This document shows, piece after piece, positions 1-54,986 of a DNA stretch of 54,986 nucleotides. The number at the start of each line of letters is the position of its first letter. Positions within the stretch are counted from its first letter, which is position 1. The notes below the pieces were generated by a model. That model was not told the DNA's origin, ran no database searches, and worked only from the letters and a program-made list of their open reading frames with translations. Origin of the DNA: Pseudomonadota bacterium. Its GTDB lineage: Bacteria > Pseudomonadota > Gammaproteobacteria > Acidiferrobacterales > Acidiferrobacteraceae. The position numbers were made by a program, and so were the translations under genes. The stretch lies in assembly GCA_021777335.1 (NCBI GenBank), contig JAJYDT010000009.1, forward strand, positions 1 through 54,986, given 5' to 3'.

Positions 1-11
1 ATGGGGATACC

Positions 12-947
12 ATGATTAGAGGTCGGGATGACGGCCTGAAGACCGATACGGCCCGCGCAAGTCCCTTTCTGCTTGGCAACAAGACGCAATATGCGCGTTG
101 GCGTGCGCTCAAGCTTAGCGATTATCCGTCGGGTGCCGAAAAGTTGATCGTTGAGGTACGGGACCCCGCCCAGCCTACGTCAAGCGAGCGCGACGCGCTT
201 CTGCGCATAGTCGGCAAGACCAATATGGTTATCTACCGGGTTACACAACAGACACAGAACAAGCAGTCGGTATGCGCGGTTGCCAAACATTTAGGGTTGG
301 TGCACCTAGTCGATAACCCGTTTGCCGACGAAGATGGCATAACGACACTCAAGGTGGCCCCCGAAAAGGCTGCGCGCGGATATATCCCATTCACGGACAA
401 GCGTCTTTTATGGCATACCGATGGATACTACAATGCGCCCAAGGAACGGATTGGGGCTTTTGTGCTGCATTGTGTGGTTCCAGCCACCCATGGCGGCGAT
501 AACATGCTACTTGATCCGGAAATGGTCTATCTACGGCTGCGTGATGCAAACCCCGACTACGTGCGTGCGTTGATGGAGAAGGATGTGCTGACCATCCCCG
601 CAAATATCGAATCGGGCGTCGAAATACGGCCGGCACGTGTCGGGCCCGTTTTTGCAGTTGACGGGACAACTGGGGCGCTCACGATGCGTTACACCGCAAG
701 GACACGCAGCGCGCACTGGAAACAGGATGAGGCAACAGCCGACGCCGTACGCATGCTGGCGAACCTGATGCGCGATGATGCGCCGGATGTCTTTAACTAT
801 CGTCTTGGCCCGGGCGAGGGTATTGCGTGCAATAACGTGCTCCACAGCCGTTCTGCATTTACCCAGTTAGCGACTGGCCCCTGTCGTACGCTTTACCGCG
901 CGCGTTATTATGAGCGCATTGCGTCCCTACGCGAGGGCCTTATGTGA
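12..947 (+). CDS. TauD/TfdA-family Fe(II)/2-oxoglutarate dioxygenase-like protein
   Basis: 311 residues, in the size range of TauD/TfdA-fold oxygenases. The facial-triad pattern is visible: an HxD pair at H135/D137 (in LLWHTDGYY) and a distal histidine at H278 (in NNVLHSR), followed by arginines near 292-298 that could bind the 2-oxoglutarate carboxylate. Family members hydroxylate small substrates with Fe(II), 2-oxoglutarate and oxygen; no substrate can be read from the sequence. There is no signal peptide, so it is probably cytoplasmic. The start ATG follows a GGGGA at 3-7. The final ATGTGA overlaps the GTG start of the next gene, so the two are translationally coupled. It heads a cluster with a helical protein, a Cas6-like protein and a DsrC-like protein, so a link to sulfur metabolism or RNA is possible but unproven. 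More of the operon may lie upstream, outside the window. Confidence 0.85.
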   Translation: MIRGRDDGLKTDTARASPFLLGNKTQYARWRALKLSDYPSGAEKLIVEVRDPAQPTSSERDALLRIVGKTNMVIYRVTQQTQNKQSVCAVAKHLGLVHLVDNPFADEDGITTLKVAPEKAARGYIPFTDKRLLWHTDGYYNAPKERIGAFVLHCVVPATHGGDNMLLDPEMVYLRLRDANPDYVRALMEKDVLTIPANIESGVEIRPARVGPVFAVDGTTGALTMRYTARTRSAHWKQDEATADAVRMLANLMRDDAPDVFNYRLGPGEGIACNNVLHSRSAFTQLATGPCRTLYRARYYERIASLREGLM

Positions 948-1672
948 AAGACATGAAACATATTCCGATTACGGTGCTTAATAGGGATCCCGCTATCGGG
1001 GATGCCGATAGTTCCGAGGATGCAAGGGAGTCGCGACCACTCGTTGAGCGCATCGTTGCCGACACACGTCTTGAGCTTGACCGTTTGACTCCAGGACGCG
1101 ACCCGCTGAGGCGCGGGGAACTCCTGCTGCAGCTTGGACGCGCGCTGTTGCGTCTTGAGGAGATGCCGCAGGCATGGGCCGCAGCTCGAGAGGCCTTTGA
1201 TATCTACGCGGCTGACCGTTCATGGGAAGGGGCGGTACATGCGTGCGACATCCTGTTTCTCTCAGATCAACCCCAGTCGTTGCCGGCTCTTGGCCAGGGT
1301 CTATGGCTCGCTGTTACTTACCCGATTGACCCAGAATTGACAGTCGCGATACTAAAACATGTGGTGGATGAGACACCGCCGGAATCAGACGGTGCGGCGG
1401 TTGCAGCGATCACCGCCTACTACATCGCTGACATGCGCAGCCAGGGAACACAACGTGATGACCTTCTGTTGTATGCAGGGCAGGTGCTTACCACAGTGGC
1501 CCGGCGCCACAGTGCGGTCGATGGTCAGGAGGAATTCGATACGTGGATCAATCGGCTCGAGCTGAATGACCCAGACCGGTTCCTGCCGCGTCTGCGCAAT
1601 GTCATTGATGTGCTAGTACAGGATGACTGGTGGGTGGACCGTGAGCGACTGGCCGCCGAACTACCCGTATAA
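944..1672 (+). CDS. Hypothetical helical-repeat protein of the DsrC/Cas6-like cluster
   Basis: 242 residues with no recognised catalytic motif. It is rich in Leu, Ala, Arg and Glu. The stretch at about 50-130 (RRGELLLQLGRALLRLEE, then QAWAAAREAFDIYAAD) has the two-helix spacing of a TPR-like repeat, so a scaffold or adaptor role is likely. No transmembrane segment or signal peptide is seen. The GTG start at 944 overlaps the preceding TGA by 4 bases; an in-frame ATG at 953 is the alternative. It ends 3 bases before the Cas6-like gene, so the three genes form one transcription unit. Function is unknown; the operon position is the only clue. Confidence 0.7.
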   Translation: MKDMKHIPITVLNRDPAIGDADSSEDARESRPLVERIVADTRLELDRLTPGRDPLRRGELLLQLGRALLRLEEMPQAWAAAREAFDIYAADRSWEGAVHACDILFLSDQPQSLPALGQGLWLAVTYPIDPELTVAILKHVVDETPPESDGAAVAAITAYYIADMRSQGTQRDDLLLYAGQVLTTVARRHSAVDGQEEFDTWINRLELNDPDRFLPRLRNVIDVLVQDDWWVDRERLAAELPV

Positions 1673-1675
1673 GCC

Positions 1676-2356
1676 ATGTATTGGAAAGACACCTCTACGC
1701 AGGAGTTCACCGTTCCCCCTGATGTGGTGGATCTCGTGTTTGATATCTCCTGCCGGGCACTGCCTCCAGACCACGCCTACGATCTGTGGCAGACGCTCCA
1801 AGCCTCGTTACCTTGGTTTGCGGAAGAACCGTATGTCGGGATCCACCCGATACACGGGGCAGAGTCCGGAAACGGCTGGGTGCGTCCAGATGGCCCACAG
1901 GCGCTGCTCTATCTGTCACGCCGCACGAAATTGGTGTTGCGGATACCGAGCCGTCGTACCAGCGATGCGGGCATGCTCAGCGGGCGCACGCTCGAGATTG
2001 GGGCCTATCGGATCAGCATCGGTGGTCACACTGCGCGTGCACTTAATCCACTAAGCACCATTTTTGCGCGACACGTTGCGACTGGGTCGGGTGATGATGA
2101 AAGCATTTTTTTGCGTCAGTGTATGGGCGAGCTAGAGGGAATCGGTGTTGCACCGAGAAAGATGCTGTGTGGACGTGAAACGCGCATCACTACGCCTAAT
2201 GGCGGGGTGCGCACACGCAGCCTCATGCTCGCCGAACTCACACCCGCAGAATCGATACAACTGCAGCTGCGCGGCCTCGGGCCGTGGCGGCAACTTGGTT
2301 GCGGCCTATTCATCGGCCATAAAGACATTAAACCGGTAAAGCCGACCATGGAATAA
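1676..2356 (+). CDS. Cas6/Cmx6-like RAMP protein without a CRISPR array
   Basis: 226 residues. The C-terminus has a Cas6-type glycine-rich loop, GLGPWRQLGCGLFIGHK at 200-216. The N-terminal layout (LPPDH at 29-33, LPWF near 45-48, VGIHPIHG at 54-61) resembles the Cas6 family of the MYXAN CRISPR subtype (Cmx6), as I recall it. Cas6 proteins are ferredoxin-fold RNA endonucleases that cut repeat RNA, often with an N-terminal catalytic histidine; H33, H57 and H60 are candidates. No other cas gene and no repeat array occur in the window. The gene sits between a helical-repeat gene (3-base gap) and a DsrC-like gene (67-base gap), so it has probably been adopted for another RNA-binding or RNA-processing role. 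The ATG start follows the upstream TAA within 4 bases. Fold assignment is fairly secure, function is not. Confidence 0.75.
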   Translation: MYWKDTSTQEFTVPPDVVDLVFDISCRALPPDHAYDLWQTLQASLPWFAEEPYVGIHPIHGAESGNGWVRPDGPQALLYLSRRTKLVLRIPSRRTSDAGMLSGRTLEIGAYRISIGGHTARALNPLSTIFARHVATGSGDDESIFLRQCMGELEGIGVAPRKMLCGRETRITTPNGGVRTRSLMLAELTPAESIQLQLRGLGPWRQLGCGLFIGHKDIKPVKPTME

Positions 2357-2423
2357 TGTGATCGAAACTCTTTGAGTCAACACCACACTTTGGGGCAATT
2401 TAAGACAATTTAAGGAGAACAGT

Positions 2424-2765
2424 ATGGGCTATCACGTCAACGGCACAGAGCTGGATGCAACAGCCACTGGATATCTGGTTAATCAGGACGAGTGGAGCAA
2501 GGAGGTAGCAAATGAGATCGCGCGCCAGGAGGGCCTTGTCCTAACTCAGGATCATTGGGATGTGATCGAATATCTGCGCGACCAGTATTTCAACCATAAC
2601 GGCGAGCTCCCGAACAACCGCCACATCCTGAAAGGGATGCAGGACATCTGGAGCGACCGCAAGGTGGATAATAAGACCCTATTCGACTTGTTTCCAGGCA
2701 ACCCGTCGAAACAGGCGGGGCGAATCGCGGGCTTGCCGGAGAGTATGCGCAAGGGTGGTTATTGA
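2424..2765 (+). CDS. DsrC/TusE-family protein lacking all cysteines
   Basis: 113 residues, the usual length for DsrC/TusE. Family marks are present: a hydrophobic-acidic start, DEWSKEVANEIARQEG at 23-38, LTQDHWDVIEYLRDQY at 40-55, and a C-terminal part ending in KQAGRIAGLPES. DsrC and TusE carry sulfur as persulfide or trisulfide on a conserved penultimate cysteine (and, in DsrC, a second one about ten residues earlier). Here the C-terminal arm reads GLPESMRKGGY and the protein contains no cysteine at all, so it cannot carry sulfur in the known way. A regulatory or partner-binding role, as proposed for DsrC paralogues that lack cysteines, is more likely. The start has a good Shine-Dalgarno (AAGGAG, 2412-2417). 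It follows the Cas6-like gene in the same direction. Confidence 0.85.
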   Translation: MGYHVNGTELDATATGYLVNQDEWSKEVANEIARQEGLVLTQDHWDVIEYLRDQYFNHNGELPNNRHILKGMQDIWSDRKVDNKTLFDLFPGNPSKQAGRIAGLPESMRKGGY

Positions 2766-2801
2766 CAAAAACGGGTGCGCAACCTGTGGCTTTGGTTCGT
2801 T

Positions 2802-2829
2802 ATAACAAATACTCCCTTTACAATATAAT
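2802..2829 (+). promoter_or_regulatory. Candidate sigma-70 promoter for the DUF4282 gene
   Basis: A perfect -10 hexamer TATAAT lies at 2824-2829. ATAACA at 2802-2807 (4 of 6 to TTGACA) is placed 16 bases upstream. The region is much more AT-rich than its surroundings and sits between the DsrC-like stop (2765) and the DUF4282 start (2910), giving a leader of roughly 70 bases. Assigned by eye only. Confidence 0.45.
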
Positions 2830-2909
2830 AACCTCATAGAAGGCTCGGTGCCTGCATGGGCAGGGATCTGCCTGTGCGGGCCGACGCTGGACACACACAG
2901 GGGAGAATC

Positions 2910-3203
2910 ATGCCACCGTTCATTGCTGCCTTGCTTGACCTTTCGTTCGACACCTTTATCACACCGAAGATTGCCACTGGGATCTACATCATCGAGATAG
3001 TCATCAGCGTGATTGGCTGGATCACGTTTGGCCTCAAGGGTTTTGTGGGGGGATTTTTCCATGGGGTCTTCGATCTGCTTATCGTCGCGCCAATCAGCTT
3101 TCTCTTGACGCTCGTGCTGTTACGGATCGGATTGGAGTTACTGATGGCAATATTCAAGATTGCTGAGTACACAAAACAGATCGCGGATGGCGGGGTGCGG
3201 TAG
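2910..3203 (+). CDS. DUF4282-like small integral membrane protein
   Basis: 97 residues from ATG 2910, which has GGGGAG at 2900-2905 as ribosome binding site; the longer frame from 2856 lacks one. Two hydrophobic segments (about 20-50 and 55-82) are joined by a short turn, as in DUF4282 inner-membrane proteins of unknown function. The C-terminal tail (KIAEYTKQIADGGVR) is hydrophilic and probably cytoplasmic. It is preceded by its own likely promoter and faces the convergent GGDEF/EAL gene, so it is probably monocistronic. The family call rests on topology and residue pattern. Confidence 0.65.
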   Translation: MPPFIAALLDLSFDTFITPKIATGIYIIEIVISVIGWITFGLKGFVGGFFHGVFDLLIVAPISFLLTLVLLRIGLELLMAIFKIAEYTKQIADGGVR

Positions 3204-3273
3204 GACCAGGCTTCACACGTGCCCGAATGGCCTGGATTGCCGCAGTGGCAACTGCGGGGGCTGACCACTGGCT

Positions 3274-3303
3274 TTGGTGCCTCGCTCTCGAGAGCAGCAC
3301 CAA
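3274..3303. terminator. Hairpin between convergent genes
   Basis: Arms TTGGTGC (3274-3280) and GCACCAA (3297-3303) enclose a second pair GCTCTC/GAGAGC (3284-3295), giving a long imperfect stem. It lies between the stops of the DUF4282 gene (3203) and the GGDEF/EAL gene (3345). There is no T-run on either side, so intrinsic termination is uncertain. Confidence 0.35.
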
Positions 3304-3344
3304 GAAACTCGGCAGTGCGTGCTGTTGAGGGTGTGTTCTATGCG

Positions 3345-5918
3345 CTACGGAATCGGCTCCGGTATGTGGATCGCGAATCCCTGGACATAGTCGACACCGA
3401 TCGTCTGCAGCACCGAGAGCGCCTTCTTGTCGTCGACAAACTCAGCTACTGTCATGAGCCCCATGTCGTGTGCCACCTGGTTGATTGACCGCACGATCGC
3501 GTGGGCGATCGGGTCCGTTACCAAGTCCTTGATAAACGACCCGTCGATCTTGATCGAGTCAATTGCAAGATTGCGAAGGTAGGTAAAGGAGCTCAGGCCG
3601 CTCCCAAAATCGTCGAGCGAAAAACGACAACCCTTGCCTCTCAGTTGAGCAATAAAATGCTGGGCACGGGGGAAATTAGTTATTGCTGCGGTTTCTGTGA
3701 TCTCAAAGCGGATGCGGTGGACGTGTGCTGTTTTCAGGTGTTCAAGCACAAAGTCGAGAAAGAAATCGTCATTGAGGCTGGTCCCCGAGATGTTAACCGC
3801 ATACTGGTTATGGTGGTCTGCGAGCGTCGCGGTGCTGTCGAGATGGCGCAGGAGTGTCCGAATAACCCATCGGTCGAGGTTCGGCATAATGCCATAGCGC
3901 TCAACGGACGGTATGAATACCGAAGGCTTGATAACCTCTCCATTTTCCCGTACGAGTCGCATCAGTACTTCGTACTCCACAGTTGCCCCGTCCCGAGTCG
4001 AGACAATCTTTTGCCGGTATAGCTGCAGCCGGTTGTGCTCAAGCGCCTCGGTGACCTCATTGACCCAGTTCATGCCCTCACGGTAACGAGATACTGCCTG
4101 GTCACTTGGTGTATAGATGCAGACACGGTTGCGTCCCTGCTCCTTGGCGAGATAGCACGCGCTATCGGCAGCCGACATCACGCTCGCTGCGTCGGCCATG
4201 TTGCTGTCGAGGACCACGAGACCAAGACTTGCTGACAGAACAAAGATCTTTTCCTGCCATATGAACCGGTGGCTACGGATTGCATGCAGTAGATTGTCGG
4301 CCACCATTTGGCCACGGGTCAGGTCGCATCGGTGCAGCAGTACAGAAAATTCGTCTCCGCCGAGACGGGCGACCACATCAGTGGTGCGCACATGCATGCC
4401 GAGAATCTTGGAAAGCTGGCGCAGTAGGTCATCGCCAGCCGCGTGGCCGCATGAGTCGTTGATAACCTTGAGCTGGTCGAGATCGAGATAGATCAAGATA
4501 TGGCGTACATCCCCACTGATCGAACGGCAGGCACGGTCAAGTGCATCCTCGAGCGTCTGCCGGTTTGGCAACCCAGTCAGATAGTCGTGGCGGGCTTGGT
4601 GTATGAGCGCGTCGGTCAGGCGGTGCCGGTCGGTGACATCATGGAATACGAGCACCGCGCCAAAAATCTGCTTTTCGAGATTACGGATGGGGGCCGCCGA
4701 GTGTTCGACAACGTACTCTGTCCCGTGTTTCGCAACCAGAATCACCCGGGTCAATTCGACGACTTCTCCCCTGCCAAGGGCGCGCGACACAAGATCCGGC
4801 GCCGGCATGCGGGTTGCCTCATCAATTGTGCGGAAAACTTGGGACAAGGGTGCTCCGAGTGCTTCGCGTTGTTGATACCCCGTGAGATGTTCGGCAACCG
4901 CGTTTATGGACGTAATTCGGCCAGAAACATCCGTGATGATGACCGCGTCGGCGATAGATTGAAGGGTAGTCTCAGCAAGCTCCTTCTCGCGTGCCAGCGC
5001 CTGGGCGGCTGATTCACGTTCGGTTTGCCACAGCCGCTGGCGCAGGATCGTACGGCGATGAATCCAAGCAGTGGCGGAGATCGACACGACAAGAAAGGCG
5101 AACAGGATACGCGTATCCCGCCACCAGATTGACCACAACACAGGAGCATGAGTGAAGGCAAGGGTAGTCAACGGGAAGTCGGCGAGTGGCTGACGAGCGA
5201 CCAGGAGTCGGTCAGTATGGGTCGAGGGTCCGAGAGCAGTGCTGAGGATCAGCATTGTAGAGATTCCATGCGTAATCACAGTGCCATAGCCCCTGGCGCT
5301 TAATCCCGGTAGGGATGATAAAGTCGCAACCGAGAATCGCGGATGATGCCCGGAGCCAATAGCGCTGCGCATAGGAACCACCCAACCCCCGGTCGCGGCA
5401 CTGTAGACAGGTGCGGCGATTGAAAGGCCATGCCCGACGCGTTTCCATAAAACGTGTTGTGGCCAAGCAAAGGTATGGACTGCGGATACAAGGACCGGCT
5501 GTCCTTGTGGGGTTATTAAACGCAAGCCAGGCAACGCATTTTGCGCAGCTGCACGGTTCAGCCAGCGCAGCGTGGTACCCGCTGGCTGCACCGGGGCAAG
5601 ATGATGAGACAGTAGTGTCCCGGCAGTGGCCAATCGCCGCGCAACCGTGCGCAGATCCAGATCAATTGTGTCTGCGCCAAAACGTGCAACGATAACGAGC
5701 CGGGCGTTGGCACTGTGACGCACATGGTACCAACTGTGCACGCCATACCATACGCCAAATAATACAAGCGCGGAGATCGATAGCCAGCTCGTGATACGCA
5801 ATGGATATTCGAGCGCAGCGGTAAGCGCCCTCGAGGCAGCCGGGATATGTCGAGGCCACGGCAGGCGCTCGAGGAAGGGGGTGCTTCTTGGGGCCGCAGA
5901 TTGCTCAGAGGCCGGCAT
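3345..5918 (-). CDS. Membrane PAS-GGDEF-EAL cyclic-di-GMP signalling protein
   Basis: 857 residues. A transmembrane segment near 43-62 and another near 272-290 bracket a periplasmic sensor region of about 200 residues that I cannot assign to a family. A PAS domain follows (about 310-430), then GGDEF (about 440-600) and EAL (about 615-857). The cyclase signature is intact: RLGGDEF with GGDEF at 520-524. The EAL domain has EVL at 650-652, an ITE motif, DDFGSG and a KIDGSF motif, so most phosphodiesterase metal ligands are present. The loop usually reading AEGVE reads AEFVD here, a mild deviation. The protein therefore could make or degrade cyclic di-GMP. ATG 5918 has only a weak upstream GGAA. 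It is monocistronic and convergent with the DUF4282 gene; an inverted repeat lies 57 bases upstream of its start. Confidence 0.9.
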   Translation of the reverse strand: MPASEQSAAPRSTPFLERLPWPRHIPAASRALTAALEYPLRITSWLSISALVLFGVWYGVHSWYHVRHSANARLVIVARFGADTIDLDLRTVARRLATAGTLLSHHLAPVQPAGTTLRWLNRAAAQNALPGLRLITPQGQPVLVSAVHTFAWPQHVLWKRVGHGLSIAAPVYSAATGGWVVPMRSAIGSGHHPRFSVATLSSLPGLSARGYGTVITHGISTMLILSTALGPSTHTDRLLVARQPLADFPLTTLAFTHAPVLWSIWWRDTRILFAFLVVSISATAWIHRRTILRQRLWQTERESAAQALAREKELAETTLQSIADAVIITDVSGRITSINAVAEHLTGYQQREALGAPLSQVFRTIDEATRMPAPDLVSRALGRGEVVELTRVILVAKHGTEYVVEHSAAPIRNLEKQIFGAVLVFHDVTDRHRLTDALIHQARHDYLTGLPNRQTLEDALDRACRSISGDVRHILIYLDLDQLKVINDSCGHAAGDDLLRQLSKILGMHVRTTDVVARLGGDEFSVLLHRCDLTRGQMVADNLLHAIRSHRFIWQEKIFVLSASLGLVVLDSNMADAASVMSAADSACYLAKEQGRNRVCIYTPSDQAVSRYREGMNWVNEVTEALEHNRLQLYRQKIVSTRDGATVEYEVLMRLVRENGEVIKPSVFIPSVERYGIMPNLDRWVIRTLLRHLDSTATLADHHNQYAVNISGTSLNDDFFLDFVLEHLKTAHVHRIRFEITETAAITNFPRAQHFIAQLRGKGCRFSLDDFGSGLSSFTYLRNLAIDSIKIDGSFIKDLVTDPIAHAIVRSINQVAHDMGLMTVAEFVDDKKALSVLQTIGVDYVQGFAIHIPEPIP

Positions 5919-5974
5919 GGTTTCCGTGAAGTCTTGGCGGTTTCTGGTTTTTTGGCCGTTTTTATGGGCGATCT

Positions 5975-6002
5975 ATCCTGTGCAGTATAGTGAACACAGG
6001 AT
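5975..6002. repeat. 8-bp perfect inverted repeat upstream of the GGDEF/EAL gene
   Basis: ATCCTGTG (5975-5982) and CACAGGAT (5995-6002) are exact reverse complements separated by 12 bases. The element lies in the 273-base region between the divergent starts of the GGDEF/EAL gene (5918) and the DUF2784 gene (6192). The arm spacing suits a dimeric regulator, or the arms could form a leader hairpin. No matching known operator is recognised. Confidence 0.4.
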
Positions 6003-6191
6003 GTTTCGCTATGAAATCTTGGCCATATAAACCTATTTTAAAGAAAATGGTGGTCGTAAAAACAGGACTTGTAGGGTCAGGACGAGGTGTTAGATATTGA
6101 AATCCCAAGATCGATTACGTCGATCGGGAACACGGTGAGTGCCCGTGGGGAAGCATGGCCCAGAAATCGATATGGACGAACTGTGATTAAT

Positions 6192-6578
6192 ATGTCGCGA
6201 ATTTCGCCAATCCTCGCCAATTGTATCCTGATTATCCATGTAGCCTTCATCCTGTTTGTTGTCACCGGTCTGCCGCTTGTATGGATCGGTGTGCCTCGTG
6301 GTTGGCACTGGGTCCGGTCGGTCTGGTTCCGCCGTATCCATCTCGCAGCAATCGTCGCCGTGATGGCGGAAAGTTGGTTTGGTATTGCCTGTCCACTTAC
6401 AACATGGGAGACATATGTGCGTGGCACCTCGGCCCCAGGCCTAGCTGCTGGTTTTATCCCTTATTGGCTGCACCGACTTTTCTTTTACCATTTCCCGCTG
6501 TGGATGTTCGGTCTTTCCTACACCCTGTTCGCGTTTGCAGTCGTGTTTACCTACTGGCGCTACCCGCCGAGACGCTGA
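6192..6578 (+). CDS. DUF2784-family membrane protein
   Basis: 128 residues from ATG 6192; the frame is open from 6087, but the extra 35 residues are polar and unlike a membrane protein. Hydrophobic segments lie near 8-30, 46-64 and 95-120. The conserved look of DUF2784 is present: a leading HVAFILFVVTGLP helix, W-rich loop, WFGIACPLTTWE near 60-70 and a GFIPYWLHRLFFYHF stretch. The function of the family is unknown. The start has no clear Shine-Dalgarno. It converges on nadB with a 30-base gap and no evident terminator. Confidence 0.75.
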   Translation: MSRISPILANCILIIHVAFILFVVTGLPLVWIGVPRGWHWVRSVWFRRIHLAAIVAVMAESWFGIACPLTTWETYVRGTSAPGLAAGFIPYWLHRLFFYHFPLWMFGLSYTLFAFAVVFTYWRYPPRR

Positions 6579-6608
6579 CTCGGAAGAAACGCCGGAGTAT
6601 GCGGCCGA

Positions 6609-8204
6609 TCATGGGGAAAGGACTGTATCTAGGCCAGGTCCAGCCGCTAAATCCGGATAGTCGCGCGAATAATGCAGCCCCCGGCTCTCCTTGCGCGCAA
6701 GTGCCGAGCAGACAATCAATTCCGACACGAGCACAAGGTTGCGCAACTCCAAAAGGTCATTTGATATCCTGAAATTGGAATAGTATTCCCGGATTTCGCC
6801 CATGAGTAGCTGAATCCTGTTATGCGCACGCTCGAGTCGTTTTGTGGTGCGAACGATCCCGACATAATCCCACATAAAGCGTCGGAGTTCTTCCCAGTTG
6901 TGAGCCACGACCACCTGTTCGTCGGCATCCGTGACGCGGCTCTCATCCCATGCAGGGAGCACCAGGGGTGGGTCCGGGAAGGTGCGGACTCGGATATCTT
7001 CCGCGGCCGCCTCGCCGAAAACTAGACATTCAAGAAGAGAATTGCTGGCGAGTCGGTTTCCCCCATGCAGCCCGGTAAACGCGCATTCACCGATCGCGTA
7101 GAGACCCTCCAAGTCGGTGCGTCCGGAGTGGTCAGTGATAATCCCGCCACAGGTGTAGTGCGCTGCGGGAACGACCGGCACTGGCTCGCGTGTAATGTCG
7201 TAGCCGTACTGGCGGCAGCGCTCCTCAATATTGGGGAAATGGCTTCTGATGAAGTCTGCCGGGCGATGGCTGATATCAAGCAGCACGTATTCTAGGCCGC
7301 CCCGCTTCATCTCATAGTCGATGGCGCGCGCGACAATATCCCGCGGTGCAAGCTCAGCGCGCTCATCGTAATTCGACATGAACCGGGTGCCATCCGGCAG
7401 GAGCAGTCTTCCTCCTTCGCCCCGGACCGCCTCTGAGATCAGGAAAGACTTTGCCTTCGGGTGAAACAGACAAGTGGGGTGGAACTGTACGAATTCCATG
7501 TTGGCGACGCGGCATCCCGCACGCCATGCCATGGCGATGCCGTCTCCGGTCGAGGTGTCCGGATTGCTTGTGTAGAGGTACGCCTTGGAAGCGCCACCGG
7601 TTGCCAGTATAAGATGTGTCGACGGGATTCCGATCACCTCGCCGATCGTTTTATCAAGGACATAAATCCCGGCGCAGCGATCCGGTTCATTCTGACCAAG
7701 CTTGCGGTGAGTAATCAGGTCAACGGCGATATGGTGTTCGAGGATCTGGATCCGGGGGTGGTGCCGGACATGTTCCTCAAGTTTCAGTTCGATCGCCCGG
7801 CCGGTGGCATCTGCGGCATGGATCACGCGCCGATGGGTGTGCCCACCCTCGCGCGTGAGGTGGTACATGCTGGCCTTGCCCGTTTCCTCCGGTAAAGTGT
7901 TTTCTGTAAACGGGACCCCCTGTCGCAGCAACCATTCGATACACACCGGGGCTTGACGCACCACGCGCTCCACGGTTTCGCGATGGCACAGCCCCGCGCC
8001 AGCCCGTAATGTGTCTTCAACGTGTGATTCGAACGAATCTGTCTGGTCGAGTACAGCAGCAATGCCCCCTTGGGCATAGAGACTCGACCCCTCGCGGACC
8101 AAGTCCTTGGTAATCAGCACGACATTTGAATGCTCAGCCACCCGGAGTGCCGCTGTCAGGCCGGCGACACCACTACCAACGATCACGACCCTATTCAAAG
8201 TCAC
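6609..8204 (-). CDS. nadB: L-aspartate oxidase
   Basis: 531 residues, the normal length. NadB oxidises L-aspartate to iminoaspartate with FAD, the first step of de novo NAD synthesis; quinolinate synthase NadA then acts. The N-terminus carries the FAD dinucleotide-binding motif [12 protein letters not shown] (about 9-20), and [11 protein letters not shown] and the [19 protein letters not shown] active-site region of the succinate dehydrogenase/NadB flavoprotein family follow. The [18 protein letters not shown] segment is typical of NadB. The start is GTG 8204. nadB divergent from rpoE is a frequent arrangement in Gammaproteobacteria and supports both calls. Confidence 0.97.
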
Positions 8205-8349
8205 TTGGGCGCCACGCCCCCTCGGCCACGGGCGTCACGAGTGCGGTAACGGGTTTTCGGGTATCATGGCAAGCAGCTTTGCTCATGTGCCCGATCATAC
8301 TTATGACAGACCTGGTTCACAAACACGCGGATACGGAAATCGTTTGCGC

Positions 8350-8378
8350 CGAACTTTTTTCACATATTTGGGTCACTA
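8350..8378 (+). promoter_or_regulatory. Candidate sigma-E autoregulatory promoter of rpoE
   Basis: CGAACTT at 8350-8356 matches 6 of 7 positions of the sigma-E -35 (GGAACTT). After 16 bases, TCACTA at 8373-8378 (preceded by GG) resembles the -10 (GGTCnnA/TCTGA type). The transcription start would be near 8385, giving a leader of about 38 bases before the rpoE GTG at 8423. Sigma-E operons are commonly autoregulated from such a site. Confidence 0.5.
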
Positions 8379-8422
8379 CCCCGTGACGCGGCGTCTCTGG
8401 GTGACGAGTTAGAGAGACCCTA

Positions 8423-9004
8423 GTGGCCGAGCGAAGCGTCGATCATGAATTGGTTGTGCGGGTGCAGAAGGGTGACAAAGCGGCCTTCGACCTGCTTGTG
8501 CGTAAATATCAGCACAAGATTGCCAAGCTTGTATCACGTTACGTTTATGACCGCTCTGAGGTTGAAGATGTCACGCAGGAGGCTTTTATCAAGGCGTATC
8601 GGGCCATCAAGGGGTTCCGCGGCGAAAGCGCGTTCTATACTTGGCTTTATCGCATTGCCATAAATAGCGCGAAAAATCATCTAGTAGCGCAAAGTCGGCA
8701 GGTTCCTGGTTCCGACATCGATGCGGAAGAAGCGGAACTTAGCGACGTAAGTGGCGTCTTACGAGAAGTCAATACCCCGGAACATGCGCTACTTACGAGC
8801 GAGATCGCAGATACTGTGCGCACAGCGATTGAGGCGTTGCCCGAGGACCTTCGTACAGCCATTGTGCTGCGTGAAATTGAAGGATTGAGTTACGATGAAA
8901 TTGCTGTGGCAATGGACTGCCCAATCGGGACCGTCCGCTCCCGGATCTTTCGGGCTCGGGAGGCGATCGACCGGGAATTAAAGCCATTGCTAGTCAGAGG
9001 TTGA
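8423..9004 (+). CDS. rpoE: RNA polymerase sigma-E factor (RpoE/AlgU)
   Basis: 193 residues, full length for an ECF sigma factor. Region 2 (FDLLVRKYQHKIAKLVSRYV, EVEDVTQEAFIKAYRAI, FYTWLYRIAINSAKNHL) and region 4 (ALPEDLRTAIVLREIEGLSYDEIA, PIGTVRSRIFRAREAID) are both intact. It directs transcription of envelope-stress genes and is held at the membrane by the anti-sigma factor encoded next. The GTG start gives the family N-terminus (MAERSVD). The stop overlaps a TTG that opens the rseA frame, which suggests coupling. Gene order rpoE-rseA-rseB-degP confirms the assignment. Confidence 0.97.
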   Translation: MAERSVDHELVVRVQKGDKAAFDLLVRKYQHKIAKLVSRYVYDRSEVEDVTQEAFIKAYRAIKGFRGESAFYTWLYRIAINSAKNHLVAQSRQVPGSDIDAEEAELSDVSGVLREVNTPEHALLTSEIADTVRTAIEALPEDLRTAIVLREIEGLSYDEIAVAMDCPIGTVRSRIFRAREAIDRELKPLLVRG

Positions 9005-9009
9005 CGTTG

Positions 9010-9612
9010 ATGAAGGAAAAACTCTCCTTGTTGATGGATGCCGAATTGATGGGGTCTGAGCGAGCCCGTGCTATTAGCGAGGTTGGCGCTGATGCAGATC
9101 TGCGCTCTACCTGGGAACGCTACCATATCATCCGTCTCTCAATGCGCCATGAAATCGACCGGACGTTGCCGGCGGATTTCGCCGACAGGGTTTGCCTACA
9201 ACTCGAGGATCAAGCGGTCCCCGGGGCATCGTGGGCGAGCTGGACAGCTGGACGCGGTGGGTGGGCAGCGCGGTTCGCCATTGCCGCCTCGGTGGCCACA
9301 ATGGTGCTGTTCGGCCTGCGGACACATCATGAGGAGATGCCAAGTGTTGCTCCAGCATTGGTGGCGGCGGCGCGAGAACCAGCGGGTGTTGCGGCGCCAC
9401 TCGGGACGGGAAACAGGATGCAGGAGGCAAGCTTCCGGGCCCATTCGACCCAGGGTTGGGAGCAGCTGAGACCCAAGTGGCAGCGTCGCCTGAACGCCTA
9501 CTTGGTTGAACATAATGAGCTCGCGCCCGAGGCCGGTGGCAGTCTCATGGGGTACGTGCGAATCGTGGGCTACGATCGGACCTCTCCTGTGCCCGCGCCG
9601 GGCAAGAAATGA
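9010..9612 (+). CDS. rseA: Sigma-E anti-sigma factor RseA/MucA
   Basis: 200 residues from ATG 9010; the frame is open from a TTG at 9001 that overlaps the rpoE stop, but MKEKLSLLMDAEL is the expected beginning of the RseA N-terminal sigma-binding domain. That domain covers about 1-70 (with LRSTWERYHIIRLSMRHE). One transmembrane segment lies at about 86-103, and the rest is periplasmic. RseA holds sigma-E inactive until DegS-type and RseP-type proteases cut it. The periplasmic part is poorly conserved, as is usual. It overlaps rseB by 4 bases (ATGA). Confidence 0.9.
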   Translation: MKEKLSLLMDAELMGSERARAISEVGADADLRSTWERYHIIRLSMRHEIDRTLPADFADRVCLQLEDQAVPGASWASWTAGRGGWAARFAIAASVATMVLFGLRTHHEEMPSVAPALVAAAREPAGVAAPLGTGNRMQEASFRAHSTQGWEQLRPKWQRRLNAYLVEHNELAPEAGGSLMGYVRIVGYDRTSPVPAPGKK

Positions 9613-10580
9613 TCGGGGTCGCGCGACAATCGCTGTTTTTGGTTGCTCTTTCTCTTACCCTAGTCTCCGCCGCTGAGGCGGCGATCAGTGCGCCTGGCTG
9701 GCTGATGCGCATGGACCAAGCAGCCAAGCGGGTCAGTTACACTGGCACGTTCGTCTATCAGCATGGAAATCTCCTCGAAACGATGCGAATTTTTCACCGT
9801 GTCGGGGCAGACGGAGTGCGCGAACTGCTTGAATCGCTGAACGGCGTGCGGCGGGAGATTATCCGTGGCCACCGGCAGATCAAATGTTACTTTCCCAATG
9901 AGGACGCGCTGGTTATTGAACGGGCGCGGGTGGTGCACGCAGGTTTTCCAAGCGCGCTGCCGCAGCATCTCAAACAGCTGAGCCGTTACTATGTGTTTCA
10001 CTTGGGAGGCGAGGGCCGCGTCGCCGGTCGTATTGCCCAGATTGTCCTGATCCAGCCGCGCGACGGCTACCGCTACGGGTACCGTCTATGGGCGGACAAG
10101 GCCACGGGGCTCCTGCTGCGGTCCGACCTTGTGGATGAGCATGGAAAAATCATCGAACAGTTCATGTTCACGCAGATCCACCCTAGGACACATATCCCTA
10201 TCTCCGATCTTGAACTGCCACATGATCGGACACGACACTGGCAACGGGAAGCCGCCGAAGTTCCGGCCAGTGGCAGGGCAGGGTGGGTTGCACGCCGTCT
10301 GCCACACGGATTCCATCGCATAGCGTATCTGGTGCGCCAGCAGACCCCAGGTCGCCCGCGCGTACGGCACCTCGTGTATTCTGATGGACTTGCCGCAGTA
10401 TCAGTGTTCATTCAGCGTCTCCCGGCCGGGGATCACTCAGCCATGGTAGGCTTGAGACGGATGGGTGCAGTGCATATGTACGGTAAAGTGGTCGCAGGCC
10501 ACCAGGTGACTGTCATGGGTGAGGTACCCAAGGCGACGGTGGCGCTGATTGGCCGGTCGGTGGTGCAGGAAACACCGTGA
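9609..10580 (+). CDS. rseB: Sigma-E regulatory protein RseB/MucB
   Basis: 323 residues with an N-terminal signal peptide (hydrophobic 7-24, AEA cleavage region), so it is periplasmic. The MucB/RseB core follows: LMRMDQAAKRVSYTGTFVYQHG near 32-53, then DGVRELLESLNGVRREIIR, and a lipid-binding-like beta domain; the smaller C-terminal domain covers about 210-318. RseB binds the periplasmic part of RseA and shields it from proteolysis until mislocalised lipopolysaccharide or lipoproteins are sensed. The start overlaps the rseA stop. No rseC gene follows; the next gene is degP. Confidence 0.93.
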   Translation: MIGVARQSLFLVALSLTLVSAAEAAISAPGWLMRMDQAAKRVSYTGTFVYQHGNLLETMRIFHRVGADGVRELLESLNGVRREIIRGHRQIKCYFPNEDALVIERARVVHAGFPSALPQHLKQLSRYYVFHLGGEGRVAGRIAQIVLIQPRDGYRYGYRLWADKATGLLLRSDLVDEHGKIIEQFMFTQIHPRTHIPISDLELPHDRTRHWQREAAEVPASGRAGWVARRLPHGFHRIAYLVRQQTPGRPRVRHLVYSDGLAAVSVFIQRLPAGDHSAMVGLRRMGAVHMYGKVVAGHQVTVMGEVPKATVALIGRSVVQETP

Positions 10581-10631
10581 CCCCGTAACCAAAAGGTTGT
10601 CATCACAGATCGTTTGCCTAAGAGAGCCCTA

Positions 10632-12020
10632 ATGGAAATGAGAAAAAAGCTGGTGTCATCGCTGTTCGTGCTGTGTTTCGTATGGGTTGCCAAGGTTCAG
10701 GCCGCATCGCTACCGGATTTTGCGAGTCTGGTGCAGAAGTACGGTCCCGCCGTGGTCAATATCAGCACGGTTCAGAAAGCGACAAAGGTGCCGCAATCCT
10801 TCAATGCCCCCGGTTTCCCACTCAACGATCTATTCAAACACTACTTCGGCAATAGCCCTCCTGAGACTATCAATACTCGCTCCCTCGGGTCTGGGTTCAT
10901 CATTTCACCGGATGGCTACATTCTGACCTCGGGTCATGTCGTCGTCCATGCCAAGCAGATCATTGTCAAACTGACCAATCGCCGGGAATTTGTTGCCAAA
11001 CTGATCGGTCTCGATCCGCTGAGCGATGTCGCGTTACTGAAGATCAACGCGACAGGTCTACCGACGGTCAAGATCGGCCATCCGTCAAAACTCAAGGTGG
11101 GACAATGGGTGCTTGCCATCGGGTCGCCTTTTGGTTTCGAGAATTCGGCGACTGAGGGCATTGTCTCGGCCAAGGGACGCAGCCTGCCAAGCGAGAACTA
11201 CGTGCCCTTCATTCAGACAGATGTACCAATTAACCCCGGTAATTCCGGCGGCCCCTTGTTCAACTTGAAAGGCCGGGTGGTCGGTATCAATTCCGAGATA
11301 TACAGCCGCACCGGGGGCTATATGGGGCTGTCGTTTGCCACACCGATCAATCTTGCGATGAAGGTTGCTAACGAGCTGAAGGCAACTGGCCATGTGCAGC
11401 GGGGCTGGATCGGCATCACGATCCAGGATGTGACGCGGCGGCTTGCCGAATCATTTCACATGGTCAAACCGTACGGGGCCTTGGTCTCCGATATCCTGCC
11501 TCACAGTCCGGCATCGACCTCCAAGCTGCGCGTGGCGGACGTGATTGTCAAATACCAAGGTCACACGATCGATACCTCTTCAGCGCTTCCACCCCTGGTC
11601 GGCCTGACCCCGGTTGGAACCCGGGTGAAGCTCGGCGTGCTGCGTGATGGCAAACCCGAGACGGTATGGCTCACGATCGGCCAGCTGCCCCAGGCCCGCG
11701 CGGGCGGTTCGAAACAACACGCTGCGGTGGTTCCACATAATCGCGCCTCACTTGGCTTGGCTGTGAGCAATCTGACCCCAGATGAGCGCATGCAATACGG
11801 TGTGCCGTATGGGGTGCTGGTCGACGGCATCGAGAACGGGTCGGCACTACGAGCAGGCATTGAGCCGGGCGACGTGATTCTGAGGATCGGAAACCAGAAA
11901 GTCATGAACACCCAGAGGTTCAAGGAGATTGTAAAGAAACTGCCGAAGGGGCACCCGATTCCGGTGCTCGTCCATCGGGGTGCCAACTCGCTGTTCCTTG
12001 CGCTGAAGATCAAGAAATAG
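10632..12020 (+). CDS. degP: Periplasmic serine endoprotease DegP/MucD
   Basis: 462 residues from ATG 10632; the frame extends to a TTG at 10614, but AAGAGAG just upstream of 10632 fits as ribosome binding site. A signal peptide (about 1-25, ending VQA-A) sends it to the periplasm. The trypsin-like domain has the triad H102 (TSGHVV), D132 (SDVALLK) and S205 (GNSGGP). Two PDZ domains follow (about 245-340 and 355-460). It degrades or refolds misfolded envelope proteins. The position after rseB matches the mucD arrangement in Pseudomonas. It is separated from rseB by about 50 bases and followed by a strong terminator, so it ends the stress operon. Confidence 0.95.
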   Translation: MEMRKKLVSSLFVLCFVWVAKVQAASLPDFASLVQKYGPAVVNISTVQKATKVPQSFNAPGFPLNDLFKHYFGNSPPETINTRSLGSGFIISPDGYILTSGHVVVHAKQIIVKLTNRREFVAKLIGLDPLSDVALLKINATGLPTVKIGHPSKLKVGQWVLAIGSPFGFENSATEGIVSAKGRSLPSENYVPFIQTDVPINPGNSGGPLFNLKGRVVGINSEIYSRTGGYMGLSFATPINLAMKVANELKATGHVQRGWIGITIQDVTRRLAESFHMVKPYGALVSDILPHSPASTSKLRVADVIVKYQGHTIDTSSALPPLVGLTPVGTRVKLGVLRDGKPETVWLTIGQLPQARAGGSKQHAAVVPHNRASLGLAVSNLTPDERMQYGVPYGVLVDGIENGSALRAGIEPGDVILRIGNQKVMNTQRFKEIVKKLPKGHPIPVLVHRGANSLFLALKIKK

Positions 12021-12044
12021 CGATCCGCCGCCCAACCGGGTGGG

Positions 12045-12081
12045 ATGAAGGCGCCGCTGAGTACGCGGCGCCTTCATTTTT
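12045..12081 (+). terminator. Strong Rho-independent terminator after degP
   Basis: A perfect 13-bp stem (12045-12057 paired with 12065-12077, GC-rich core GGCGCCGC) with a 7-base loop is followed by a T-run ending at 12081. It lies 25 bases after the degP stop and separates the sigma-E operon from lepA. Confidence 0.93.
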
Positions 12082-12146
12082 CATCTACCTGGCGGCGTAA
12101 AAAAGGCGTAGAGTAAACGGCCCGAAGAACGGCATTCGCGGTAGGT

Positions 12147-13955
12147 ATGAGCGACTGGGACCGGACCCGAATCCGAAATTTCTCGATTATCGCTCATATC
12201 GATCATGGCAAGTCGACCTTGGCTGATCGGTTTATCGAGCGCTGTGGCGGCCTCGAGCAGCGTGAAATGGCTGATCAGGTGCTCGATTCGATGGATCTCG
12301 AGCGCGAGCGCGGTATTACGATCAAGGCTCAGAGCGTCGCTCTCGACTACCGAGCCCGGGACGGCCACGTCTACCGGCTAAATCTGATTGACACACCGGG
12401 ACATGTCGATTTCTCGTACGAAGTGTCGCGCTCGCTCACAGCCTGCGAAGGCGCGCTACTCGTGGTAGATGCCTCCCAGGGTGTCCAGGCTCAGAGCGTC
12501 GCGAACTGTTATACGGCATCTGAACTCAACCTCGAAATCGTACCAGTACTAAACAAGATCGACCTGCCGGTAGCGGATCCTGACCGCGTAGCAGCAGAAA
12601 TCGAGGACATCATCGGCATCGGCGCCCGTGATGCAGTGCGCGTAAGCGCCAAGACCGGTGCTGGCATTGATGAGGTCCTTGAGGCAATTGTCGCGCGCAT
12701 CCCCGCTCCTGCTGGTAGCACTGATGCGCCGTTGCAGGCGCTCATCATCGATTCCTGGTTTGACAATTACCTTGGCACCGTCGTGCTACTGCGCGTGGTG
12801 GAGGGTATATTGCGTCCAAAGGACCGGATCCGGATGATGGCTGCAGGGCGGGACTATCTCGCCGAACAGGTGGGCATATTTACGCCCAAGCGCAGCGAAC
12901 GCGAGGCCCTTCGCGCCGGAGATGTCGGGTTCCTCATTGCCGGTATCAAGGATATCAAGGGTGCGCGCGTCGGGGATACCGTGACCCACGCGGACCAACC
13001 AGCGATGATGGCACTCCCCGGTTTCAAGGAGATAAAACCGCGCGTGTTTGCCGGGCTTTACCCGGTCGATTCCGCCGACTACAACGGGTTTCGGGATGCT
13101 CTTGAGAAGCTCAAATTGAATGACGCTTCAATGCAGTTTGAGCCTGAGTCGTCGACGGCGCTTGGGTTTGGATTCCGGTGTGGGTTCCTGGGTATGCTGC
13201 ACTTGGAGATTGTACAGGAGCGCCTTGAGCGTGAGTATGAGCTGAGCTTGATCACGACCGCGCCGACGGTTGTGTACGAGGTGGTAACCGTTCGCGGTGC
13301 AAAGATACAGATCGACAATCCAGCTAAACTACCTGAAGCCGGGCAGATCGCCGAGATTCGGGAGCCTGTGATCCGTGCCAAAATTATGACGCCCCAGGAA
13401 TACGTAGGCTCGATCATGCGGTTGTGCATCGAGAAGCGGGGGGTCCAGAAGGTGATGACCTATCATGGGCGGCAGGTGCTTCTGGTCTTTGAGTTGCCCC
13501 TAAATGAGGTCGTACTTGATTTTTTTGACCGACTTAAGTCAGTGAGCCGCGGGTATGCTTCGCTCGACTATGAGTTTTTGGAATTTCGGCCCGCCGAGCT
13601 CTGCAAATTGGATATACTTATCAACGGGGATCGCGTGGATGCGCTGTCTTCCATAGTGCATCGGGATCAAGGCCAGTACCGTGGGCGGGAACTGGTTCGA
13701 AAGATGCGTGAAATCATCCCCAGGCAAATGTTCGACGTGGCGATCCAAGCCGCGATTGGCTCGCAGGTGATCGCGCGGGAGACGGTTAAGGCCCTCCGCA
13801 AAAACGTCACCGCGAAATGCTACGGTGGGGATATAAGTCGTAAACGTAAGTTACTTGAACGGCAAAAAGAGGGGAAGAAACGCATGAAACAGGTGGGCTC
13901 AGTAGAGATTCCCCAAGAAGCATTTCTCGCAGTTTTAAGGGTGGACGAAAAATAA
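12147..13955 (+). CDS. lepA: Elongation factor 4 (LepA), ribosomal back-translocase GTPase
   Basis: 602 residues, normal length. The GTPase domain begins at once with [16 protein letters not shown] (G1), followed by DxPGH (G3, IDTPGHVDF) and NKID (G4). The EF-G-like domains and the EF4-specific C-terminal domain (about 485-600, with [22 protein letters not shown]) are present. LepA acts on ribosomes and affects initiation and elongation under stress. The ATG start has GGTAGGT directly upstream. It opens the housekeeping operon that runs to acpS and lies just after the degP terminator. lepB follows after one base. Confidence 0.98.
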
Positions 13956-13956
13956 C

Positions 13957-14775
13957 ATGGGATTCGCATTATCGCTGGTGCTGGCGCTCGCGATCACGGG
14001 GCTTATCTGGTCGGTGGATCTTGCTGTGACTGGGCCGATGAGGCGTCGGCGCGCCGAAGCGGCGAAGAGATCAGGCGGCGGTGTTGGCGACGTCGAGCGA
14101 CTGTCTAGGGAGCCGCTGATTGTCGAATACGCGAAATCATTCTTTCCCGTTATCCTGGTCGTGTTACTGCTACGCTCGTTTGTCGTAGAACCGTTCCGGA
14201 TCCCGTCGGGATCCATGATCCCAACACTCCATGTCGGGGATTTTATTCTTGTCGAGAAATTCGCCTATGGACTGAGATTACCAGTACTGAACACGGAGAT
14301 CCTGCATACGGGCAAGCCCCAGCGGGGCGCCGTCGTCGTTTTCCGGTACCCACTCAACCCCTCTGAGGACTTTATCAAGCGCGTGGTCGGTATTCCCGGG
14401 GATCACATCGAATACAAGAATAAACAGCTGTACATCAACGGAAAGCTGATACCACACTATAATGGCCGGCCTTATCTCTACGCCGAGTCGAACGACCACT
14501 ACATTGATGCCAGGGAATACACCGAGAAGCTTGGCAAGGTAAAGCACCACATCATTCTCATCCCTGGCATGTACGCTCCGCCACAGTCCTTTGTAGTACC
14601 GCCACACGAGTATTTCGTCATGGGTGATAATCGCGATCTTAGCAACGACAGCCGCTACTGGGGTTACGTGCCCCAGAAGAATCTCGTAGGCCGCGCATTC
14701 CTGATCTGGTTTAGCTGGGACATCGCGCATGATAAAAGTATCGCGTGGGGGCGAATCGGACGCGTGATTCATTAA
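13957..14775 (+). CDS. lepB: Signal peptidase I
   Basis: 272 residues. Two membrane segments (about 3-20 and 62-76) anchor a periplasmic catalytic domain. The Ser-Lys dyad is visible: S86 in RIPSGSM and K141 in FIKRVVGIPGD. The box E motif (FVMGDNRDLSNDSRYWG) is near 218-235. The enzyme cleaves signal peptides from exported proteins at the outer face of the inner membrane. The gene lies one base after lepA, the standard lepA-lepB pair. 30 bases separate it from the DUF4845 gene. Confidence 0.97.
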   Translation: MGFALSLVLALAITGLIWSVDLAVTGPMRRRRAEAAKRSGGGVGDVERLSREPLIVEYAKSFFPVILVVLLLRSFVVEPFRIPSGSMIPTLHVGDFILVEKFAYGLRLPVLNTEILHTGKPQRGAVVVFRYPLNPSEDFIKRVVGIPGDHIEYKNKQLYINGKLIPHYNGRPYLYAESNDHYIDAREYTEKLGKVKHHIILIPGMYAPPQSFVVPPHEYFVMGDNRDLSNDSRYWGYVPQKNLVGRAFLIWFSWDIAHDKSIAWGRIGRVIH

Positions 14776-14805
14776 TCCCGGCGGGACCGGGATGGAGGAA
14801 ACAAC

Positions 14806-15183
14806 ATGTTCAATAGGGGCAACCAGACAGGCATGACGCTATTTGGCATGACTCTGGTCGTATTTGTCATCGTGTTCTTTACGCTGCTCGGTCTTAAGCT
14901 GTTACCGGCCTACCTTAACAATTTCAAGGTGAATAGCGATCTTGCGAATCTCGTGCACCAACCGAACGCCTCCAGGCTTTCAAGGAGTGAGATCGTCGAT
15001 GGACTCGAACGGCGATTCGAGATTGACGAGGTCAGTTATGTCCATCTTAGCAAGGATCTACACGTTACGCGGATTACTGGTGGCAAGAGAATTTCGATTG
15101 TGTACGAAATCCGTGTGCCGCTAATTTACAATGTCAGCGCCCTTGTCGATTTCAATGACCACGTAGAGGCAGTACATCGTTGA
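14806..15183 (+). CDS. DUF4845-family membrane protein between lepB and rnc
   Basis: 125 residues with one N-terminal transmembrane segment (about 10-33) and a small soluble domain. The pattern GMTLFGMTLVVFVIVFF followed by LKLLPAYLNNFKV is that of DUF4845 proteins, which occur between lepB and rnc in many Gammaproteobacteria and Betaproteobacteria; their role is unknown, though membrane anchoring near the signal peptidase has an obvious appeal. The ribosome binding site is GGAGGA, 8 bases before ATG. The stop TGA overlaps the TTG start of rnc. Confidence 0.88.
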   Translation: MFNRGNQTGMTLFGMTLVVFVIVFFTLLGLKLLPAYLNNFKVNSDLANLVHQPNASRLSRSEIVDGLERRFEIDEVSYVHLSKDLHVTRITGGKRISIVYEIRVPLIYNVSALVDFNDHVEAVHR

Positions 15184-15857
15184 CCGATCGTGACACTGGT
15201 CTTGCCCGGGTGCTCGGGTATGAATTTTCTGATCCTTCGCTGCTCCGCCAAGCACTGACACATCGAAGCGCGGGCCGATACAACAATGAACGCCTCGAAT
15301 TTCTCGGGGACAGCGTGTTGAGCCTCGTAGTCGCACAGGAGCTTTTCGTCCGATACCCCGACCTTCCGGAGGGTGAGCTTAGCCGCTTGCGGTCGCAACT
15401 CGTGTGCGGGGAAGCGCTTACTAGCAGGGCTCGCGTCCTTGGCTTGGGCAATCATCTTGTACTCGGTGAAGGTGAGAACCGCGCAGGCGGCCATGACCGA
15501 GACTCGATCCTCGCTGACGCGCTTGAGGCGGTGTTTGGAGCAGTCTTCAAGGATGGTGGATTCACAGCCGCACAAAAGGTGATTCTGCACGTGTATGCAA
15601 TCCTGTTTTCTGCCCTTGACCCAGGACGGGTGGAGAAGGATCCAAAGACGCGCCTGCAGGAATTTCTTCAGAAGCGTGGCCTGGCCGTCCCCTTGTATGA
15701 AACTATCGAGGTATCTGGCGAATCGCATCGGCTGCGATTCATTGTGGAGTGTCACGTGAGCGGCAGCGCTGAACCTACGCGTGGTGAGGGGACGAGCCGT
15801 CGCCAAGCGGAACAGGACGCCGCGGCGAAGGCCTGTCTTCGTCTCGGTGCTTCCTGA
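15180..15857 (+). CDS. rnc: Ribonuclease III
   Basis: 225 residues. The signature NERLEFLGDSVL lies at 36-47 with catalytic E40 and D44, and the second acidic pair is in DSILADALEAVFGAVF. A double-stranded RNA-binding domain occupies about 155-223 (DPKTRLQEFLQ to AAAKACLRLG). The enzyme cuts double-stranded RNA, including rRNA precursors. The start must be TTG 15180: an in-frame stop lies at 15156-15158 and no ATG or GTG falls between. TTGA overlaps the DUF4845 stop, so translation is coupled. era follows after 5 bases. Confidence 0.97.
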   Translation: MTDRDTGLARVLGYEFSDPSLLRQALTHRSAGRYNNERLEFLGDSVLSLVVAQELFVRYPDLPEGELSRLRSQLVCGEALTSRARVLGLGNHLVLGEGENRAGGHDRDSILADALEAVFGAVFKDGGFTAAQKVILHVYAILFSALDPGRVEKDPKTRLQEFLQKRGLAVPLYETIEVSGESHRLRFIVECHVSGSAEPTRGEGTSRRQAEQDAAAKACLRLGAS

Positions 15858-15862
15858 AGAAG

Positions 15863-16762
15863 ATGCCGTTTCGCAGCGGGTTCGTCGCCATCATCGGGCG
15901 CCCGAACGTCGGCAAGTCGACGCTAGTAAACAGACTCGTGGGAAGCAAGGTCAGTATTGTATCCCCAAAACCACAGACGACGCGGCACAGAATTCTCGGG
16001 GTCCGGACCGATGAGGAGACCCAGGTCATCTATATCGACACACCAGGCGTGCAAGAGCGGGCAGATAATGCCATGAACCGGATCATGAACCGTACAGCGC
16101 GTACTGCAGCCTACGACGTGGATTGTGCGGTTGTTGTGATCACGGTCGATGGGTGGGGCCACGAAGATCATCTGGCGCTTGCGGCTGCACGTGCCTCTAG
16201 AGCGCCACTAGTGCTTGCCGTCAACAAAATCGACCGCTTTGCCCGACACGATGCTCTCTTGCCGCTGATTGAGCAGTCGGTGCACGAGGGACCGTTCGAC
16301 GAGATAGTGCCGGTCTCGGCACGCACCGGATTACAGGTGGATGTGCTCGAGCGCGTGGTCCGTGCACGGCTTCCGGCACACCCGCCTTATTTCGATGCTG
16401 ATTTGGCCACGGATCGCAGCGACTCATTTTTTGCTGGAGAACTGGTGCGCGAACAGCTGTTCCGGACACTTGGTGCCGAGGTCCCTTACGCCTGCGCGGT
16501 GGAGATTGAACAGTTTGCGCATACAGCAAACGGTCTTCTGCGCATCCAGGCGGTCATTTGGATCGAGAGGGAAGGACAAAAAGGTATCGTCATCGGCAAG
16601 GATGGCCACACGCTCAAAGAGGTGGGGCGGCGTGCCCGTCTTGAAATGCAGGAAATATTCGGTGCGAAGGTTTTCCTAGGGCTTTGGGTCAGGGTGCGTG
16701 AAGGCTGGGCCGACGACACGCGTGCATTGAGCCGCCTCGGCTATTGGGAAGGCGGGGCGTGA
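15863..16762 (+). CDS. era: GTPase Era
   Basis: 299 residues. G1 is GRPNVGKST at 12-20, followed by the Era effector region (KPQTTRHRI), DTPGVQ (G3) and NKID (G4). A C-terminal KH domain binds 16S rRNA (about 200-290, with GIVIGKDGHTLKEVGRRARLEMQ). Era helps 30S subunit maturation. It begins 5 bases after rnc and ends in a GTGA overlap with recO. Confidence 0.98.
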   Translation: MPFRSGFVAIIGRPNVGKSTLVNRLVGSKVSIVSPKPQTTRHRILGVRTDEETQVIYIDTPGVQERADNAMNRIMNRTARTAAYDVDCAVVVITVDGWGHEDHLALAAARASRAPLVLAVNKIDRFARHDALLPLIEQSVHEGPFDEIVPVSARTGLQVDVLERVVRARLPAHPPYFDADLATDRSDSFFAGELVREQLFRTLGAEVPYACAVEIEQFAHTANGLLRIQAVIWIEREGQKGIVIGKDGHTLKEVGRRARLEMQEIFGAKVFLGLWVRVREGWADDTRALSRLGYWEGGA

Positions 16763-17478
16763 CAAGGGTTTCTGGGCAACCTGTGTTTATCCTGCATCGC
16801 TACGAGTACGGCGAAACGAGTCTTGTATTGGAATGCCTGACACCGGAATTTGGGCGGGTCGGTGTGCTTGCAAAGGGCGTACGCCGAGCGAACGCCGGAT
16901 ACCGGAATCTTGATCCATTTGCGCCACTTCTGATCGGTTGGAGCGGACGCGGAGAGCTACCTGTTCTGACGCACGTGGAACCGTACGGGATACCGTTGGC
17001 ACTGTCCGGGCGCGCATTATGGTGTGGATTCTATGTCAACGAGCTGGTGATGGCATTGTTGCATCGCCACGATGCGCACCCGGGTATTTTTCACGCCTAC
17101 GCAAGAGTACTGAAGCTGATTACCGATAAGGGCCGCCAGGATGCTGAATTGAGGCTGTTTGAGCTTGTGCTGCTGCGTGAACTCGGTTATGGGTTGATAC
17201 TCGACGGCGAAGCCGGCAACCGGGTTGCGCTTGAACCGGACACACTCTACAGATATGCATTCGATTCCGGACCATGCAAGGGAACTGGAGAGGGGGTGCC
17301 TGTCCATGGCCGCACCCTGATCGCGCTTGGGTGTGGGCAGATCGGAGATGGCGAGGCACGGCGCGAGGCACGGCGATTGCTTAAGGCTGCCATCGACCGC
17401 CAGCTACGCGCGCCATTGCGGACACCTAAACTCTTCCGGCAGATCAGTCAGCATGCCACCCTTGTGCTTAAGCCATGA
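16759..17478 (+). CDS. recO: DNA repair protein RecO
   Basis: 239 residues from GTG 16759, which overlaps the era stop (GTGA); the longest frame begins at a TTG inside era. The N-terminal OB fold starts [19 protein letters not shown] and continues [12 protein letters not shown]. The helical C-terminal domain covers about 85-235. RecO anneals single strands and loads RecA with RecF and RecR. The cysteines of the zinc site found in some RecO proteins are absent, as in many gammaproteobacterial versions. The stop overlaps pdxJ (ATGA). Confidence 0.95.
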
Positions 17479-18209
17479 GGTATGTGCGCCTTGGGGTGAA
17501 CATCGACCATATTGCTACGCTCAGGCAGGCGCGGGGTACACGTTATCCGGACCCGCTCCATGCGGCATTGATCGCTGAGGAGGCTGGCGCCGATTCAATC
17601 ACGCTTCATCTTCGCGAGGACCGCCGTCATATCCAAGAGCGTGATGTGGTGCTTCTTCAGGAAATCCTGACGACTCGCATAAATCTTGAGATGGCCGCGA
17701 CAGAGGAGATGATTGCGTTTGCAGTCAGATATACCCCACATGACTGCTGTCTCGTGCCGGAACGGCGGCAGGAATTGACCACTGAAGGTGGACTGGATGT
17801 CGTGGCAAGACATACCGATATCCAGCTGGCGTGCGAGCGACTCAAGGAAGCTGGTATCCACGTTTCATTATTCATTGATGCTGATCCCATGCAAATCGAA
17901 GCAGCGGCGCTGACGGGAGCGCCGGCGGTTGAACTGCATACGGGTCATTACGCGAACGCGGGCAGCGCGGCCGCGCGCATGAGCGAGCTCAAGCGGTTAC
18001 AGAGCGCCGCAATGTTCGCGCATGCACGAGGACTCTCGGTACACGCGGGTCACGGTCTGCACTATCACAATACCGCAGAAATCGCGCGCATCCCTGAGAT
18101 CGAGGAGCTCAATATTGGCCATGCGATCGTCGCTCGTGCTGTATTCACCGGACTGGCCGAGGCAGTGCACACGATGCGTGCGCTCATCGATAAAGGGTGC
18201 GGGCAGTGA
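17475..18209 (+). CDS. pdxJ: Pyridoxine 5'-phosphate synthase
   Basis: 244 residues, a TIM-barrel enzyme joining 1-deoxy-D-xylulose 5-phosphate and aminoacetone 3-phosphate to form pyridoxine 5'-phosphate (DXP-dependent vitamin B6 route). The family marks are [13 protein letters not shown] near 8-20, [14 protein letters not shown] near 41-54, [20 protein letters not shown], and AGHGLHYHN near 192-200. It overlaps recO and acpS by 4 bases each, the conserved recO-pdxJ-acpS order. Confidence 0.97.
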
Positions 18210-18586
18210 TCTACGGGATTGGGACCGATCTTGTGCGTATCGAGCGGATCCGGCGTGCGTTTGATCGCTTCGGGATACCGTTTGCGGCGCGCATCCTTAC
18301 GCCGGACGAGTTTGGTGAATTTGCTCCGGAACAACGCAAGGCGCATTTCCTAGCGAAGCGATTTGCGGCCAAGGAGGCGTGCGTGAAGGCCATGGGCCAA
18401 GGTTTCCGGGGCGGGCTCAGTCTGCAGCAGATCGGGCTTGTACATGATCCTGTTGGATGTCCCCTGCTCGTTTTTTCCGGACCTGCAGAGGCATTTGTGC
18501 GACGGGCACGTATTGCCGCGAGTCATGTCAGCATCTCAGATGAGGATGACTATGCGCTTGCGTTCGTGGTGCTACTGCGGGGTTGA
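18206..18586 (+). CDS. acpS: Holo-[acyl-carrier-protein] synthase
   Basis: 126 residues from GTG 18206 (GTGA overlap with pdxJ), giving the expected beginning [15 protein letters not shown]. The magnesium ligands D8 and E57 (in [14 protein letters not shown]) are present. The enzyme transfers 4'-phosphopantetheine from coenzyme A to acyl carrier protein. It is the last gene of the operon. The convergent yggX gene ends only 2 bases away, leaving no room for a separate terminator. Confidence 0.95.
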
Positions 18587-18588
18587 GC

Positions 18589-18870
18589 CTATTTCTTGCG
18601 CTGCGGCGCGAAACCCGGGGGTACCGCGCCAAACTCACCTTCGCCGAACAGGAAGCCCACCATGTGTTGCTCGATCACATCGACGGTACCAGGGTCTGCG
18701 GTGCTCAACCGGTTCTCATTGATGATCATTGCCAGTCGGTCGAGCCAGCGACGCCAGCCCTCCCGCGAGACCTGCTCGTAAATGCGTATGCCAAGCGGGC
18801 CGGGGTGTGGCGGCTCATCAAGGCCCTCCGCCGGGGACTTCAATACCACGCAGTTGACCATTCGAGCCAT
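18589..18870 (-). CDS. yggX: YggX-type Fe(2+)-trafficking / oxidative-damage protection protein
   Basis: 93 residues from ATG 18870, preceded by GGGAGGG; the frame extends four codons further without support. MARMVNCVVLKSPAEGLDEPPHPGPLGIRIYEQVSREGW closely follows the YggX family, including the conserved cysteine at position 7 and the helix WRRWLDRLAMIINENRL. Family members protect Fe-S enzymes from oxidation, by a mechanism not fully settled. It is monocistronic, on the strand opposite to acpS. The C-terminal tail (GEFGAVPPGFAPQRKK) is longer than in Escherichia coli. Confidence 0.93.
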   Translation of the reverse strand: MARMVNCVVLKSPAEGLDEPPHPGPLGIRIYEQVSREGWRRWLDRLAMIINENRLSTADPGTVDVIEQHMVGFLFGEGEFGAVPPGFAPQRKK

Positions 18871-19013
18871 GTACCCTCCCATCGATAAACCACCATTATA
18901 ACGGAGATTGTGCCCACTGCCAGCGGGTTCCCGGCAAATGCCGCGAGGCGTCGCGGAGGATGAAACATGCTAAACTGAGGGCCATTTCCAACATGATGAG
19001 ATTAGGAGTCATT

Positions 19014-19421
19014 ATGCTTGAGACAGAACAGATGACCGCAACTCCTGCATATCCGCAGATATTGTCAGAATCCCAGATTCGGGTAACACCAGCTGCTGGA
19101 GCCAAATTCAGGGAGCTCCTGAGCGAAGCCGGTGAGCCAAACCTGGCCATCCGCGTATTTGTCTCGGGTGGCGGGTGTGGTGGCATGACCTATGGCATGA
19201 CCTTCACTTCCGAGGAACATACGCGCCATGACAGCGTCGTTCATGGCGAGGGTTACGAGATCCGTGTCGATGCCGTGACTCTGAACTATTTGAAGGGCAG
19301 CGAGATCGATTTCCGCGCTAACGGGGCACAGTCGAGCTTCGTTTTCAATAATGTCTTTCAGAGCGTTGGTGGCAGTGGAACCTGCGGGGCCTGCGGCGCT
19401 AGCGGCGGCGGCTGTCACTGA
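19014..19421 (+). CDS. A-type iron-sulfur carrier (ErpA/IscA family) with altered C-terminal motif
   Basis: 135 residues from ATG 19014, with TAGGAG as ribosome binding site. The A-type core is clear: ITVTP-like IRVTPAAGAKFRELL near 22-36, then RVFVSGGGCGGMTYGMTF with C55, and VDAVTLNYLKGSEIDF. A-type carriers bind Fe-S or iron with three cysteines, the last two normally C-G-C. Here the tail reads GTCGACGASGGGCH, so the cysteines are C124, C127 and an extra C134. ErpA is the closest general role. The next gene starts 4 bases after its stop, an unusual partnership with an ATP-grasp enzyme. Confidence 0.85.
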   Translation: MLETEQMTATPAYPQILSESQIRVTPAAGAKFRELLSEAGEPNLAIRVFVSGGGCGGMTYGMTFTSEEHTRHDSVVHGEGYEIRVDAVTLNYLKGSEIDFRANGAQSSFVFNNVFQSVGGSGTCGACGASGGGCH

Positions 19422-19425
19422 TCCT

Positions 19426-20676
19426 GTGGACGCGCGTCCCGCGCGTGTCCTGATTCTTGCGCCGCACGGAAGCTATCGACTTGCGCCCTTCTCGACCGCG
19501 GCGCATGCGCTCGGTTTTAACGTTGTAATCGCCTCAGAAAGCCGGTTTGCGCTCGGGATGCCCGATGCCGAAGCGGTGCATGTCGACTTTACGGACCCGA
19601 TTTCGGCCGTCGACCGATTTTTTGCCATGCATCGGATCTTGCCGTTTTCCACGGTCATCGGTACGGATGATGCGAGCACCGAGCTTGCGGCGCTCGTATG
19701 CGCGCGGCTTCACCTGCCCCATAATGCTCCGGAATCCGTTCGTATCTCACGGCGCAAGGATCTCGCGCGCGCACGTCTCTTCGCGCATGGAGTCAGGGTT
19801 CCATGCCACTGGGTGCTGGACCGCCGCTACAACCTCAGGCCGCAGATGGAAGGGATTGTCTTCCCAGTTGTGGCAAAACCTGTCGCACTTTCTGCAAGCC
19901 GCGGCGTGATCCGGGCAAATAATCAGAACGAGCTTTTGGCAGCGATCGAGCGTATCGGCGGTATTCTATCGGAGGTCAGCGATCCAGACGAGGCGTCGTT
20001 GCTGCTCGTCGAGCGTTTTATTCCCGGCATAGAGGTGGCGGTGGAGGGTCTGCTTGATAATGCGTGCCTTCGCGTACTTTCGATTTTCGACAAACCAGAA
20101 CCATTGGACGGGCCATATTTCGAGGAGACCTACTACATCACACCGTCGATGCTCGATTTGGCCCGGCAAGACGAGATCCGCCGGACGGTACAGGACGCGT
20201 GCGATGCTTATGGACTCCGCGAAGGCCCTGTCCATGCCGAGTGTCGGATCAATGACGACGGGGTTTGGATTCTCGAGGTGGCCGCGCGCACGATCGGCGG
20301 GCTTTGCGCCCGGCTGCTCCGCTTCGGTATAGGTTTTACACTAGAAGAACTTGTACTACGGCATGCCACGCGGCAGCCATTTGAGTTACGGAATCCGGAA
20401 GGGGCGGGCGGAGTGCTCATGATTCCCATTGCGCGAGGGGGTGTTCTGAAGCGTGTTGAGGGGGTGCTCGCAGCGGAACGAGTTCCTCACATAATTGATG
20501 TCCATATCGACGTGCGCGAAGGCTATGAGCTCGTACCGCTTCCCGAAGGTGCGAGCTATCTTGGCTTCGTCTTCGCCAAAGCGGCGACACCCACTAAGGT
20601 TCTGCAAGCACTTCGCCAAGCACACGCATGCCTAAACGTTGTAGTGCAGCCACTTTGGAAAGTCAGCCTTGGCTAG
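19426..20676 (+). CDS. ATP-grasp domain carboxylate-amine ligase of unknown substrate
   Basis: 416 residues from GTG 19426, 4 bases after the Fe-S carrier stop; the frame is open from inside that gene (19351). The N-terminal pre-ATP-grasp domain begins RVLILAPHGSYRLAPF. The ATP-grasp core contains FPVVAKPVALSASRGV (nucleotide-binding lysine), LLLVERFIPGIEVAVEGLL, and the metal-binding end GPVHAECRINDDGVWILEVAARTIGG. A C-terminal domain similar to that of biotin-carboxylase-like and BacD-type ligases follows. Such enzymes form an acyl phosphate and join it to an amine or thiol; the substrate is not readable here. No ribosome binding site is evident, so translation is probably coupled to the carrier gene. 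The end overlaps the convergent DUF1269 gene by 4 bases. Confidence 0.85.
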   Translation: MDARPARVLILAPHGSYRLAPFSTAAHALGFNVVIASESRFALGMPDAEAVHVDFTDPISAVDRFFAMHRILPFSTVIGTDDASTELAALVCARLHLPHNAPESVRISRRKDLARARLFAHGVRVPCHWVLDRRYNLRPQMEGIVFPVVAKPVALSASRGVIRANNQNELLAAIERIGGILSEVSDPDEASLLLVERFIPGIEVAVEGLLDNACLRVLSIFDKPEPLDGPYFEETYYITPSMLDLARQDEIRRTVQDACDAYGLREGPVHAECRINDDGVWILEVAARTIGGLCARLLRFGIGFTLEELVLRHATRQPFELRNPEGAGGVLMIPIARGGVLKRVEGVLAAERVPHIIDVHIDVREGYELVPLPEGASYLGFVFAKAATPTKVLQALRQAHACLNVVVQPLWKVSLG

Positions 20677-21182
20677 GGAAACCGCGGCATTAATGTTTCC
20701 TTGCCCTTGTCCTTGATGTCGAGGTGGGCTGCTGCCATCGCGGTACGCGTCATTTCAACCTTATCTGAGGGCACATCAACGATAATCAGGATCCGCCCCT
20801 GCCTAACCTCATCTTCAAACTTGTGTAACCGGCTATTTGGGACATCGAGCGCCTTCAGACTTGCGCTGAAGGTTCCGACTGACGCGCCGGCTACCGTCGT
20901 AGCAAGCAGCGTTGCACCTCCGGCAAGCACAAGGCCGCCCGGCATTGCAATCGCCACGAGTCCAGCCAGCATACCCGCAGCACCACCAAGCGTTATGCCT
21001 TTCTCGATAGCGGCTGCGAAATCCGTCTTCTGCATCAATGATGCTTCCGGCAGATCCCCAAGCGGTACACCCTCCTTGGCGATGATGTGTATGTGTTTTT
21101 CCGGCACGCGCTCAAGTAGTAGCGCATCCACAGCTTGGCTTGCGCGCCCGACACTAGGCGCAATAAAGTACAGTCGTTTCAT
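20673..21182 (-). CDS. DUF1269-family membrane protein
   Basis: 169 residues. The central part (about 65-105) is rich in Gly and Ala with a GGAAGMLAGLVAIAMPGG stretch, a glycine-zipper-like hairpin inserted between two soluble halves. This matches DUF1269 proteins, whose function is unknown. The N-terminus (KRLYFIAPSVGRASQAVDALLLERVPEKHIHIIA) has the alternating pattern of a small alpha/beta domain. It starts 60 bases from the end of the AI-2E transporter gene, which lies upstream in the same direction, so the two may be co-transcribed. Confidence 0.8.
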   Translation of the reverse strand: MKRLYFIAPSVGRASQAVDALLLERVPEKHIHIIAKEGVPLGDLPEASLMQKTDFAAAIEKGITLGGAAGMLAGLVAIAMPGGLVLAGGATLLATTVAGASVGTFSASLKALDVPNSRLHKFEDEVRQGRILIIVDVPSDKVEMTRTAMAAAHLDIKDKGKETLMPRFP

Positions 21183-21245
21183 GAATTTTCCTCGGTGCCC
21201 GCGAACTGTGGATTGTAGCGCGTAAGGTCGCTTTCAAAAGCGAAC

Positions 21246-22322
21246 TTAGGTCCGACTAGTCGGGGTGGGGGTTTTATCAGTTTTTGAGATGGTAAGTGGG
21301 CGCGCGCGGTGCTCAAATGTATCCCGGACCCAACGCTGCCAGATCCCTGCTGCGATCCCAAGCAGCAAAGGACCAACGACGACGCCAACCAGCCCAAACG
21401 TTTTGGCGCCACCGAGGATGCTGAGCAGCATGAGCAGGAACGACACCTCGCCGGCCGCGGCACTGACGAGGGGTCGAAAGAGGATGTCGGCGAGACCAAT
21501 GATCGCAAAACCCCAGACAAGAATAACAAGTGCAGAGATCCAAGCGCCACTGAGCGCGAGCCATCCAGCTGCGAGCAGAAGAACGGCCCCCGCGCCGAAT
21601 GGTATTGGGGAAAGCAGTATGGTCCCCACCATCCAGACTGACCAGAGCGGAATTTGAGCAATACCAAAGGCGAGCCCGATCAGCAATCCCTCCGCAACAC
21701 CGACGCCCACGATCCCAAGCATGACCGCCCGGGCGGAACGTACAGCGATCGAGAGCAGAATGGGTCCATCAGTGCCCCAAAGACGGGTCGCAAGACCCGC
21801 AACGTCGGCTGCCGCGCGTTCGCCACTGAGTGCTAGCACAAATACCATCATCGCTGCGATCGCTGTGTGCAATATCAGGATCCACGCACCGCCGATCCAT
21901 AGGCGCACCAGATCCTTGTGTTGTCCAAGGAAACGCAGGAGCACGCCTGCATTGATGGAGTGCAGTTTTGACCATAGCCAGTGCCCAATGATTGGGATCC
22001 GTGCAAGGTCTGCAGGAGGTAGCAGCAGTGGCTTGCCGGCCTGCCATTTCGGAATCATAGGGGATACGTTTGAGGCAACCGTGCTGACGATCACCACGGC
22101 GGGTAGCACAATAACTGCGAGCCAGACCAAGGCATGCAGACTGGCAGCAATCCGGCGGGGAACATGAAACCGCGCTTCAGCCCATCTCTGGGCCGGCCAT
22201 CCCACGACGCATAGAATGGTCCCCATCAGGATAGGGGTTGCGTAAGGGGTGAGCGCGTAGGCTGCGGCGACAAAGATTGCCACGAGGATAAACATGCTGA
22301 AGCGGGAGCGCAGATCGATCAT
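21246..22322 (-). CDS. AI-2E family transporter (PerM/YdiK-like)
   Basis: 358 residues from ATG 22322 (MIDLRSRFSM); the frame extends to a GTG at 22340. About seven or eight hydrophobic segments are seen, with the extracytoplasmic loop near 90-130 and the conserved late part (GFAIIGLADILFRPLVS, LLSILGGAKTFGLVGVVVGPLLLG) of the PF01594 family. The family includes permeases and sodium/proton antiporters; the name comes from one quorum-signal exporter and should not be read as its function here. The ribosome binding site is not obvious. It precedes the DUF1269 gene. Confidence 0.88.
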   Translation of the reverse strand: MIDLRSRFSMFILVAIFVAAAYALTPYATPILMGTILCVVGWPAQRWAEARFHVPRRIAASLHALVWLAVIVLPAVVIVSTVASNVSPMIPKWQAGKPLLLPPADLARIPIIGHWLWSKLHSINAGVLLRFLGQHKDLVRLWIGGAWILILHTAIAAMMVFVLALSGERAAADVAGLATRLWGTDGPILLSIAVRSARAVMLGIVGVGVAEGLLIGLAFGIAQIPLWSVWMVGTILLSPIPFGAGAVLLLAAGWLALSGAWISALVILVWGFAIIGLADILFRPLVSAAAGEVSFLLMLLSILGGAKTFGLVGVVVGPLLLGIAAGIWQRWVRDTFEHRARPLTISKTDKTPTPTSRT

Positions 22323-22670
22323 GACATGCGATCGTGCCACGGGAACGCGCGCGGTGCCATCCGGCAGCGCGCAAACTTAAGGAGCGCTTGCGGCCCTGCC
22401 TGCAAAGTCAGGTCAACCATTCCGGTATAGTTAACCCCGATCTTGGGGATCACGAGCCTTTCAGCCTCCTGATAAAACAGATAATATAGTATTATTACTA
22501 TATTGATTATATTGTAAAAGTTAAAAAACTAAGATACCGCATAAATCGGTATGGCATGAGCACAGAGCAATGTCCACGCGAGCGATCATGGTGCGCCAAT
22601 ACACTGAGGATGGGTGGGCGCGCTGTCTGCGTGTCGTTGCTACCGAAAACGCTCTTATCGCGGAGTACGG
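22323..22670. other. 348-base intergenic region with AT-rich palindrome
   Basis: No convincing gene. The part at about 22480-22535 is far more AT-rich than the surroundings and holds a palindrome and several TATAAT-like strings. It is the likely promoter region of the AI-2E gene (minus strand) and the 3' flank of the YeeE/YedE pair. Confidence 0.5.
22483..22504. repeat. AT-rich palindrome (9-bp arms)
   Basis: AATATAGTA (22483-22491) and TACTATATT (22496-22504) pair exactly around TTAT. The stem is too AT-rich for a good terminator. Its size and composition suit an operator for an ArsR-type or other winged-helix dimer, which often control YeeE/YedE-type genes, but no such regulator is encoded nearby. 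Confidence 0.4.
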
Positions 22671-23087
22671 CTATTCGCAGGCACCCCGGTCCCAACGGAA
22701 ATACCGCGCATGCAAATGGCGGTATATCCAGGTTCCAAAGAGGATCCCGAATACGGTAAAGATCGCTGGGGCACGCCCGAGGCCGAGCTGTACGAGAGCG
22801 ATGCTTGGGCATGCGCCGGTAAGTGCCCAGCCGATACCAAACAGGACACTACCGGGTACGGTGCCTTTGTGCAGAATTTTGTGGGGTATCGCGCTTTTCT
22901 GCCGGATGATGGCGAAGACCACGAGGGCAACTCCGACAGCACCGGCAAACACGAAGAGCAATCTCAGATCCTTGAAGAGAAACATCCTGTGTACCTGTCC
23001 GAAATCGCCAAAACCGATGTGCGCCAGCACAAATCCCATGATCGTACCCATAGAGATGTAGTAGAGGTGCAATTTCAGCGATTTCAT
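22671..23087 (-). CDS. YeeE/YedE-type (DUF6691-like) sulfur transport half-protein
   Basis: 138 residues with four hydrophobic segments and the motif GWALTGACPSIALVQLG near 87-103, whose cysteine is typical of the YeeE/YedE family proposed to move thiosulfate or other reduced sulfur compounds. This is the smaller, second member of the two-gene form (like pmpB in plant-associated bacteria). The ATG overlaps the upstream partner's stop by 4 bases, so they are co-translated and presumably form one transporter. Confidence 0.8.
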   Translation of the reverse strand: MKSLKLHLYYISMGTIMGFVLAHIGFGDFGQVHRMFLFKDLRLLFVFAGAVGVALVVFAIIRQKSAIPHKILHKGTVPGSVLFGIGWALTGACPSIALVQLGLGRAPAIFTVFGILFGTWIYRHLHARYFRWDRGACE

Positions 23088-23713
23088 TTAAGCAGTACCT
23101 CCATAAGCCATGATGTTGCGACCGCTGAGCCGAAAAAGGTTGCGGTGGCAATGAGGCTCGCTGGCCGCAGTGTCGCACAACCAATAAGTCCGTGACCCGA
23201 GGTGCAACCACCTGCCATCTGCGTTCCGAAACCAACCAGCACGCCCCCCGATAAGAGGATGAGCCAAGACATCCATCCCATGCCAAAGAGGGCACTGTAG
23301 GCGGGGCTCAGGCTGAAATGTATCCGGATCGCGTGATCCGGGATGAGTGACAGCATGCCACCAAACGCAAGACTAATCAGGAACGCGAGGTGGGCGCTGG
23401 CCGGAACGCGGGCGCGCGTCACGGCGTGCGCAGTTGCGGCCGGCATCTGTATAGGTCCGGATTTACTCAAGGCTCCAGGTGCCATTTCGTTGCCGAACTG
23501 GGCGATAGTGGCAGCCATGAGGGCATCACTCATGACCGCCGGGTTGCGCTGCAGGCTCGTTGCTACAGCACGTGCGCCACGTGTTGCGCGCCAGCGCGTG
23601 ATCTGTCCCCAGCTTCCCGAGACCCCGAGTGGCCGACGAAAGAGTAGCCAGAAAAGAATAGGTATTGCCCCAAGGGCGGGTGCCCCGATCCACCACGGCC
23701 AGTAATTAAACAT
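23084..23713 (-). CDS. YeeE/YedE-family sulfur transport protein, first subunit
   Basis: 209 residues from ATG 23713, with GGAGGA upstream; the frame is open from 23773. Hydrophobic segments lie near 7-23, 105-122, 135-160 and 185-205. The motif GGCTSGHGLIG near 170-180 carries the family's cysteine. The long loop at about 30-100 is unusually polar. The family imports thiosulfate or related sulfur species in other bacteria. It pairs with the following half-protein. The upstream ankyrin gene ends 26 bases before it, so the three genes may be one operon. Confidence 0.8.
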   Translation of the reverse strand: MFNYWPWWIGAPALGAIPILFWLLFRRPLGVSGSWGQITRWRATRGARAVATSLQRNPAVMSDALMAATIAQFGNEMAPGALSKSGPIQMPAATAHAVTRARVPASAHLAFLISLAFGGMLSLIPDHAIRIHFSLSPAYSALFGMGWMSWLILLSGGVLVGFGTQMAGGCTSGHGLIGCATLRPASLIATATFFGSAVATSWLMEVLLK

Positions 23714-23739
23714 GGAATATTTCCTCCACGTACATATTC

Positions 23740-24282
23740 TTATGCGCTCTTTCGCATGAACCACCGCGCCCAAAATGGGGTAGAGCGTGCTTTGCCCCGT
23801 TTCGACCGGTCAAAGCGGCGCAGTAGAGCAGCAATCTCTGGGTTTGTACCCCGCTCTGCAATCGTGAACACTGTTTCGCCGCTTTGGTTTGTCGCATAAG
23901 GGTCGGTCTTGCGCGCAAGGAGCAGCCGTACGATGTCGGCGTTACCGCGACTCACTGCCAGCATCAGGGCGGTTGTCCCATCAGTGTTGGGCACATTGAC
24001 GTCTACGCCGTGGCGTAACAATGATTCCACCATGGATACGCGTCCCTTAAGGATTGCATTGAACAGGGCGACTGCGCCGTAAGCGACAGAGGAACGTGGC
24101 ACCTCAATCGTGGCCCCATTTGGCAGCAGATTGAGCGGGACCGTCTCCCCCATCAATGACATCTGGTAACGCGCGCACAGCTGAAACTCGCTTTCACAGT
24201 AATGGGTCTGCCATACCTGCAACGCGGGATTCAGCGCAAATTGCGCGAACAATTCACAGTGATGAGTATGTGAGCATGCCAT
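23740..24282 (-). CDS. Cysteine-rich N-terminus plus ankyrin repeats
   Basis: 180 residues from ATG 24282; the longer frame to 24525 has no support. The first 55 residues hold four cysteines (3, 9, 29, 36) in CELFAQFALNPALQVWQTHYC and ESEFQLCARYQM, an unidentified small domain that might bind a metal or cluster. Ankyrin repeats follow (about 65-160, including DGTTALMLAVSRGNADIVRLLLARKTDP). Ankyrin repeats mediate protein contacts. The upstream leader is a run of six A and eight G on the coding strand ending 2 bases before ATG, an odd, slip-prone ribosome-binding region. It probably precedes the YeeE/YedE pair in one transcript. Confidence 0.7.
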   Translation of the reverse strand: MACSHTHHCELFAQFALNPALQVWQTHYCESEFQLCARYQMSLMGETVPLNLLPNGATIEVPRSSVAYGAVALFNAILKGRVSMVESLLRHGVDVNVPNTDGTTALMLAVSRGNADIVRLLLARKTDPYATNQSGETVFTIAERGTNPEIAALLRRFDRSKRGKARSTPFWARWFMRKSA

Positions 24283-24313
24283 AGCCCCCCCCTTTTTTGA
24301 GTCTATCGCTCGT

Positions 24314-24343
24314 TTCTTCTGTGAAGAAGAGCACAAAGTGTGC
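24314..24343. repeat. Two adjacent inverted repeats upstream of the ankyrin gene
   Basis: TTCTTC-TGT-GAAGAA (24314-24328) and GCACA-AAG-TGTGC (24331-24343) are both exact. They lie 32-61 bases upstream of the ankyrin start, in the 260-base region between divergent genes. Either could be an operator or leader hairpin. Confidence 0.35.
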
Positions 24344-24542
24344 CACATCGGAGAAATTAGATACCACGCATAACAGATTGTAATTATGTTTATAACTATG
24401 GATTGGGCCTCCGAAGCTTGGCCACAAAGCCCAAACGGTGGCCGCCCTGCGGCAACGCATTCGCGGGGGTACGCTTTACGCCTGCGGTGTTCCGGCGCAT
24501 CCTGAGCTACAATAGCTTGGCTCATTCACAGGAGCGGATACT

Positions 24543-25247
24543 GTGCCAAGCAACGCCTGTCATCCATTGGCCCCGCATAAGAAATTGCGACGGCCCGATT
24601 GGTATGTTTCTAGCCTCATGCTGGAGCGAAGTCTTGATGCCATTCTACGCAGGGTCCGGCTTGACCGGCACCATGACATCCCCTACCTTGCAGGGTACAG
24701 TCAGGACGGAAAGACCATCTATATTGATCGGCATCTCCCTAAAACCTTCAGTTTTGGAGGCAAGGAAGTTGCGGTCGACCGCTACCTGATCCTCCACGAA
24801 ATCGTTGAGAAATCTCTTATCGATGAGGCGGCTCTCCATTATCTGCACGCACACCAGATCGCAACACGCGCGGAGGAGGCGGCCGTGCGCGCCGATGGGA
24901 TCTTGTGGAGCGCATATGATCGGTTCATGCAGCGCTACGTCAAGACAATCGGCTCAGAACAGCTAAAGCGCGTCCCGGCCGATCTTGACCTCAAACCATA
25001 CCGCGACGAACATGATCGGCAACTGCTCGTCGATATGGCGGTTGCTGAAAAGAATGCCGGGGTACCGGACCACACATCGCTCGCAGCGATCCGTGGAATG
25101 GTCAGCGTCAAGAAGAGTCGGCCACTGGCCACCACCGTGCGGCTAGCAAGAACCGCGGCGGCGCAACCTGTCAGGCCAAAGCCACGGACCGCCGCTGTAC
25201 CGAAAGCCTCAGGACGCGTAGGGCGTCGTAGAAGGAGTGCACGATAG
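24543..25247 (+). CDS. Unrecognised protein with HExxE motif and basic tail
   Basis: 234 residues from GTG 24543, with AGGAG 8 bases upstream. I do not recognise the family with certainty; similar HExxE hypothetical proteins occur in phage and mobile regions. HEIVE at 85-89 followed by H104 (HAHQIATRAEE) could bind a metal. The middle (GILWSAYDRFMQRYVKTIG) is helical. The last 50 residues are strongly basic and low in complexity (KKSRPLATT to RVGRRRRSAR), suggesting nucleic acid or membrane-surface binding. No signal peptide. It stands alone between divergent and downstream genes. Confidence 0.65.
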   Translation: MPSNACHPLAPHKKLRRPDWYVSSLMLERSLDAILRRVRLDRHHDIPYLAGYSQDGKTIYIDRHLPKTFSFGGKEVAVDRYLILHEIVEKSLIDEAALHYLHAHQIATRAEEAAVRADGILWSAYDRFMQRYVKTIGSEQLKRVPADLDLKPYRDEHDRQLLVDMAVAEKNAGVPDHTSLAAIRGMVSVKKSRPLATTVRLARTAAAQPVRPKPRTAAVPKASGRVGRRRRSAR

Positions 25248-25373
25248 CAACCAAGGGCGACTGTCAGGATCAACCAGTAGGCACATGGTCGATATCTTCA
25301 GATCGTGCATGGCGGCGGCAGTGAGGCCTCTGTTCCTTGCTTGTTGCCGCAACTGCTACTGACCCACTGTTTC

Positions 25374-26612
25374 ATGGCACTCACTCCTTACCCCTTCCTT
25401 CGACCTAGCCGCCGACAACGTCTGTCACTGTTGATGGGTCGTGCGCGGACTCGCCTCGGTCTCAATGCGTGGTTTCCGCACGTGCCACTCGCAGTGGCCA
25501 CAGGGCTGTTCGGTCTGTTGAGTGCATGGTCACTCATCGGGCACATATCGCTTGTACTTCCCCACACACAATCGCCGGTGGGGCCGGTGCTGGCGCTACC
25601 TGGGGCGGAAGCAGGAATTCCGCAGATCGTGGCCGGCGTCGTGCTCATCGCGATGGCGGTGGGTTTATTCTTGCGTTCGCGGCTCGCTTGGACTGTCTCA
25701 CTGATCCTCGTGGCCGCGACTCTGGTTATGGCGGCAAGTCACGGCGTCCGATATAGGAACCCGGAGATCGTTTTCAGTGGTGTGATCCTGCTCGCACTGC
25801 TCGTGTTTCACCGTTCGTTTTCCCGATCAAGCTTAGCCACAGCGACGTTATTCACCGTCGTAAGCATCGTCTTGCTGTTCGGCTACGCGGGATTAGGCGC
25901 ATACGTGCTCGGCTCAGGATTTTCTCCGCCGATCACGAACCTGCCTGAGGCGTTTTATTTTGCGGTTGTCACGATGTCGACGGTAGGCTACGGCGATATT
26001 GTTCCCAGGACTGATGACGCGCGCCTATTCGTTGTATCAATCATTATTCTTGGCATCACCGTCTTTGCCACTTCCTTATCGGCAGTGTTGATGCCAATGA
26101 TCAATAACCGCATACAGCAATTATTGGCAGGAGAAAAAAAACATATGGTCCGGACAAAACATTATGTTGTCGCCGGCGATACTTCACTTGCGCACAGCAC
26201 TTATCATGAGCTCAAGGCGCGTCATCTACCCGTGACGGTAATTCTGGCGCGGGTTGCAGATACGGCCTGGGTAGAGCCAGCCGACCTCGTGTTGGGAGAC
26301 CCAACAGACATAGAGACGCTTAAAAATGCGGGCGCGCAGGAGGCGGTTGCGGTACTGGCATTGCGTGAGGACGATCGTGAAAACGCGTTCATTGTGCTCG
26401 CGCTAAAGGAACTGGGCACGCAGGCCCATACGGTCGCAGCGGTGCGGGATAGCAGAAATCTCGTGCGGGTCCGACGCGTGGGACCCGACATGATCATCGC
26501 CCCCGATGTCATCGGAGGCGAGTTGCTGGCAATGGCGCTGACTGGCGAAGAATTGGACGGCGATACACTCTTGAGGAAGATCTTCCATGCCGACGCGGAT
26601 AACACCGCTTAG
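25374..26612 (+). CDS. Kch-like potassium channel with C-terminal RCK (TrkA-N) domain
   Basis: 412 residues from ATG 25374; the frame is open to a GTG at 25305. Six or so hydrophobic segments precede the pore, whose selectivity filter is TVGYG at 203-207 in TMSTVGYGDIVP. The cytoplasmic part (about 245-405) is a TrkA-N/RCK-type nucleotide-binding domain: KHYVVAGDTSLAHSTYHEL, LVLGDPTDIETLKNAGAQEAVAVLALREDD. Architecture resembles Escherichia coli Kch. It passes potassium down its gradient under ligand control. Its neighbour on the opposite strand is the kdp regulatory and uptake locus, so potassium genes are clustered. Confidence 0.9.
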   Translation: MALTPYPFLRPSRRQRLSLLMGRARTRLGLNAWFPHVPLAVATGLFGLLSAWSLIGHISLVLPHTQSPVGPVLALPGAEAGIPQIVAGVVLIAMAVGLFLRSRLAWTVSLILVAATLVMAASHGVRYRNPEIVFSGVILLALLVFHRSFSRSSLATATLFTVVSIVLLFGYAGLGAYVLGSGFSPPITNLPEAFYFAVVTMSTVGYGDIVPRTDDARLFVVSIIILGITVFATSLSAVLMPMINNRIQQLLAGEKKHMVRTKHYVVAGDTSLAHSTYHELKARHLPVTVILARVADTAWVEPADLVLGDPTDIETLKNAGAQEAVAVLALREDDRENAFIVLALKELGTQAHTVAAVRDSRNLVRVRRVGPDMIIAPDVIGGELLAMALTGEELDGDTLLRKIFHADADNTA

Positions 26613-26667
26613 AAGACCGTTAACGTGTCAGGCCGCGGACAAAATATGAGATCCAGGGTAGCCCGGC

Positions 26668-27834
26668 TCAGGATCTAGCCCTAAGACGGTCTGGCAGATA
26701 CTCGAGTGTAATACACTTTTCGCGCGCAAGGATCACACAGCGTTCGATCACATTCAGGAGTTCGCGGACGTTTCCGGGCCAGCTATAGCGGCAGAATGCA
26801 TCAAGTACAGGCTCATCTATGGCTGGGGGCGCAGACAATCCATGCCGTGTCGCCGCCTGTAGAAGAAACTGACGGGCAAGCAGTGGCACGTCATCGATGC
26901 GTTCGCGCAGGGGGGGCATAACAATCTCAGCGACATTGAGGCGGTAATAGAGGTCGTCGCGGAACCCTAACCGGGCTACAAGTTCCTGGAGATTCTTGTT
27001 GCTCGCTGCGATGATGCGCGCGTCGATTGTGCGCGTTCTGGATTCCCCCACCCGTTCGAACACTTTGTCCTGCAGAAACCTGAGAAGCTTGGCCTGCCCC
27101 CCCAGGTCGAGCTCGCTGATCTCATCTAGAAACAAGGTGCCCTGATCTGCGAGTTCGAGGCGTCCGATCTTGTCGCGAATCGCGCCTGTGAAGGCGCCTT
27201 TGCAGTGTCCGAAAAGTTCGCTCTCGAGAAGCGCAGGGGAAAGACTCCCACAATTGACCTCGATAAATGGACCAGAGGCGCGTGCGGTCAGGTGATGCAC
27301 ATGGCGGGCGAGCATACTTTTCCCGGTACCGCTCTCACCCTGGATAAGAATGGTAACATCGCTTTTCCCGAACTGCTCGACCATAGCAAGCGTCCGCTTC
27401 AAGGCTGGCGAGCGTGTAAATAGGCCGCCATGTTCGATTGCCCGTCGCAAGGAGTGATTTTCCGCCTCGAGACCCCGGATATGCAGGTTGCGCGTCACGA
27501 TCTGTTCGATCTCAGCAGGTGCAAACGGTTTGACGATAAAATCGCTTGCGCCCGTCTTTATCGCATCGACAGCCGTGTCAATCGCGCCGTAGGCAGTCAT
27601 GATCACGACTGGTACCCTCGGGTACTCGGTTTTCACAAAGCGCAGAAGGTCGAGCCCTCCATGGGGTTCCATCTTAAGGTCGGTAAGAACAAGATCCGCA
27701 TGGAACTCTTTTAACGCATTGATGGCCGCTGAGACAGAGGCGACATCACGCACCCGGTGCTGTTTGCGCTCAAGGAAAATCCTGAGTGTAAGACGAATCT
27801 TACGATCATCATCGACGATCAGTACGCTCGCCAT
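26668..27834 (-). CDS. NtrC-type sigma-54 response regulator lacking the DNA-binding domain
   Basis: 388 residues. The receiver domain has D8-D9, phospho-acceptor D52, and K102. The AAA+ domain has Walker A GESGTGKS (166-173), the sigma-54 contact loop GAFTGA (213-218), Walker B LFLDE (234-238) and the arginine-finger end (SWPGNVRELLNVIERCVIL). The protein stops after YLPDRLRARS, so the C-terminal Fis-type helix-turn-helix present in most NtrC proteins is missing; the bases beyond the stop do not encode one in any frame. It should still be able to activate sigma-54 polymerase, perhaps from solution. The gene begins 4 bases after the kinase gene and ends the kdp regulatory run, where an OmpR-type KdpE would be expected. 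Confidence 0.95.
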   Translation of the reverse strand: MASVLIVDDDRKIRLTLRIFLERKQHRVRDVASVSAAINALKEFHADLVLTDLKMEPHGGLDLLRFVKTEYPRVPVVIMTAYGAIDTAVDAIKTGASDFIVKPFAPAEIEQIVTRNLHIRGLEAENHSLRRAIEHGGLFTRSPALKRTLAMVEQFGKSDVTILIQGESGTGKSMLARHVHHLTARASGPFIEVNCGSLSPALLESELFGHCKGAFTGAIRDKIGRLELADQGTLFLDEISELDLGGQAKLLRFLQDKVFERVGESRTRTIDARIIAASNKNLQELVARLGFRDDLYYRLNVAEIVMPPLRERIDDVPLLARQFLLQAATRHGLSAPPAIDEPVLDAFCRYSWPGNVRELLNVIERCVILAREKCITLEYLPDRLRARS

Positions 27835-27838
27835 GGAC

Positions 27839-29647
27839 TTATTCCTGGCTCGGAAGCGGAACCATGGGCTGCAATGGCAGATCGGTGTCGCTCAGCTGGC
27901 GGGGCAGCGCGATGATAAAACAGGTACCGCGCCCAGCCTGAGATTCTACAGCAATATGGCCTCCGTGCGCCTCGACCATCTCGCGCACGATCGCCAGGCC
28001 CATCCCCGCTGAGCCTTGCTTGTCGTTCTTGGCGCCCTGTGTATACCACTCGAAAATGAGCGGGATTTCATCTTCTGGAATGCCGGGTCCCGTATCGGCG
28101 ATCTCAATGCGCACCTCGCTTTTGTTCGTAAACGACGCTGACAAAGTGATCTTGCCAGTGGCAGGGGTATGGCGCAGAGCGTTCGACAGCAGGTTACTGA
28201 ACACCCAACCAAGCTTGACAGGATCCGCATTGATTGGCATCTCGGGGATACAGGAAACCATTAGACTGACGTCCTGTGCCTCCGCTTGCAGTCTGAACGA
28301 ATGCGCCTGCCGGCGCAGGAACCCACAGAGCTCGAATTGCTTTAGTTCCATACGGGTACGGGTTGCGTCCAGCCGCGATACATCGAGCAGATCCTCAACA
28401 AGTGCAGTCAGCTGCCCCACCTCCTCCTTCCCAACGTCGAGAAGCTGACAAACATGCTCCGGATAGCGTTCCTGGGTGGCGGTCTCATGGAGCATGCCGA
28501 TGCTGAGGCTGAGGCTGGTGAGCGGGGTTTTGAGCTCGTGCGACAGGGTAGCGAAGAGCTGCGCGCGCTGCTGCTCTGCATGTCTGAGCTCAGTCACGTC
28601 CTGCAATACAACGATAAGCCCGATGATATGCCGCTGTTTATCACGGAATGGTACGGTTTTGAGAATGTATGAATGTAAACGGCCACGAATGGTCAGAGAA
28701 AACTCGTTCCGGCTGTACTGGGGTTCATCCTGGTCTTCGTGGCGAAGAGACATAAGCGCATTGCGGAAGTTCAGATAGAAACGGCTCGCGACATTGAGGT
28801 CGTTGATATTTCGGCCAAGGAGTTCCCCTGGGTCGGTCTGCAGAAGCATGCCGGCCATGAAATTGACGTGCAGGACCTTACCCTGTCGGTCAAGCAGGAT
28901 CAATCCATCATCTATGGAGTTGATCAACGCATCGATCTTGGCGTTCTCGTACAGGAGCTTGTCGACACTCGCTCGCTCGTACCGTTCAAGCCGGCGCACA
29001 AGGCCATTGAACTCGCGCGCAAGCTCATCAAACTCCTGGATTCCCGAGCGATCGAGTTCGCGGTGTTTACCTGCCGGGTTCAGCTCATGGACACTGCGCG
29101 CGAGTTGACGCATGGGCCTTATCGTAAGGCGCACCATCCATACGGCAAACGCAAGCATGATTGCAAGCGATCCTGCAAGGCCGAACGCCCCAAAAAGCGC
29201 AAGTTCCCTGATAGACCACATCGCACGACCCGCGCGCATGGCAGCTGCCTGGTGGATCAGTTTTCTGAGTGTTCTGATGTCACCGCCCAGCACTGCAAAA
29301 TGTGCGGGGCTGGGTTCCTTGATATAAGCCCACCAGGCAAGCTTTGCGTTCTCAAGTACTGCACGCTGCGCGCTGCTCGTTACCTGGCCTTCGGCATTTG
29401 TGAGTGCCTTTAGGAATCGGGCACGGGCGCGGGTTCGGACTGCAGTGCCATGGGCGAGGCGGTAAGCGAGACCTGAGTACTCCATCTTGTTGATCGAAGC
29501 CATCACATGCGCATTTGTCTCGAGGATCTCGCCTGTAATTTCACCAAGATCGCTGATTCTCCTAATCAAGAACCCCCCAAGTGTGGCCATCAGCAGCACG
29601 GCGAAGAGGATTGCCACGATCAGTCGGTTATTGAGTGATTGGAACAT
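27839..29647 (-). CDS. Membrane PAS histidine kinase replacing the KdpD kinase half
   Basis: 602 residues from ATG 29647 with AGGA upstream. Transmembrane segments at about 8-28 and 147-173 enclose a periplasmic domain of about 120 residues. HAMP (174-226), PAS (235-352), HisKA with H370 (FATLSHELKTPL) and HATPase_c (NLLSNALRHTP, DTGPGIPEDE, GMGLAIVREMVEAHGG) follow. It lies 7 bases after the truncated kdpD and 4 bases before the sigma-54 response regulator, its evident partner. Unlike true KdpD it has no DUF4118 four-helix membrane module, so the sensed signal is probably different or is supplied by the separate KdpD N-terminal protein. Confidence 0.95.
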   Translation of the reverse strand: MFQSLNNRLIVAILFAVLLMATLGGFLIRRISDLGEITGEILETNAHVMASINKMEYSGLAYRLAHGTAVRTRARARFLKALTNAEGQVTSSAQRAVLENAKLAWWAYIKEPSPAHFAVLGGDIRTLRKLIHQAAAMRAGRAMWSIRELALFGAFGLAGSLAIMLAFAVWMVRLTIRPMRQLARSVHELNPAGKHRELDRSGIQEFDELAREFNGLVRRLERYERASVDKLLYENAKIDALINSIDDGLILLDRQGKVLHVNFMAGMLLQTDPGELLGRNINDLNVASRFYLNFRNALMSLRHEDQDEPQYSRNEFSLTIRGRLHSYILKTVPFRDKQRHIIGLIVVLQDVTELRHAEQQRAQLFATLSHELKTPLTSLSLSIGMLHETATQERYPEHVCQLLDVGKEEVGQLTALVEDLLDVSRLDATRTRMELKQFELCGFLRRQAHSFRLQAEAQDVSLMVSCIPEMPINADPVKLGWVFSNLLSNALRHTPATGKITLSASFTNKSEVRIEIADTGPGIPEDEIPLIFEWYTQGAKNDKQGSAGMGLAIVREMVEAHGGHIAVESQAGRGTCFIIALPRQLSDTDLPLQPMVPLPSQE

Positions 29648-29654
29648 CTTTTTC

Positions 29655-30824
29655 CTAGCCCCTTGGATGCTCAGACAAAGGGCGTGCAGAAGTATCAACA
29701 ATCTGCACGTCAACACCATCGGTATGCATCAGGAATTCGAGCGTCAACCACTTAAATAGCCGAAGGCGCCACCAGGAGCGCGGATTCTTACCGAATATGA
29801 CCATCGTGATGCCGCGGTCTTCGGAAAAACGCACCAAGGCATCAAGCACGCTGTTCGATTCCAGTATTGCGAACTGCGCGCCCAGATCTTTTGCTACTCG
29901 CTCAAGCTTCAAGTATTCCTGTCGCCCGCGGGAAAGTGCCTGATGCGGTGCCTGATCATTGCGTACGACGGTTACGGCAAACCAGTCAGCATTCAGGCGA
30001 CCGGCGATCCGTGCGCCACGGCGCAGCAGAACGATGGAACTGTCGGTTCCGTCGGGATCGAGACACACCATAACGCGTTCTGGACGCCTCAGCGGTCCAG
30101 CCTCGCGCCTCAGGCGCTGCTCCTCTGTCTGATACTCGACCTTGCTCGCGACTTCGCGCAGCGCCATCTCGCGCAGGGCGGCGAGATTCTCTGGCGTAAA
30201 AAATCCTCGGAGCGCACTTTCAATTTTCTCAGAGGGGTAGATCTTACCCCGGCGCAGGCGCTCACGATGGTCCTCAATACTGAGATCAATATTGATAATC
30301 TCGTCGGCGAGTCCAAGGATACGATCGGGGACAGTCTCGCGCACCTTGATACCTGTCAGGCGTTCTACGTAGGGATTGAGGCTCTCAATATGCTGTATGT
30401 TGATCGCGGTGATGACATTGATCCCCGCCTTGAGGATATCTTCGACGTCCTGATAACGTTTAGCGTGTTCGGTACCAGGGATATTCGTATGCGCGAGCTC
30501 ATCCACGATTGCGACCTGCGGGCGGCGTTCAAGAATCTCCGGCAGATTCATCTCCCCCCACTCGCGCCCCTGATAGCTGACCTGTCGTAGAGGAATCTGC
30601 TCAAGATCACCGATCTGCGCACGCGTCTCGGCACGCCCGTGCGTCTCGACATAGCCGATCTTGACATCGACGCCTTCGGCCTTAAGCCTGCGTCCTTCGA
30701 GCAGCATCTGGTATGTTTTCCCAACCCCGGCGGCCGAACCGATATAGATCTTAAGGCGTCCGGCAGGACGCTCCTTGAGCACCCCAAGGATGTCTTCTGG
30801 CACAGCATCTTGGGTTTCCGCCAT
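29655..30824 (-). CDS. kdpD: Truncated KdpD: sensor and Usp domains only
   Basis: 389 residues from ATG 30824. The KdpD N-terminal domain (about 20-230) has a Walker A motif GSAAGVGKT (29-37), followed by GYVETHGR and the conserved ELAHTNIPG and KRYQDVEDIL. A universal-stress-protein domain follows (about 250-380, VMVCLDPDGTDSSIVLLRRGARIA). Membrane, HisKA and ATPase domains are absent; the gene ends with a normal stop and the kinase function lies in the next gene. Short KdpD proteins of this kind are known in cyanobacteria and deinococci. No clear ribosome binding site is seen. A 256-base gap separates it from kdpC. Confidence 0.93.
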   Translation of the reverse strand: MAETQDAVPEDILGVLKERPAGRLKIYIGSAAGVGKTYQMLLEGRRLKAEGVDVKIGYVETHGRAETRAQIGDLEQIPLRQVSYQGREWGEMNLPEILERRPQVAIVDELAHTNIPGTEHAKRYQDVEDILKAGINVITAINIQHIESLNPYVERLTGIKVRETVPDRILGLADEIINIDLSIEDHRERLRRGKIYPSEKIESALRGFFTPENLAALREMALREVASKVEYQTEEQRLRREAGPLRRPERVMVCLDPDGTDSSIVLLRRGARIAGRLNADWFAVTVVRNDQAPHQALSRGRQEYLKLERVAKDLGAQFAILESNSVLDALVRFSEDRGITMVIFGKNPRSWWRLRLFKWLTLEFLMHTDGVDVQIVDTSARPLSEHPRG

Positions 30825-31080
30825 GGGGACAGAGGAGTCAGGGATTCGCAACAGGCGACCCGGGTATCGGCGGCGCCGTGCGGCGTTCAGCCCGATACTG
30901 AAGAGGGGTAGGGCGGGTCACTCGTTCCCTATTGTCTTGTCCAATGTTACTGCTCAACAATCCCACCGCCTTCCTGACATCCCGGCGTATAAGCGAGGCC
31001 AGGTTACCGGCTGTGTCGCCGACGATAATAATCGCTATTGTAGCATAGCGCTGCCTGTGCCCCTCACGTGCCCAGAGTCA
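30825..31080. other. 256-base gap between kdpC and kdpD with a stem-loop
   Basis: No gene is seen. An exact inverted repeat CGCTAT/ATAGCG (31033-31038 and 31045-31050, 6-base loop) lies 31 bases after the kdpC stop on the transcribed strand and is followed by an AT-rich stretch without a T-run. It may attenuate or protect the structural-gene mRNA before the regulatory genes. No clear promoter was found for kdpD. Confidence 0.35.
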
Positions 31081-31665
31081 CTAATGCACCTCGGGGGATG
31101 TCTTCATGAGCGCCAGATTAAGGGTCAGCACGTTCACATAGGGCTCTCCAAAAAGGCCCAGCAGTGGCCTATGGAGGTGACGCGCGATGAGCTGGTCCAT
31201 GGCATCTGATGGCAGACCGCGCGCACGCGCGATCCATCGTGCCTGCAGATAGGCGTTGGCGGGACTGATGTCAGGATCGAGGCCAGATCCCGAACTTGTG
31301 ATCATATCCGAAGGCAGCCTGACGCCGCGAAGACCCGGGTGCTCCTTACGCAACCGCATACTGCGTTGAATAAGATGCTGCTTGAGCCGCCGACTCATTG
31401 GCCCGAGATTTGAGCCCCCAGACGTCAAAGGATCGTCATTGACCACCGAAGGACGACCATGGAACCAGCGTGCACCCAGAAAACGCTGACCAATGAGGCG
31501 TGAGCCTACAATCTTTCCACTCACCTGCACGAGACTGCCATTGGCCTGGAACGGGAACATGACCTGGTTAATGGCAACCTCGATGGCCGGGTAGGCAAGC
31601 CCGCACAGGATCCAGGTTGCAAGTGTGAAGCGCACGGCGGTAGCGAACGATTCAAGACGCGACAT
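31081..31665 (-). CDS. kdpC: Potassium-transporting ATPase C chain
   Basis: 194 residues with one N-terminal transmembrane segment (about 10-32) and a periplasmic domain. GSRLIGQRFLGARWFHGRPS near 53-72 and GSGLDPDISPANAYLQARWIARARG are the family signatures. KdpC assembles with KdpA and KdpB and stabilises the complex. The ribosome binding site is AGGAG, 6 bases before ATG. It starts 9 bases after kdpB. Confidence 0.95.
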   Translation of the reverse strand: MSRLESFATAVRFTLATWILCGLAYPAIEVAINQVMFPFQANGSLVQVSGKIVGSRLIGQRFLGARWFHGRPSVVNDDPLTSGGSNLGPMSRRLKQHLIQRSMRLRKEHPGLRGVRLPSDMITSSGSGLDPDISPANAYLQARWIARARGLPSDAMDQLIARHLHRPLLGLFGEPYVNVLTLNLALMKTSPEVH

Positions 31666-31674
31666 GAGCTACTC

Positions 31675-33753
31675 CTACCGTAAAAAAAGACCGAGCACGA
31701 GGTCGATGAGCTTAATGCCGATGAAAGGCGCCACGAGCCCGCCGAGCCCGTAGATCAGTATATTACGCCTTAACATAGCGTCCGCACTCACAGGCTTGAA
31801 CCGTACACCACGCAGCGCGAGCGGGATCAGCGCGGGGATGATCAAGGCATTAAAGATAAGGGCCGAAAGAACTGCGGTCTCAGGGGTCGCGAGATGCATA
31901 ACGTTGAGTGCGGCGAGGCCGGGGAGGGCTGTCATAAAAATCGCAGGTAACATGGCGAAATACTTGGCGACATCATTGGCAATGGAGAAAGTCGTAAGGG
32001 CTCCGCGGGTGATCAGCAGCTGTTTTCCAATCGCGACGACGTCGATAAGTTTCGTCGGGTCAGAATCGAGATCGATCATATTGGCAGCCTCCTTCGCCGG
32101 CGTTGTACCTGAATGCATGGCAAGTCCGACATCCGCCTGGGCAAGCGCAGGGGCGTCGTTGGTTCCGTCCCCGGTCATGGCAACGAGTCGACCCTTAGCC
32201 TGCTCCGAGTGGATCACACCGATCTTGTCTTCGGGCTTCGCCTCTGCCACGAAATCGTCGACCCCGGCCTGCTCGGCAATCACACGAGCCGTCACCGGAT
32301 TATCGCCTGTGACCATTATCGTCTTGATGCCCATGCTGCGCATATGCGCAAAACGCTCTCGCATCCCGGGTTTTAGAACATCAGATAGCGCAACAACACC
32401 AATAATGTCCCCATCAATGGCAACCGCGAGTGGAGTCGCCCCTCTGCGCGCCACAACAAGCGCAGCCTCCTTGAGCGCTTCAGACGCAGCAGTCGCGTAG
32501 AGTTCGGTCGCGTAGTTTGCGATCGCGGTCACAGCCCCCTTCCGTGCCTTGTGCCCGTCTGGGAAGTCAGTTCCGCTCATGCGTGTTTCTGCAGAAAACT
32601 CGATGCCGCGCGCCTTGTCCCATGAGGGTTCATGTTTGGCCCCTTTGGCCACGGCGAGCGCCACGATCGAACGGCCCTCCGGGGTATCGTCATACCACGA
32701 GGCCGCCAGTCCGGCGCTCGCAATATCATTGTCGGTGTGGCCTGGCAGACTGATGAATTCCGTCGCCTGGCGGTTACCGATCGTGATTGTGCCAGTCTTA
32801 TCCAGAATGAGCGTCTGGACATCTCCTGCCGCCTCGACGGCACGCCCTGACATGGCCAGCACGTTGAAGCGGGTCGCGCGATCGATGCCAGCAATCCCTA
32901 TTGCCGACAGAAGCGCGCCGATCGTAGTGGGAATCAACGCAACCAGAAGGGCGATTAGTGTCGCGACATCCATGTGCACGTGCAGGAAATCAGCCATCGG
33001 CATAAGAGTGGCTACCACCACCAGGAATATGAGGCTTAGAACTGCGAGCAACACCGTCAGCGCTATCTCGTTTGGTGTCTTTTGACGGCGCGCCCCTTCG
33101 ACGAGATGGATCATGCGGTCTAAAAACGTGTGTCCCGGATCAGCCGACACTTTGAACACGAGCCAGTCTGACAGGATTTTCGTTCCGCCGGTCACGGTTG
33201 AGGCCATGTCTGTCCCTGGTTCTTTGAGGACCGGCGCGGATTCTCCGGTGATCGCGGATTCATCCACAGAAGCGATGCCCTCAACCACCTCACCGTCGGT
33301 GGGGATGATGTCCCCTTTTTCAACACGTACAAGATCACCCTTGCGAAGGTTTGTGGCGGACACGATCGAGAGGGTACCATCGCTAGCTATTTTTCTCGCG
33401 GTCACGTCGTCCTTCGTCTGTCGCAGGGCATCGGCCTGCGCCCGGCCACGTCCCTCAGCGAGCGCTTCGGCGAAGTTTGCGAACCACACGGTCAGAACGA
33501 GGATCACCGTCACAGTGCCGTTGTACCAGCGCCCTACCTGTGAAGGACCAAAAAGACCCGGGTTCACAGTGAGGGCGCCCGTAATGAACATCCCTGTCCA
33601 GACGATGAACATCACAGGATTTCGTACCTGAACGCGCGGGCTGAACTTTTTCAGCGAATCCATGAGCGCCCGTCCGATGAGGCCCACCGTCCGTGCACGA
33701 TAGGCTTCCACCCTGCGTGCCATATTTGGATGTGATGCCGTGGATCCGGTCAT
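31675..33753 (-). CDS. kdpB: Potassium-transporting P-type ATPase B chain
   Basis: 692 residues. The phosphorylation motif LDKTGT has D318. The actuator motif TGES is at 169-172. MVTGDNPVTARVIAEQAGVDDFVAEAKPEDK and GDGTNDAPALAQADVGLAM complete the P-type ATPase set. KdpB hydrolyses ATP to drive potassium uptake through KdpA. Membrane segments lie near 46-66, 80-92, 235-255, 265-290 and in the last 120 residues. An AGGA precedes the ATG start, and the gene lies 12 bases after kdpA. Confidence 0.98.
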   Translation of the reverse strand: MTGSTASHPNMARRVEAYRARTVGLIGRALMDSLKKFSPRVQVRNPVMFIVWTGMFITGALTVNPGLFGPSQVGRWYNGTVTVILVLTVWFANFAEALAEGRGRAQADALRQTKDDVTARKIASDGTLSIVSATNLRKGDLVRVEKGDIIPTDGEVVEGIASVDESAITGESAPVLKEPGTDMASTVTGGTKILSDWLVFKVSADPGHTFLDRMIHLVEGARRQKTPNEIALTVLLAVLSLIFLVVVATLMPMADFLHVHMDVATLIALLVALIPTTIGALLSAIGIAGIDRATRFNVLAMSGRAVEAAGDVQTLILDKTGTITIGNRQATEFISLPGHTDNDIASAGLAASWYDDTPEGRSIVALAVAKGAKHEPSWDKARGIEFSAETRMSGTDFPDGHKARKGAVTAIANYATELYATAASEALKEAALVVARRGATPLAVAIDGDIIGVVALSDVLKPGMRERFAHMRSMGIKTIMVTGDNPVTARVIAEQAGVDDFVAEAKPEDKIGVIHSEQAKGRLVAMTGDGTNDAPALAQADVGLAMHSGTTPAKEAANMIDLDSDPTKLIDVVAIGKQLLITRGALTTFSIANDVAKYFAMLPAIFMTALPGLAALNVMHLATPETAVLSALIFNALIIPALIPLALRGVRFKPVSADAMLRRNILIYGLGGLVAPFIGIKLIDLVLGLFLR

Positions 33754-33765
33754 AAAGCAGTTTCC

Positions 33766-35499
33766 TCAGGAGACAAGATGCGCGTGCATCGCGAAGTACT
33801 CGGCGATCGGCCCGAGCACAAGCGCCGGGAGGAAGGTGAGCGCGCCGACGAGCAGAATGGTCGCTAGCCAGAAAGTCCCGAACAGCAGGGTATCTGTGCG
33901 CAATGTGCCGACTGTCTCTGAAACAGCCGGTTTCGCGGCGAGCGAGCCGCCGAGCGCGAGCATGAAGATGATCGATACGTAGCGTCCAATGAGCATCACC
34001 ACGCCAAGGGCTATGTTATACCAGGGAGTGTTTCCAGAAAGCCCGGCAAATGCTGAGCCGTTGTTCGCCGCCGTAGACGTGAACGCATAGATCACCTCCG
34101 TCAGGCCGTGCATCGAGGTGTTGCCAAGCGCCGAGACCCCATAGGGTGCCATGAGTGACCAAGCTGCGGGCACCAGGATGATAAGCGGGTGCACAAGCAG
34201 CGCGAGCGAGGCGAGGAGAATCTCACGCTTTTCGATCTTCTTGCCGAGAAATTCGGGTGTTCGCCCGACCATAAGTCCGGCGATGAACACCGCGAAAATC
34301 CCGTAAATGAGAAAGTTGATCAGGCCGACGCCCTTGCCCCCGAATACGCAGTTCAGCATCATCAGTACGAGCGAGACCATGCCGCCCACCGGGGTATAGC
34401 TGTCCAGCATTGAGTTCACGGTGCCTGTGGTGAAGGCAGTGCTGACCGTATCAAACATCGCGCTCTGTGTGTTTCCGAAACGGACCTCCTTGCCGACCAT
34501 ATTGCCGCCAGGCTGCCCGCCCCCGTGTACGATTGCCACCCCCGCGCCGGCAAGCACCGGCGTTCCGCCCTGTTCCGCTGACACCGCGATAAACAAAGCT
34601 GCCATCAGCATGATCGCCATGACCCCGTAGATTACCCGTGCAAGCCGTGGGTTACGCACCATGCGGCCAAATGCTACGACGAGCGACATTGGCGTCAGCA
34701 TCATCAGGAGCATCTCAAGCACGTTCGTGATGATGGTTGGATTCTCGAATGGGTGCGCAGAATTGGCATTGAAGAATCCACCGCCGTTCGTGCCAAGGTG
34801 CTTGATCACCTCGAGCGAGGCGACAGGGCCCATAGGAATGTGCTGCAGGCCACCTTGGACGAGATGCGCGATCGCTTGGCCAGTAAAGGTCTCGGGCGAT
34901 CCCTGCCATACCAGCACCGGTGTCAGGATCAGGCAAGGCAGGAGAAAAACGCGTGTCAAGGCGCGTACGAAGTCGCGGTAGAAATTGCCGAGGTTCCGGC
35001 CACCGTCGGCCGCAGCAAGCGACCGAAAAAAGGCAACTGCGACGACAAGCCCGGTCGCGGCTGATGTGAACATGGGAAATGTGATTGCGGCCGTCTGGCT
35101 GAAGAGCGACAGCGTTGACTCACCACCGTAATTCTGCCAGTTGGTATTCGTGATGAAACTTGCCGCAGTATTGAAGGCGAGCTCCGGATTCACACCCGCA
35201 AAATGGAGCGGGTTCAGTGGCAAGTGTCCCTGAAACATCAGGATCACATAGATCAGGACACCCATGAGGACGTTGGTGAGTAGCATATGGACCGCGTAGT
35301 CCTTCCAGTCCATAGGGCGTGAAGTCTGCGCAGGACCAATGATCCCGTAAAGCAGCCGATCAACGGGATCGAGAAGGGGATCGAGAAACGTACGCTCACC
35401 CATGAAGACGTGCGCGAGGTAGCGGCCAAACGGCACGCTGAGCGATGCGGCGATCAGGACAATGGCAACAATCTGCCAGAAGGCGTCAGCGGTCATCAT
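33766..35499 (-). CDS. kdpA: Potassium-transporting ATPase A chain
   Basis: 577 residues from ATG 35499 (MMTADAFWQ); the longer frame crosses kdpF. KdpA forms the potassium-selective pore with four pseudo-repeats of the MPM type. Selectivity-filter regions are seen as TNGGGFFNANSAHPFENP and STAANNGSAFAGL. Ten hydrophobic segments fit the family. kdpF ends 5 bases upstream. The order kdpF-kdpA-kdpB-kdpC is standard. Confidence 0.98.
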   Translation of the reverse strand: MMTADAFWQIVAIVLIAASLSVPFGRYLAHVFMGERTFLDPLLDPVDRLLYGIIGPAQTSRPMDWKDYAVHMLLTNVLMGVLIYVILMFQGHLPLNPLHFAGVNPELAFNTAASFITNTNWQNYGGESTLSLFSQTAAITFPMFTSAATGLVVAVAFFRSLAAADGGRNLGNFYRDFVRALTRVFLLPCLILTPVLVWQGSPETFTGQAIAHLVQGGLQHIPMGPVASLEVIKHLGTNGGGFFNANSAHPFENPTIITNVLEMLLMMLTPMSLVVAFGRMVRNPRLARVIYGVMAIMLMAALFIAVSAEQGGTPVLAGAGVAIVHGGGQPGGNMVGKEVRFGNTQSAMFDTVSTAFTTGTVNSMLDSYTPVGGMVSLVLMMLNCVFGGKGVGLINFLIYGIFAVFIAGLMVGRTPEFLGKKIEKREILLASLALLVHPLIILVPAAWSLMAPYGVSALGNTSMHGLTEVIYAFTSTAANNGSAFAGLSGNTPWYNIALGVVMLIGRYVSIIFMLALGGSLAAKPAVSETVGTLRTDTLLFGTFWLATILLVGALTFLPALVLGPIAEYFAMHAHLVS

Positions 35500-35504
35500 G
35501 GGGG

Positions 35505-35585
35505 TCAGAACCTTTCTGGAAAGATGATGGCGTAGACAAGATAGATGGCGATGGCCACCACAAGTGCAAGCAGCAGATCGATCAT
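35505..35585 (-). CDS. kdpF: KdpF small membrane subunit
   Basis: 26 residues: MIDLLLALVVAIAIYLVYA followed by IIFPERF, a single transmembrane helix with the usual LVYA-II-PE-F ending of KdpF, the lipid-like stabiliser of the Kdp complex. GGGAGA precedes the ATG. The ATG overlaps the stop of the small upstream gene by 4 bases (ATGA), and kdpA begins 5 bases after its stop. Confidence 0.9.
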   Translation of the reverse strand: MIDLLLALVVAIAIYLVYAIIFPERF

Positions 35586-35689
35586 CGGGTCTCCCTCTTG
35601 CCTGGGGCAATCACCCATTGGGAGAAACGCACAAGAGCCATAAGGAAGGCGTAGATCCCAAGAAACAGCGAGAGCATGAGTAGCGCCAT
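35582..35689 (-). CDS. 35-residue membrane peptide, first gene of the kdp operon
   Basis: 35 residues from ATG 35689, with AGGAG 6 bases upstream. The sequence begins MALLMLSLFLGIYAFLMAL, one predicted transmembrane helix (about 2-20), then a short polar tail with a WVIAPGKRETR end. Its stop overlaps the kdpF start by 4 bases, so it is translationally coupled to the potassium pump genes. It lies 68 bases downstream of the sigma-54 promoter, so it is the first cistron. Similar unnamed tiny proteins precede kdpF in other proteobacteria to my knowledge. It may be an extra small subunit or a leader that tunes kdpF translation. Confidence 0.7.
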   Translation of the reverse strand: MALLMLSLFLGIYAFLMALVRFSQWVIAPGKRETR

Positions 35690-35756
35690 GCATGACTCCT
35701 GAAGGTGAATAGTGGTTTCACTCCCGCCGTCCACTTCAGCGGGCGCGGACTTAAAA

Positions 35757-35771
35757 GCAATCTCTGTGCCA
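35757..35771 (-). promoter_or_regulatory. Sigma-54 (-24/-12) promoter of the kdp operon
   Basis: On the minus strand the sequence reads TGGCAC-AGAGA-TTGC, followed by TTTT. It matches the -24 element TGGCAC and the -12 element TTGC with the exact 10-base GG-to-GC spacing. Transcription would start near 35745, 56 bases before the first small gene. A sigma-54 response regulator encoded at the end of the same locus makes the site meaningful. Confidence 0.85.
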
Positions 35772-35816
35772 GCGGAAGATCTTTAAATAAAACAATGTGA
35801 TACGAAATGGCGACAA

Positions 35817-35832
35817 AACGTCCGGGGACGTT
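35817..35832. promoter_or_regulatory. Palindrome at an enhancer distance from the sigma-54 promoter
   Basis: AACGTCC-GG-GGACGTT is an exact 7-bp inverted repeat centred about 80 bases upstream of the predicted kdp start, a normal position for a sigma-54 activator site. The nearby activator lacks a DNA-binding domain, so another protein may bind here, or the site may be incidental. Confidence 0.45.
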
Positions 35833-36036
35833 CAAAGAGACCTATTGTGGCGCTGGGTACAGACAGAACGGGCGCTGGCACACACTGGGTAACTGAACCC
35901 CCGACCCTTCCGGTGGCCCAAAAAAAGGAACCTGGAAGATCAATCGGCGTCAAATCCCATGGAACCGACTCATAGATGATTAAAGGGAAGATGCCGGTTA
36001 GGCGCCCAGCCATAAATATAATGCCTTGGGGACGGA

Positions 36037-37338
36037 ATGGCAGATAAGGTGCAGTCAAAGGTCCCCACCGTGATAGTGATTGGTGCGGGATTTGGGGGGC
36101 TTAATGCCGTGCGTTTCTTGTGCGGTCAGGATTTTAACGTGGTACTCGTCGACCGCCACAATTATCATCTGTTCCAACCGTTGCTCTATCAGGTAGCGAC
36201 CGGCGCCCTCGAGGCGCAGGCCGTCGCCGCCCCGGTCCGCCAGTTGCTACGACGCTGGCGTAACGTGCGTTTTATCCTCGGTCACGTGGAGTCGGTCGAT
36301 TGCGTGGCTCGTGTAATAAAGATCGGCGACGAAGCAATCACCTATGACTATCTGGTCGTGGCAGCAGGGAGCGTTACCAATTTCTTCGGCATCGCTTCAG
36401 TCATGAACCACGCGCATGACCTGAAAGGATTGTGCGGGGCGGATGACCTGCGCTCGCATATCCTGCGCATGGTAGAAATGGCGACACAAGCGCCAGATGC
36501 CGACCGGCACAATAAACTACTTTCGTTTGTGGTGGTCGGGGGCGGTGCGACCGGAGTAGAGTTCGCTGGAGCACTCGCCGAACTTTTGCACCGGATCCTG
36601 CCAAAGGATTTTCCGGACCTTGCGTTGCACCGTGCGCAGGTGTCGATCATCCAGGCGGGCGAGTACCTCCTGCCGTCATTCCCGCGCACGCTACAAGAAT
36701 ACGCGCGGCAACACCTTGAAACCCTTGGCGTTACGGTCCGGCTGAACACACGCGTGCGCGATTATACCGGAGATCAGGTCGTGTTTCAGGATGGTTCCGG
36801 TATGTATGCCTCCACTTTGATCTGGGCGGCGGGAGTACAGGCCGAGTCACTCGCCCGAGGGTTGCCTGGGAACAAGCAAAGAGGCGGGCGTGTTATGGTT
36901 TCAGCTGACCTCAGTCTGCCGGATTATCCGGAAGTATTTGTGATTGGCGATCTTGCCTATGGCGAGCAAGATGGCCACCCATGGCCTCAGACTGCGCCGT
37001 TTGCGATCCAAAGCGGCCGCCATGCCGCGTGCGTGATCCGCGCCCGGTGCGCGGGGCGCCGAGTTGCACGCTTCCGGTTTCGGGACCAAGGCGCAATGGC
37101 AGTATTAAGCCGTTTCCGCGCCGTGGCCTCGCTGCGCCGTCCGGCATGGAATATCCAGGGTTTCCCGGCATGGGTCAGCTGGCTATTTCTGCATCTGCTG
37201 TACTTGGTCGGGTTTCGTAACCGTATCCTCGCCCTGTTTGACTGGGGCTTCGATTACCTGGGAAATAACGCGGCAGTGCGACTGATTATGGATCGAACAT
37301 CGCACGGGATCACCGTGGTACACCGCGACGCCAAATAA
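36037..37338 (+). CDS. Type II NADH dehydrogenase (NDH-2)
   Basis: 433 residues. FAD-binding GAGFGG at 16-21 (VIVIGAGFGGLNA) and the second dinucleotide fold (FVVVGGGATGVEFAGAL) near 165-181 are complete, with the family strings HLFQPLLYQVATG and VIGDLAY. The protein oxidises NADH and reduces quinone at the inner membrane without pumping protons. The C-terminal stretch (RPAWNIQGFPAWVSWLFLHLLYLVGFRNR) is the usual amphipathic membrane-binding part. Start ATG has GGGGA upstream. It lies upstream of the sugar-oxidation genes with a 60-base gap, and could feed on the NAD(P)H they make. Confidence 0.92.
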   Translation: MADKVQSKVPTVIVIGAGFGGLNAVRFLCGQDFNVVLVDRHNYHLFQPLLYQVATGALEAQAVAAPVRQLLRRWRNVRFILGHVESVDCVARVIKIGDEAITYDYLVVAAGSVTNFFGIASVMNHAHDLKGLCGADDLRSHILRMVEMATQAPDADRHNKLLSFVVVGGGATGVEFAGALAELLHRILPKDFPDLALHRAQVSIIQAGEYLLPSFPRTLQEYARQHLETLGVTVRLNTRVRDYTGDQVVFQDGSGMYASTLIWAAGVQAESLARGLPGNKQRGGRVMVSADLSLPDYPEVFVIGDLAYGEQDGHPWPQTAPFAIQSGRHAACVIRARCAGRRVARFRFRDQGAMAVLSRFRAVASLRRPAWNIQGFPAWVSWLFLHLLYLVGFRNRILALFDWGFDYLGNNAAVRLIMDRTSHGITVVHRDAK

Positions 37339-37398
37339 CAACCCATAAGGCAGGCGCTGACACGCCTTGCTCTTAAATATAAGAATACCGGAGGAGCT

Positions 37399-39837
37399 AT
37401 GAACGCAACCACCACCCCAGCCAGTCGGCGCAGGCATGTCGCTGTGCGCACTGGGTTCGACCCGTTGCAGACAGCGAATACGTTTCCCGAGCCCTCAGGC
37501 TCCGCCCCAATGCCAGCCCGGAATGTGCCGACATGGACCACGGCAAGGAAAGATGCGGTCGGATGTTCTCTCGGACCATCGCGCTTGTGGTTCACGATCG
37601 CGAAGGGGATCATCACCGAGATCTTTTATCCTCGAATTGATATCCCTCAGGTGAAGGACCTTGGCTTCCTGATTGCCGATGGTAACGGGTATTGGCAAGA
37701 ACTCAAGGCGCTTGGTGCGTATGACGTCGAATCCGAGGGCCCGGGGATCCCAGCGCTCACTGTACGTCATCATCACGAGCGTTTTGAGATGACTCTACGC
37801 ATCTGCCCGGACCCTGAGCGGGATGTCCTGATGGTGGAATTCGCGCTTGAGGGAGACGCCTCTTTGCGTCCCTATGTGCTCTGCGCACCACGCCTTGGGG
37901 AAGATGTCGATCACAATCGGGCGTATGCCAGCTCATGGGACGGACGGCCTGTGTTATGGGCGGAACATCAACCCTTCGGACTGGCCCTGTCGTGCGCCGA
38001 CGTGTACGGAGGTTCCGGGTTCGGCATGCGATCAGCCGGGGGGGTAGGGGCAAGCGACGGCTGGCAGGATTTTCACCAACACGGGCGTATGACCTGGGCA
38101 TACGCTGAAGCTGGACCCGGGGAAGTGGCGTTGATGGCCGCACTGCCAAGAAAGGGTACGCTCGCCCTCGCGCTCGCAACCAGCAAAGAAGCAGCCGCGA
38201 CTCTTGCGTGGGCTGCGCTCATCGCCGGATTCAGTTGTGCCTGGGAGGCTCAGTGTACGGCCTGGAGAGCCTGGCAGAAACATCAATCCTTCTCACCGCG
38301 GCTCAGCAAGATACTCTCGAGCAAGGCGCAAGCGCTGTTCTCTAACTCTGCGACTGTGCTCAAGGTGCACGAGGATCGCACCTTCCCGGGCGCGTTGGTA
38401 GCAAGCCTGTCCATTCCGTGGGGCGAGGCAAGTGAGAGCCGCGCGGGCTACCACCTCGTATGGGCACGCGATCTCGCCGAAAGCGGTCAGGCCTTGCTCG
38501 CCATGGGTTTGACAGCGGATGCACGCGCAGTACTCACATATCTATGCGCCACTCAACAGGCAGACGGCCATTGGTTGCAGAATCAGTGGCTGGGAGGGAA
38601 ACCTTTCTGGCAAGGAGTCCAGCTCGACGAAACCGCATTTCCGGTACTGCTCGCGGGAGCACTCAAGGTGCAGGATGCGCTTGGGGCCATACAGGTTGCC
38701 GACATGGTGCGCCGCGCGCTCACCTTTATTATCAAGGAAGGTCCCGCAACGAGCCAGGATCGCTGGGAGGAAGATGCGGGCGTCAATACGTTCACGCTCG
38801 CAGTTGTGATTGCCGCGCTTGTTGAAGGCGCGGTATTTCTCGACGATCGTGCGCAGGCATGCGCGCTGATGGTGGCAGACTACTGGAACAGCCGACTTGA
38901 AGACTGGACATGGGTGGAAGGCGGCAGGCTTGCCGAGCGTTTCCGTGTTCCTGGCTACTACCTGCGGATCGCGCCTAATGAGGTCCTGACCAACGGTGAT
39001 GCAAAGGGGATCTGCCTCGTCATCAAAAACCGCGCGCATGACCCGCATTGGGCCGCTAATGAGCAGGTGGCGACGGATTTTCTGCAACTTTGCCGATACG
39101 GCCTACGCGATCCCCGGAATCCCCAGATCGTCGCAAGCGTGGTCGTGATGGACCGACTCCTTAAGACCGATACTCCAAACGGACCAGTCTGGCACCGTTA
39201 TACCGGCGATGGGTACGGTGAGCACGTTGACGGGTCCCCGTTTGATGGTACGGGCCGTGGGCGCGGCTGGCCGCTGCTCACGGGGGAGCGCGGGCATTAC
39301 GCACTACTTGCAGGAGAAGATCCACTGCCTTATATCGAAGCTATGGCAGCCATGTGTGGCCACGGTGGCCTGCTCCCGGAACAGGTCTGGGATGCGGAGC
39401 CGATCCCTGGGCGGGATCTTTGCCCCGGGAAGCCATCTGGTTCCGCCATGCCACTCGTGTGGGCCCATGCTGAATTCATCAAGCTCTGTCTGAGTGCGAT
39501 GGCTGGCTTTCCCGTGGATCGGCCCCAGGCAACGTGGAAGCGGTATGGTGGACAACGCCCCAATCCAACATTTGTACTGTGGCGTTTGCGGCAACCCGTG
39601 AACAGCGTGTCCTGTGGGAAGGAATTGCGCATTTTGCTCGAGGGACCAGCGATCGTACATTGGGGCCGCAATGGCTGGCACCAGATCACCGACACACCCA
39701 CTGATGACTGGGGTCTTGCACATATTGCTGTTCTGCCGACAGACACGATGAAAGCAGGTGAGACTGTGGAATTCACGCTCTGCTGGGTGCCCGGGCAGCA
39801 CTGGCAGGGAAATGATTTTTGTGTGCAGGTCGTTTAA
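37399..39837 (+). CDS. Glycoside hydrolase family 15 glucoamylase-like enzyme
   Basis: 812 residues with GGAGGAG before ATG. An N-terminal beta-sandwich domain (about 45-300, CSLGPSRLWFTIAKGIITEIFYPR) precedes an (alpha/alpha)6 barrel (about 310-690), as in prokaryotic glucoamylases and glucodextranases. The general acid is E457 or E458 in RWEEDAG, and the general base is E661 in LLPEQVWD. A C-terminal beta domain (about 700-812) ends the protein. The enzyme releases glucose from alpha-glucans, dextran-like polymers or trehalose; substrate cannot be decided. There is no signal peptide, so it seems cytoplasmic. The next two genes encode a glucose dehydrogenase-like SDR and a GMC oxidoreductase, which supports glucose as product. 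Confidence 0.9.
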   Translation: MNATTTPASRRRHVAVRTGFDPLQTANTFPEPSGSAPMPARNVPTWTTARKDAVGCSLGPSRLWFTIAKGIITEIFYPRIDIPQVKDLGFLIADGNGYWQELKALGAYDVESEGPGIPALTVRHHHERFEMTLRICPDPERDVLMVEFALEGDASLRPYVLCAPRLGEDVDHNRAYASSWDGRPVLWAEHQPFGLALSCADVYGGSGFGMRSAGGVGASDGWQDFHQHGRMTWAYAEAGPGEVALMAALPRKGTLALALATSKEAAATLAWAALIAGFSCAWEAQCTAWRAWQKHQSFSPRLSKILSSKAQALFSNSATVLKVHEDRTFPGALVASLSIPWGEASESRAGYHLVWARDLAESGQALLAMGLTADARAVLTYLCATQQADGHWLQNQWLGGKPFWQGVQLDETAFPVLLAGALKVQDALGAIQVADMVRRALTFIIKEGPATSQDRWEEDAGVNTFTLAVVIAALVEGAVFLDDRAQACALMVADYWNSRLEDWTWVEGGRLAERFRVPGYYLRIAPNEVLTNGDAKGICLVIKNRAHDPHWAANEQVATDFLQLCRYGLRDPRNPQIVASVVVMDRLLKTDTPNGPVWHRYTGDGYGEHVDGSPFDGTGRGRGWPLLTGERGHYALLAGEDPLPYIEAMAAMCGHGGLLPEQVWDAEPIPGRDLCPGKPSGSAMPLVWAHAEFIKLCLSAMAGFPVDRPQATWKRYGGQRPNPTFVLWRLRQPVNSVSCGKELRILLEGPAIVHWGRNGWHQITDTPTDDWGLAHIAVLPTDTMKAGETVEFTLCWVPGQHWQGNDFCVQVV

Positions 39838-39848
39838 GGAGAAGAGAG

Positions 39849-40634
39849 ATGATGACCATTGACCTCACAAATCGGCGCGCGCTCGTCACAGGCTCGAGCT
39901 CTGGCCTTGGCCGTGCGATCGCGCTTGCGCTTGCGAAGGCTGGAGCGCAGGTTGGCATCCATTACCACACGGAGCAAGATGCGGCCGGCGCGGTAGTAGC
40001 AGAAATCCGCAGCCAGGGAGGCAAAGCGCAGGCGTTTGGCGGTGACATCTCCGACGCTGGCACGGTGCAACAGCTGTTCACAGAACTCGATGCCGCGTTC
40101 GGCGGACTCGAGATCCTCGTCAATAATGCCGGCATGGACGGACGCCCCGCACTCTGCGCGGACAGCGATCCAAAGACTTGGGGAAAGACAATCGCGGTCG
40201 ATCTTCTAGGACCTTATTACTGTGCGCGTCAGGCACTTGCCCGCATGCTGCCAAAGAAGCGTGGCGTGATCGTGCAGATCACCTCGGTGCATGAGTTCAT
40301 CCCCTGGTCCGGATACAGCGCCTACACGACCGCTAAGGCAGGATTGTCGATGTTCACAAAGACCCTGGCACAGGAGGTTGCGGGCAGTGGAATACGTGTG
40401 CTCGCGGTCGCCCCTGGCGCTATTCGTACCCCGATCAATGCCAATGTCTGGAAGAACCCGCAAGGACTCCAGGATCTCGATCGCAAGGTGGCCATGGGAC
40501 GCATGGGTGAACCTGAAGAGATCGGCCAAGTCGTTGCGTTTCTCGCAAGCGATCTCGCGAGCTATGTCACGGGGACGACGCTTCCCGTGGACGGAGGGAT
40601 GCTGCTTTATCCGGATTTCAGGCACGGTGGCTGA
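39849..40634 (+). CDS. SDR-family dehydrogenase, glucose 1-dehydrogenase-like
   Basis: 261 residues from ATG 39849, with AAGGAG upstream. The NAD(P)-binding motif is TGSSSGLG (14-21) and the active-site pair is Y159-K163 (YSAYTTAK) with the serine in ITSVHEF. SVHEFIPW and the C-terminal DGGMLLYPDF closely resemble Bacillus-type glucose 1-dehydrogenase, which oxidises beta-D-glucose to gluconolactone. The gene lies 11 bases after the GH15 gene and overlaps the next gene (TGATG), so the three are one operon. Confidence 0.88.
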   Translation: MMTIDLTNRRALVTGSSSGLGRAIALALAKAGAQVGIHYHTEQDAAGAVVAEIRSQGGKAQAFGGDISDAGTVQQLFTELDAAFGGLEILVNNAGMDGRPALCADSDPKTWGKTIAVDLLGPYYCARQALARMLPKKRGVIVQITSVHEFIPWSGYSAYTTAKAGLSMFTKTLAQEVAGSGIRVLAVAPGAIRTPINANVWKNPQGLQDLDRKVAMGRMGEPEEIGQVVAFLASDLASYVTGTTLPVDGGMLLYPDFRHGG

Positions 40635-42166
40635 TGGACGCCGACCTCGTTATTATTGGTAGCGGCGCCGGGGGTGGCACGCTCGCCCGTGCGCTCGCGC
40701 GAAGCGGTCTTTCCATCCTGATCCTTGAGCGCGGTCCGTACCTTCCACGGGAAAAGGTCAACTGGGATGCCGAGACTTTATTCCGGACACAACGTTACCA
40801 TACGACAGAGCAATGGCGTGACCGCAAGGGCAACCTTTTCCACCCGGTCACAGGCTACCATGTGGGCGGAAACACAAAATTCTACGGAGCTGCGGTGCTA
40901 CGGCGGCGGGAAGTGGATTTTGGGACCCGCCTCCATGAGCGCGGCGCGACCGTTGCTTGGCCAATCACGTACCATGACCTCAAGACCCACTATGATACGG
41001 CCGAGACATGGTACTACGCCCATGGGCTCAAAGGCGCGGACCCGACCGAGCCTGACCGGGGTCCGTACCCGTACCCGCCCATGGACCACGAACCCTATAT
41101 CGCCACGGTGGCCGAGAACCTCGAGCGTCTCGGCCTGCATCCCTTTCCCTTGCCGCTTGCGATCAACCGTGTCGCACAGGCGCTTCCGGACAGCCCATGT
41201 ATTCGCTGCGATACTTGCGATGGTTTTCCCTGTCTCGTGCATGCCAAGGGCGACAGCGAGATCAGTGCGGTGCGACCCGCGCTAGCGCACGACAACGTGC
41301 GACTTGAGACGGGAATACGGGTACGCCGCCTCGTGACCGACGCTGCCGGGAGTCACATTATGGCCGTCGACGCAGATGGACCCAATGGTTCGCGGCGTAT
41401 CACGGCGCGAATGTTTGTACTCTCTGCAGGAGCTGTAAACTCGGCGGCGCTCCTGCTTGCCTCGGCGAACGAAAGACACCCCATGGGGCTTGGAAACGGC
41501 AGCGATCACGTCGGTCGCAATTACATGTGTCATCTCAACACCGTTTGCATCGGCATCGATCCGAGGCGCCGGAACCCAACGGTGTTTCAAAAGACCATTG
41601 GCTGCAACGACTTTTATAATGATTCAGGTGATCCGGAGTTCCCCTATCCCCTCGGACACATTCAGAACCTCGGAAAACTTACTCCTGCGATCCTTAAGGC
41701 ACAACGTCCCATGATACCGCGGTGGCTCACAGCGTGGGCAGCACATCACTCGTGCGACTGGTGGCTCAGCACGGAGGACCTTGCAGATCCCGAAAACCGT
41801 GTCACGCTCGATCGCGACGGTGTTATCAGGATCTCCTACCGGGCGAACAATGAAGCCGCGCATCGGCGTCTCGTGTCGCGCTGGCGATCGATCCTCCGCC
41901 ATCTTGGTTACCCGTTCATCTTCACGCAGCGCATGGGCATCGAAGCGGTAGCGCATCAGGTAGGTACTTTACGCTTCGGGAATGACCCCAAAGCCAGCGT
42001 GCTTGATCTCCAGTGCCGGGCACACGAGATTGATAATCTCTACGTTGTTGACGGCTCTTTCATGCCGTCGATTGCGGCGGTCAACCCCTCGCTGACGATC
42101 ATGGCCAATGCCCTGCGTATAGCACCCGTGATCGCTGCACGGTTTTCGGACGGAACAGCGGCGTGA
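40634..42166 (+). CDS. GMC-family FAD oxidoreductase
   Basis: 510 residues. The FAD motif is GSGAGGGTLA (9-18), and the C-terminal VVDGSFMPSIAAVNPSLTIMANALR carries the conserved N-P pair of GMC oxidoreductases. The first conserved histidine is likely in VAHQVGTLRFG. A cysteine cluster CIRCDTCDGFPC near 189-200 is notable and could bind a metal or form disulfides. The substrate is probably a sugar, aldonate or alcohol, given the neighbouring glucosidase and glucose dehydrogenase. There is no Tat or Sec signal. Starts within the SDR stop and overlaps the MFS gene by 4 bases. Confidence 0.88.
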   Translation: MDADLVIIGSGAGGGTLARALARSGLSILILERGPYLPREKVNWDAETLFRTQRYHTTEQWRDRKGNLFHPVTGYHVGGNTKFYGAAVLRRREVDFGTRLHERGATVAWPITYHDLKTHYDTAETWYYAHGLKGADPTEPDRGPYPYPPMDHEPYIATVAENLERLGLHPFPLPLAINRVAQALPDSPCIRCDTCDGFPCLVHAKGDSEISAVRPALAHDNVRLETGIRVRRLVTDAAGSHIMAVDADGPNGSRRITARMFVLSAGAVNSAALLLASANERHPMGLGNGSDHVGRNYMCHLNTVCIGIDPRRRNPTVFQKTIGCNDFYNDSGDPEFPYPLGHIQNLGKLTPAILKAQRPMIPRWLTAWAAHHSCDWWLSTEDLADPENRVTLDRDGVIRISYRANNEAAHRRLVSRWRSILRHLGYPFIFTQRMGIEAVAHQVGTLRFGNDPKASVLDLQCRAHEIDNLYVVDGSFMPSIAAVNPSLTIMANALRIAPVIAARFSDGTAA

Positions 42167-43332
42167 ATCGCGGGCGTACCGCGACTCTTCCCACAGTCAT
42201 CACTGTCTATGGTGCGGGTTTCTTGCAGGGCTGTGCCTTTGTCCTGATCCCTGCGCTTGGGCGAATCTTATCGGCACCGCCGTACCGCTGGAACCATACC
42301 ACCTATGGCCTGTTGTATCTCCCGGAGATGGCCGGGGCGATCCTGAGTGCGCTTGGGGCAGGCGAGATCGCGGGCGCATTCGGCATTCGCGGCGTGTTCC
42401 GTATCGGGGCGGGCGCGAACGCGCTCGCGATGGGGCTGCTCACCGCGGCCTTCGTCGCTCACGGCCGACTTGCCTACGGACTCGTTATGGTAGAGTCTGG
42501 TTGTCTCGGTGCGGGCTTCGGATTGACGCTCGCCGCTGCCAATGATTATGCGGGCCGGCTCTATCCGGGCTCCGCCACTGTGGCGGTGACCCTGCTGAAT
42601 GCGCTGATTGGCGCCGCGACCGCGCTGTCCCCCCTGATTCTGCATTTCGTCGCCCGGTTTGGCCACTGGGGCTGGTGGCCGGCGATACTCGCAGCAGCTT
42701 TTGTCCTCACGGCGCTCGGACCCTTACCCGTACAAAAGCGTGCGCACGCCACCCGTGAATCCTGGCACCGCGGTATGTTCCTGTTTGCGCTCGCGGTATT
42801 CCTCTACGCGATCTGCGAGGGGAGTTTTGGCAGTTGGGCCGATCTCTACATAAGCGTTGACAGAGGACAGGGTGCACGTTATGGGGCGCTTGCGCTGTCG
42901 GTATTTTGGGGCACCATGACCGCATTCCGGTTACTGCTCGCGCTCATTCCCGAACGGTGGGTACCGCGGCGCGTATTCTTTTTAGCGGCACCGATCGGGA
43001 TCGGCGCATGTTTTGCCACCATCCCACTCCTCACCCATAGCGGCCCGCTGGTTGCGATCTTCGGTGCCGCGGGCGCCGCGTGCAGTATATACTACCCGTT
43101 TGCAATGGCTTTCGGGTTGGCAGCGTACCCGGAACAACAGACCCGCATCGCTGGATTGACAGTCGCCGCACTTATGGCAGGCGAGGGCATCGGATCCTTC
43201 GGTCTCGGACCATTACAAGCGTTCATTCCGCTCTCGCGCATCTATTTCTTTTCCACAGCATGGGCCATTCCGCTCATGGCACTCGCATGGGTCATCGTGC
43301 GGCGTGAACGCACATCATCAGACACCCGCTGA
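42163..43332 (+). CDS. Major facilitator superfamily transporter
   Basis: 389 residues with 11-12 hydrophobic segments in two halves and a central loop near 185-200 (PVQKRAHATRESWHRG). MFS loop motifs are weak. Similarity to sugar/proton transporters of the FucP/YfkF kind is possible, but the substrate is unknown. GTG 42163 overlaps the GMC gene stop (GTGA). Its place in the glucosidase-dehydrogenase operon suggests transport of a sugar or sugar acid. Confidence 0.85.
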   Translation: MNRGRTATLPTVITVYGAGFLQGCAFVLIPALGRILSAPPYRWNHTTYGLLYLPEMAGAILSALGAGEIAGAFGIRGVFRIGAGANALAMGLLTAAFVAHGRLAYGLVMVESGCLGAGFGLTLAAANDYAGRLYPGSATVAVTLLNALIGAATALSPLILHFVARFGHWGWWPAILAAAFVLTALGPLPVQKRAHATRESWHRGMFLFALAVFLYAICEGSFGSWADLYISVDRGQGARYGALALSVFWGTMTAFRLLLALIPERWVPRRVFFLAAPIGIGACFATIPLLTHSGPLVAIFGAAGAACSIYYPFAMAFGLAAYPEQQTRIAGLTVAALMAGEGIGSFGLGPLQAFIPLSRIYFFSTAWAIPLMALAWVIVRRERTSSDTR

Positions 43333-43482
43333 TGCCCGGCGATACCTCGTGCCCCAAGTTTTGTGGGGAACATACTGGCTGGCAGCACGCCACGATGGTG
43401 CGGAGATCCACCTTTTTAAGCACGCTGCGTGGCATTATGTTGTCTTCCCAACTATATTTCCTAGGCAAGGAGTCATACCCCT

Positions 43483-44445
43483 ATGTCTGATCGGCGATCA
43501 CCTCGTTACGATGCAAGACAAGAACTGCTGTTTTCAGCACTACGCGTGCTCTTCGGTATCGTCTGGGCGATCAACACCGCGCTTGAGGCCAATCACGCCT
43601 ATATCGTCCGTTTTCTTCCGTCAATCAGGGCGCGCATTGCAGGCCAGCCGGCCATGATTCAGGCGTATCTGCGGGCGATAATCGCGGCCATTCATACGGT
43701 TGGCGCGGCGCATGTCGCGATGGCAACGATTGGCGTGGACGTCGTGCTCACAGTGACGCTCCTCACTGGCATTTGGCTCCGGCCTGCGTCCTGGCTTGGA
43801 ATGGTGTACAGCCTACTACTCTGGTCCACGGTCGGAGGTTTCGGTGGGCCATTTACGGTCGGTGCAACCGATCCCGGAACCGCCATCGTATATGCCCTCG
43901 TGTTCCTGTGTGTGCTGGCGGTACCCTCCGATGCGCGGTTGCGACTGACAGGACCGGCACAGACCTCGGGCACGTACCGGGGCATTGAGGTCGTGCGCGT
44001 GCTCTTCGGGCTTCTCTGGGCCTTTGATACGTACTGGAAGTGGCAACCCGATTTCCTGAAAAATGGTCTGTCGCTCCTTCCTGCGGCCCAGGTCGGACAG
44101 CCTCACTGGATTGTCGTCTACATCGGATTTTTTGTCTCGGTACTGGGGTTTTTTGGCCCGTTTGTATTTGGCATCGGTGTCGCCCTTACGGAATCTGCGT
44201 TCGCACTCAGCCTGCTCCTCAAACGTGCCCAAGGCATACTATTGCCGCTTGGCGCACTCTACTCGCTCGCGCTATGGACCACAGCAGAAGGGTGGGGTGG
44301 CCCTTACGGCCCTGGCGTCACCGGAAACCGCGGCGATATGCTTGGCACAACCAACATCTACCTGCTCGTATACCTGTATCTCATAGTCGCATATCTGTGT
44401 CGCAAACCGGCGCAAACGCCAAAGAAACCGGCTGCGGCTTCCTGA
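43483..44445 (+). CDS. DoxX/DoxD-like membrane protein with internal duplication
   Basis: 320 residues with about eight hydrophobic segments. The two halves repeat: LRVLFGIVWAINT near 20-32 matches VRVLFGLLWAFDT near 172-184, and LWSTVGGFGGPF near 110-121 matches LWTTAEGWGGPY near 264-275. Each half resembles the four-helix DoxX/DoxD fold. DoxD is a subunit of thiosulfate:quinone oxidoreductase in some acidophiles, so a role in quinone-linked oxidation is possible, but most DoxX proteins are uncharacterised. AAGGAG lies before ATG 43483. A 150-base gap after the MFS gene holds no obvious promoter. Confidence 0.75.
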   Translation: MSDRRSPRYDARQELLFSALRVLFGIVWAINTALEANHAYIVRFLPSIRARIAGQPAMIQAYLRAIIAAIHTVGAAHVAMATIGVDVVLTVTLLTGIWLRPASWLGMVYSLLLWSTVGGFGGPFTVGATDPGTAIVYALVFLCVLAVPSDARLRLTGPAQTSGTYRGIEVVRVLFGLLWAFDTYWKWQPDFLKNGLSLLPAAQVGQPHWIVVYIGFFVSVLGFFGPFVFGIGVALTESAFALSLLLKRAQGILLPLGALYSLALWTTAEGWGGPYGPGVTGNRGDMLGTTNIYLLVYLYLIVAYLCRKPAQTPKKPAAAS

Positions 44446-44472
44446 CTCATTTCGAAAAACGGGAGGTGACTC

Positions 44473-44952
44473 ATGCAGCGACGGAAGGAATTATTGATTA
44501 TCGGTCTTTTGGCCTCGGCAGCACTGGTCCCTATGGCCGCTTCTGCGTCCTTGATCTATGGCGGCTTCACCGGGGGGCAGAGCAGTGCGTCGGGGTTATC
44601 CAGCGCCACAAATATTGGCCTCATGGCCGGTGTGTCCATACCGTTCGTGCCATTCCTGTATGTCGAGGGCGCTTATCAACGGATCAGCAACTGGAACGGC
44701 CATGTTGCAGGGCTTGCAGTGGTGTTGCGGCTACCCTTGGCGCCCAGTGTGGCGATCATAGGAAAAATTGGAGGAGCGCAAGTCAGCACCGCCGTGAATG
44801 GTGTCTCAGCATCAGCACAGGGTCCACTCTACGGTGGAGGCATCAGTGTCCGGATCTCTGGGCCATTCTCGATCCGCGCTGAATATCAAGTGGTGCGCGC
44901 ATTGGATACTGATTTCCGCACGACCCAAGGTGATCTGATCTATCATTTTTGA
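44473..44952 (+). CDS. Small outer-membrane beta-barrel protein
   Basis: 159 residues. A signal peptide (about 1-25, ASA cleavage region) is followed by alternating hydrophobic strands (FLYVEGAYQRISNW, GLAVVLRLPLAPSVAIIGKIGG, FSIRAEYQVVRALD) and the last residue is phenylalanine, the normal beta-barrel assembly signal. It is probably an OmpA-like or OmpW-like eight-stranded barrel; the family is not certain. GGGAGG precedes ATG. It ends the run begun by the DoxX-like gene, 27 bases upstream. Confidence 0.75.
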   Translation: MQRRKELLIIGLLASAALVPMAASASLIYGGFTGGQSSASGLSSATNIGLMAGVSIPFVPFLYVEGAYQRISNWNGHVAGLAVVLRLPLAPSVAIIGKIGGAQVSTAVNGVSASAQGPLYGGGISVRISGPFSIRAEYQVVRALDTDFRTTQGDLIYHF

Positions 44953-45519
44953 TCCGTAGTTCAGCCTCTGGGCGGTGCATAGGGTAAGGCTTCGCCGGTA
45001 TGCCACGGGGCTTTCTCACGCCATTGCCCCATCCCTGTACACTCCCGGGTCTGGTCCCGTGTTGAGCATGCCGAGTTGAGTGCTAAAGTGATTCGGCCAC
45101 CTTGAATGTAATCCCAACGGAATCCCAACTGGCGAGCGAAGACAAGACTCATGCGAGATTCGCTACAGCTCCAACCTGCGATGATACTGAGCAGACGCGC
45201 CAGCCTAAGCATAGGTACCCTGTCCTATCAGGTACGAACGGTGCGGAACCACCCCATCCATACGTACCCCTTGGGGGGATGACGGATTGCTTCCGGTACG
45301 GGCTATAGGCGCCGCCAAGCGGTTTACGGGTCGGTCGCGATAAGATGATAGCCGGCAACTGTGCGCTGGATGTGGAGCGTGCAATAATCGATACCCATAG
45401 CGGCTCCTGACAGATCTTTGGCACCGCTGTGGGGTAGCTAGCTCTAAAAAATATTATAAATGTGAATTACCTAGAAGATTCTTTACCAACACCCATCTTC
45501 CGGAGTCCGATGCCACGCC
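44953..45519. other. 567-base region without a recognised gene
   Basis: Short open frames on both strands, none with a ribosome binding site and a recognisable product. A minus-strand frame at about 44961-45212 (LARLLSIIAGWSC, SLVFARQLGFRWDYIQGG) has a coding-like composition and could be a gene remnant. The last 80 bases are AT-rich and likely hold the amt promoter. Confidence 0.4.
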
Positions 45520-46719
45520 ATGAACAATTTGCATTCAAGTAGTAACGTCCTGTTCCTTCTTATGGGCGCGATTCTCGTGCTCGCGATGCATGCCGGGTTC
45601 GCGTTCCTTGAGCTCGGGACCGTGCGGGGGAAAAATCAGGTCAACGCCCTTGTAAAGCTGCTCGTCGATTTCTCAGTTTCAACCATCGCATACTTCTTTA
45701 TTGGATATCGCATTGCTTATGGGATTGATTTCTTTCACGCGGCCACGGCGCTTGGGCTGAACAACGGTTATGCGCTTGTACGATTCTTCTTTCTCCTGAC
45801 CTTTGCCGCGGCCGTGCCCGCGATCATTTCAGGCGGTATTGCCGAACGCGCCCGTTTCTATCCCCAGATCATCGCAACGTTTGTGCTCGTCGCCCTGGTC
45901 TACCCTTTTTTCGAGGGCATTGCCTGGGGTGGAAACTTTGGGTTCCAGATGTGGCTCACGCGCCATTTTGGGCATCCGTTTCATGATTTTGCCGGCTCGG
46001 TCGTCGTACACGCGATGGGTGGCTGGATCGCCCTGCCTGCGGTACTGCTGCTAGGGCCACGTCGTGGCCGGTATCCTCGCGGGGGCGGCGTTGCGGCACA
46101 CCCACCCTCAAGTATCCCGTTTCTTGCGCTTGGATCATGGATCCTGACAGTCGGCTGGTTCGGGTTCAATGTCATGTCGGCGCAGCACATCCAGGATATC
46201 AGTGGGCTCGTTGCAGTCAATTCGCTGATGGCGCTTGTAGGTGGCACGCTCGCAGCCTTACTGATGGGTCGCAATGATCCCGGGTTCGTGTACAACGGAC
46301 CGCTTGCCGGTCTGGTCGCGATCTGCGCCGGATCAGACGTGATGAATCCAGTTGCGGCGCTCATCACTGGCGCAGTAGCGGGGGTTTTGTTCGTCTGGCT
46401 CTTTACGGTGGTACAGAACCGCTGGAAGATCGATGACGTGCTTGGTGTGTGGCCATTACATGGCGTCTGCGGGGCTTGGGGCGGTATTGCCGCTGGCATC
46501 TTTGGGCTACACGCCCTTGGCGGCATGGGCGGGGTCAGTCTGATATCGCAGACTATTGGAACGGGGCTTGGCATCCTGATAGCCCTTGTGGGCGGTGGTC
46601 TTGTCTATTCCGTCCTCAAGGTGACAATGGGTATTCGGCTTGCACCTGAACAGGAAGATGAGGGGGCAGATCTCAGTATCCACAGGATTAGCGCAACACC
46701 CCCTTACGGCGGGCTGTAG
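45520..46719 (+). CDS. amt: Ammonium transporter
   Basis: 399 residues with about eleven transmembrane segments. The Amt signatures are present: D156 in HDFAGSVVVHAMGG with pore histidine H164, and the second pore histidine H314 in WPLHGVCGAWGG. The protein conducts ammonium/ammonia into the cell. The N-terminus begins directly with a membrane helix and has no long signal peptide. No glnK gene is adjacent. GGAG lies about 15 bases before the ATG, a rather wide spacing. Confidence 0.96.
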   Translation: MNNLHSSSNVLFLLMGAILVLAMHAGFAFLELGTVRGKNQVNALVKLLVDFSVSTIAYFFIGYRIAYGIDFFHAATALGLNNGYALVRFFFLLTFAAAVPAIISGGIAERARFYPQIIATFVLVALVYPFFEGIAWGGNFGFQMWLTRHFGHPFHDFAGSVVVHAMGGWIALPAVLLLGPRRGRYPRGGGVAAHPPSSIPFLALGSWILTVGWFGFNVMSAQHIQDISGLVAVNSLMALVGGTLAALLMGRNDPGFVYNGPLAGLVAICAGSDVMNPVAALITGAVAGVLFVWLFTVVQNRWKIDDVLGVWPLHGVCGAWGGIAAGIFGLHALGGMGGVSLISQTIGTGLGILIALVGGGLVYSVLKVTMGIRLAPEQEDEGADLSIHRISATPPYGGL

Positions 46720-46747
46720 GGTAATCCTTGATACGGGTGTTGCAGCC

Positions 46748-46990
46748 TCAGGCGATCCGGTATGCAACGTCCTTGTGCGTCTCACGCACAAGCAGCAAGA
46801 CTGTACCGGCTGCAACCGCACCCGCACCAGCCCAGATTGGAACATTGACCCGTTTCTTCTGGGTGACCGAGAGCCGAAGCGAACCGATCTTTGCCTCATT
46901 GCTCTTGTGCGTGTACGTGAAACCGCCGTAGATCAGTGCGAGTACGCCGAGGACGATAAGCACCATTCCTGAGACCTTTGTTGGCTTCAT
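46748..46990 (-). CDS. Small two-helix membrane protein
   Basis: 80 residues from ATG 46990, with GGAGC upstream; a longer frame to 47038 has less support. Two transmembrane helices (about 7-25 and 50-68) flank a short polar loop (THKSNEAKIGSLRLSVTQKKR). It resembles small DUF3185-like proteins of unknown function, but the family call is uncertain. It converges with amt and lies downstream of uup on the same strand. Confidence 0.65.
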   Translation of the reverse strand: MKPTKVSGMVLIVLGVLALIYGGFTYTHKSNEAKIGSLRLSVTQKKRVNVPIWAGAGAVAAGTVLLLVRETHKDVAYRIA

Positions 46991-47117
46991 GTGGTTTTGC
47001 TCCGGTTTTATGTTCGTCATGAATGAGGAGGCTACCATAGCCCCAGGTTGACACGAAACGGAGGTTCGTCACCCACGTAGTCTCAGGATGTTGCGGCTGT
47101 CACAGTGCGTCTAGAGG

Positions 47118-49004
47118 TTAGGACTCCAGCGCCTCCCATCGTGCGTAATACATGGCAAGCGCCTGTGTGATGTCTTTGAGGCGTTGCTCGGCGGCTATTG
47201 CCTCGGCCGGAGCTCCACGATAAAGCGCTCCAGTACTCAGCTGGTCCTGAAGTGCCCGCTGTTCGGCTTCAAACGCTTCGATAGTGGACGGGATTGCCTC
47301 GAGTTCGCGCTGTTCCTTATATGATCGCCGACGGGCAGACTTCGGCGGCGGCGCAACCCTTTCTGCCGCGCGGTAATCCTTTGTTGGTGTCGGTTGGGAC
47401 TTGGGCGTTGGGCGCTGCCGCAACCAGTCGCTGTATCCGCCGACATATTCCGTGACCCTGCCATCACCTTCAAAAACGAGTGTGCTGGTTACGGTATGAT
47501 CAAGGAATGCACGGTCGTGGCTTACGAGAAGTAATGTTCCGTCAAACTCAATCAGCAGTTCCTCGAGAAGCTCAAGCGTCTCAACGTCGAGATCATTAGT
47601 GGGTTCATCGAGCACAAGGACGTTAGTTGGCTCAGAAAATAGGCGTGCCAGCAGCAGCCGATTACGTTCTCCACCGGAGAGCATGCGTACAGGTGAGGCC
47701 AACCGTTCCTGAGGAAACAGAAAACCACGGAGATAACCTGCCACATGCTGTGTCCGATCACCGATGGTGATCATCGATTTGCCCGAGGCCACGCTGTCCA
47801 TAACCGTCGCGTCTGGGTCTAGCTGGGTACGCTCCTGGTCAAAATAGGCCGTGCGGGTCCGCGTACCACGTCTTACAAGACCCCGGTCTGGCGCGAGATC
47901 GCCCAGCAGTAGCCGGAGGAGCGTTGATTTTCCCGAACCGTTTGGCCCGATGATTCCAACCCGATCTCCTCGCTCAATGCGTACCGAGAAATTGCGAATA
48001 ACAGTGGTGTCGCCGTAACGGAGGTCAATGGAGTCCGCCTCAAGTACGAGTAGCCCAGAGGCTTCGCCTGAATCGATCTGCAGCCTCGCATGGCCAATCT
48101 GTGCGCGCCGGGCGCGGTGTTGTTCACGCATTGCCTCGAGCGCGCGTACACGCCCTTCATTACGCGTGCGCCTTGCCTTGACCCCTTGGCGGATCCACGT
48201 CTCCTCCTGTGACAGTCGTTTATCAAAGAGCGTGCTCGCCCCGGCTTCGGTTGCGAGTTGATGCGCCTTGCGCCTCAGATAATCCGTAAAAGTTCCCGGC
48301 CACGAGAGAAGACGGCCCCGATCAAGCTCCACGATGCGGGGTGCGAGACCCTCGAGAAAAGCTCGGTCGTGTGTGACAAAGAGGACGGCGCCACTGAACT
48401 CCGCAATGAACCGTTCGAGCCACTCGATCCCATCGATATCAAGATGGTTCGTTGGCTCGTCGAGGAGGAGCAGTTCGGGCTCACAGACAAGTGCACGCGC
48501 CAGCAGTGCCCGCCGTTTCCAGCCGCCCGAGAGTTCCCCGAGCCGCAGACCCGCATTCAGCCCAAGACGGGACAGCACTGAATCGATGCGCTGGCGCACT
48601 CGCCATCCGTCGGCGATCTCGAGGCGTTGCTGAAGATCCGCGAGCGCCTCGACCATGGCCGGAGCGTGCCCCCCCGCAAGTGCTGCCACGACCTGCTCAT
48701 AGCGCACGAGCAATGCGCTGGTTTCCCCAAGGCCATCGGCGACCATTTCATAAACAGATCGGTCAAGATGGTCCCAGGCAGCCTCCTGTGGCAAATAAGC
48801 CACCCGAAGGGACGGTGCGCGCCAGATAGTGCCAGAATCAGGGGAGATTTCTCCAGCTACGAGCCGCAGAAGCGACGATTTTCCCTCGCCATTGCGTCCA
48901 ATCAGACAGATCCGTTCGCGTGGGTTGATCTCAAGCGCAGCGTGCTCAAGCAATGGGTGGTGCCCATAGCGCAGAGAAACATCGTCAAAGCGGAATATGG
49001 GCAC
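47118..49004 (-). CDS. uup: ABC-F ATPase Uup
   Basis: 628 residues with two ATP-binding cassettes and no membrane domain. First cassette: Walker A GRNGEGKSS, signature LSGGWKRR, Walker B LLLLDEPTNHLD. Second: GPNGSGKST, LSGGERNR and LVLDEPTNDLD. The linker between them is helical (about 235-300). A C-terminal coiled-coil domain (about 560-628) is the Uup DNA-binding type. Uup acts on ribosomes and on branched DNA and limits precise excision of transposons. The start is ATG 49004. Confidence 0.95.
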   Translation of the reverse strand: MPIFRFDDVSLRYGHHPLLEHAALEINPRERICLIGRNGEGKSSLLRLVAGEISPDSGTIWRAPSLRVAYLPQEAAWDHLDRSVYEMVADGLGETSALLVRYEQVVAALAGGHAPAMVEALADLQQRLEIADGWRVRQRIDSVLSRLGLNAGLRLGELSGGWKRRALLARALVCEPELLLLDEPTNHLDIDGIEWLERFIAEFSGAVLFVTHDRAFLEGLAPRIVELDRGRLLSWPGTFTDYLRRKAHQLATEAGASTLFDKRLSQEETWIRQGVKARRTRNEGRVRALEAMREQHRARRAQIGHARLQIDSGEASGLLVLEADSIDLRYGDTTVIRNFSVRIERGDRVGIIGPNGSGKSTLLRLLLGDLAPDRGLVRRGTRTRTAYFDQERTQLDPDATVMDSVASGKSMITIGDRTQHVAGYLRGFLFPQERLASPVRMLSGGERNRLLLARLFSEPTNVLVLDEPTNDLDVETLELLEELLIEFDGTLLLVSHDRAFLDHTVTSTLVFEGDGRVTEYVGGYSDWLRQRPTPKSQPTPTKDYRAAERVAPPPKSARRRSYKEQRELEAIPSTIEAFEAEQRALQDQLSTGALYRGAPAEAIAAEQRLKDITQALAMYYARWEALES

Positions 49005-49182
49005 GGGAATTTACTCAAAAGGACGCATGATAACAGGACACCGCATAAATAGTGGGCCGAGGCCCTGCTTCGCAACCTAGCCAAGGCTGGCTCATTACTG
49101 AGGGTTCTGCGCCGCTGCGCATTTTACGCAGCCCCAGTACACTATGTGGGTAGACTACGTCTAACATCGGGGAGGGTGCATT

Positions 49183-49608
49183 ATGGCTGGCAAAGGTGGC
49201 GGGCCACAGCGACCAAAAACAGGGCAGATTGATTCCGCCCGTCTTGACGACATCGTGGCCAAGGCACACAAGGATGCCGAGATGCGTATGCATGGCTACC
49301 GGGAACAGTCGCTGCGTCTGCACCCACATGTATGCGCCCGCTGCGGCCGTGCGTTCGATCTGACGAATCTCCACGAGCTGACTGTGCATCACAAGGACCA
49401 TAATCACGACAACAATCCCGCGGACGGCAGCAATTGGGAAAACCTATGCCTCTATTGTCATGATTGGGAGCACCAGAAGTACTCCCAGCAAGTGTGTGGA
49501 ACGCAAGCGGGCTTCGGATTGACCGTGCGCGCTCAAGCTGTGCCACCGCGGGAGGCAAAGAACAATCCCTTTGCGGACCTCAAGAAAGTTCTTGAAAAGA
49601 AGTCGTGA
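49183..49608 (+). CDS. yajD: YajD-family HNH nuclease
   Basis: 141 residues with GGGGAGG before ATG. The HNH core is VCARCGRAF (about 44-52), ELTVHHKDHNHDNN (about 66-79) and NWENLCLYCHDWEH (about 86-99), with two CxxC pairs binding zinc. YajD is a small HNH protein of unknown physiological role. The C-terminus (NNPFADLKKVLEKKS) matches the family ending. Monocistronic, divergent from uup. Confidence 0.92.
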   Translation: MAGKGGGPQRPKTGQIDSARLDDIVAKAHKDAEMRMHGYREQSLRLHPHVCARCGRAFDLTNLHELTVHHKDHNHDNNPADGSNWENLCLYCHDWEHQKYSQQVCGTQAGFGLTVRAQAVPPREAKNNPFADLKKVLEKKS

Positions 49609-49827
49609 TCTTACAATATCACGGCGATGATGTCCGCAAGTTGCCCGATTGCTGTATTCATAGCCGGGACTTCCCCCTACATGCTGGAGGTATCCGATAT
49701 CTTGGCTCGGGCACAGCCATAGGCAATCACAACATACTCACACGATACCCGCGGGACCCAGCCACGACGCTGAGGCCATGCATCGCTCTGCAATGGAGAA
49801 TCGGCAGCGGGCATAGTCGCCATGGAA

Positions 49828-50520
49828 TTATGCCCGCAAGGGTTCTCCGGCCGCGATGACAAGACCGCCCCAAAGGAGCCAGTTTGGAATTATCCTCTCG
49901 AATGTCTTCGCAACCGGGTTTCCCGATGGACAGAAGACCACGGAGCGCACTACGAGACCATGCACTGGAAGACCGGAAAAAAGATCGTGCACCTCTTCAG
50001 GACGATGCCACCGGGCTCCATAGTAGGCGCCGCGACCGGTACTGTGGCCTTTCTGCCAGTAGAGCAGACTCGACCGGTTGAGCCAACCGATTGCAAAACG
50101 GCTCCGCGTCACCCGCACGATCTCAGACACAGCCTGGCGTTCGTCTTCCATAAAACAGAGCGCGGCCACCGATATCACATGATCGAAACTCTGGTCTTCG
50201 AAGGGCAGTGCGCGGGCATCTCCCAGTGCCCAGCGAATCTCAGGTGTACTGCGTTCGCGCGCAAACGCAAGCGAACCCTGGTTCGGATCGAGCCCGGTCG
50301 TATGAAAGCCTTTTGCAGCGAAGCGGCGGGTGAACCATCCAGTGCCACAGCCAACGTCGAGAAGAGTGGCTCCCGATCTCGCCCGTACCAGCTGGCAAAG
50401 CAGGCTGAGCTCGGCCTCGCCGATCCAGCGCCCCCGTGGTGTGTCGTACCACGCATCGTACGTCCTGGCGTCCGTCTGATCCACCTTTCGCAATGCCATA
50501 GTGACGGCTTCGTTCCTCAT
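49828..50520 (-). CDS. Class I SAM-dependent methyltransferase
   Basis: 230 residues. Motif I is LLDVGCGTGWFTRRFA near 53-68, followed by GLDPNQGSLAFA (motif II) and ALPFEDQSFDHVISVAAL (motifs III/IV), typical of the Methyltransf_11 group (UbiE/BioC-like). It transfers a methyl group from S-adenosylmethionine to an unknown small molecule. ATG 50520 is used; ATG 50499 (MALRKVDQ) is an alternative start with similar support. A small open frame and debris lie upstream. Confidence 0.88.
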   Translation of the reverse strand: MRNEAVTMALRKVDQTDARTYDAWYDTPRGRWIGEAELSLLCQLVRARSGATLLDVGCGTGWFTRRFAAKGFHTTGLDPNQGSLAFARERSTPEIRWALGDARALPFEDQSFDHVISVAALCFMEDERQAVSEIVRVTRSRFAIGWLNRSSLLYWQKGHSTGRGAYYGARWHRPEEVHDLFSGLPVHGLVVRSVVFCPSGNPVAKTFERIIPNWLLWGGLVIAAGEPLRA

Positions 50521-51291
50521 TTGAGTGGATCGAGTCTAAACGATTATGGCAACGAGAGAAGCACTGTGACCGTTTCTGGATCAATTTCTCCCTCTTTGAT
50601 TGCCGTCTCGGCATAATGCATGTGCTGGCGAGCGGTTTGCAGGCGCAAGATCATCCTTGGCGATGGGTATGCGCCGGCCCAATTCGTCGCTGACGGTAGG
50701 GCCGATCAGGATCCGGACCTTTCGAAACTCAGATGCTGTACTTTTGTTTACTGCCCATGACCGGATCAGGGGTTTGGATAGGATGTTTACCGCCGGTAAT
50801 TGTGCTGACCACAAGACGTCCGCCATGGATCCCGCAGCACTAGGCCCATATGACGGATCTGCGCGGCAAGACGATGCCGGCAACCTAAGAGAGTAGTGTT
50901 GCGGCATGGCCCTGACACACTGTTTTGCCTTCAAGATGGGAAATAAATACCTCTCATCGGTGCACGTTTCCGAGGATCGTAGGCGCCACCTCCGGATCCT
51001 GTCCCCAAGGCGCCTTACAACCTGGCCCACACAGAATCAGCGTCTGAACAGGCCTCGCGGTTTCTACCTTTGGTGTCCATAAAAAAGGAACCCGGCAGAG
51101 CACGACATCACGCCACACGGGCAAGGAGGGCCTGGTCGAGACCTCCGACAGGTTTGTTGATCAGGCGCAACATGGCGCCACCTGGTACGAAGCATTATCC
51201 AGTCCAATATCAGCGGCAACGACATGAGCAATCCAAACTCACTTAGAGATTCCAGTGCGCCCCAGCGTGTGTGCGGCACGGACTGTTAACC
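50521..51291. other. About 770 bases without an intact gene
   Basis: The region holds only short frames. Two minus-strand stretches look like coding remnants: 50544-50654 (see separate entry) and a 27-residue stretch around 51110-51190 ending in a stop (MLRLINKPVGGLDQ in it). No inverted-repeat ends of an insertion sequence were found. The last part must contain the promoter for the radical SAM gene. Confidence 0.4.
50544..50654 (-). pseudogene. Possible 36-residue ORF or gene remnant
   Basis: ATG 50654 to TAA 50544. The peptide contains LQTARQHMHYAETAIKEGEI and DPETVTVLLSLP, a soluble helical pattern of normal composition. An AAGG sits immediately before ATG, too close for a good ribosome binding site, so it may be the 3' end of a decayed gene. 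It lies 24 bases upstream of the methyltransferase in the same direction. Product unknown. Confidence 0.3.
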
Positions 51292-52254
51292 GTGACGCTC
51301 TCAGACTACGTGCACACCTTCGGCACCTGGATGCGAACGCGCCATGGCGAGCGTGTGCATAAAGTCGCGATCGAGGCCGGCTTTACCTGCCCGAATCGCG
51401 ACGGCACCGTAGGTAGCGGGGGTTGCACGTTCTGTAATAATCGCTCATTTGGCCCATCCGCGAGATCCCCACGCGCCGCGCCTGAAAAAACTGTTGAGCA
51501 GCAGATTGCTGCAGGCCGAGTGGTAATCGCGCGGCGTACAGGGGCACGGCTCCTTCTTGCCTACTTCCAGACCTACACCAATACCTACGCATCGGTGGAT
51601 CGGTTGCGGAGTCTTTATGACCGGGCGCTCTCAGTGCCAGGCGTCATCGGTCTTGCCATTGGCACGCGCCCAGATTGCGTGCCCGATCCGGTCCTTGCCC
51701 TGCTTGCCCAGTACCAGGACGAAGGGCGCGAAGTGTGGCTTGAGCTTGGCCTTCAATCAAGCTTTGACACAACCCTTGCCGCCGTGAATCGGGGCCACGG
51801 ATTTGCCGCGTATCGGGACGCCGTCCAGCGTGCGCGGCGCATGGGCCTGTCCGTATGTGCGCATCTCATCATCGGACTCCCAGGAGAGACAATTGTTCAT
51901 GCACGCGTGACACTTGAGCGGGTGCTTGACCTTGGTATCGATGGACTCAAGCTCCACCCACTCCACGTCGTCAGAAGGACAAGACTCGCCCATGCTTGGC
52001 GCTGCGGCGAATATGTGCCGATCGAGCGGGACGAATATCTTGAGACCGTGGCAACTCTTGTTGTGCTCACACCGACCGGGGTCGTCTTCCATCGCCTCAC
52101 CGGGACCGCCGCTCCGGATATCCTGCTCGCACCGGCATGGTGCGCCGGTAAGTGGTCGGTACTAAACGGCATCGAGTCAACATTGAAACGCTTAGGACTG
52201 CGTCAGGGTGGGGCACGGTACCCCTCATGGACAGTGGCGTGTGACAAAGCTTGA
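51292..52254 (+). CDS. Radical SAM protein of the YhcC/TIGR01212 type
   Basis: 320 residues from GTG 51292, which gives the expected short lead (MTLSDYVHTFG); the frame also opens at GTG 51271. The cluster cysteines are C33, C45 and C48 (CPNRDGTVGSGGCTFC), the wide C-x11-C-x2-C pattern of the YhcC family. ELGLQSSFDTTLAAVNRGH and CAHLIIGLPGET follow. The function of YhcC is not established. The end overlaps ubiU by 14 bases, so it is co-translated with the ubiquinone genes. Confidence 0.92.
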   Translation: MTLSDYVHTFGTWMRTRHGERVHKVAIEAGFTCPNRDGTVGSGGCTFCNNRSFGPSARSPRAAPEKTVEQQIAAGRVVIARRTGARLLLAYFQTYTNTYASVDRLRSLYDRALSVPGVIGLAIGTRPDCVPDPVLALLAQYQDEGREVWLELGLQSSFDTTLAAVNRGHGFAAYRDAVQRARRMGLSVCAHLIIGLPGETIVHARVTLERVLDLGIDGLKLHPLHVVRRTRLAHAWRCGEYVPIERDEYLETVATLVVLTPTGVVFHRLTGTAAPDILLAPAWCAGKWSVLNGIESTLKRLGLRQGGARYPSWTVACDKA

Positions 52255-53245
52255 GCTCGTCTGTCCGGCCGGATCACTCCCGGCGTTGCGTGCCGCCATC
52301 GAAAATGGTGCAGACGCAGTGTATGTCGGGTTTCGTGACGGCACCAATGCGCGCCATTTCCCAGGGCTCAATCTGGATCCGGAAGAGATGCGTGAAGGAA
52401 TTCGTCTGGCGCACGATGTCAATGCGAAGCTTTTCGTCGCACTCAATACCAACCCGATACCCGGCACTTGGGAACGCGCGACGAGGCATCTGCATATCGC
52501 GGCCGATCTTGGCGCCGACGCCGTGATCATCGCTGACCTCGGGCTGCTTGACTACGCGGCGGAGCATCTACCCGGGCTCCGACGACACCTGTCGGTTCAG
52601 GCCTCGGCCACCAACCCGGAAGCCATTGCGTTCTATGCCCGCATGTTCGGTGTGCGGCGCATAATCCTCCCGCGCGTACTGTCGGCCAGCCAGGTCAAGG
52701 ACATCGTCGAGAACAGCCCGGTCGAAATCGAGGTATTTGGTTTCGGGAGCCTCTGCGTCATGGTCGAGGGGCGGTGTGCGCTTTCCTCTTACGTTACCGG
52801 CGCCTCGCCGAACGTCTCAGGGGTCTGTTCACCGGCGTGCGCGGTGCGCTGGGAGGAGACAAAAAATGGCCGTAATGCGCGGCTAAACGGGGTACTCATC
52901 GATGTCTATGGCCCAGGAGAAAGCGCGGGTTATCCCACGCTGTGTAAAGGGAGGTTCCGCGCTGCGGAGGAAATCTATTACGCGATTGAGGAACCAACAT
53001 GTCTCAATGTACTCGACCTCCTACCGCAACTGAGCCTTGCAGGGGTAACTGCGGTCAAGGTCGAAGGTCGGCAACGGGGGCCCGCCTATGTCGCTCATGT
53101 CACTCGCGTCCTGAGGAGCGCAATCGACGCATGTACCGCCAATCCGGCCACGTATTGTCCGGACCGCAGGTGGATCTCGGCGCTCGACGCCCTGGCCGAG
53201 GGCCGGCAGCATACGCTCGGGGCGCTCGATCGCGAGTGGCAATGA
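52241..53245 (+). CDS. ubiU: Oxygen-independent ubiquinone hydroxylation protein UbiU (U32 peptidase family)
   Basis: 334 residues from GTG 52241 (MTKLELVCPAGS). The four 4Fe-4S cysteines are C172, C179, C196 and C235, with the same spacing as in Escherichia coli UbiU (169, 176, 193, 232). UbiU forms a complex with UbiV that hydroxylates ubiquinone precursors without oxygen, using prephenate in the systems studied. It lets the cell make ubiquinone when anoxic. ubiV follows after 16 bases. Confidence 0.95.
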   Translation: MTKLELVCPAGSLPALRAAIENGADAVYVGFRDGTNARHFPGLNLDPEEMREGIRLAHDVNAKLFVALNTNPIPGTWERATRHLHIAADLGADAVIIADLGLLDYAAEHLPGLRRHLSVQASATNPEAIAFYARMFGVRRIILPRVLSASQVKDIVENSPVEIEVFGFGSLCVMVEGRCALSSYVTGASPNVSGVCSPACAVRWEETKNGRNARLNGVLIDVYGPGESAGYPTLCKGRFRAAEEIYYAIEEPTCLNVLDLLPQLSLAGVTAVKVEGRQRGPAYVAHVTRVLRSAIDACTANPATYCPDRRWISALDALAEGRQHTLGALDREWQ

Positions 53246-53261
53246 GAGGCAATACATCCCC

Positions 53262-54149
53262 ATGAAGCTTGCGCTTGGGCCGCTCCTCTATCTCTGGAAG
53301 CGTGCGGAGATTGGTGAATTCTATCGGCAGATCGCCAGTACACCGGTCGACATCGTCTATCTCGGCGAGACAGTGTGCGCCAAGCGACGCCCCCTGTCGG
53401 GCGCCGACTGGGCCGGTATTGCGGATTTGCTCGCCGCAGCCGGGAAGCAGGTGGTCCTGTCGACGCTTGCCCTGGTCGAGGCCAAGTCCGACCTCGCCGC
53501 GATCCGTCGCATTACCCGCAACAATCGCTATCCAGTCGAGGCAAACGATATGGCAGCGGTGCAGATGCGCCTAGAAAGCACACCATTTGTCGCTGGTCCT
53601 CATTTGAATATTTATAACTGTCGGGCGCTTGGCGTGATACGGCGGGCGGGCGCTATGCGCTGGGTGGCGCCCATCGAACTCACCGCCGGCGCGCTCGATG
53701 GGATCCTCGAGAGCAGACCTGAGGGCCTAGAGGTCGAGGTATTCGCCTACGGGAGGATGCCGCTCGCCTTTTCGGCGCGCTGCTTTACGGCGCGTGCACA
53801 CCACCATCCGAAAGATCATTGCGAGACTGTCTGTGACCAGTACGCGGATGGGCTTCTGATCTCAGCACAGGACGGCGCGCCGTTTCTCGTACTGAACGGG
53901 GTCCAAGTGCAGTCCGCGCGCATCTGCAGCTTGCTCTTGGATCTCGATACCCTCAGGGATCTCAGCGTCGATGTGCTGCGTCTCTCGCCCCAGGCGCGGC
54001 ACATGCCAGAAATTATACGGATCTTCCGCGACGCAATCGACGGCGTCATCACAGGTGATGCGGCCCATAAGACGCTTTTGCGTTATGCCCCGGCTGACCT
54101 CTGCAACGGGTATTTCCGGGGAAGTGCCGGCATGGAACAGTGCGTATGA
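53262..54149 (+). CDS. ubiV: Oxygen-independent ubiquinone hydroxylation protein UbiV
   Basis: 295 residues. The cluster cysteines are C39, C174, C187 and C191, with the C-x12-C-x3-C spacing of Escherichia coli UbiV (180, 193, 197). MKLALGPLLYLWKRAEIGEFY is the family start. It works with UbiU. The SCP2-domain partner UbiT is not in the window. The stop overlaps the start of the lipoate-ligase-like gene (ATGA). Confidence 0.95.
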   Translation: MKLALGPLLYLWKRAEIGEFYRQIASTPVDIVYLGETVCAKRRPLSGADWAGIADLLAAAGKQVVLSTLALVEAKSDLAAIRRITRNNRYPVEANDMAAVQMRLESTPFVAGPHLNIYNCRALGVIRRAGAMRWVAPIELTAGALDGILESRPEGLEVEVFAYGRMPLAFSARCFTARAHHHPKDHCETVCDQYADGLLISAQDGAPFLVLNGVQVQSARICSLLLDLDTLRDLSVDVLRLSPQARHMPEIIRIFRDAIDGVITGDAAHKTLLRYAPADLCNGYFRGSAGMEQCV

Positions 54150-54986
54150 CAACGCTTTCCTGGTGTGATGCCGGCCTTCATTCAGCGACTTGGCACCAAG
54201 CGATGGATCACCACGCCTTTCGCTGCGCCCGCCACGGCGCAGCCTCCCTGAGATTTCACCGGTATTGGCCAACAGCGAGTATCGGTACTCACGATGATCC
54301 CGCGATCGCGGTCCGGGCCAACTATTGTGAGCGCCACCTTATCCCCATAATACGCCGCCTCACCGGCGGCGAGGTCACGTACCTTGATCCCGGAACCCTA
54401 TGCTTCAGTCTGGCGTTCCGGATCCCTGGCATGTGGAGGAAGAAGGATCTTCGCTGGCTCATGGCACGCCTCGCCGGGGCCGTCGCGGCATCTCTGCATA
54501 CTGTCGGCATCGATGCCAGCTTCCGGGAACCTAATGAAATTGAACTGTCAGAGCGCAGGCTCGGAGCAGTATTCATAGCGGCCGAGGGGCATGCCGTCCT
54601 CTGTCAGGGGTATCTCCTCACCCGGATCGATATTGAAACTCTGCTGAAAGTCGTACGTGCACCGCTTGAGAAGCTGTCGCCCGAGGGCGTGCAAAACGCA
54701 CGCGAGCGGTTCATCACGCTTGATGATTACCGCCCAGAGCTCTCGGTCAGAAGGCTGAAAAACGCTATTAGCGCAGGCGTTGCGCGGACTCTCGGCGCAC
54801 GACTGGGGGCTCCGGATCTAGCCGCCTCCCGAGTCAAGCCGCGACTAGGAGGCAAGTGCCACACGCCATCACCCGGGACTTTCAGGGCGACCCTCCCGAC
54901 AAGCAACGCCGTACTGAGGGTTTCGCTCGAGACGGATAATGCGGGGACCATCACGGCTGCGTCGTTTTCAGGCACATTGCAGTGCC
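54146..54986 (+). CDS. Lipoate-protein ligase A-like protein, cut by the window end
   Basis: Open from ATG 54146 (ATGA overlap with ubiV) to the last base, at least 280 residues, no stop reached. The biotin/lipoate ligase fold is recognisable: RRLTGGEVTYLDPGTLCFSLAF (70-91) stands for the RRxSGGGAVYHDxGNL motif, and GYLLTRIDIETLLKVV for the HGTLL segment. After about residue 230 an LplA-like C-terminal domain (TDNAGTITAASFSGT) begins. Lipoate ligases attach lipoate to carrier proteins. The usual catalytic lysine (GRK-I/V-SG) appears as ERRLGA at 136-141, with arginine instead. The N-D-L metal/substrate motif is NEI. The activity is therefore uncertain. Confidence 0.75.
   Translation, partial: MTTLSWCDAGLHSATWHQAMDHHAFRCARHGAASLRFHRYWPTASIGTHDDPAIAVRANYCERHLIPIIRRLTGGEVTYLDPGTLCFSLAFRIPGMWRKKDLRWLMARLAGAVAASLHTVGIDASFREPNEIELSERRLGAVFIAAEGHAVLCQGYLLTRIDIETLLKVVRAPLEKLSPEGVQNARERFITLDDYRPELSVRRLKNAISAGVARTLGARLGAPDLAASRVKPRLGGKCHTPSPGTFRATLPTSNAVLRVSLETDNAGTITAASFSGTLQC

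Follow-up and report, generated by a model that had tools for sequence, protein, structure and literature searches.

The four genes at the left end of the analyzed window, a stretch of 54,986 nt that comprises an entire contig (C157) of a gammaproteobacterial genome, are best explained as an accessory operon of the reverse dissimilatory sulfite reductase (dsr) locus, which is transcribed divergently from dsrAB and contains a CRISPR-free Cas6 protein that handles RNA. We assign this whole explanation, RNA role included, a probability of about 0.42. By descent a member of the Cas6 family, the Cas6-like protein works without CRISPR, and a dsr-bound Cas6 subfamily free of CRISPR is well established by the comparative data described below. 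Its gene holds a fixed place by the main genes of sulfur oxidation in many sulfur bacteria that are not related to each other, with or without CRISPR, which suggests a recruitment for RNA handling in sulfur metabolism.

Position 1 of the window is the contig end, and with the cluster at this left edge its left neighbour is not visible in the window; the source genome consists of 164 contigs and is 97.8% complete. All four open reading frames are located on the plus strand and encode a TauD/TfdA-family Fe(II)/2-oxoglutarate oxygenase (probable dsrQ; 12..947, 311 aa, PF02668 with an E-value of 2.8e-17), an all-helical TPR-like protein or "adaptor" (944..1672, 242 aa, GTG start), a Cas6-like protein of the dsr-linked subfamily (1676..2356, 226 aa), and a DsrC-like protein without cysteines that ends in RKGGY (2424..2765, 113 aa). 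The GTG start of the adaptor gene overlaps the TauD stop by 4 nt, the second and third genes are 3 nt apart, and an intergenic stretch of 67 nt (2357..2423, plus strand) precedes the DsrC-like gene, in agreement with the original prediction of a four-gene cluster with three overlapping or abutting genes and a fourth within 70 bases. The TauD-like, Cas6-like, and DsrC-like identities given in that prediction are confirmed by matches to PF02668, PF09559/TIGR02807, and PF04358, respectively. A gene for a 65-aa protein, found between the TauD and adaptor genes in most relatives, is missing in the window, and the visible neighbours of the Cas6-like gene are the TauD, TPR-like, DsrC-like, and DUF4282 genes.

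The Cas6-like protein matches PF09559 with 197 bits (cut-off 26.7) and TIGR02807 (cas6_cmx6) with 124.7 bits (cut-off 98.85); the latter family is matched by all 35 dsr-linked proteins tested, hence the CRISPR label in annotations, where the pipelines name this protein type I-MYXAN Cas6. Its AlphaFold2 model (pLDDT 86) aligns with the Cas6 protein of a type I-B CAST (8fcj_B) at Z 24.6 over 198 residues with an rmsd of 2.3, Foldseek retrieves 8fcu_B (E-value 1.5e-15), and other Cas6 structures score Z 8-17, including 5yi6 (16.8) and 3qjj (15.9); by this model, the protein has a genuine tandem RRM-like Cas6 fold. The Gly-rich loop GLGxxRxLGCGLF at residues 200-212 is intact in the window, and its residues G208 and G210 are present in 111 of 111 relatives, G200 and G202 in 110 of 111. 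Among candidate catalytic histidines, H33 at the start of helix 1 occurs in 108 of 110 relatives and H57 in 104 of 110; the few relatives without H57, and one without both histidines (L196), are counted against the proposal. CRISPR-linked PF09559 proteins encoded beside cas3/cas8a1/cas5 on cyanobacterial plasmids, used as a reference, have H33 and the Gly-rich loop in common with the dsr-linked proteins and mostly carry other residues at the H57 position. On the phylogenetic tree, the 110 dsr-linked proteins constitute one group without any CRISPR-linked member (local support of the common node 0.70). Judging from these conserved residues, the protein probably retains an RNA activity.

The DsrC-like protein matches PF04358 with 108.7 bits (cut-off 24.9) and TIGR03342 with 97.3 bits (cut-off 53.5), lacks any cysteine, and shares its RKGGY end with all 86 aligned relatives, at the place where DsrC has QAC...GCV. 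Its C-terminal arm is in register with the DsrC arm and both arm cysteines are absent; thus, it is no persulfide carrier, as had been claimed from the window sequence. Several genomes, same-family ones included, also encode an RKGGY-tailed DsrC-like protein on its own, unlinked to Cas6 and dsr; it is therefore not an obligate part of the cluster. RspA is a name in use for cysteine-free relatives of DsrC, which would give gene 4 an RspA-type name.

The iron triad H135, D137, and H278 and the distal R296 are intact in the TauD-like protein of the window and invariant in 80 out of 80 relatives. Gene 1 probably encodes the known DsrQ: the name dsrQ denotes a tauD-like gene divergent from dsrAB (Lenk et al., 2012, cited in PMC7596348), for which the respective passage of PMC7596348 reports a sulfonate oxygenase role as speculation. 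This divergent position is seen in relatives, and in the genome under study dsrAB would sit across the contig break. The product of gene 2 has no accepted Pfam family and no PDB relative by sequence. Its AlphaFold2 model is all-helical (pLDDT 89.7), in line with the helical adaptor proposed originally, and its best structural neighbours are TPR proteins (Z 13.3 over 170 residues); since common helical repeats reach this level, the modeled protein is safely assigned only to the general TPR-like class. Weak matches to PF09485 occur in 3 of 35 gene 2 relatives, and the identification of gene 2 as a Cse2 small subunit was rejected (15.7 bits, below the cut-off of 24.6; E-value 0.02).

The Cas6-like protein is encoded in 61 of 145 related genomes, almost always in a single copy. 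Comparison of neighbourhoods, carried out on 40 loci and then on approximately 107 non-redundant loci, revealed a common architecture, in which dsrA-B-E-F-H-C-M-K-L are located on one strand and an accessory operon in the order TauD, 65-aa protein, TPR-like protein, Cas6-like protein, and DsrC-like protein with the RKGGY end is divergent from dsrA. In the 82 testable loci, i.e., those with at least 4 kb of sequence on the dsr side, dsrAB are in place and divergent at least 64 times, a recurrence that puts the arrangement far beyond chance; the TauD gene is present at 62 of these loci, the 65-aa gene at 69, and the TPR-like gene at 44, and the RKGGY protein is encoded downstream of the Cas6-like gene in 72 of 93 loci. 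The divergent dsr arrangement extends to order-level relatives, a 1.1-Mb genome, and beta-proteobacterial MAGs, and other lineages (L193-L196) have a second arrangement, in which dsrA adjoins the genes for a DUF6967 protein, the Cas6-like protein, an RKGGY-type protein, another protein, and TauD. Against the proposal we count the 18 of 82 loci where dsrAB are not in place and some genomes where the Cas6-like gene lies away from dsr or without TauD. The expected conservation of synteny thus holds among order- and class-level relatives, but not among the remaining same-family genomes, which lack the Cas6-like gene.

The gene content of the 145 genomes supports the same link. DsrA is encoded in 58 of 61 genomes with the Cas6-like protein vs. 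12 of 84 without it (Fisher p 1.8e-24), and Cas1 is distributed independently (15 of 61 carriers, 22 of 84 others; p 0.85); these counts ignore relatedness, and a better argument is the wide range of families involved (f2 to f94). In 398 evenly sampled genomes of the phylum, dsrA scores over the cut-off in 52 and PF09559 occurs in five, namely the genome under study and four others, and in all of these four the gene lies directly beside dsrA. Distances between Cas6-like proteins track those between DsrA proteins (Spearman 0.51; the best of 200 permutations reached 0.21). The sulfur connection that the original prediction drew from gene adjacency is stronger than its author could know from the window; the prediction is supported in part, and the coupling of RNA binding or cleavage to a DsrC-like sensor and the oxygenase, also put forward there, is a hypothesis.

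In the genome under study, the genes dsrL-K-M-C-H-F-E are located on another contig (C32), which ends inside dsrB, and a second, stand-alone type of dsrAB is found on contig C62 and probably broke the assembly. The DsrK protein of C32 is 82% identical to Cas6-carrying loci vs. 74% to same-family genomes without the Cas6-like gene, and C32 proteins are generally closer to the former loci. Because C32 breaks in dsrB and its proteins resemble those of Cas6-carrying loci, the window most likely continues leftward, across the contig gap, into dsrA-dsrB, where dsrA would be encoded on the opposite strand at no more than about 0.6 kb from position 1. A second Cas6 fragment (contig C115) was set aside as probable contamination, its DNA being approximately 95% identical to that of a genome from another family. 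We found no match for Cas1 or DevR/Cas7 and no cas3_core over the cut-off in this genome, no CRISPR-type direct repeats with spacer-like spacing at positions 1-20000, and no CRISPR-like tandem array within the window, which bears out the claimed absence of an array. As to the features of a type I-MYXAN system, no cas partner genes are visible and there is no array in the window, the left side of which is off the contig; the neighbour of the gene in relatives is the dsr operon rather than a CRISPR-cas locus. The original prediction thereby withstood both refuting conditions that it had set.

We propose that the Cas6-like protein binds, and probably cuts, structured RNA. The best candidate substrate would be the dsr polycistronic mRNA at intercistronic hairpins between dsrA and dsrB and between dsrC and dsrM, through which it would determine how much of each dsr transcript is present relative to the others; the TPR-like protein would serve as a scaffold linking the Cas6-like protein with a partner, and a metabolic or protein signal would come from the DsrQ oxygenase and the DsrC-like protein without cysteines. 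Among these steps, dsr mRNA is a possible target, with the odds somewhat against it, and the adaptor and signal roles are doubtful. The most specific version, put forward tentatively, is that across sulfur-oxidising Gammaproteobacteria a Cas6-family endoribonuclease, permanently recruited from CRISPR immunity to central energy metabolism, processes dsr mRNA or a dsr-controlling RNA, with the oxygenase and a DsrC decoy devoid of cysteines tuning it. The intercistronic regions dsrC-dsrM and dsrA-dsrB are more stable than shuffled sequences (mean z -2.5 and -2.0, respectively), and we count in favor of the mRNA target that dsrEFH and dsrC transcripts exceed dsrA in Allochromatium vinosum (PMC3397948). 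No shared sequence unites the intercistronic hairpins, which differ between lineages, and this is counted against that target; as Cas6-specific elements they were rejected, some being present in Cas6-less operons and the comparison being confounded by phylogeny. Two further candidates were discarded: the intergenic comparison with relatives revealed no conserved hairpin between the Cas6-like and DsrC-like genes, and a dsrA leader hairpin at a fixed distance from the start codon gave mean z values of at most -0.7 in size.

The strongest competing explanation is that the Cas6 fold does not handle RNA any more and is a protein scaffold, which would act in the assembly or protection of DsrAB jointly with the TPR-like protein, DsrQ, and the cysteine-free DsrC-like protein, for instance through cofactor insertion or as a placeholder in the DsrC groove. 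Such a role would fit genes that travel with dsrAB and not with any RNA element, a DsrC-like arm that is in register yet without both cysteines, and the four genomes where TauD and the 65-aa protein are encoded beside dsrA without the Cas6-like gene. It would also fit the dsr-specific additions to the Cas6-like protein, an insert at residues 62-71 (SGNGWxRP, hereafter NGWxRP) and C-terminal H215-K216, which are conserved as well as the RNA-loop residues. However, a pure scaffold would not need the Gly-rich loop and the candidate catalytic histidine of CRISPR-linked Cas6 proteins, which are kept almost without exception, and we consider this explanation rather unlikely.

Action of the Cas6-like protein on another RNA, such as a tRNA or small RNA, with a DsrC/TusE-like partner as in tRNA thiolation, is improbable. 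TusE, a relative of DsrC, works in tRNA 2-thiouridine formation (cited in PMC3368242), and on Marithrix, Thiomargarita, and Parabeggiatoa contigs the Cas6-like gene is retained at a distance from dsr; however, neither the window nor seven related loci gave a match to any Rfam family, and the statistical link of the gene is to dsrA.

Still less probable is that the locus is mainly a transcriptional switch, with a regulator bound to the palindrome TATCCC-N4-GGGATA upstream of dsrA and only a bystander role for the Cas6-like protein. In most loci, this palindrome, situated in the dsrA-TauD intergenic region, is followed by a TAGACT box at a distance of 71-75 nt. It resembles a Cas6 hairpin and is conserved in sequence. 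As a Cas6 substrate it was rejected, since 94.6% of cells pair but covariation is not above that of shuffles, and it recurs before dsrA in the Cas6-less genomes L155 and L157, so that a DNA operator is the simpler reading and a probable one. The regulator might be the DsrC-like protein. DNA binding by DsrC is reportedly described in a paper on dsr regulation in A. vinosum. The same persistence in Cas6-less genomes, however, disconnects the palindrome from the cluster, and this candidate operator lies outside the sequence covered by the window. A functionless remnant of a CRISPR-cas system, or a gene inserted by chance, which the type I-MYXAN label might suggest, is practically excluded, being already contradicted by conservation (identities of mostly 41-57% across many families, with invariant residues) and by the nearly always single copy at a fixed position by dsrA, unlinked to Cas1.

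The CRISPR label is attached to this gene in annotations of hundreds of genomes, and its signature motif occurs in at least 574 relatives in one species-level collection; thus, both CRISPR surveys and sulfur-metabolism surveys misread the gene. If the Cas6-like protein handles dsr RNA, a well-studied pathway would gain an unknown layer of control, and metabolism would clearly have domesticated a Cas protein. The proposal is directly testable, since the partner genes are conserved and some hosts can be cultivated, among them Thioalkalivibrio sulfidiphilus ALJ17 (L128), in which the locus is present.

No paper linking this Cas6 to dsr genes was found in the open-access full-text literature, and several known systems can be compared with the cluster. 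The Cas6 of type I-B CAST (PDB 8fcj, 8fcu) and the Cas6/Cmx6 of type I-MYXAN have the whole fold and the Gly-rich loop in common with the dsr-linked protein, which shares H33 with the plasmid-borne CRISPR Cas6 proteins; the dsr-linked protein differs in occurring without an array or cas partner, by dsr genes, and with NGWxRP, the C-terminal HK, and H57. Gene 1 belongs to the same family as dsrQ and takes the same divergent position in relatives; the passage on dsrQ in PMC7596348 (citing Lenk et al., 2012) does not mention the Cas6-like gene or the TPR-like, 65-aa, and cysteine-free DsrC-like proteins. Gene 4 is, by profile, of one family with DsrC of A. vinosum and TusE (PF04358, TIGR03342), with its arm in register but cysteine-free and ending in RKGGY. 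Finally, exapted or defective CRISPR-Cas variants (PMC6452270) likewise use a Cas component outside immunity; however, those variants keep effector modules, whereas in the present case a Cas6-family protein stands alone, as a fixed part of a metabolic locus.

The region between the divergent dsrA and TauD genes is absent from the window, which stops at a contig edge, and its motifs are described from relatives. A palindrome, TATCCC-N4-GGGATA, is conserved between the two genes (for instance, at the related loci L045, L141, L155, and L157), and is found both with and without the Cas6-like gene. It is followed by CACCCCAnnRGKAGGGT and then by a TAGACT box, which lies 71-75 nt past the start of the palindrome. 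These three elements are candidates for the operator and promoter of dsr.

In relatives, TauD is also separated from the TPR-like or Cas6 gene by an ORF, at L035:8231-8428 for instance, that encodes a conserved protein of ~65 aa with no accepted Pfam family. Its gene is missing from the window and from the beta-proteobacterial loci that have the Cas6-like gene; in relatives, it is retained together with TauD next to dsrA even when the Cas6-like gene is absent.

Within the dsr operons of many loci, the dsrC-dsrM and dsrA-dsrB intergenic stretches form intercistronic hairpins of very high stability, the sequences of which vary from lineage to lineage; these are possible processing or attenuation sites on the dsr transcript. 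A second, stand-alone dsrAB pair, lacking the remaining dsr operon genes, was observed on contig C62 (L153) of the genome under study, G000; several genomes of the order have such a second copy, as at loci L158-L160. DsrC/TusE-family matches in G000 comprise eight loci, with C-terminal tails including GCV, RKGGY, and RPRTWSTG. One of these loci is on the suspect 4.1-kb contig C115 (L031), where a fragment of Cas6 occurs together with a DsrC-like gene of the RKGGY type; the DNA of this contig shares ~95% identity with genome G034 from another family, and the contig is probably a contamination of this MAG.

A PF09559-type Cas6 gene is also present on plasmid pGMOR1 of Gloeobacter morelensis (L202:2971-3762). 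The 6.6 kb around it contain no cas gene; its neighbors encode a member of the PAPS-reductase family, a cupin-domain protein, and hypothetical proteins. This locus perhaps represents a further CRISPR-free context of Cas6.

Follow-up and report, generated by a model that had tools for sequence, protein, structure and literature searches.

Which sigma factor and which activator control Kdp, the potassium pump for emergencies, in this member of the acid-loving Acidiferrobacteraceae? Kdp is the textbook model of control by KdpD and KdpE, with promoters of the sigma-70 type. For the 54,986-nt stretch of contig JAJYDT010000009.1 analyzed here (hereafter the window), a sigma-54 promoter had been predicted upstream of kdp, together with an NtrC-type activator encoded at the end of the same locus.

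Organization of the kdp locus

The operon is read leftwards, in the order leader ORF, kdpF, kdpA, kdpB, kdpC, short KdpD, histidine kinase, and NtrC-type regulator. The following features were assigned:

35757..35771, minus strand: sigma-54 -24/-12 promoter element TGGCACAGAGATTGC, followed by T; exact consensus, intergenic, kept before kdp in relatives
35582..35689, minus strand: small ORF MALLMLSLFLGIYAFLMALVRFSQWVIAPGKRETR, 35 aa, with one predicted membrane segment; kept before kdpF in the family
35505..35585, minus strand: kdpF (TIGR02115, over cut-off)
33766..35499, minus strand: kdpA (PF03814, TIGR00680)
31675..33753, minus strand: kdpB (TIGR01497)
31081..31665, minus strand: kdpC (PF02669, TIGR00681)
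29655..30851, minus strand: short KdpD, sensor domain and Usp-like region, no kinase (PF02702); start codon uncertain
27839..29719, minus strand: separate membrane histidine kinase, HAMP-PAS-HisKA-HATPase, 626 aa
26668..27834, minus strand: NtrC-type response regulator, receiver and AAA+ sigma-54-interaction domain with GAFTGA, without Fis/HTH domain

The pump genes kdpF, kdpA, kdpB, and kdpC are present in order and all intact. The 35-aa ORF overlaps kdpF, and its window copy was without NCBIfam match. A membrane ORF of 30–36 aa is kept before kdpF in both kdp copies found in the family (window, L048, L053, L061, and L148) and may encode an extra small pump subunit. No full-length KdpD sensor kinase is encoded at the locus, and the regulator of the operon is NtrC-type, not an OmpR-type KdpE. 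KdpD is split into a non-kinase sensor and the separate histidine kinase. The closest NCBIfam model to the short KdpD (398 aa) is NF038185, a KdpD-like non-kinase sensor, with a score below the cut-off of that model. The short KdpD gene follows kdpC after a gap of 230 nt, across which co-transcription is presumed.

The gene order of kdp, short KdpD, and regulator is syntenic across the family loci. Among 369 genomes sampled from the class, a short KdpD of this similarity was found only in Acidiferrobacteraceae, the other matches being full-length KdpD or frameshifted genes. Two short KdpD-like matches from other members of the class (G084 and G229) were considered as split systems and rejected, as their reading frames, the only basis for this judgement, suggest frameshifted full-length KdpD. 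Bacteroidota commonly have a short KdpD. The window's genome also contains a 3.4-kb contig (L025, G000:C136) with the end of kdpB, kdpC, and a longer KdpD; its GC content is 64% versus 57.5% in the window, and it represents either a second kdp locus or a contaminant.

The -24/-12 element upstream of kdp

The pattern TGGCAC-N5-TTGC matched exactly once in the whole window, at TGGCACAGAGATTGC (35771–35757, minus strand), which bears out the predicted element and its exact spacing. The site (35771–35756 reads TGGCACAGAGATTGCT on the minus strand) lies in the gap between a divergent oxidoreductase gene (36037–37338, plus strand) and the 35-aa ORF, and is oriented towards kdp. It has the GG at -24 and the GC at -12 of a sigma-54 promoter at the fixed spacing, and its score is 18.0 bits out of a possible 19.4 under a weight matrix for sigma-54, itself only an approximation made from the published consensus. 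The distance from the element to the start of the 35-aa ORF is 67 nt; the 68 bases to the first kdp cistron given in the original prediction are right for this ORF (35689–35582). One copy of RpoN is encoded in the window's genome. A search for Rfam riboswitches returned nothing at the gathering threshold.

By chance, 0.21 exact matches are expected per window, and at least one match was obtained in 18 of 100 shuffles, so that the exact string alone is weak to modest evidence. Within the 340-nt region before kdpA, the element scored higher than almost every shuffle (p ~0.0005). Genome-wide, the exact pattern occurred 20 times compared with seven times for the reversed control; most of the 20 copies lie inside ORFs, the exceptions being the kdp site and two others.

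The family-level relatives of the window's genome include Acidiferrobacter, and most of the genomes compared are MAGs. These relatives were searched, as had been proposed, for the combination of this promoter before kdp and an NtrC-type regulator, with a positive outcome: GGCA(C/T)-N5-TTGC preceded the operon in 15 of the 16 Acidiferrobacteraceae genomes that could be assessed, from three genera, a count that excludes G001 and G009, which are cut by contig ends. The remaining genome, G017, had no recognizable -24/-12 site before kdp. RpoN was identified in 17 of 18 family genomes. The site lies 205–248 nt before the first kdpA and scores 13.1–18.0 bits in ten genomes (window, G003, G004, G005, G006, G007, G008, G010, G012, and G015), with shuffle p values of 0.0005–0.011 for the eight tested; in G007, it heads a kdp copy 22 kb away from the copy beside the regulators. 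Five others (G002, G011, G013, G014, and G016) have the site 500–900 nt before kdpA with scores of 11.8–19.0 bits, the G002 site being weak (11.8 bits). At L058 (G016) and L060 (G002), the DNA between site and kdpA has, as judged by eye, the look of a leader ORF and kdpF that have decayed, which suggests that the first kdp copy has been lost there.

Across 12 heads that were aligned, no variation occurred in GGCA, TTGCT, or the spacing, and the mean agreement was 11.2 of 12 inside the element versus 6.1 outside. As the alignment was anchored on the pattern, which fixes part of this invariance, it is the shuffle tests and the controls that carry weight. Among canonical kdp control loci, none of 30 valid loci had a site of at least 13 bits within 400 nt; 31 were scanned, and L216 (>13 bits) was left out because this locus is cut and the scanned region is not truly upstream. 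A chance match would accord with the expected rate per window given above, but position and sequence are kept across three genera and the control loci have no such site; this explanation is strongly disfavoured, and we take the element to be a genuine sigma-54 site.

A first alignment, made upstream of the orthologous kdp copy, had indicated that the site is absent from all relatives. This reading was rejected: in many relatives a second kdpFABC lies in front of the orthologous one, and the site stands at the head of this front copy. Tandem kdpFABC copies, with KdpA ~46% identical, were observed in L048, L049, L050, L053, L054, L061, and L148, the first copy being headed by the sigma-54 site, and single-copy relatives seem to have lost this first copy. 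An element around CGTGGTAGATTTTGCCG is kept upstream of the regulator-adjoining kdpA copy in L044, L052, L053, L058, L059, L061, L148, and L149, and is perhaps another, non-sigma-54 promoter. The regulator-adjoining copy thus has an element of its own, and the regulators are therefore not always under sigma-54 in the relatives; where two copies are present, they may be made from another promoter while sigma-54 serves the first copy. In the window species, the whole operon seems to depend on one promoter. A third, unlinked kdpA copy in L237 and L238 (G007 and G008) has a single in-frame TAG in each of the two genomes; 470–491 nt upstream of it lies a -24/-12-like site of 13.8 bits.

The main kdp promoter could also be of the sigma-70 or another type, with the -24/-12 element minor or decayed. 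The CGTGGTAGATTTTGCCG element of many relatives would agree with this, as would the OmpR-type KdpE-like regulators used by all kdp systems described in the open literature searched. However, the CGTGGTAGATTTTGCCG element was looked for in the window and not found, a sigma-70 scan of the kdp intergenic region gave a single weak match, fewer than expected from shuffles, and the -24/-12 bases are invariant whereas their flanks are not. Such a promoter is accordingly regarded as quite improbable, and sigma-54 remains the preferred factor for the kdp promoter.

The regulator at the end of the operon

The window regulator (388 aa) has the features of a bEBP, with an AAA+ domain containing Walker A, Walker B, and GAFTGA, and a receiver with the phospho-acceptor Asp, all of which are kept in the family alignment. 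In the L035 (G008) regulator EAFTGA replaces GAFTGA, the sole such case among the aligned regulators. The C-terminal Fis-type domain that defines an enhancer-binding protein in the strict sense is missing from the window and 14 family loci: the window protein ends ~6 residues past the AAA+ lid, and the regulators of all 14 family loci where the gene is uninterrupted have the same end point (the fifteenth, L041/L057, has the regulator in two overlapping pieces and was left out of the count). Even at an E value of 1, Pfam HTH_8 was not found in the window regulator or in two relatives; the Ignavibacteria kdp regulator does contain it, as do four further activators from the window's genome. A fifth, at a contig edge, has a Fis-like terminal sequence as judged by eye, which brings the other sigma-54 activators with DNA-binding domains to at least five. 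A frameshift as the cause of the loss was rejected, because the regulators of independent genomes stop at the same place. The original prediction of an NtrC-type activator at the end of the locus was hence correct in type and position, but the protein lacks a DNA-binding domain throughout the family and therefore cannot act as an ordinary enhancer-binding NtrC.

Nor is the pairing of kdp with an adjoining NtrC-type regulator confined to this family: it recurs at many kdp loci of Bacteroidota, there with the Fis-type domain intact. More than 40 kdp-linked regulators from Bacteroidota and Ignavibacteria have a tail of 51–73 residues with a Fis-type domain. A CATTTTGA/TCAAAATG motif is frequent upstream of kdp in Bacteroidota (L065–L125) and is a candidate binding site for these Fis-domain regulators. 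A canonical -24/-12 element before Bacteroidota kdp was considered and rejected, as no enrichment was observed.

With at least five Fis-domain activators in the cell, the sigma-54 promoter might be activated by one of these, the kdp-linked regulator acting otherwise or only as a modulator. A perfect palindrome, AACGTCCCCGGACGTT, is found in the window at 35817–35832, ~45–60 nt upstream of the -24 box, and would speak for such an activator, but it is not kept in relatives, and no upstream inverted repeat common to the aligned heads was found. The missing repeat is what activation from solution predicts, although a missing motif is weak evidence. The synteny of the regulator with kdp and short KdpD in the family, and its intact activator motifs, also speak against another activator, which we judge unlikely. 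Activation of the kdp promoter by the operon's own regulator is thus the reading that we infer.

Proposed control of kdp and comparison with known systems

The promoter element and its conservation, the gene order, the domain content, the loss of the DNA-binding domain, and the presence of RpoN can be read directly from the sequences. It is likely that transcription of kdp is sigma-54-dependent, activated from solution by the regulator of the operon without a DNA-binding domain, and positively autoregulated. In this scheme, kdpFABC would be transcribed from the sigma-54 promoter at 35771–35757, with the NtrC-type response regulator encoded by the last gene of the same operon as putative activator. 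The signal would be low potassium, perhaps osmotic or acid stress, probably entering via the non-kinase KdpD fragment, which would steer the adjoining separate histidine kinase; the pairing of kinase and regulator, and the signal, are proposed from gene order. The kinase would phosphorylate the regulator, hexamers of which would contact, from solution and with no enhancer, the closed complex of sigma-54 RNA polymerase at the kdp promoter. With the genes for regulator, kinase, and sensor all downstream of this promoter, the circuit would be positively autoregulated in the window species.

Control of the pump seems to have shifted to sigma-54 in the window, the kinase having left KdpD and the activator having no DNA-binding domain. 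Control by sigma-54 would allow tight off/on switching. With somewhat less confidence, we favour the view that the pump is controlled via sigma-54 by a two-component system, with split KdpD and a regulator that lacks the DNA-binding domain, beside at least five ordinary enhancer-binding activators. If so, specificity would come from elsewhere than DNA binding, e.g., from promoter properties, local concentration near the regulator's own gene, or a partner protein. The locus offers a natural test of two points: the stimulus sensed by a KdpD fragment without kinase, and the means by which an activator can keep its specificity among others when it does not bind DNA. Acidophiles are believed to build up their inside-positive potential by importing potassium, and the apparent rewiring of kdp bears on acid tolerance in this way.

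The kdpFABC-kdpDE system of Escherichia coli has the same pump operon as the window, and in both a KdpD-type sensor domain and a two-component system are encoded alongside it. In E. coli, KdpD is one sensor kinase and KdpE is OmpR-type; the window differs in its split KdpD with separate kinase, its NtrC-type regulator, and its sigma-54-type promoter. For Acidihalobacter, one paper notes a sigma-54 regulator in the neighbourhood of kdp, in an arrangement with E. coli-like KdpDE. No earlier report of sigma-54-dependent kdp was found in the open literature searched, where absence is not proof. The kdp locus of Deinococcus radiodurans has a naturally split KdpD (KdpD-N), with a separate sensor kinase and a response regulator adjoining kdp (PMC5716572), and resembles the window in these respects. 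Its response regulator is KdpE-like (23.9% identity) and itself binds the kdp promoter, and, unlike in the window, no sigma-54 promoter or NtrC-type regulator is described (PMC5716572). The kdp loci of Bacteroidota and Ignavibacteria, with short KdpD (NF038185), separate kinase, and NtrC-type regulator, combine the same four kinds of parts at one locus. They differ from the window in that the regulator has a Fis-type DNA-binding domain and its gene is usually upstream of kdpF, and in that their upstream regions frequently contain the CATTTTGA/TCAAAATG motif and mostly no clear -24/-12 element.

The window regulator resembles FlgR of Helicobacter pylori, which is reported to activate sigma-54 transcription independently of an enhancer (PMC9696931), and CtcC of Chlamydia, from which the DNA-binding domain is absent (PMC7482065), compatible with activation from solution. 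All three are NtrC-type proteins without a DNA-binding domain, and FlgR and CtcC activate sigma-54 polymerase. Their targets are flagellar or developmental genes, whereas the putative target in the window is the kdp pump, and, unlike in these two cases, the regulator would act alongside at least five other activators of the same cell that do have DNA-binding domains.
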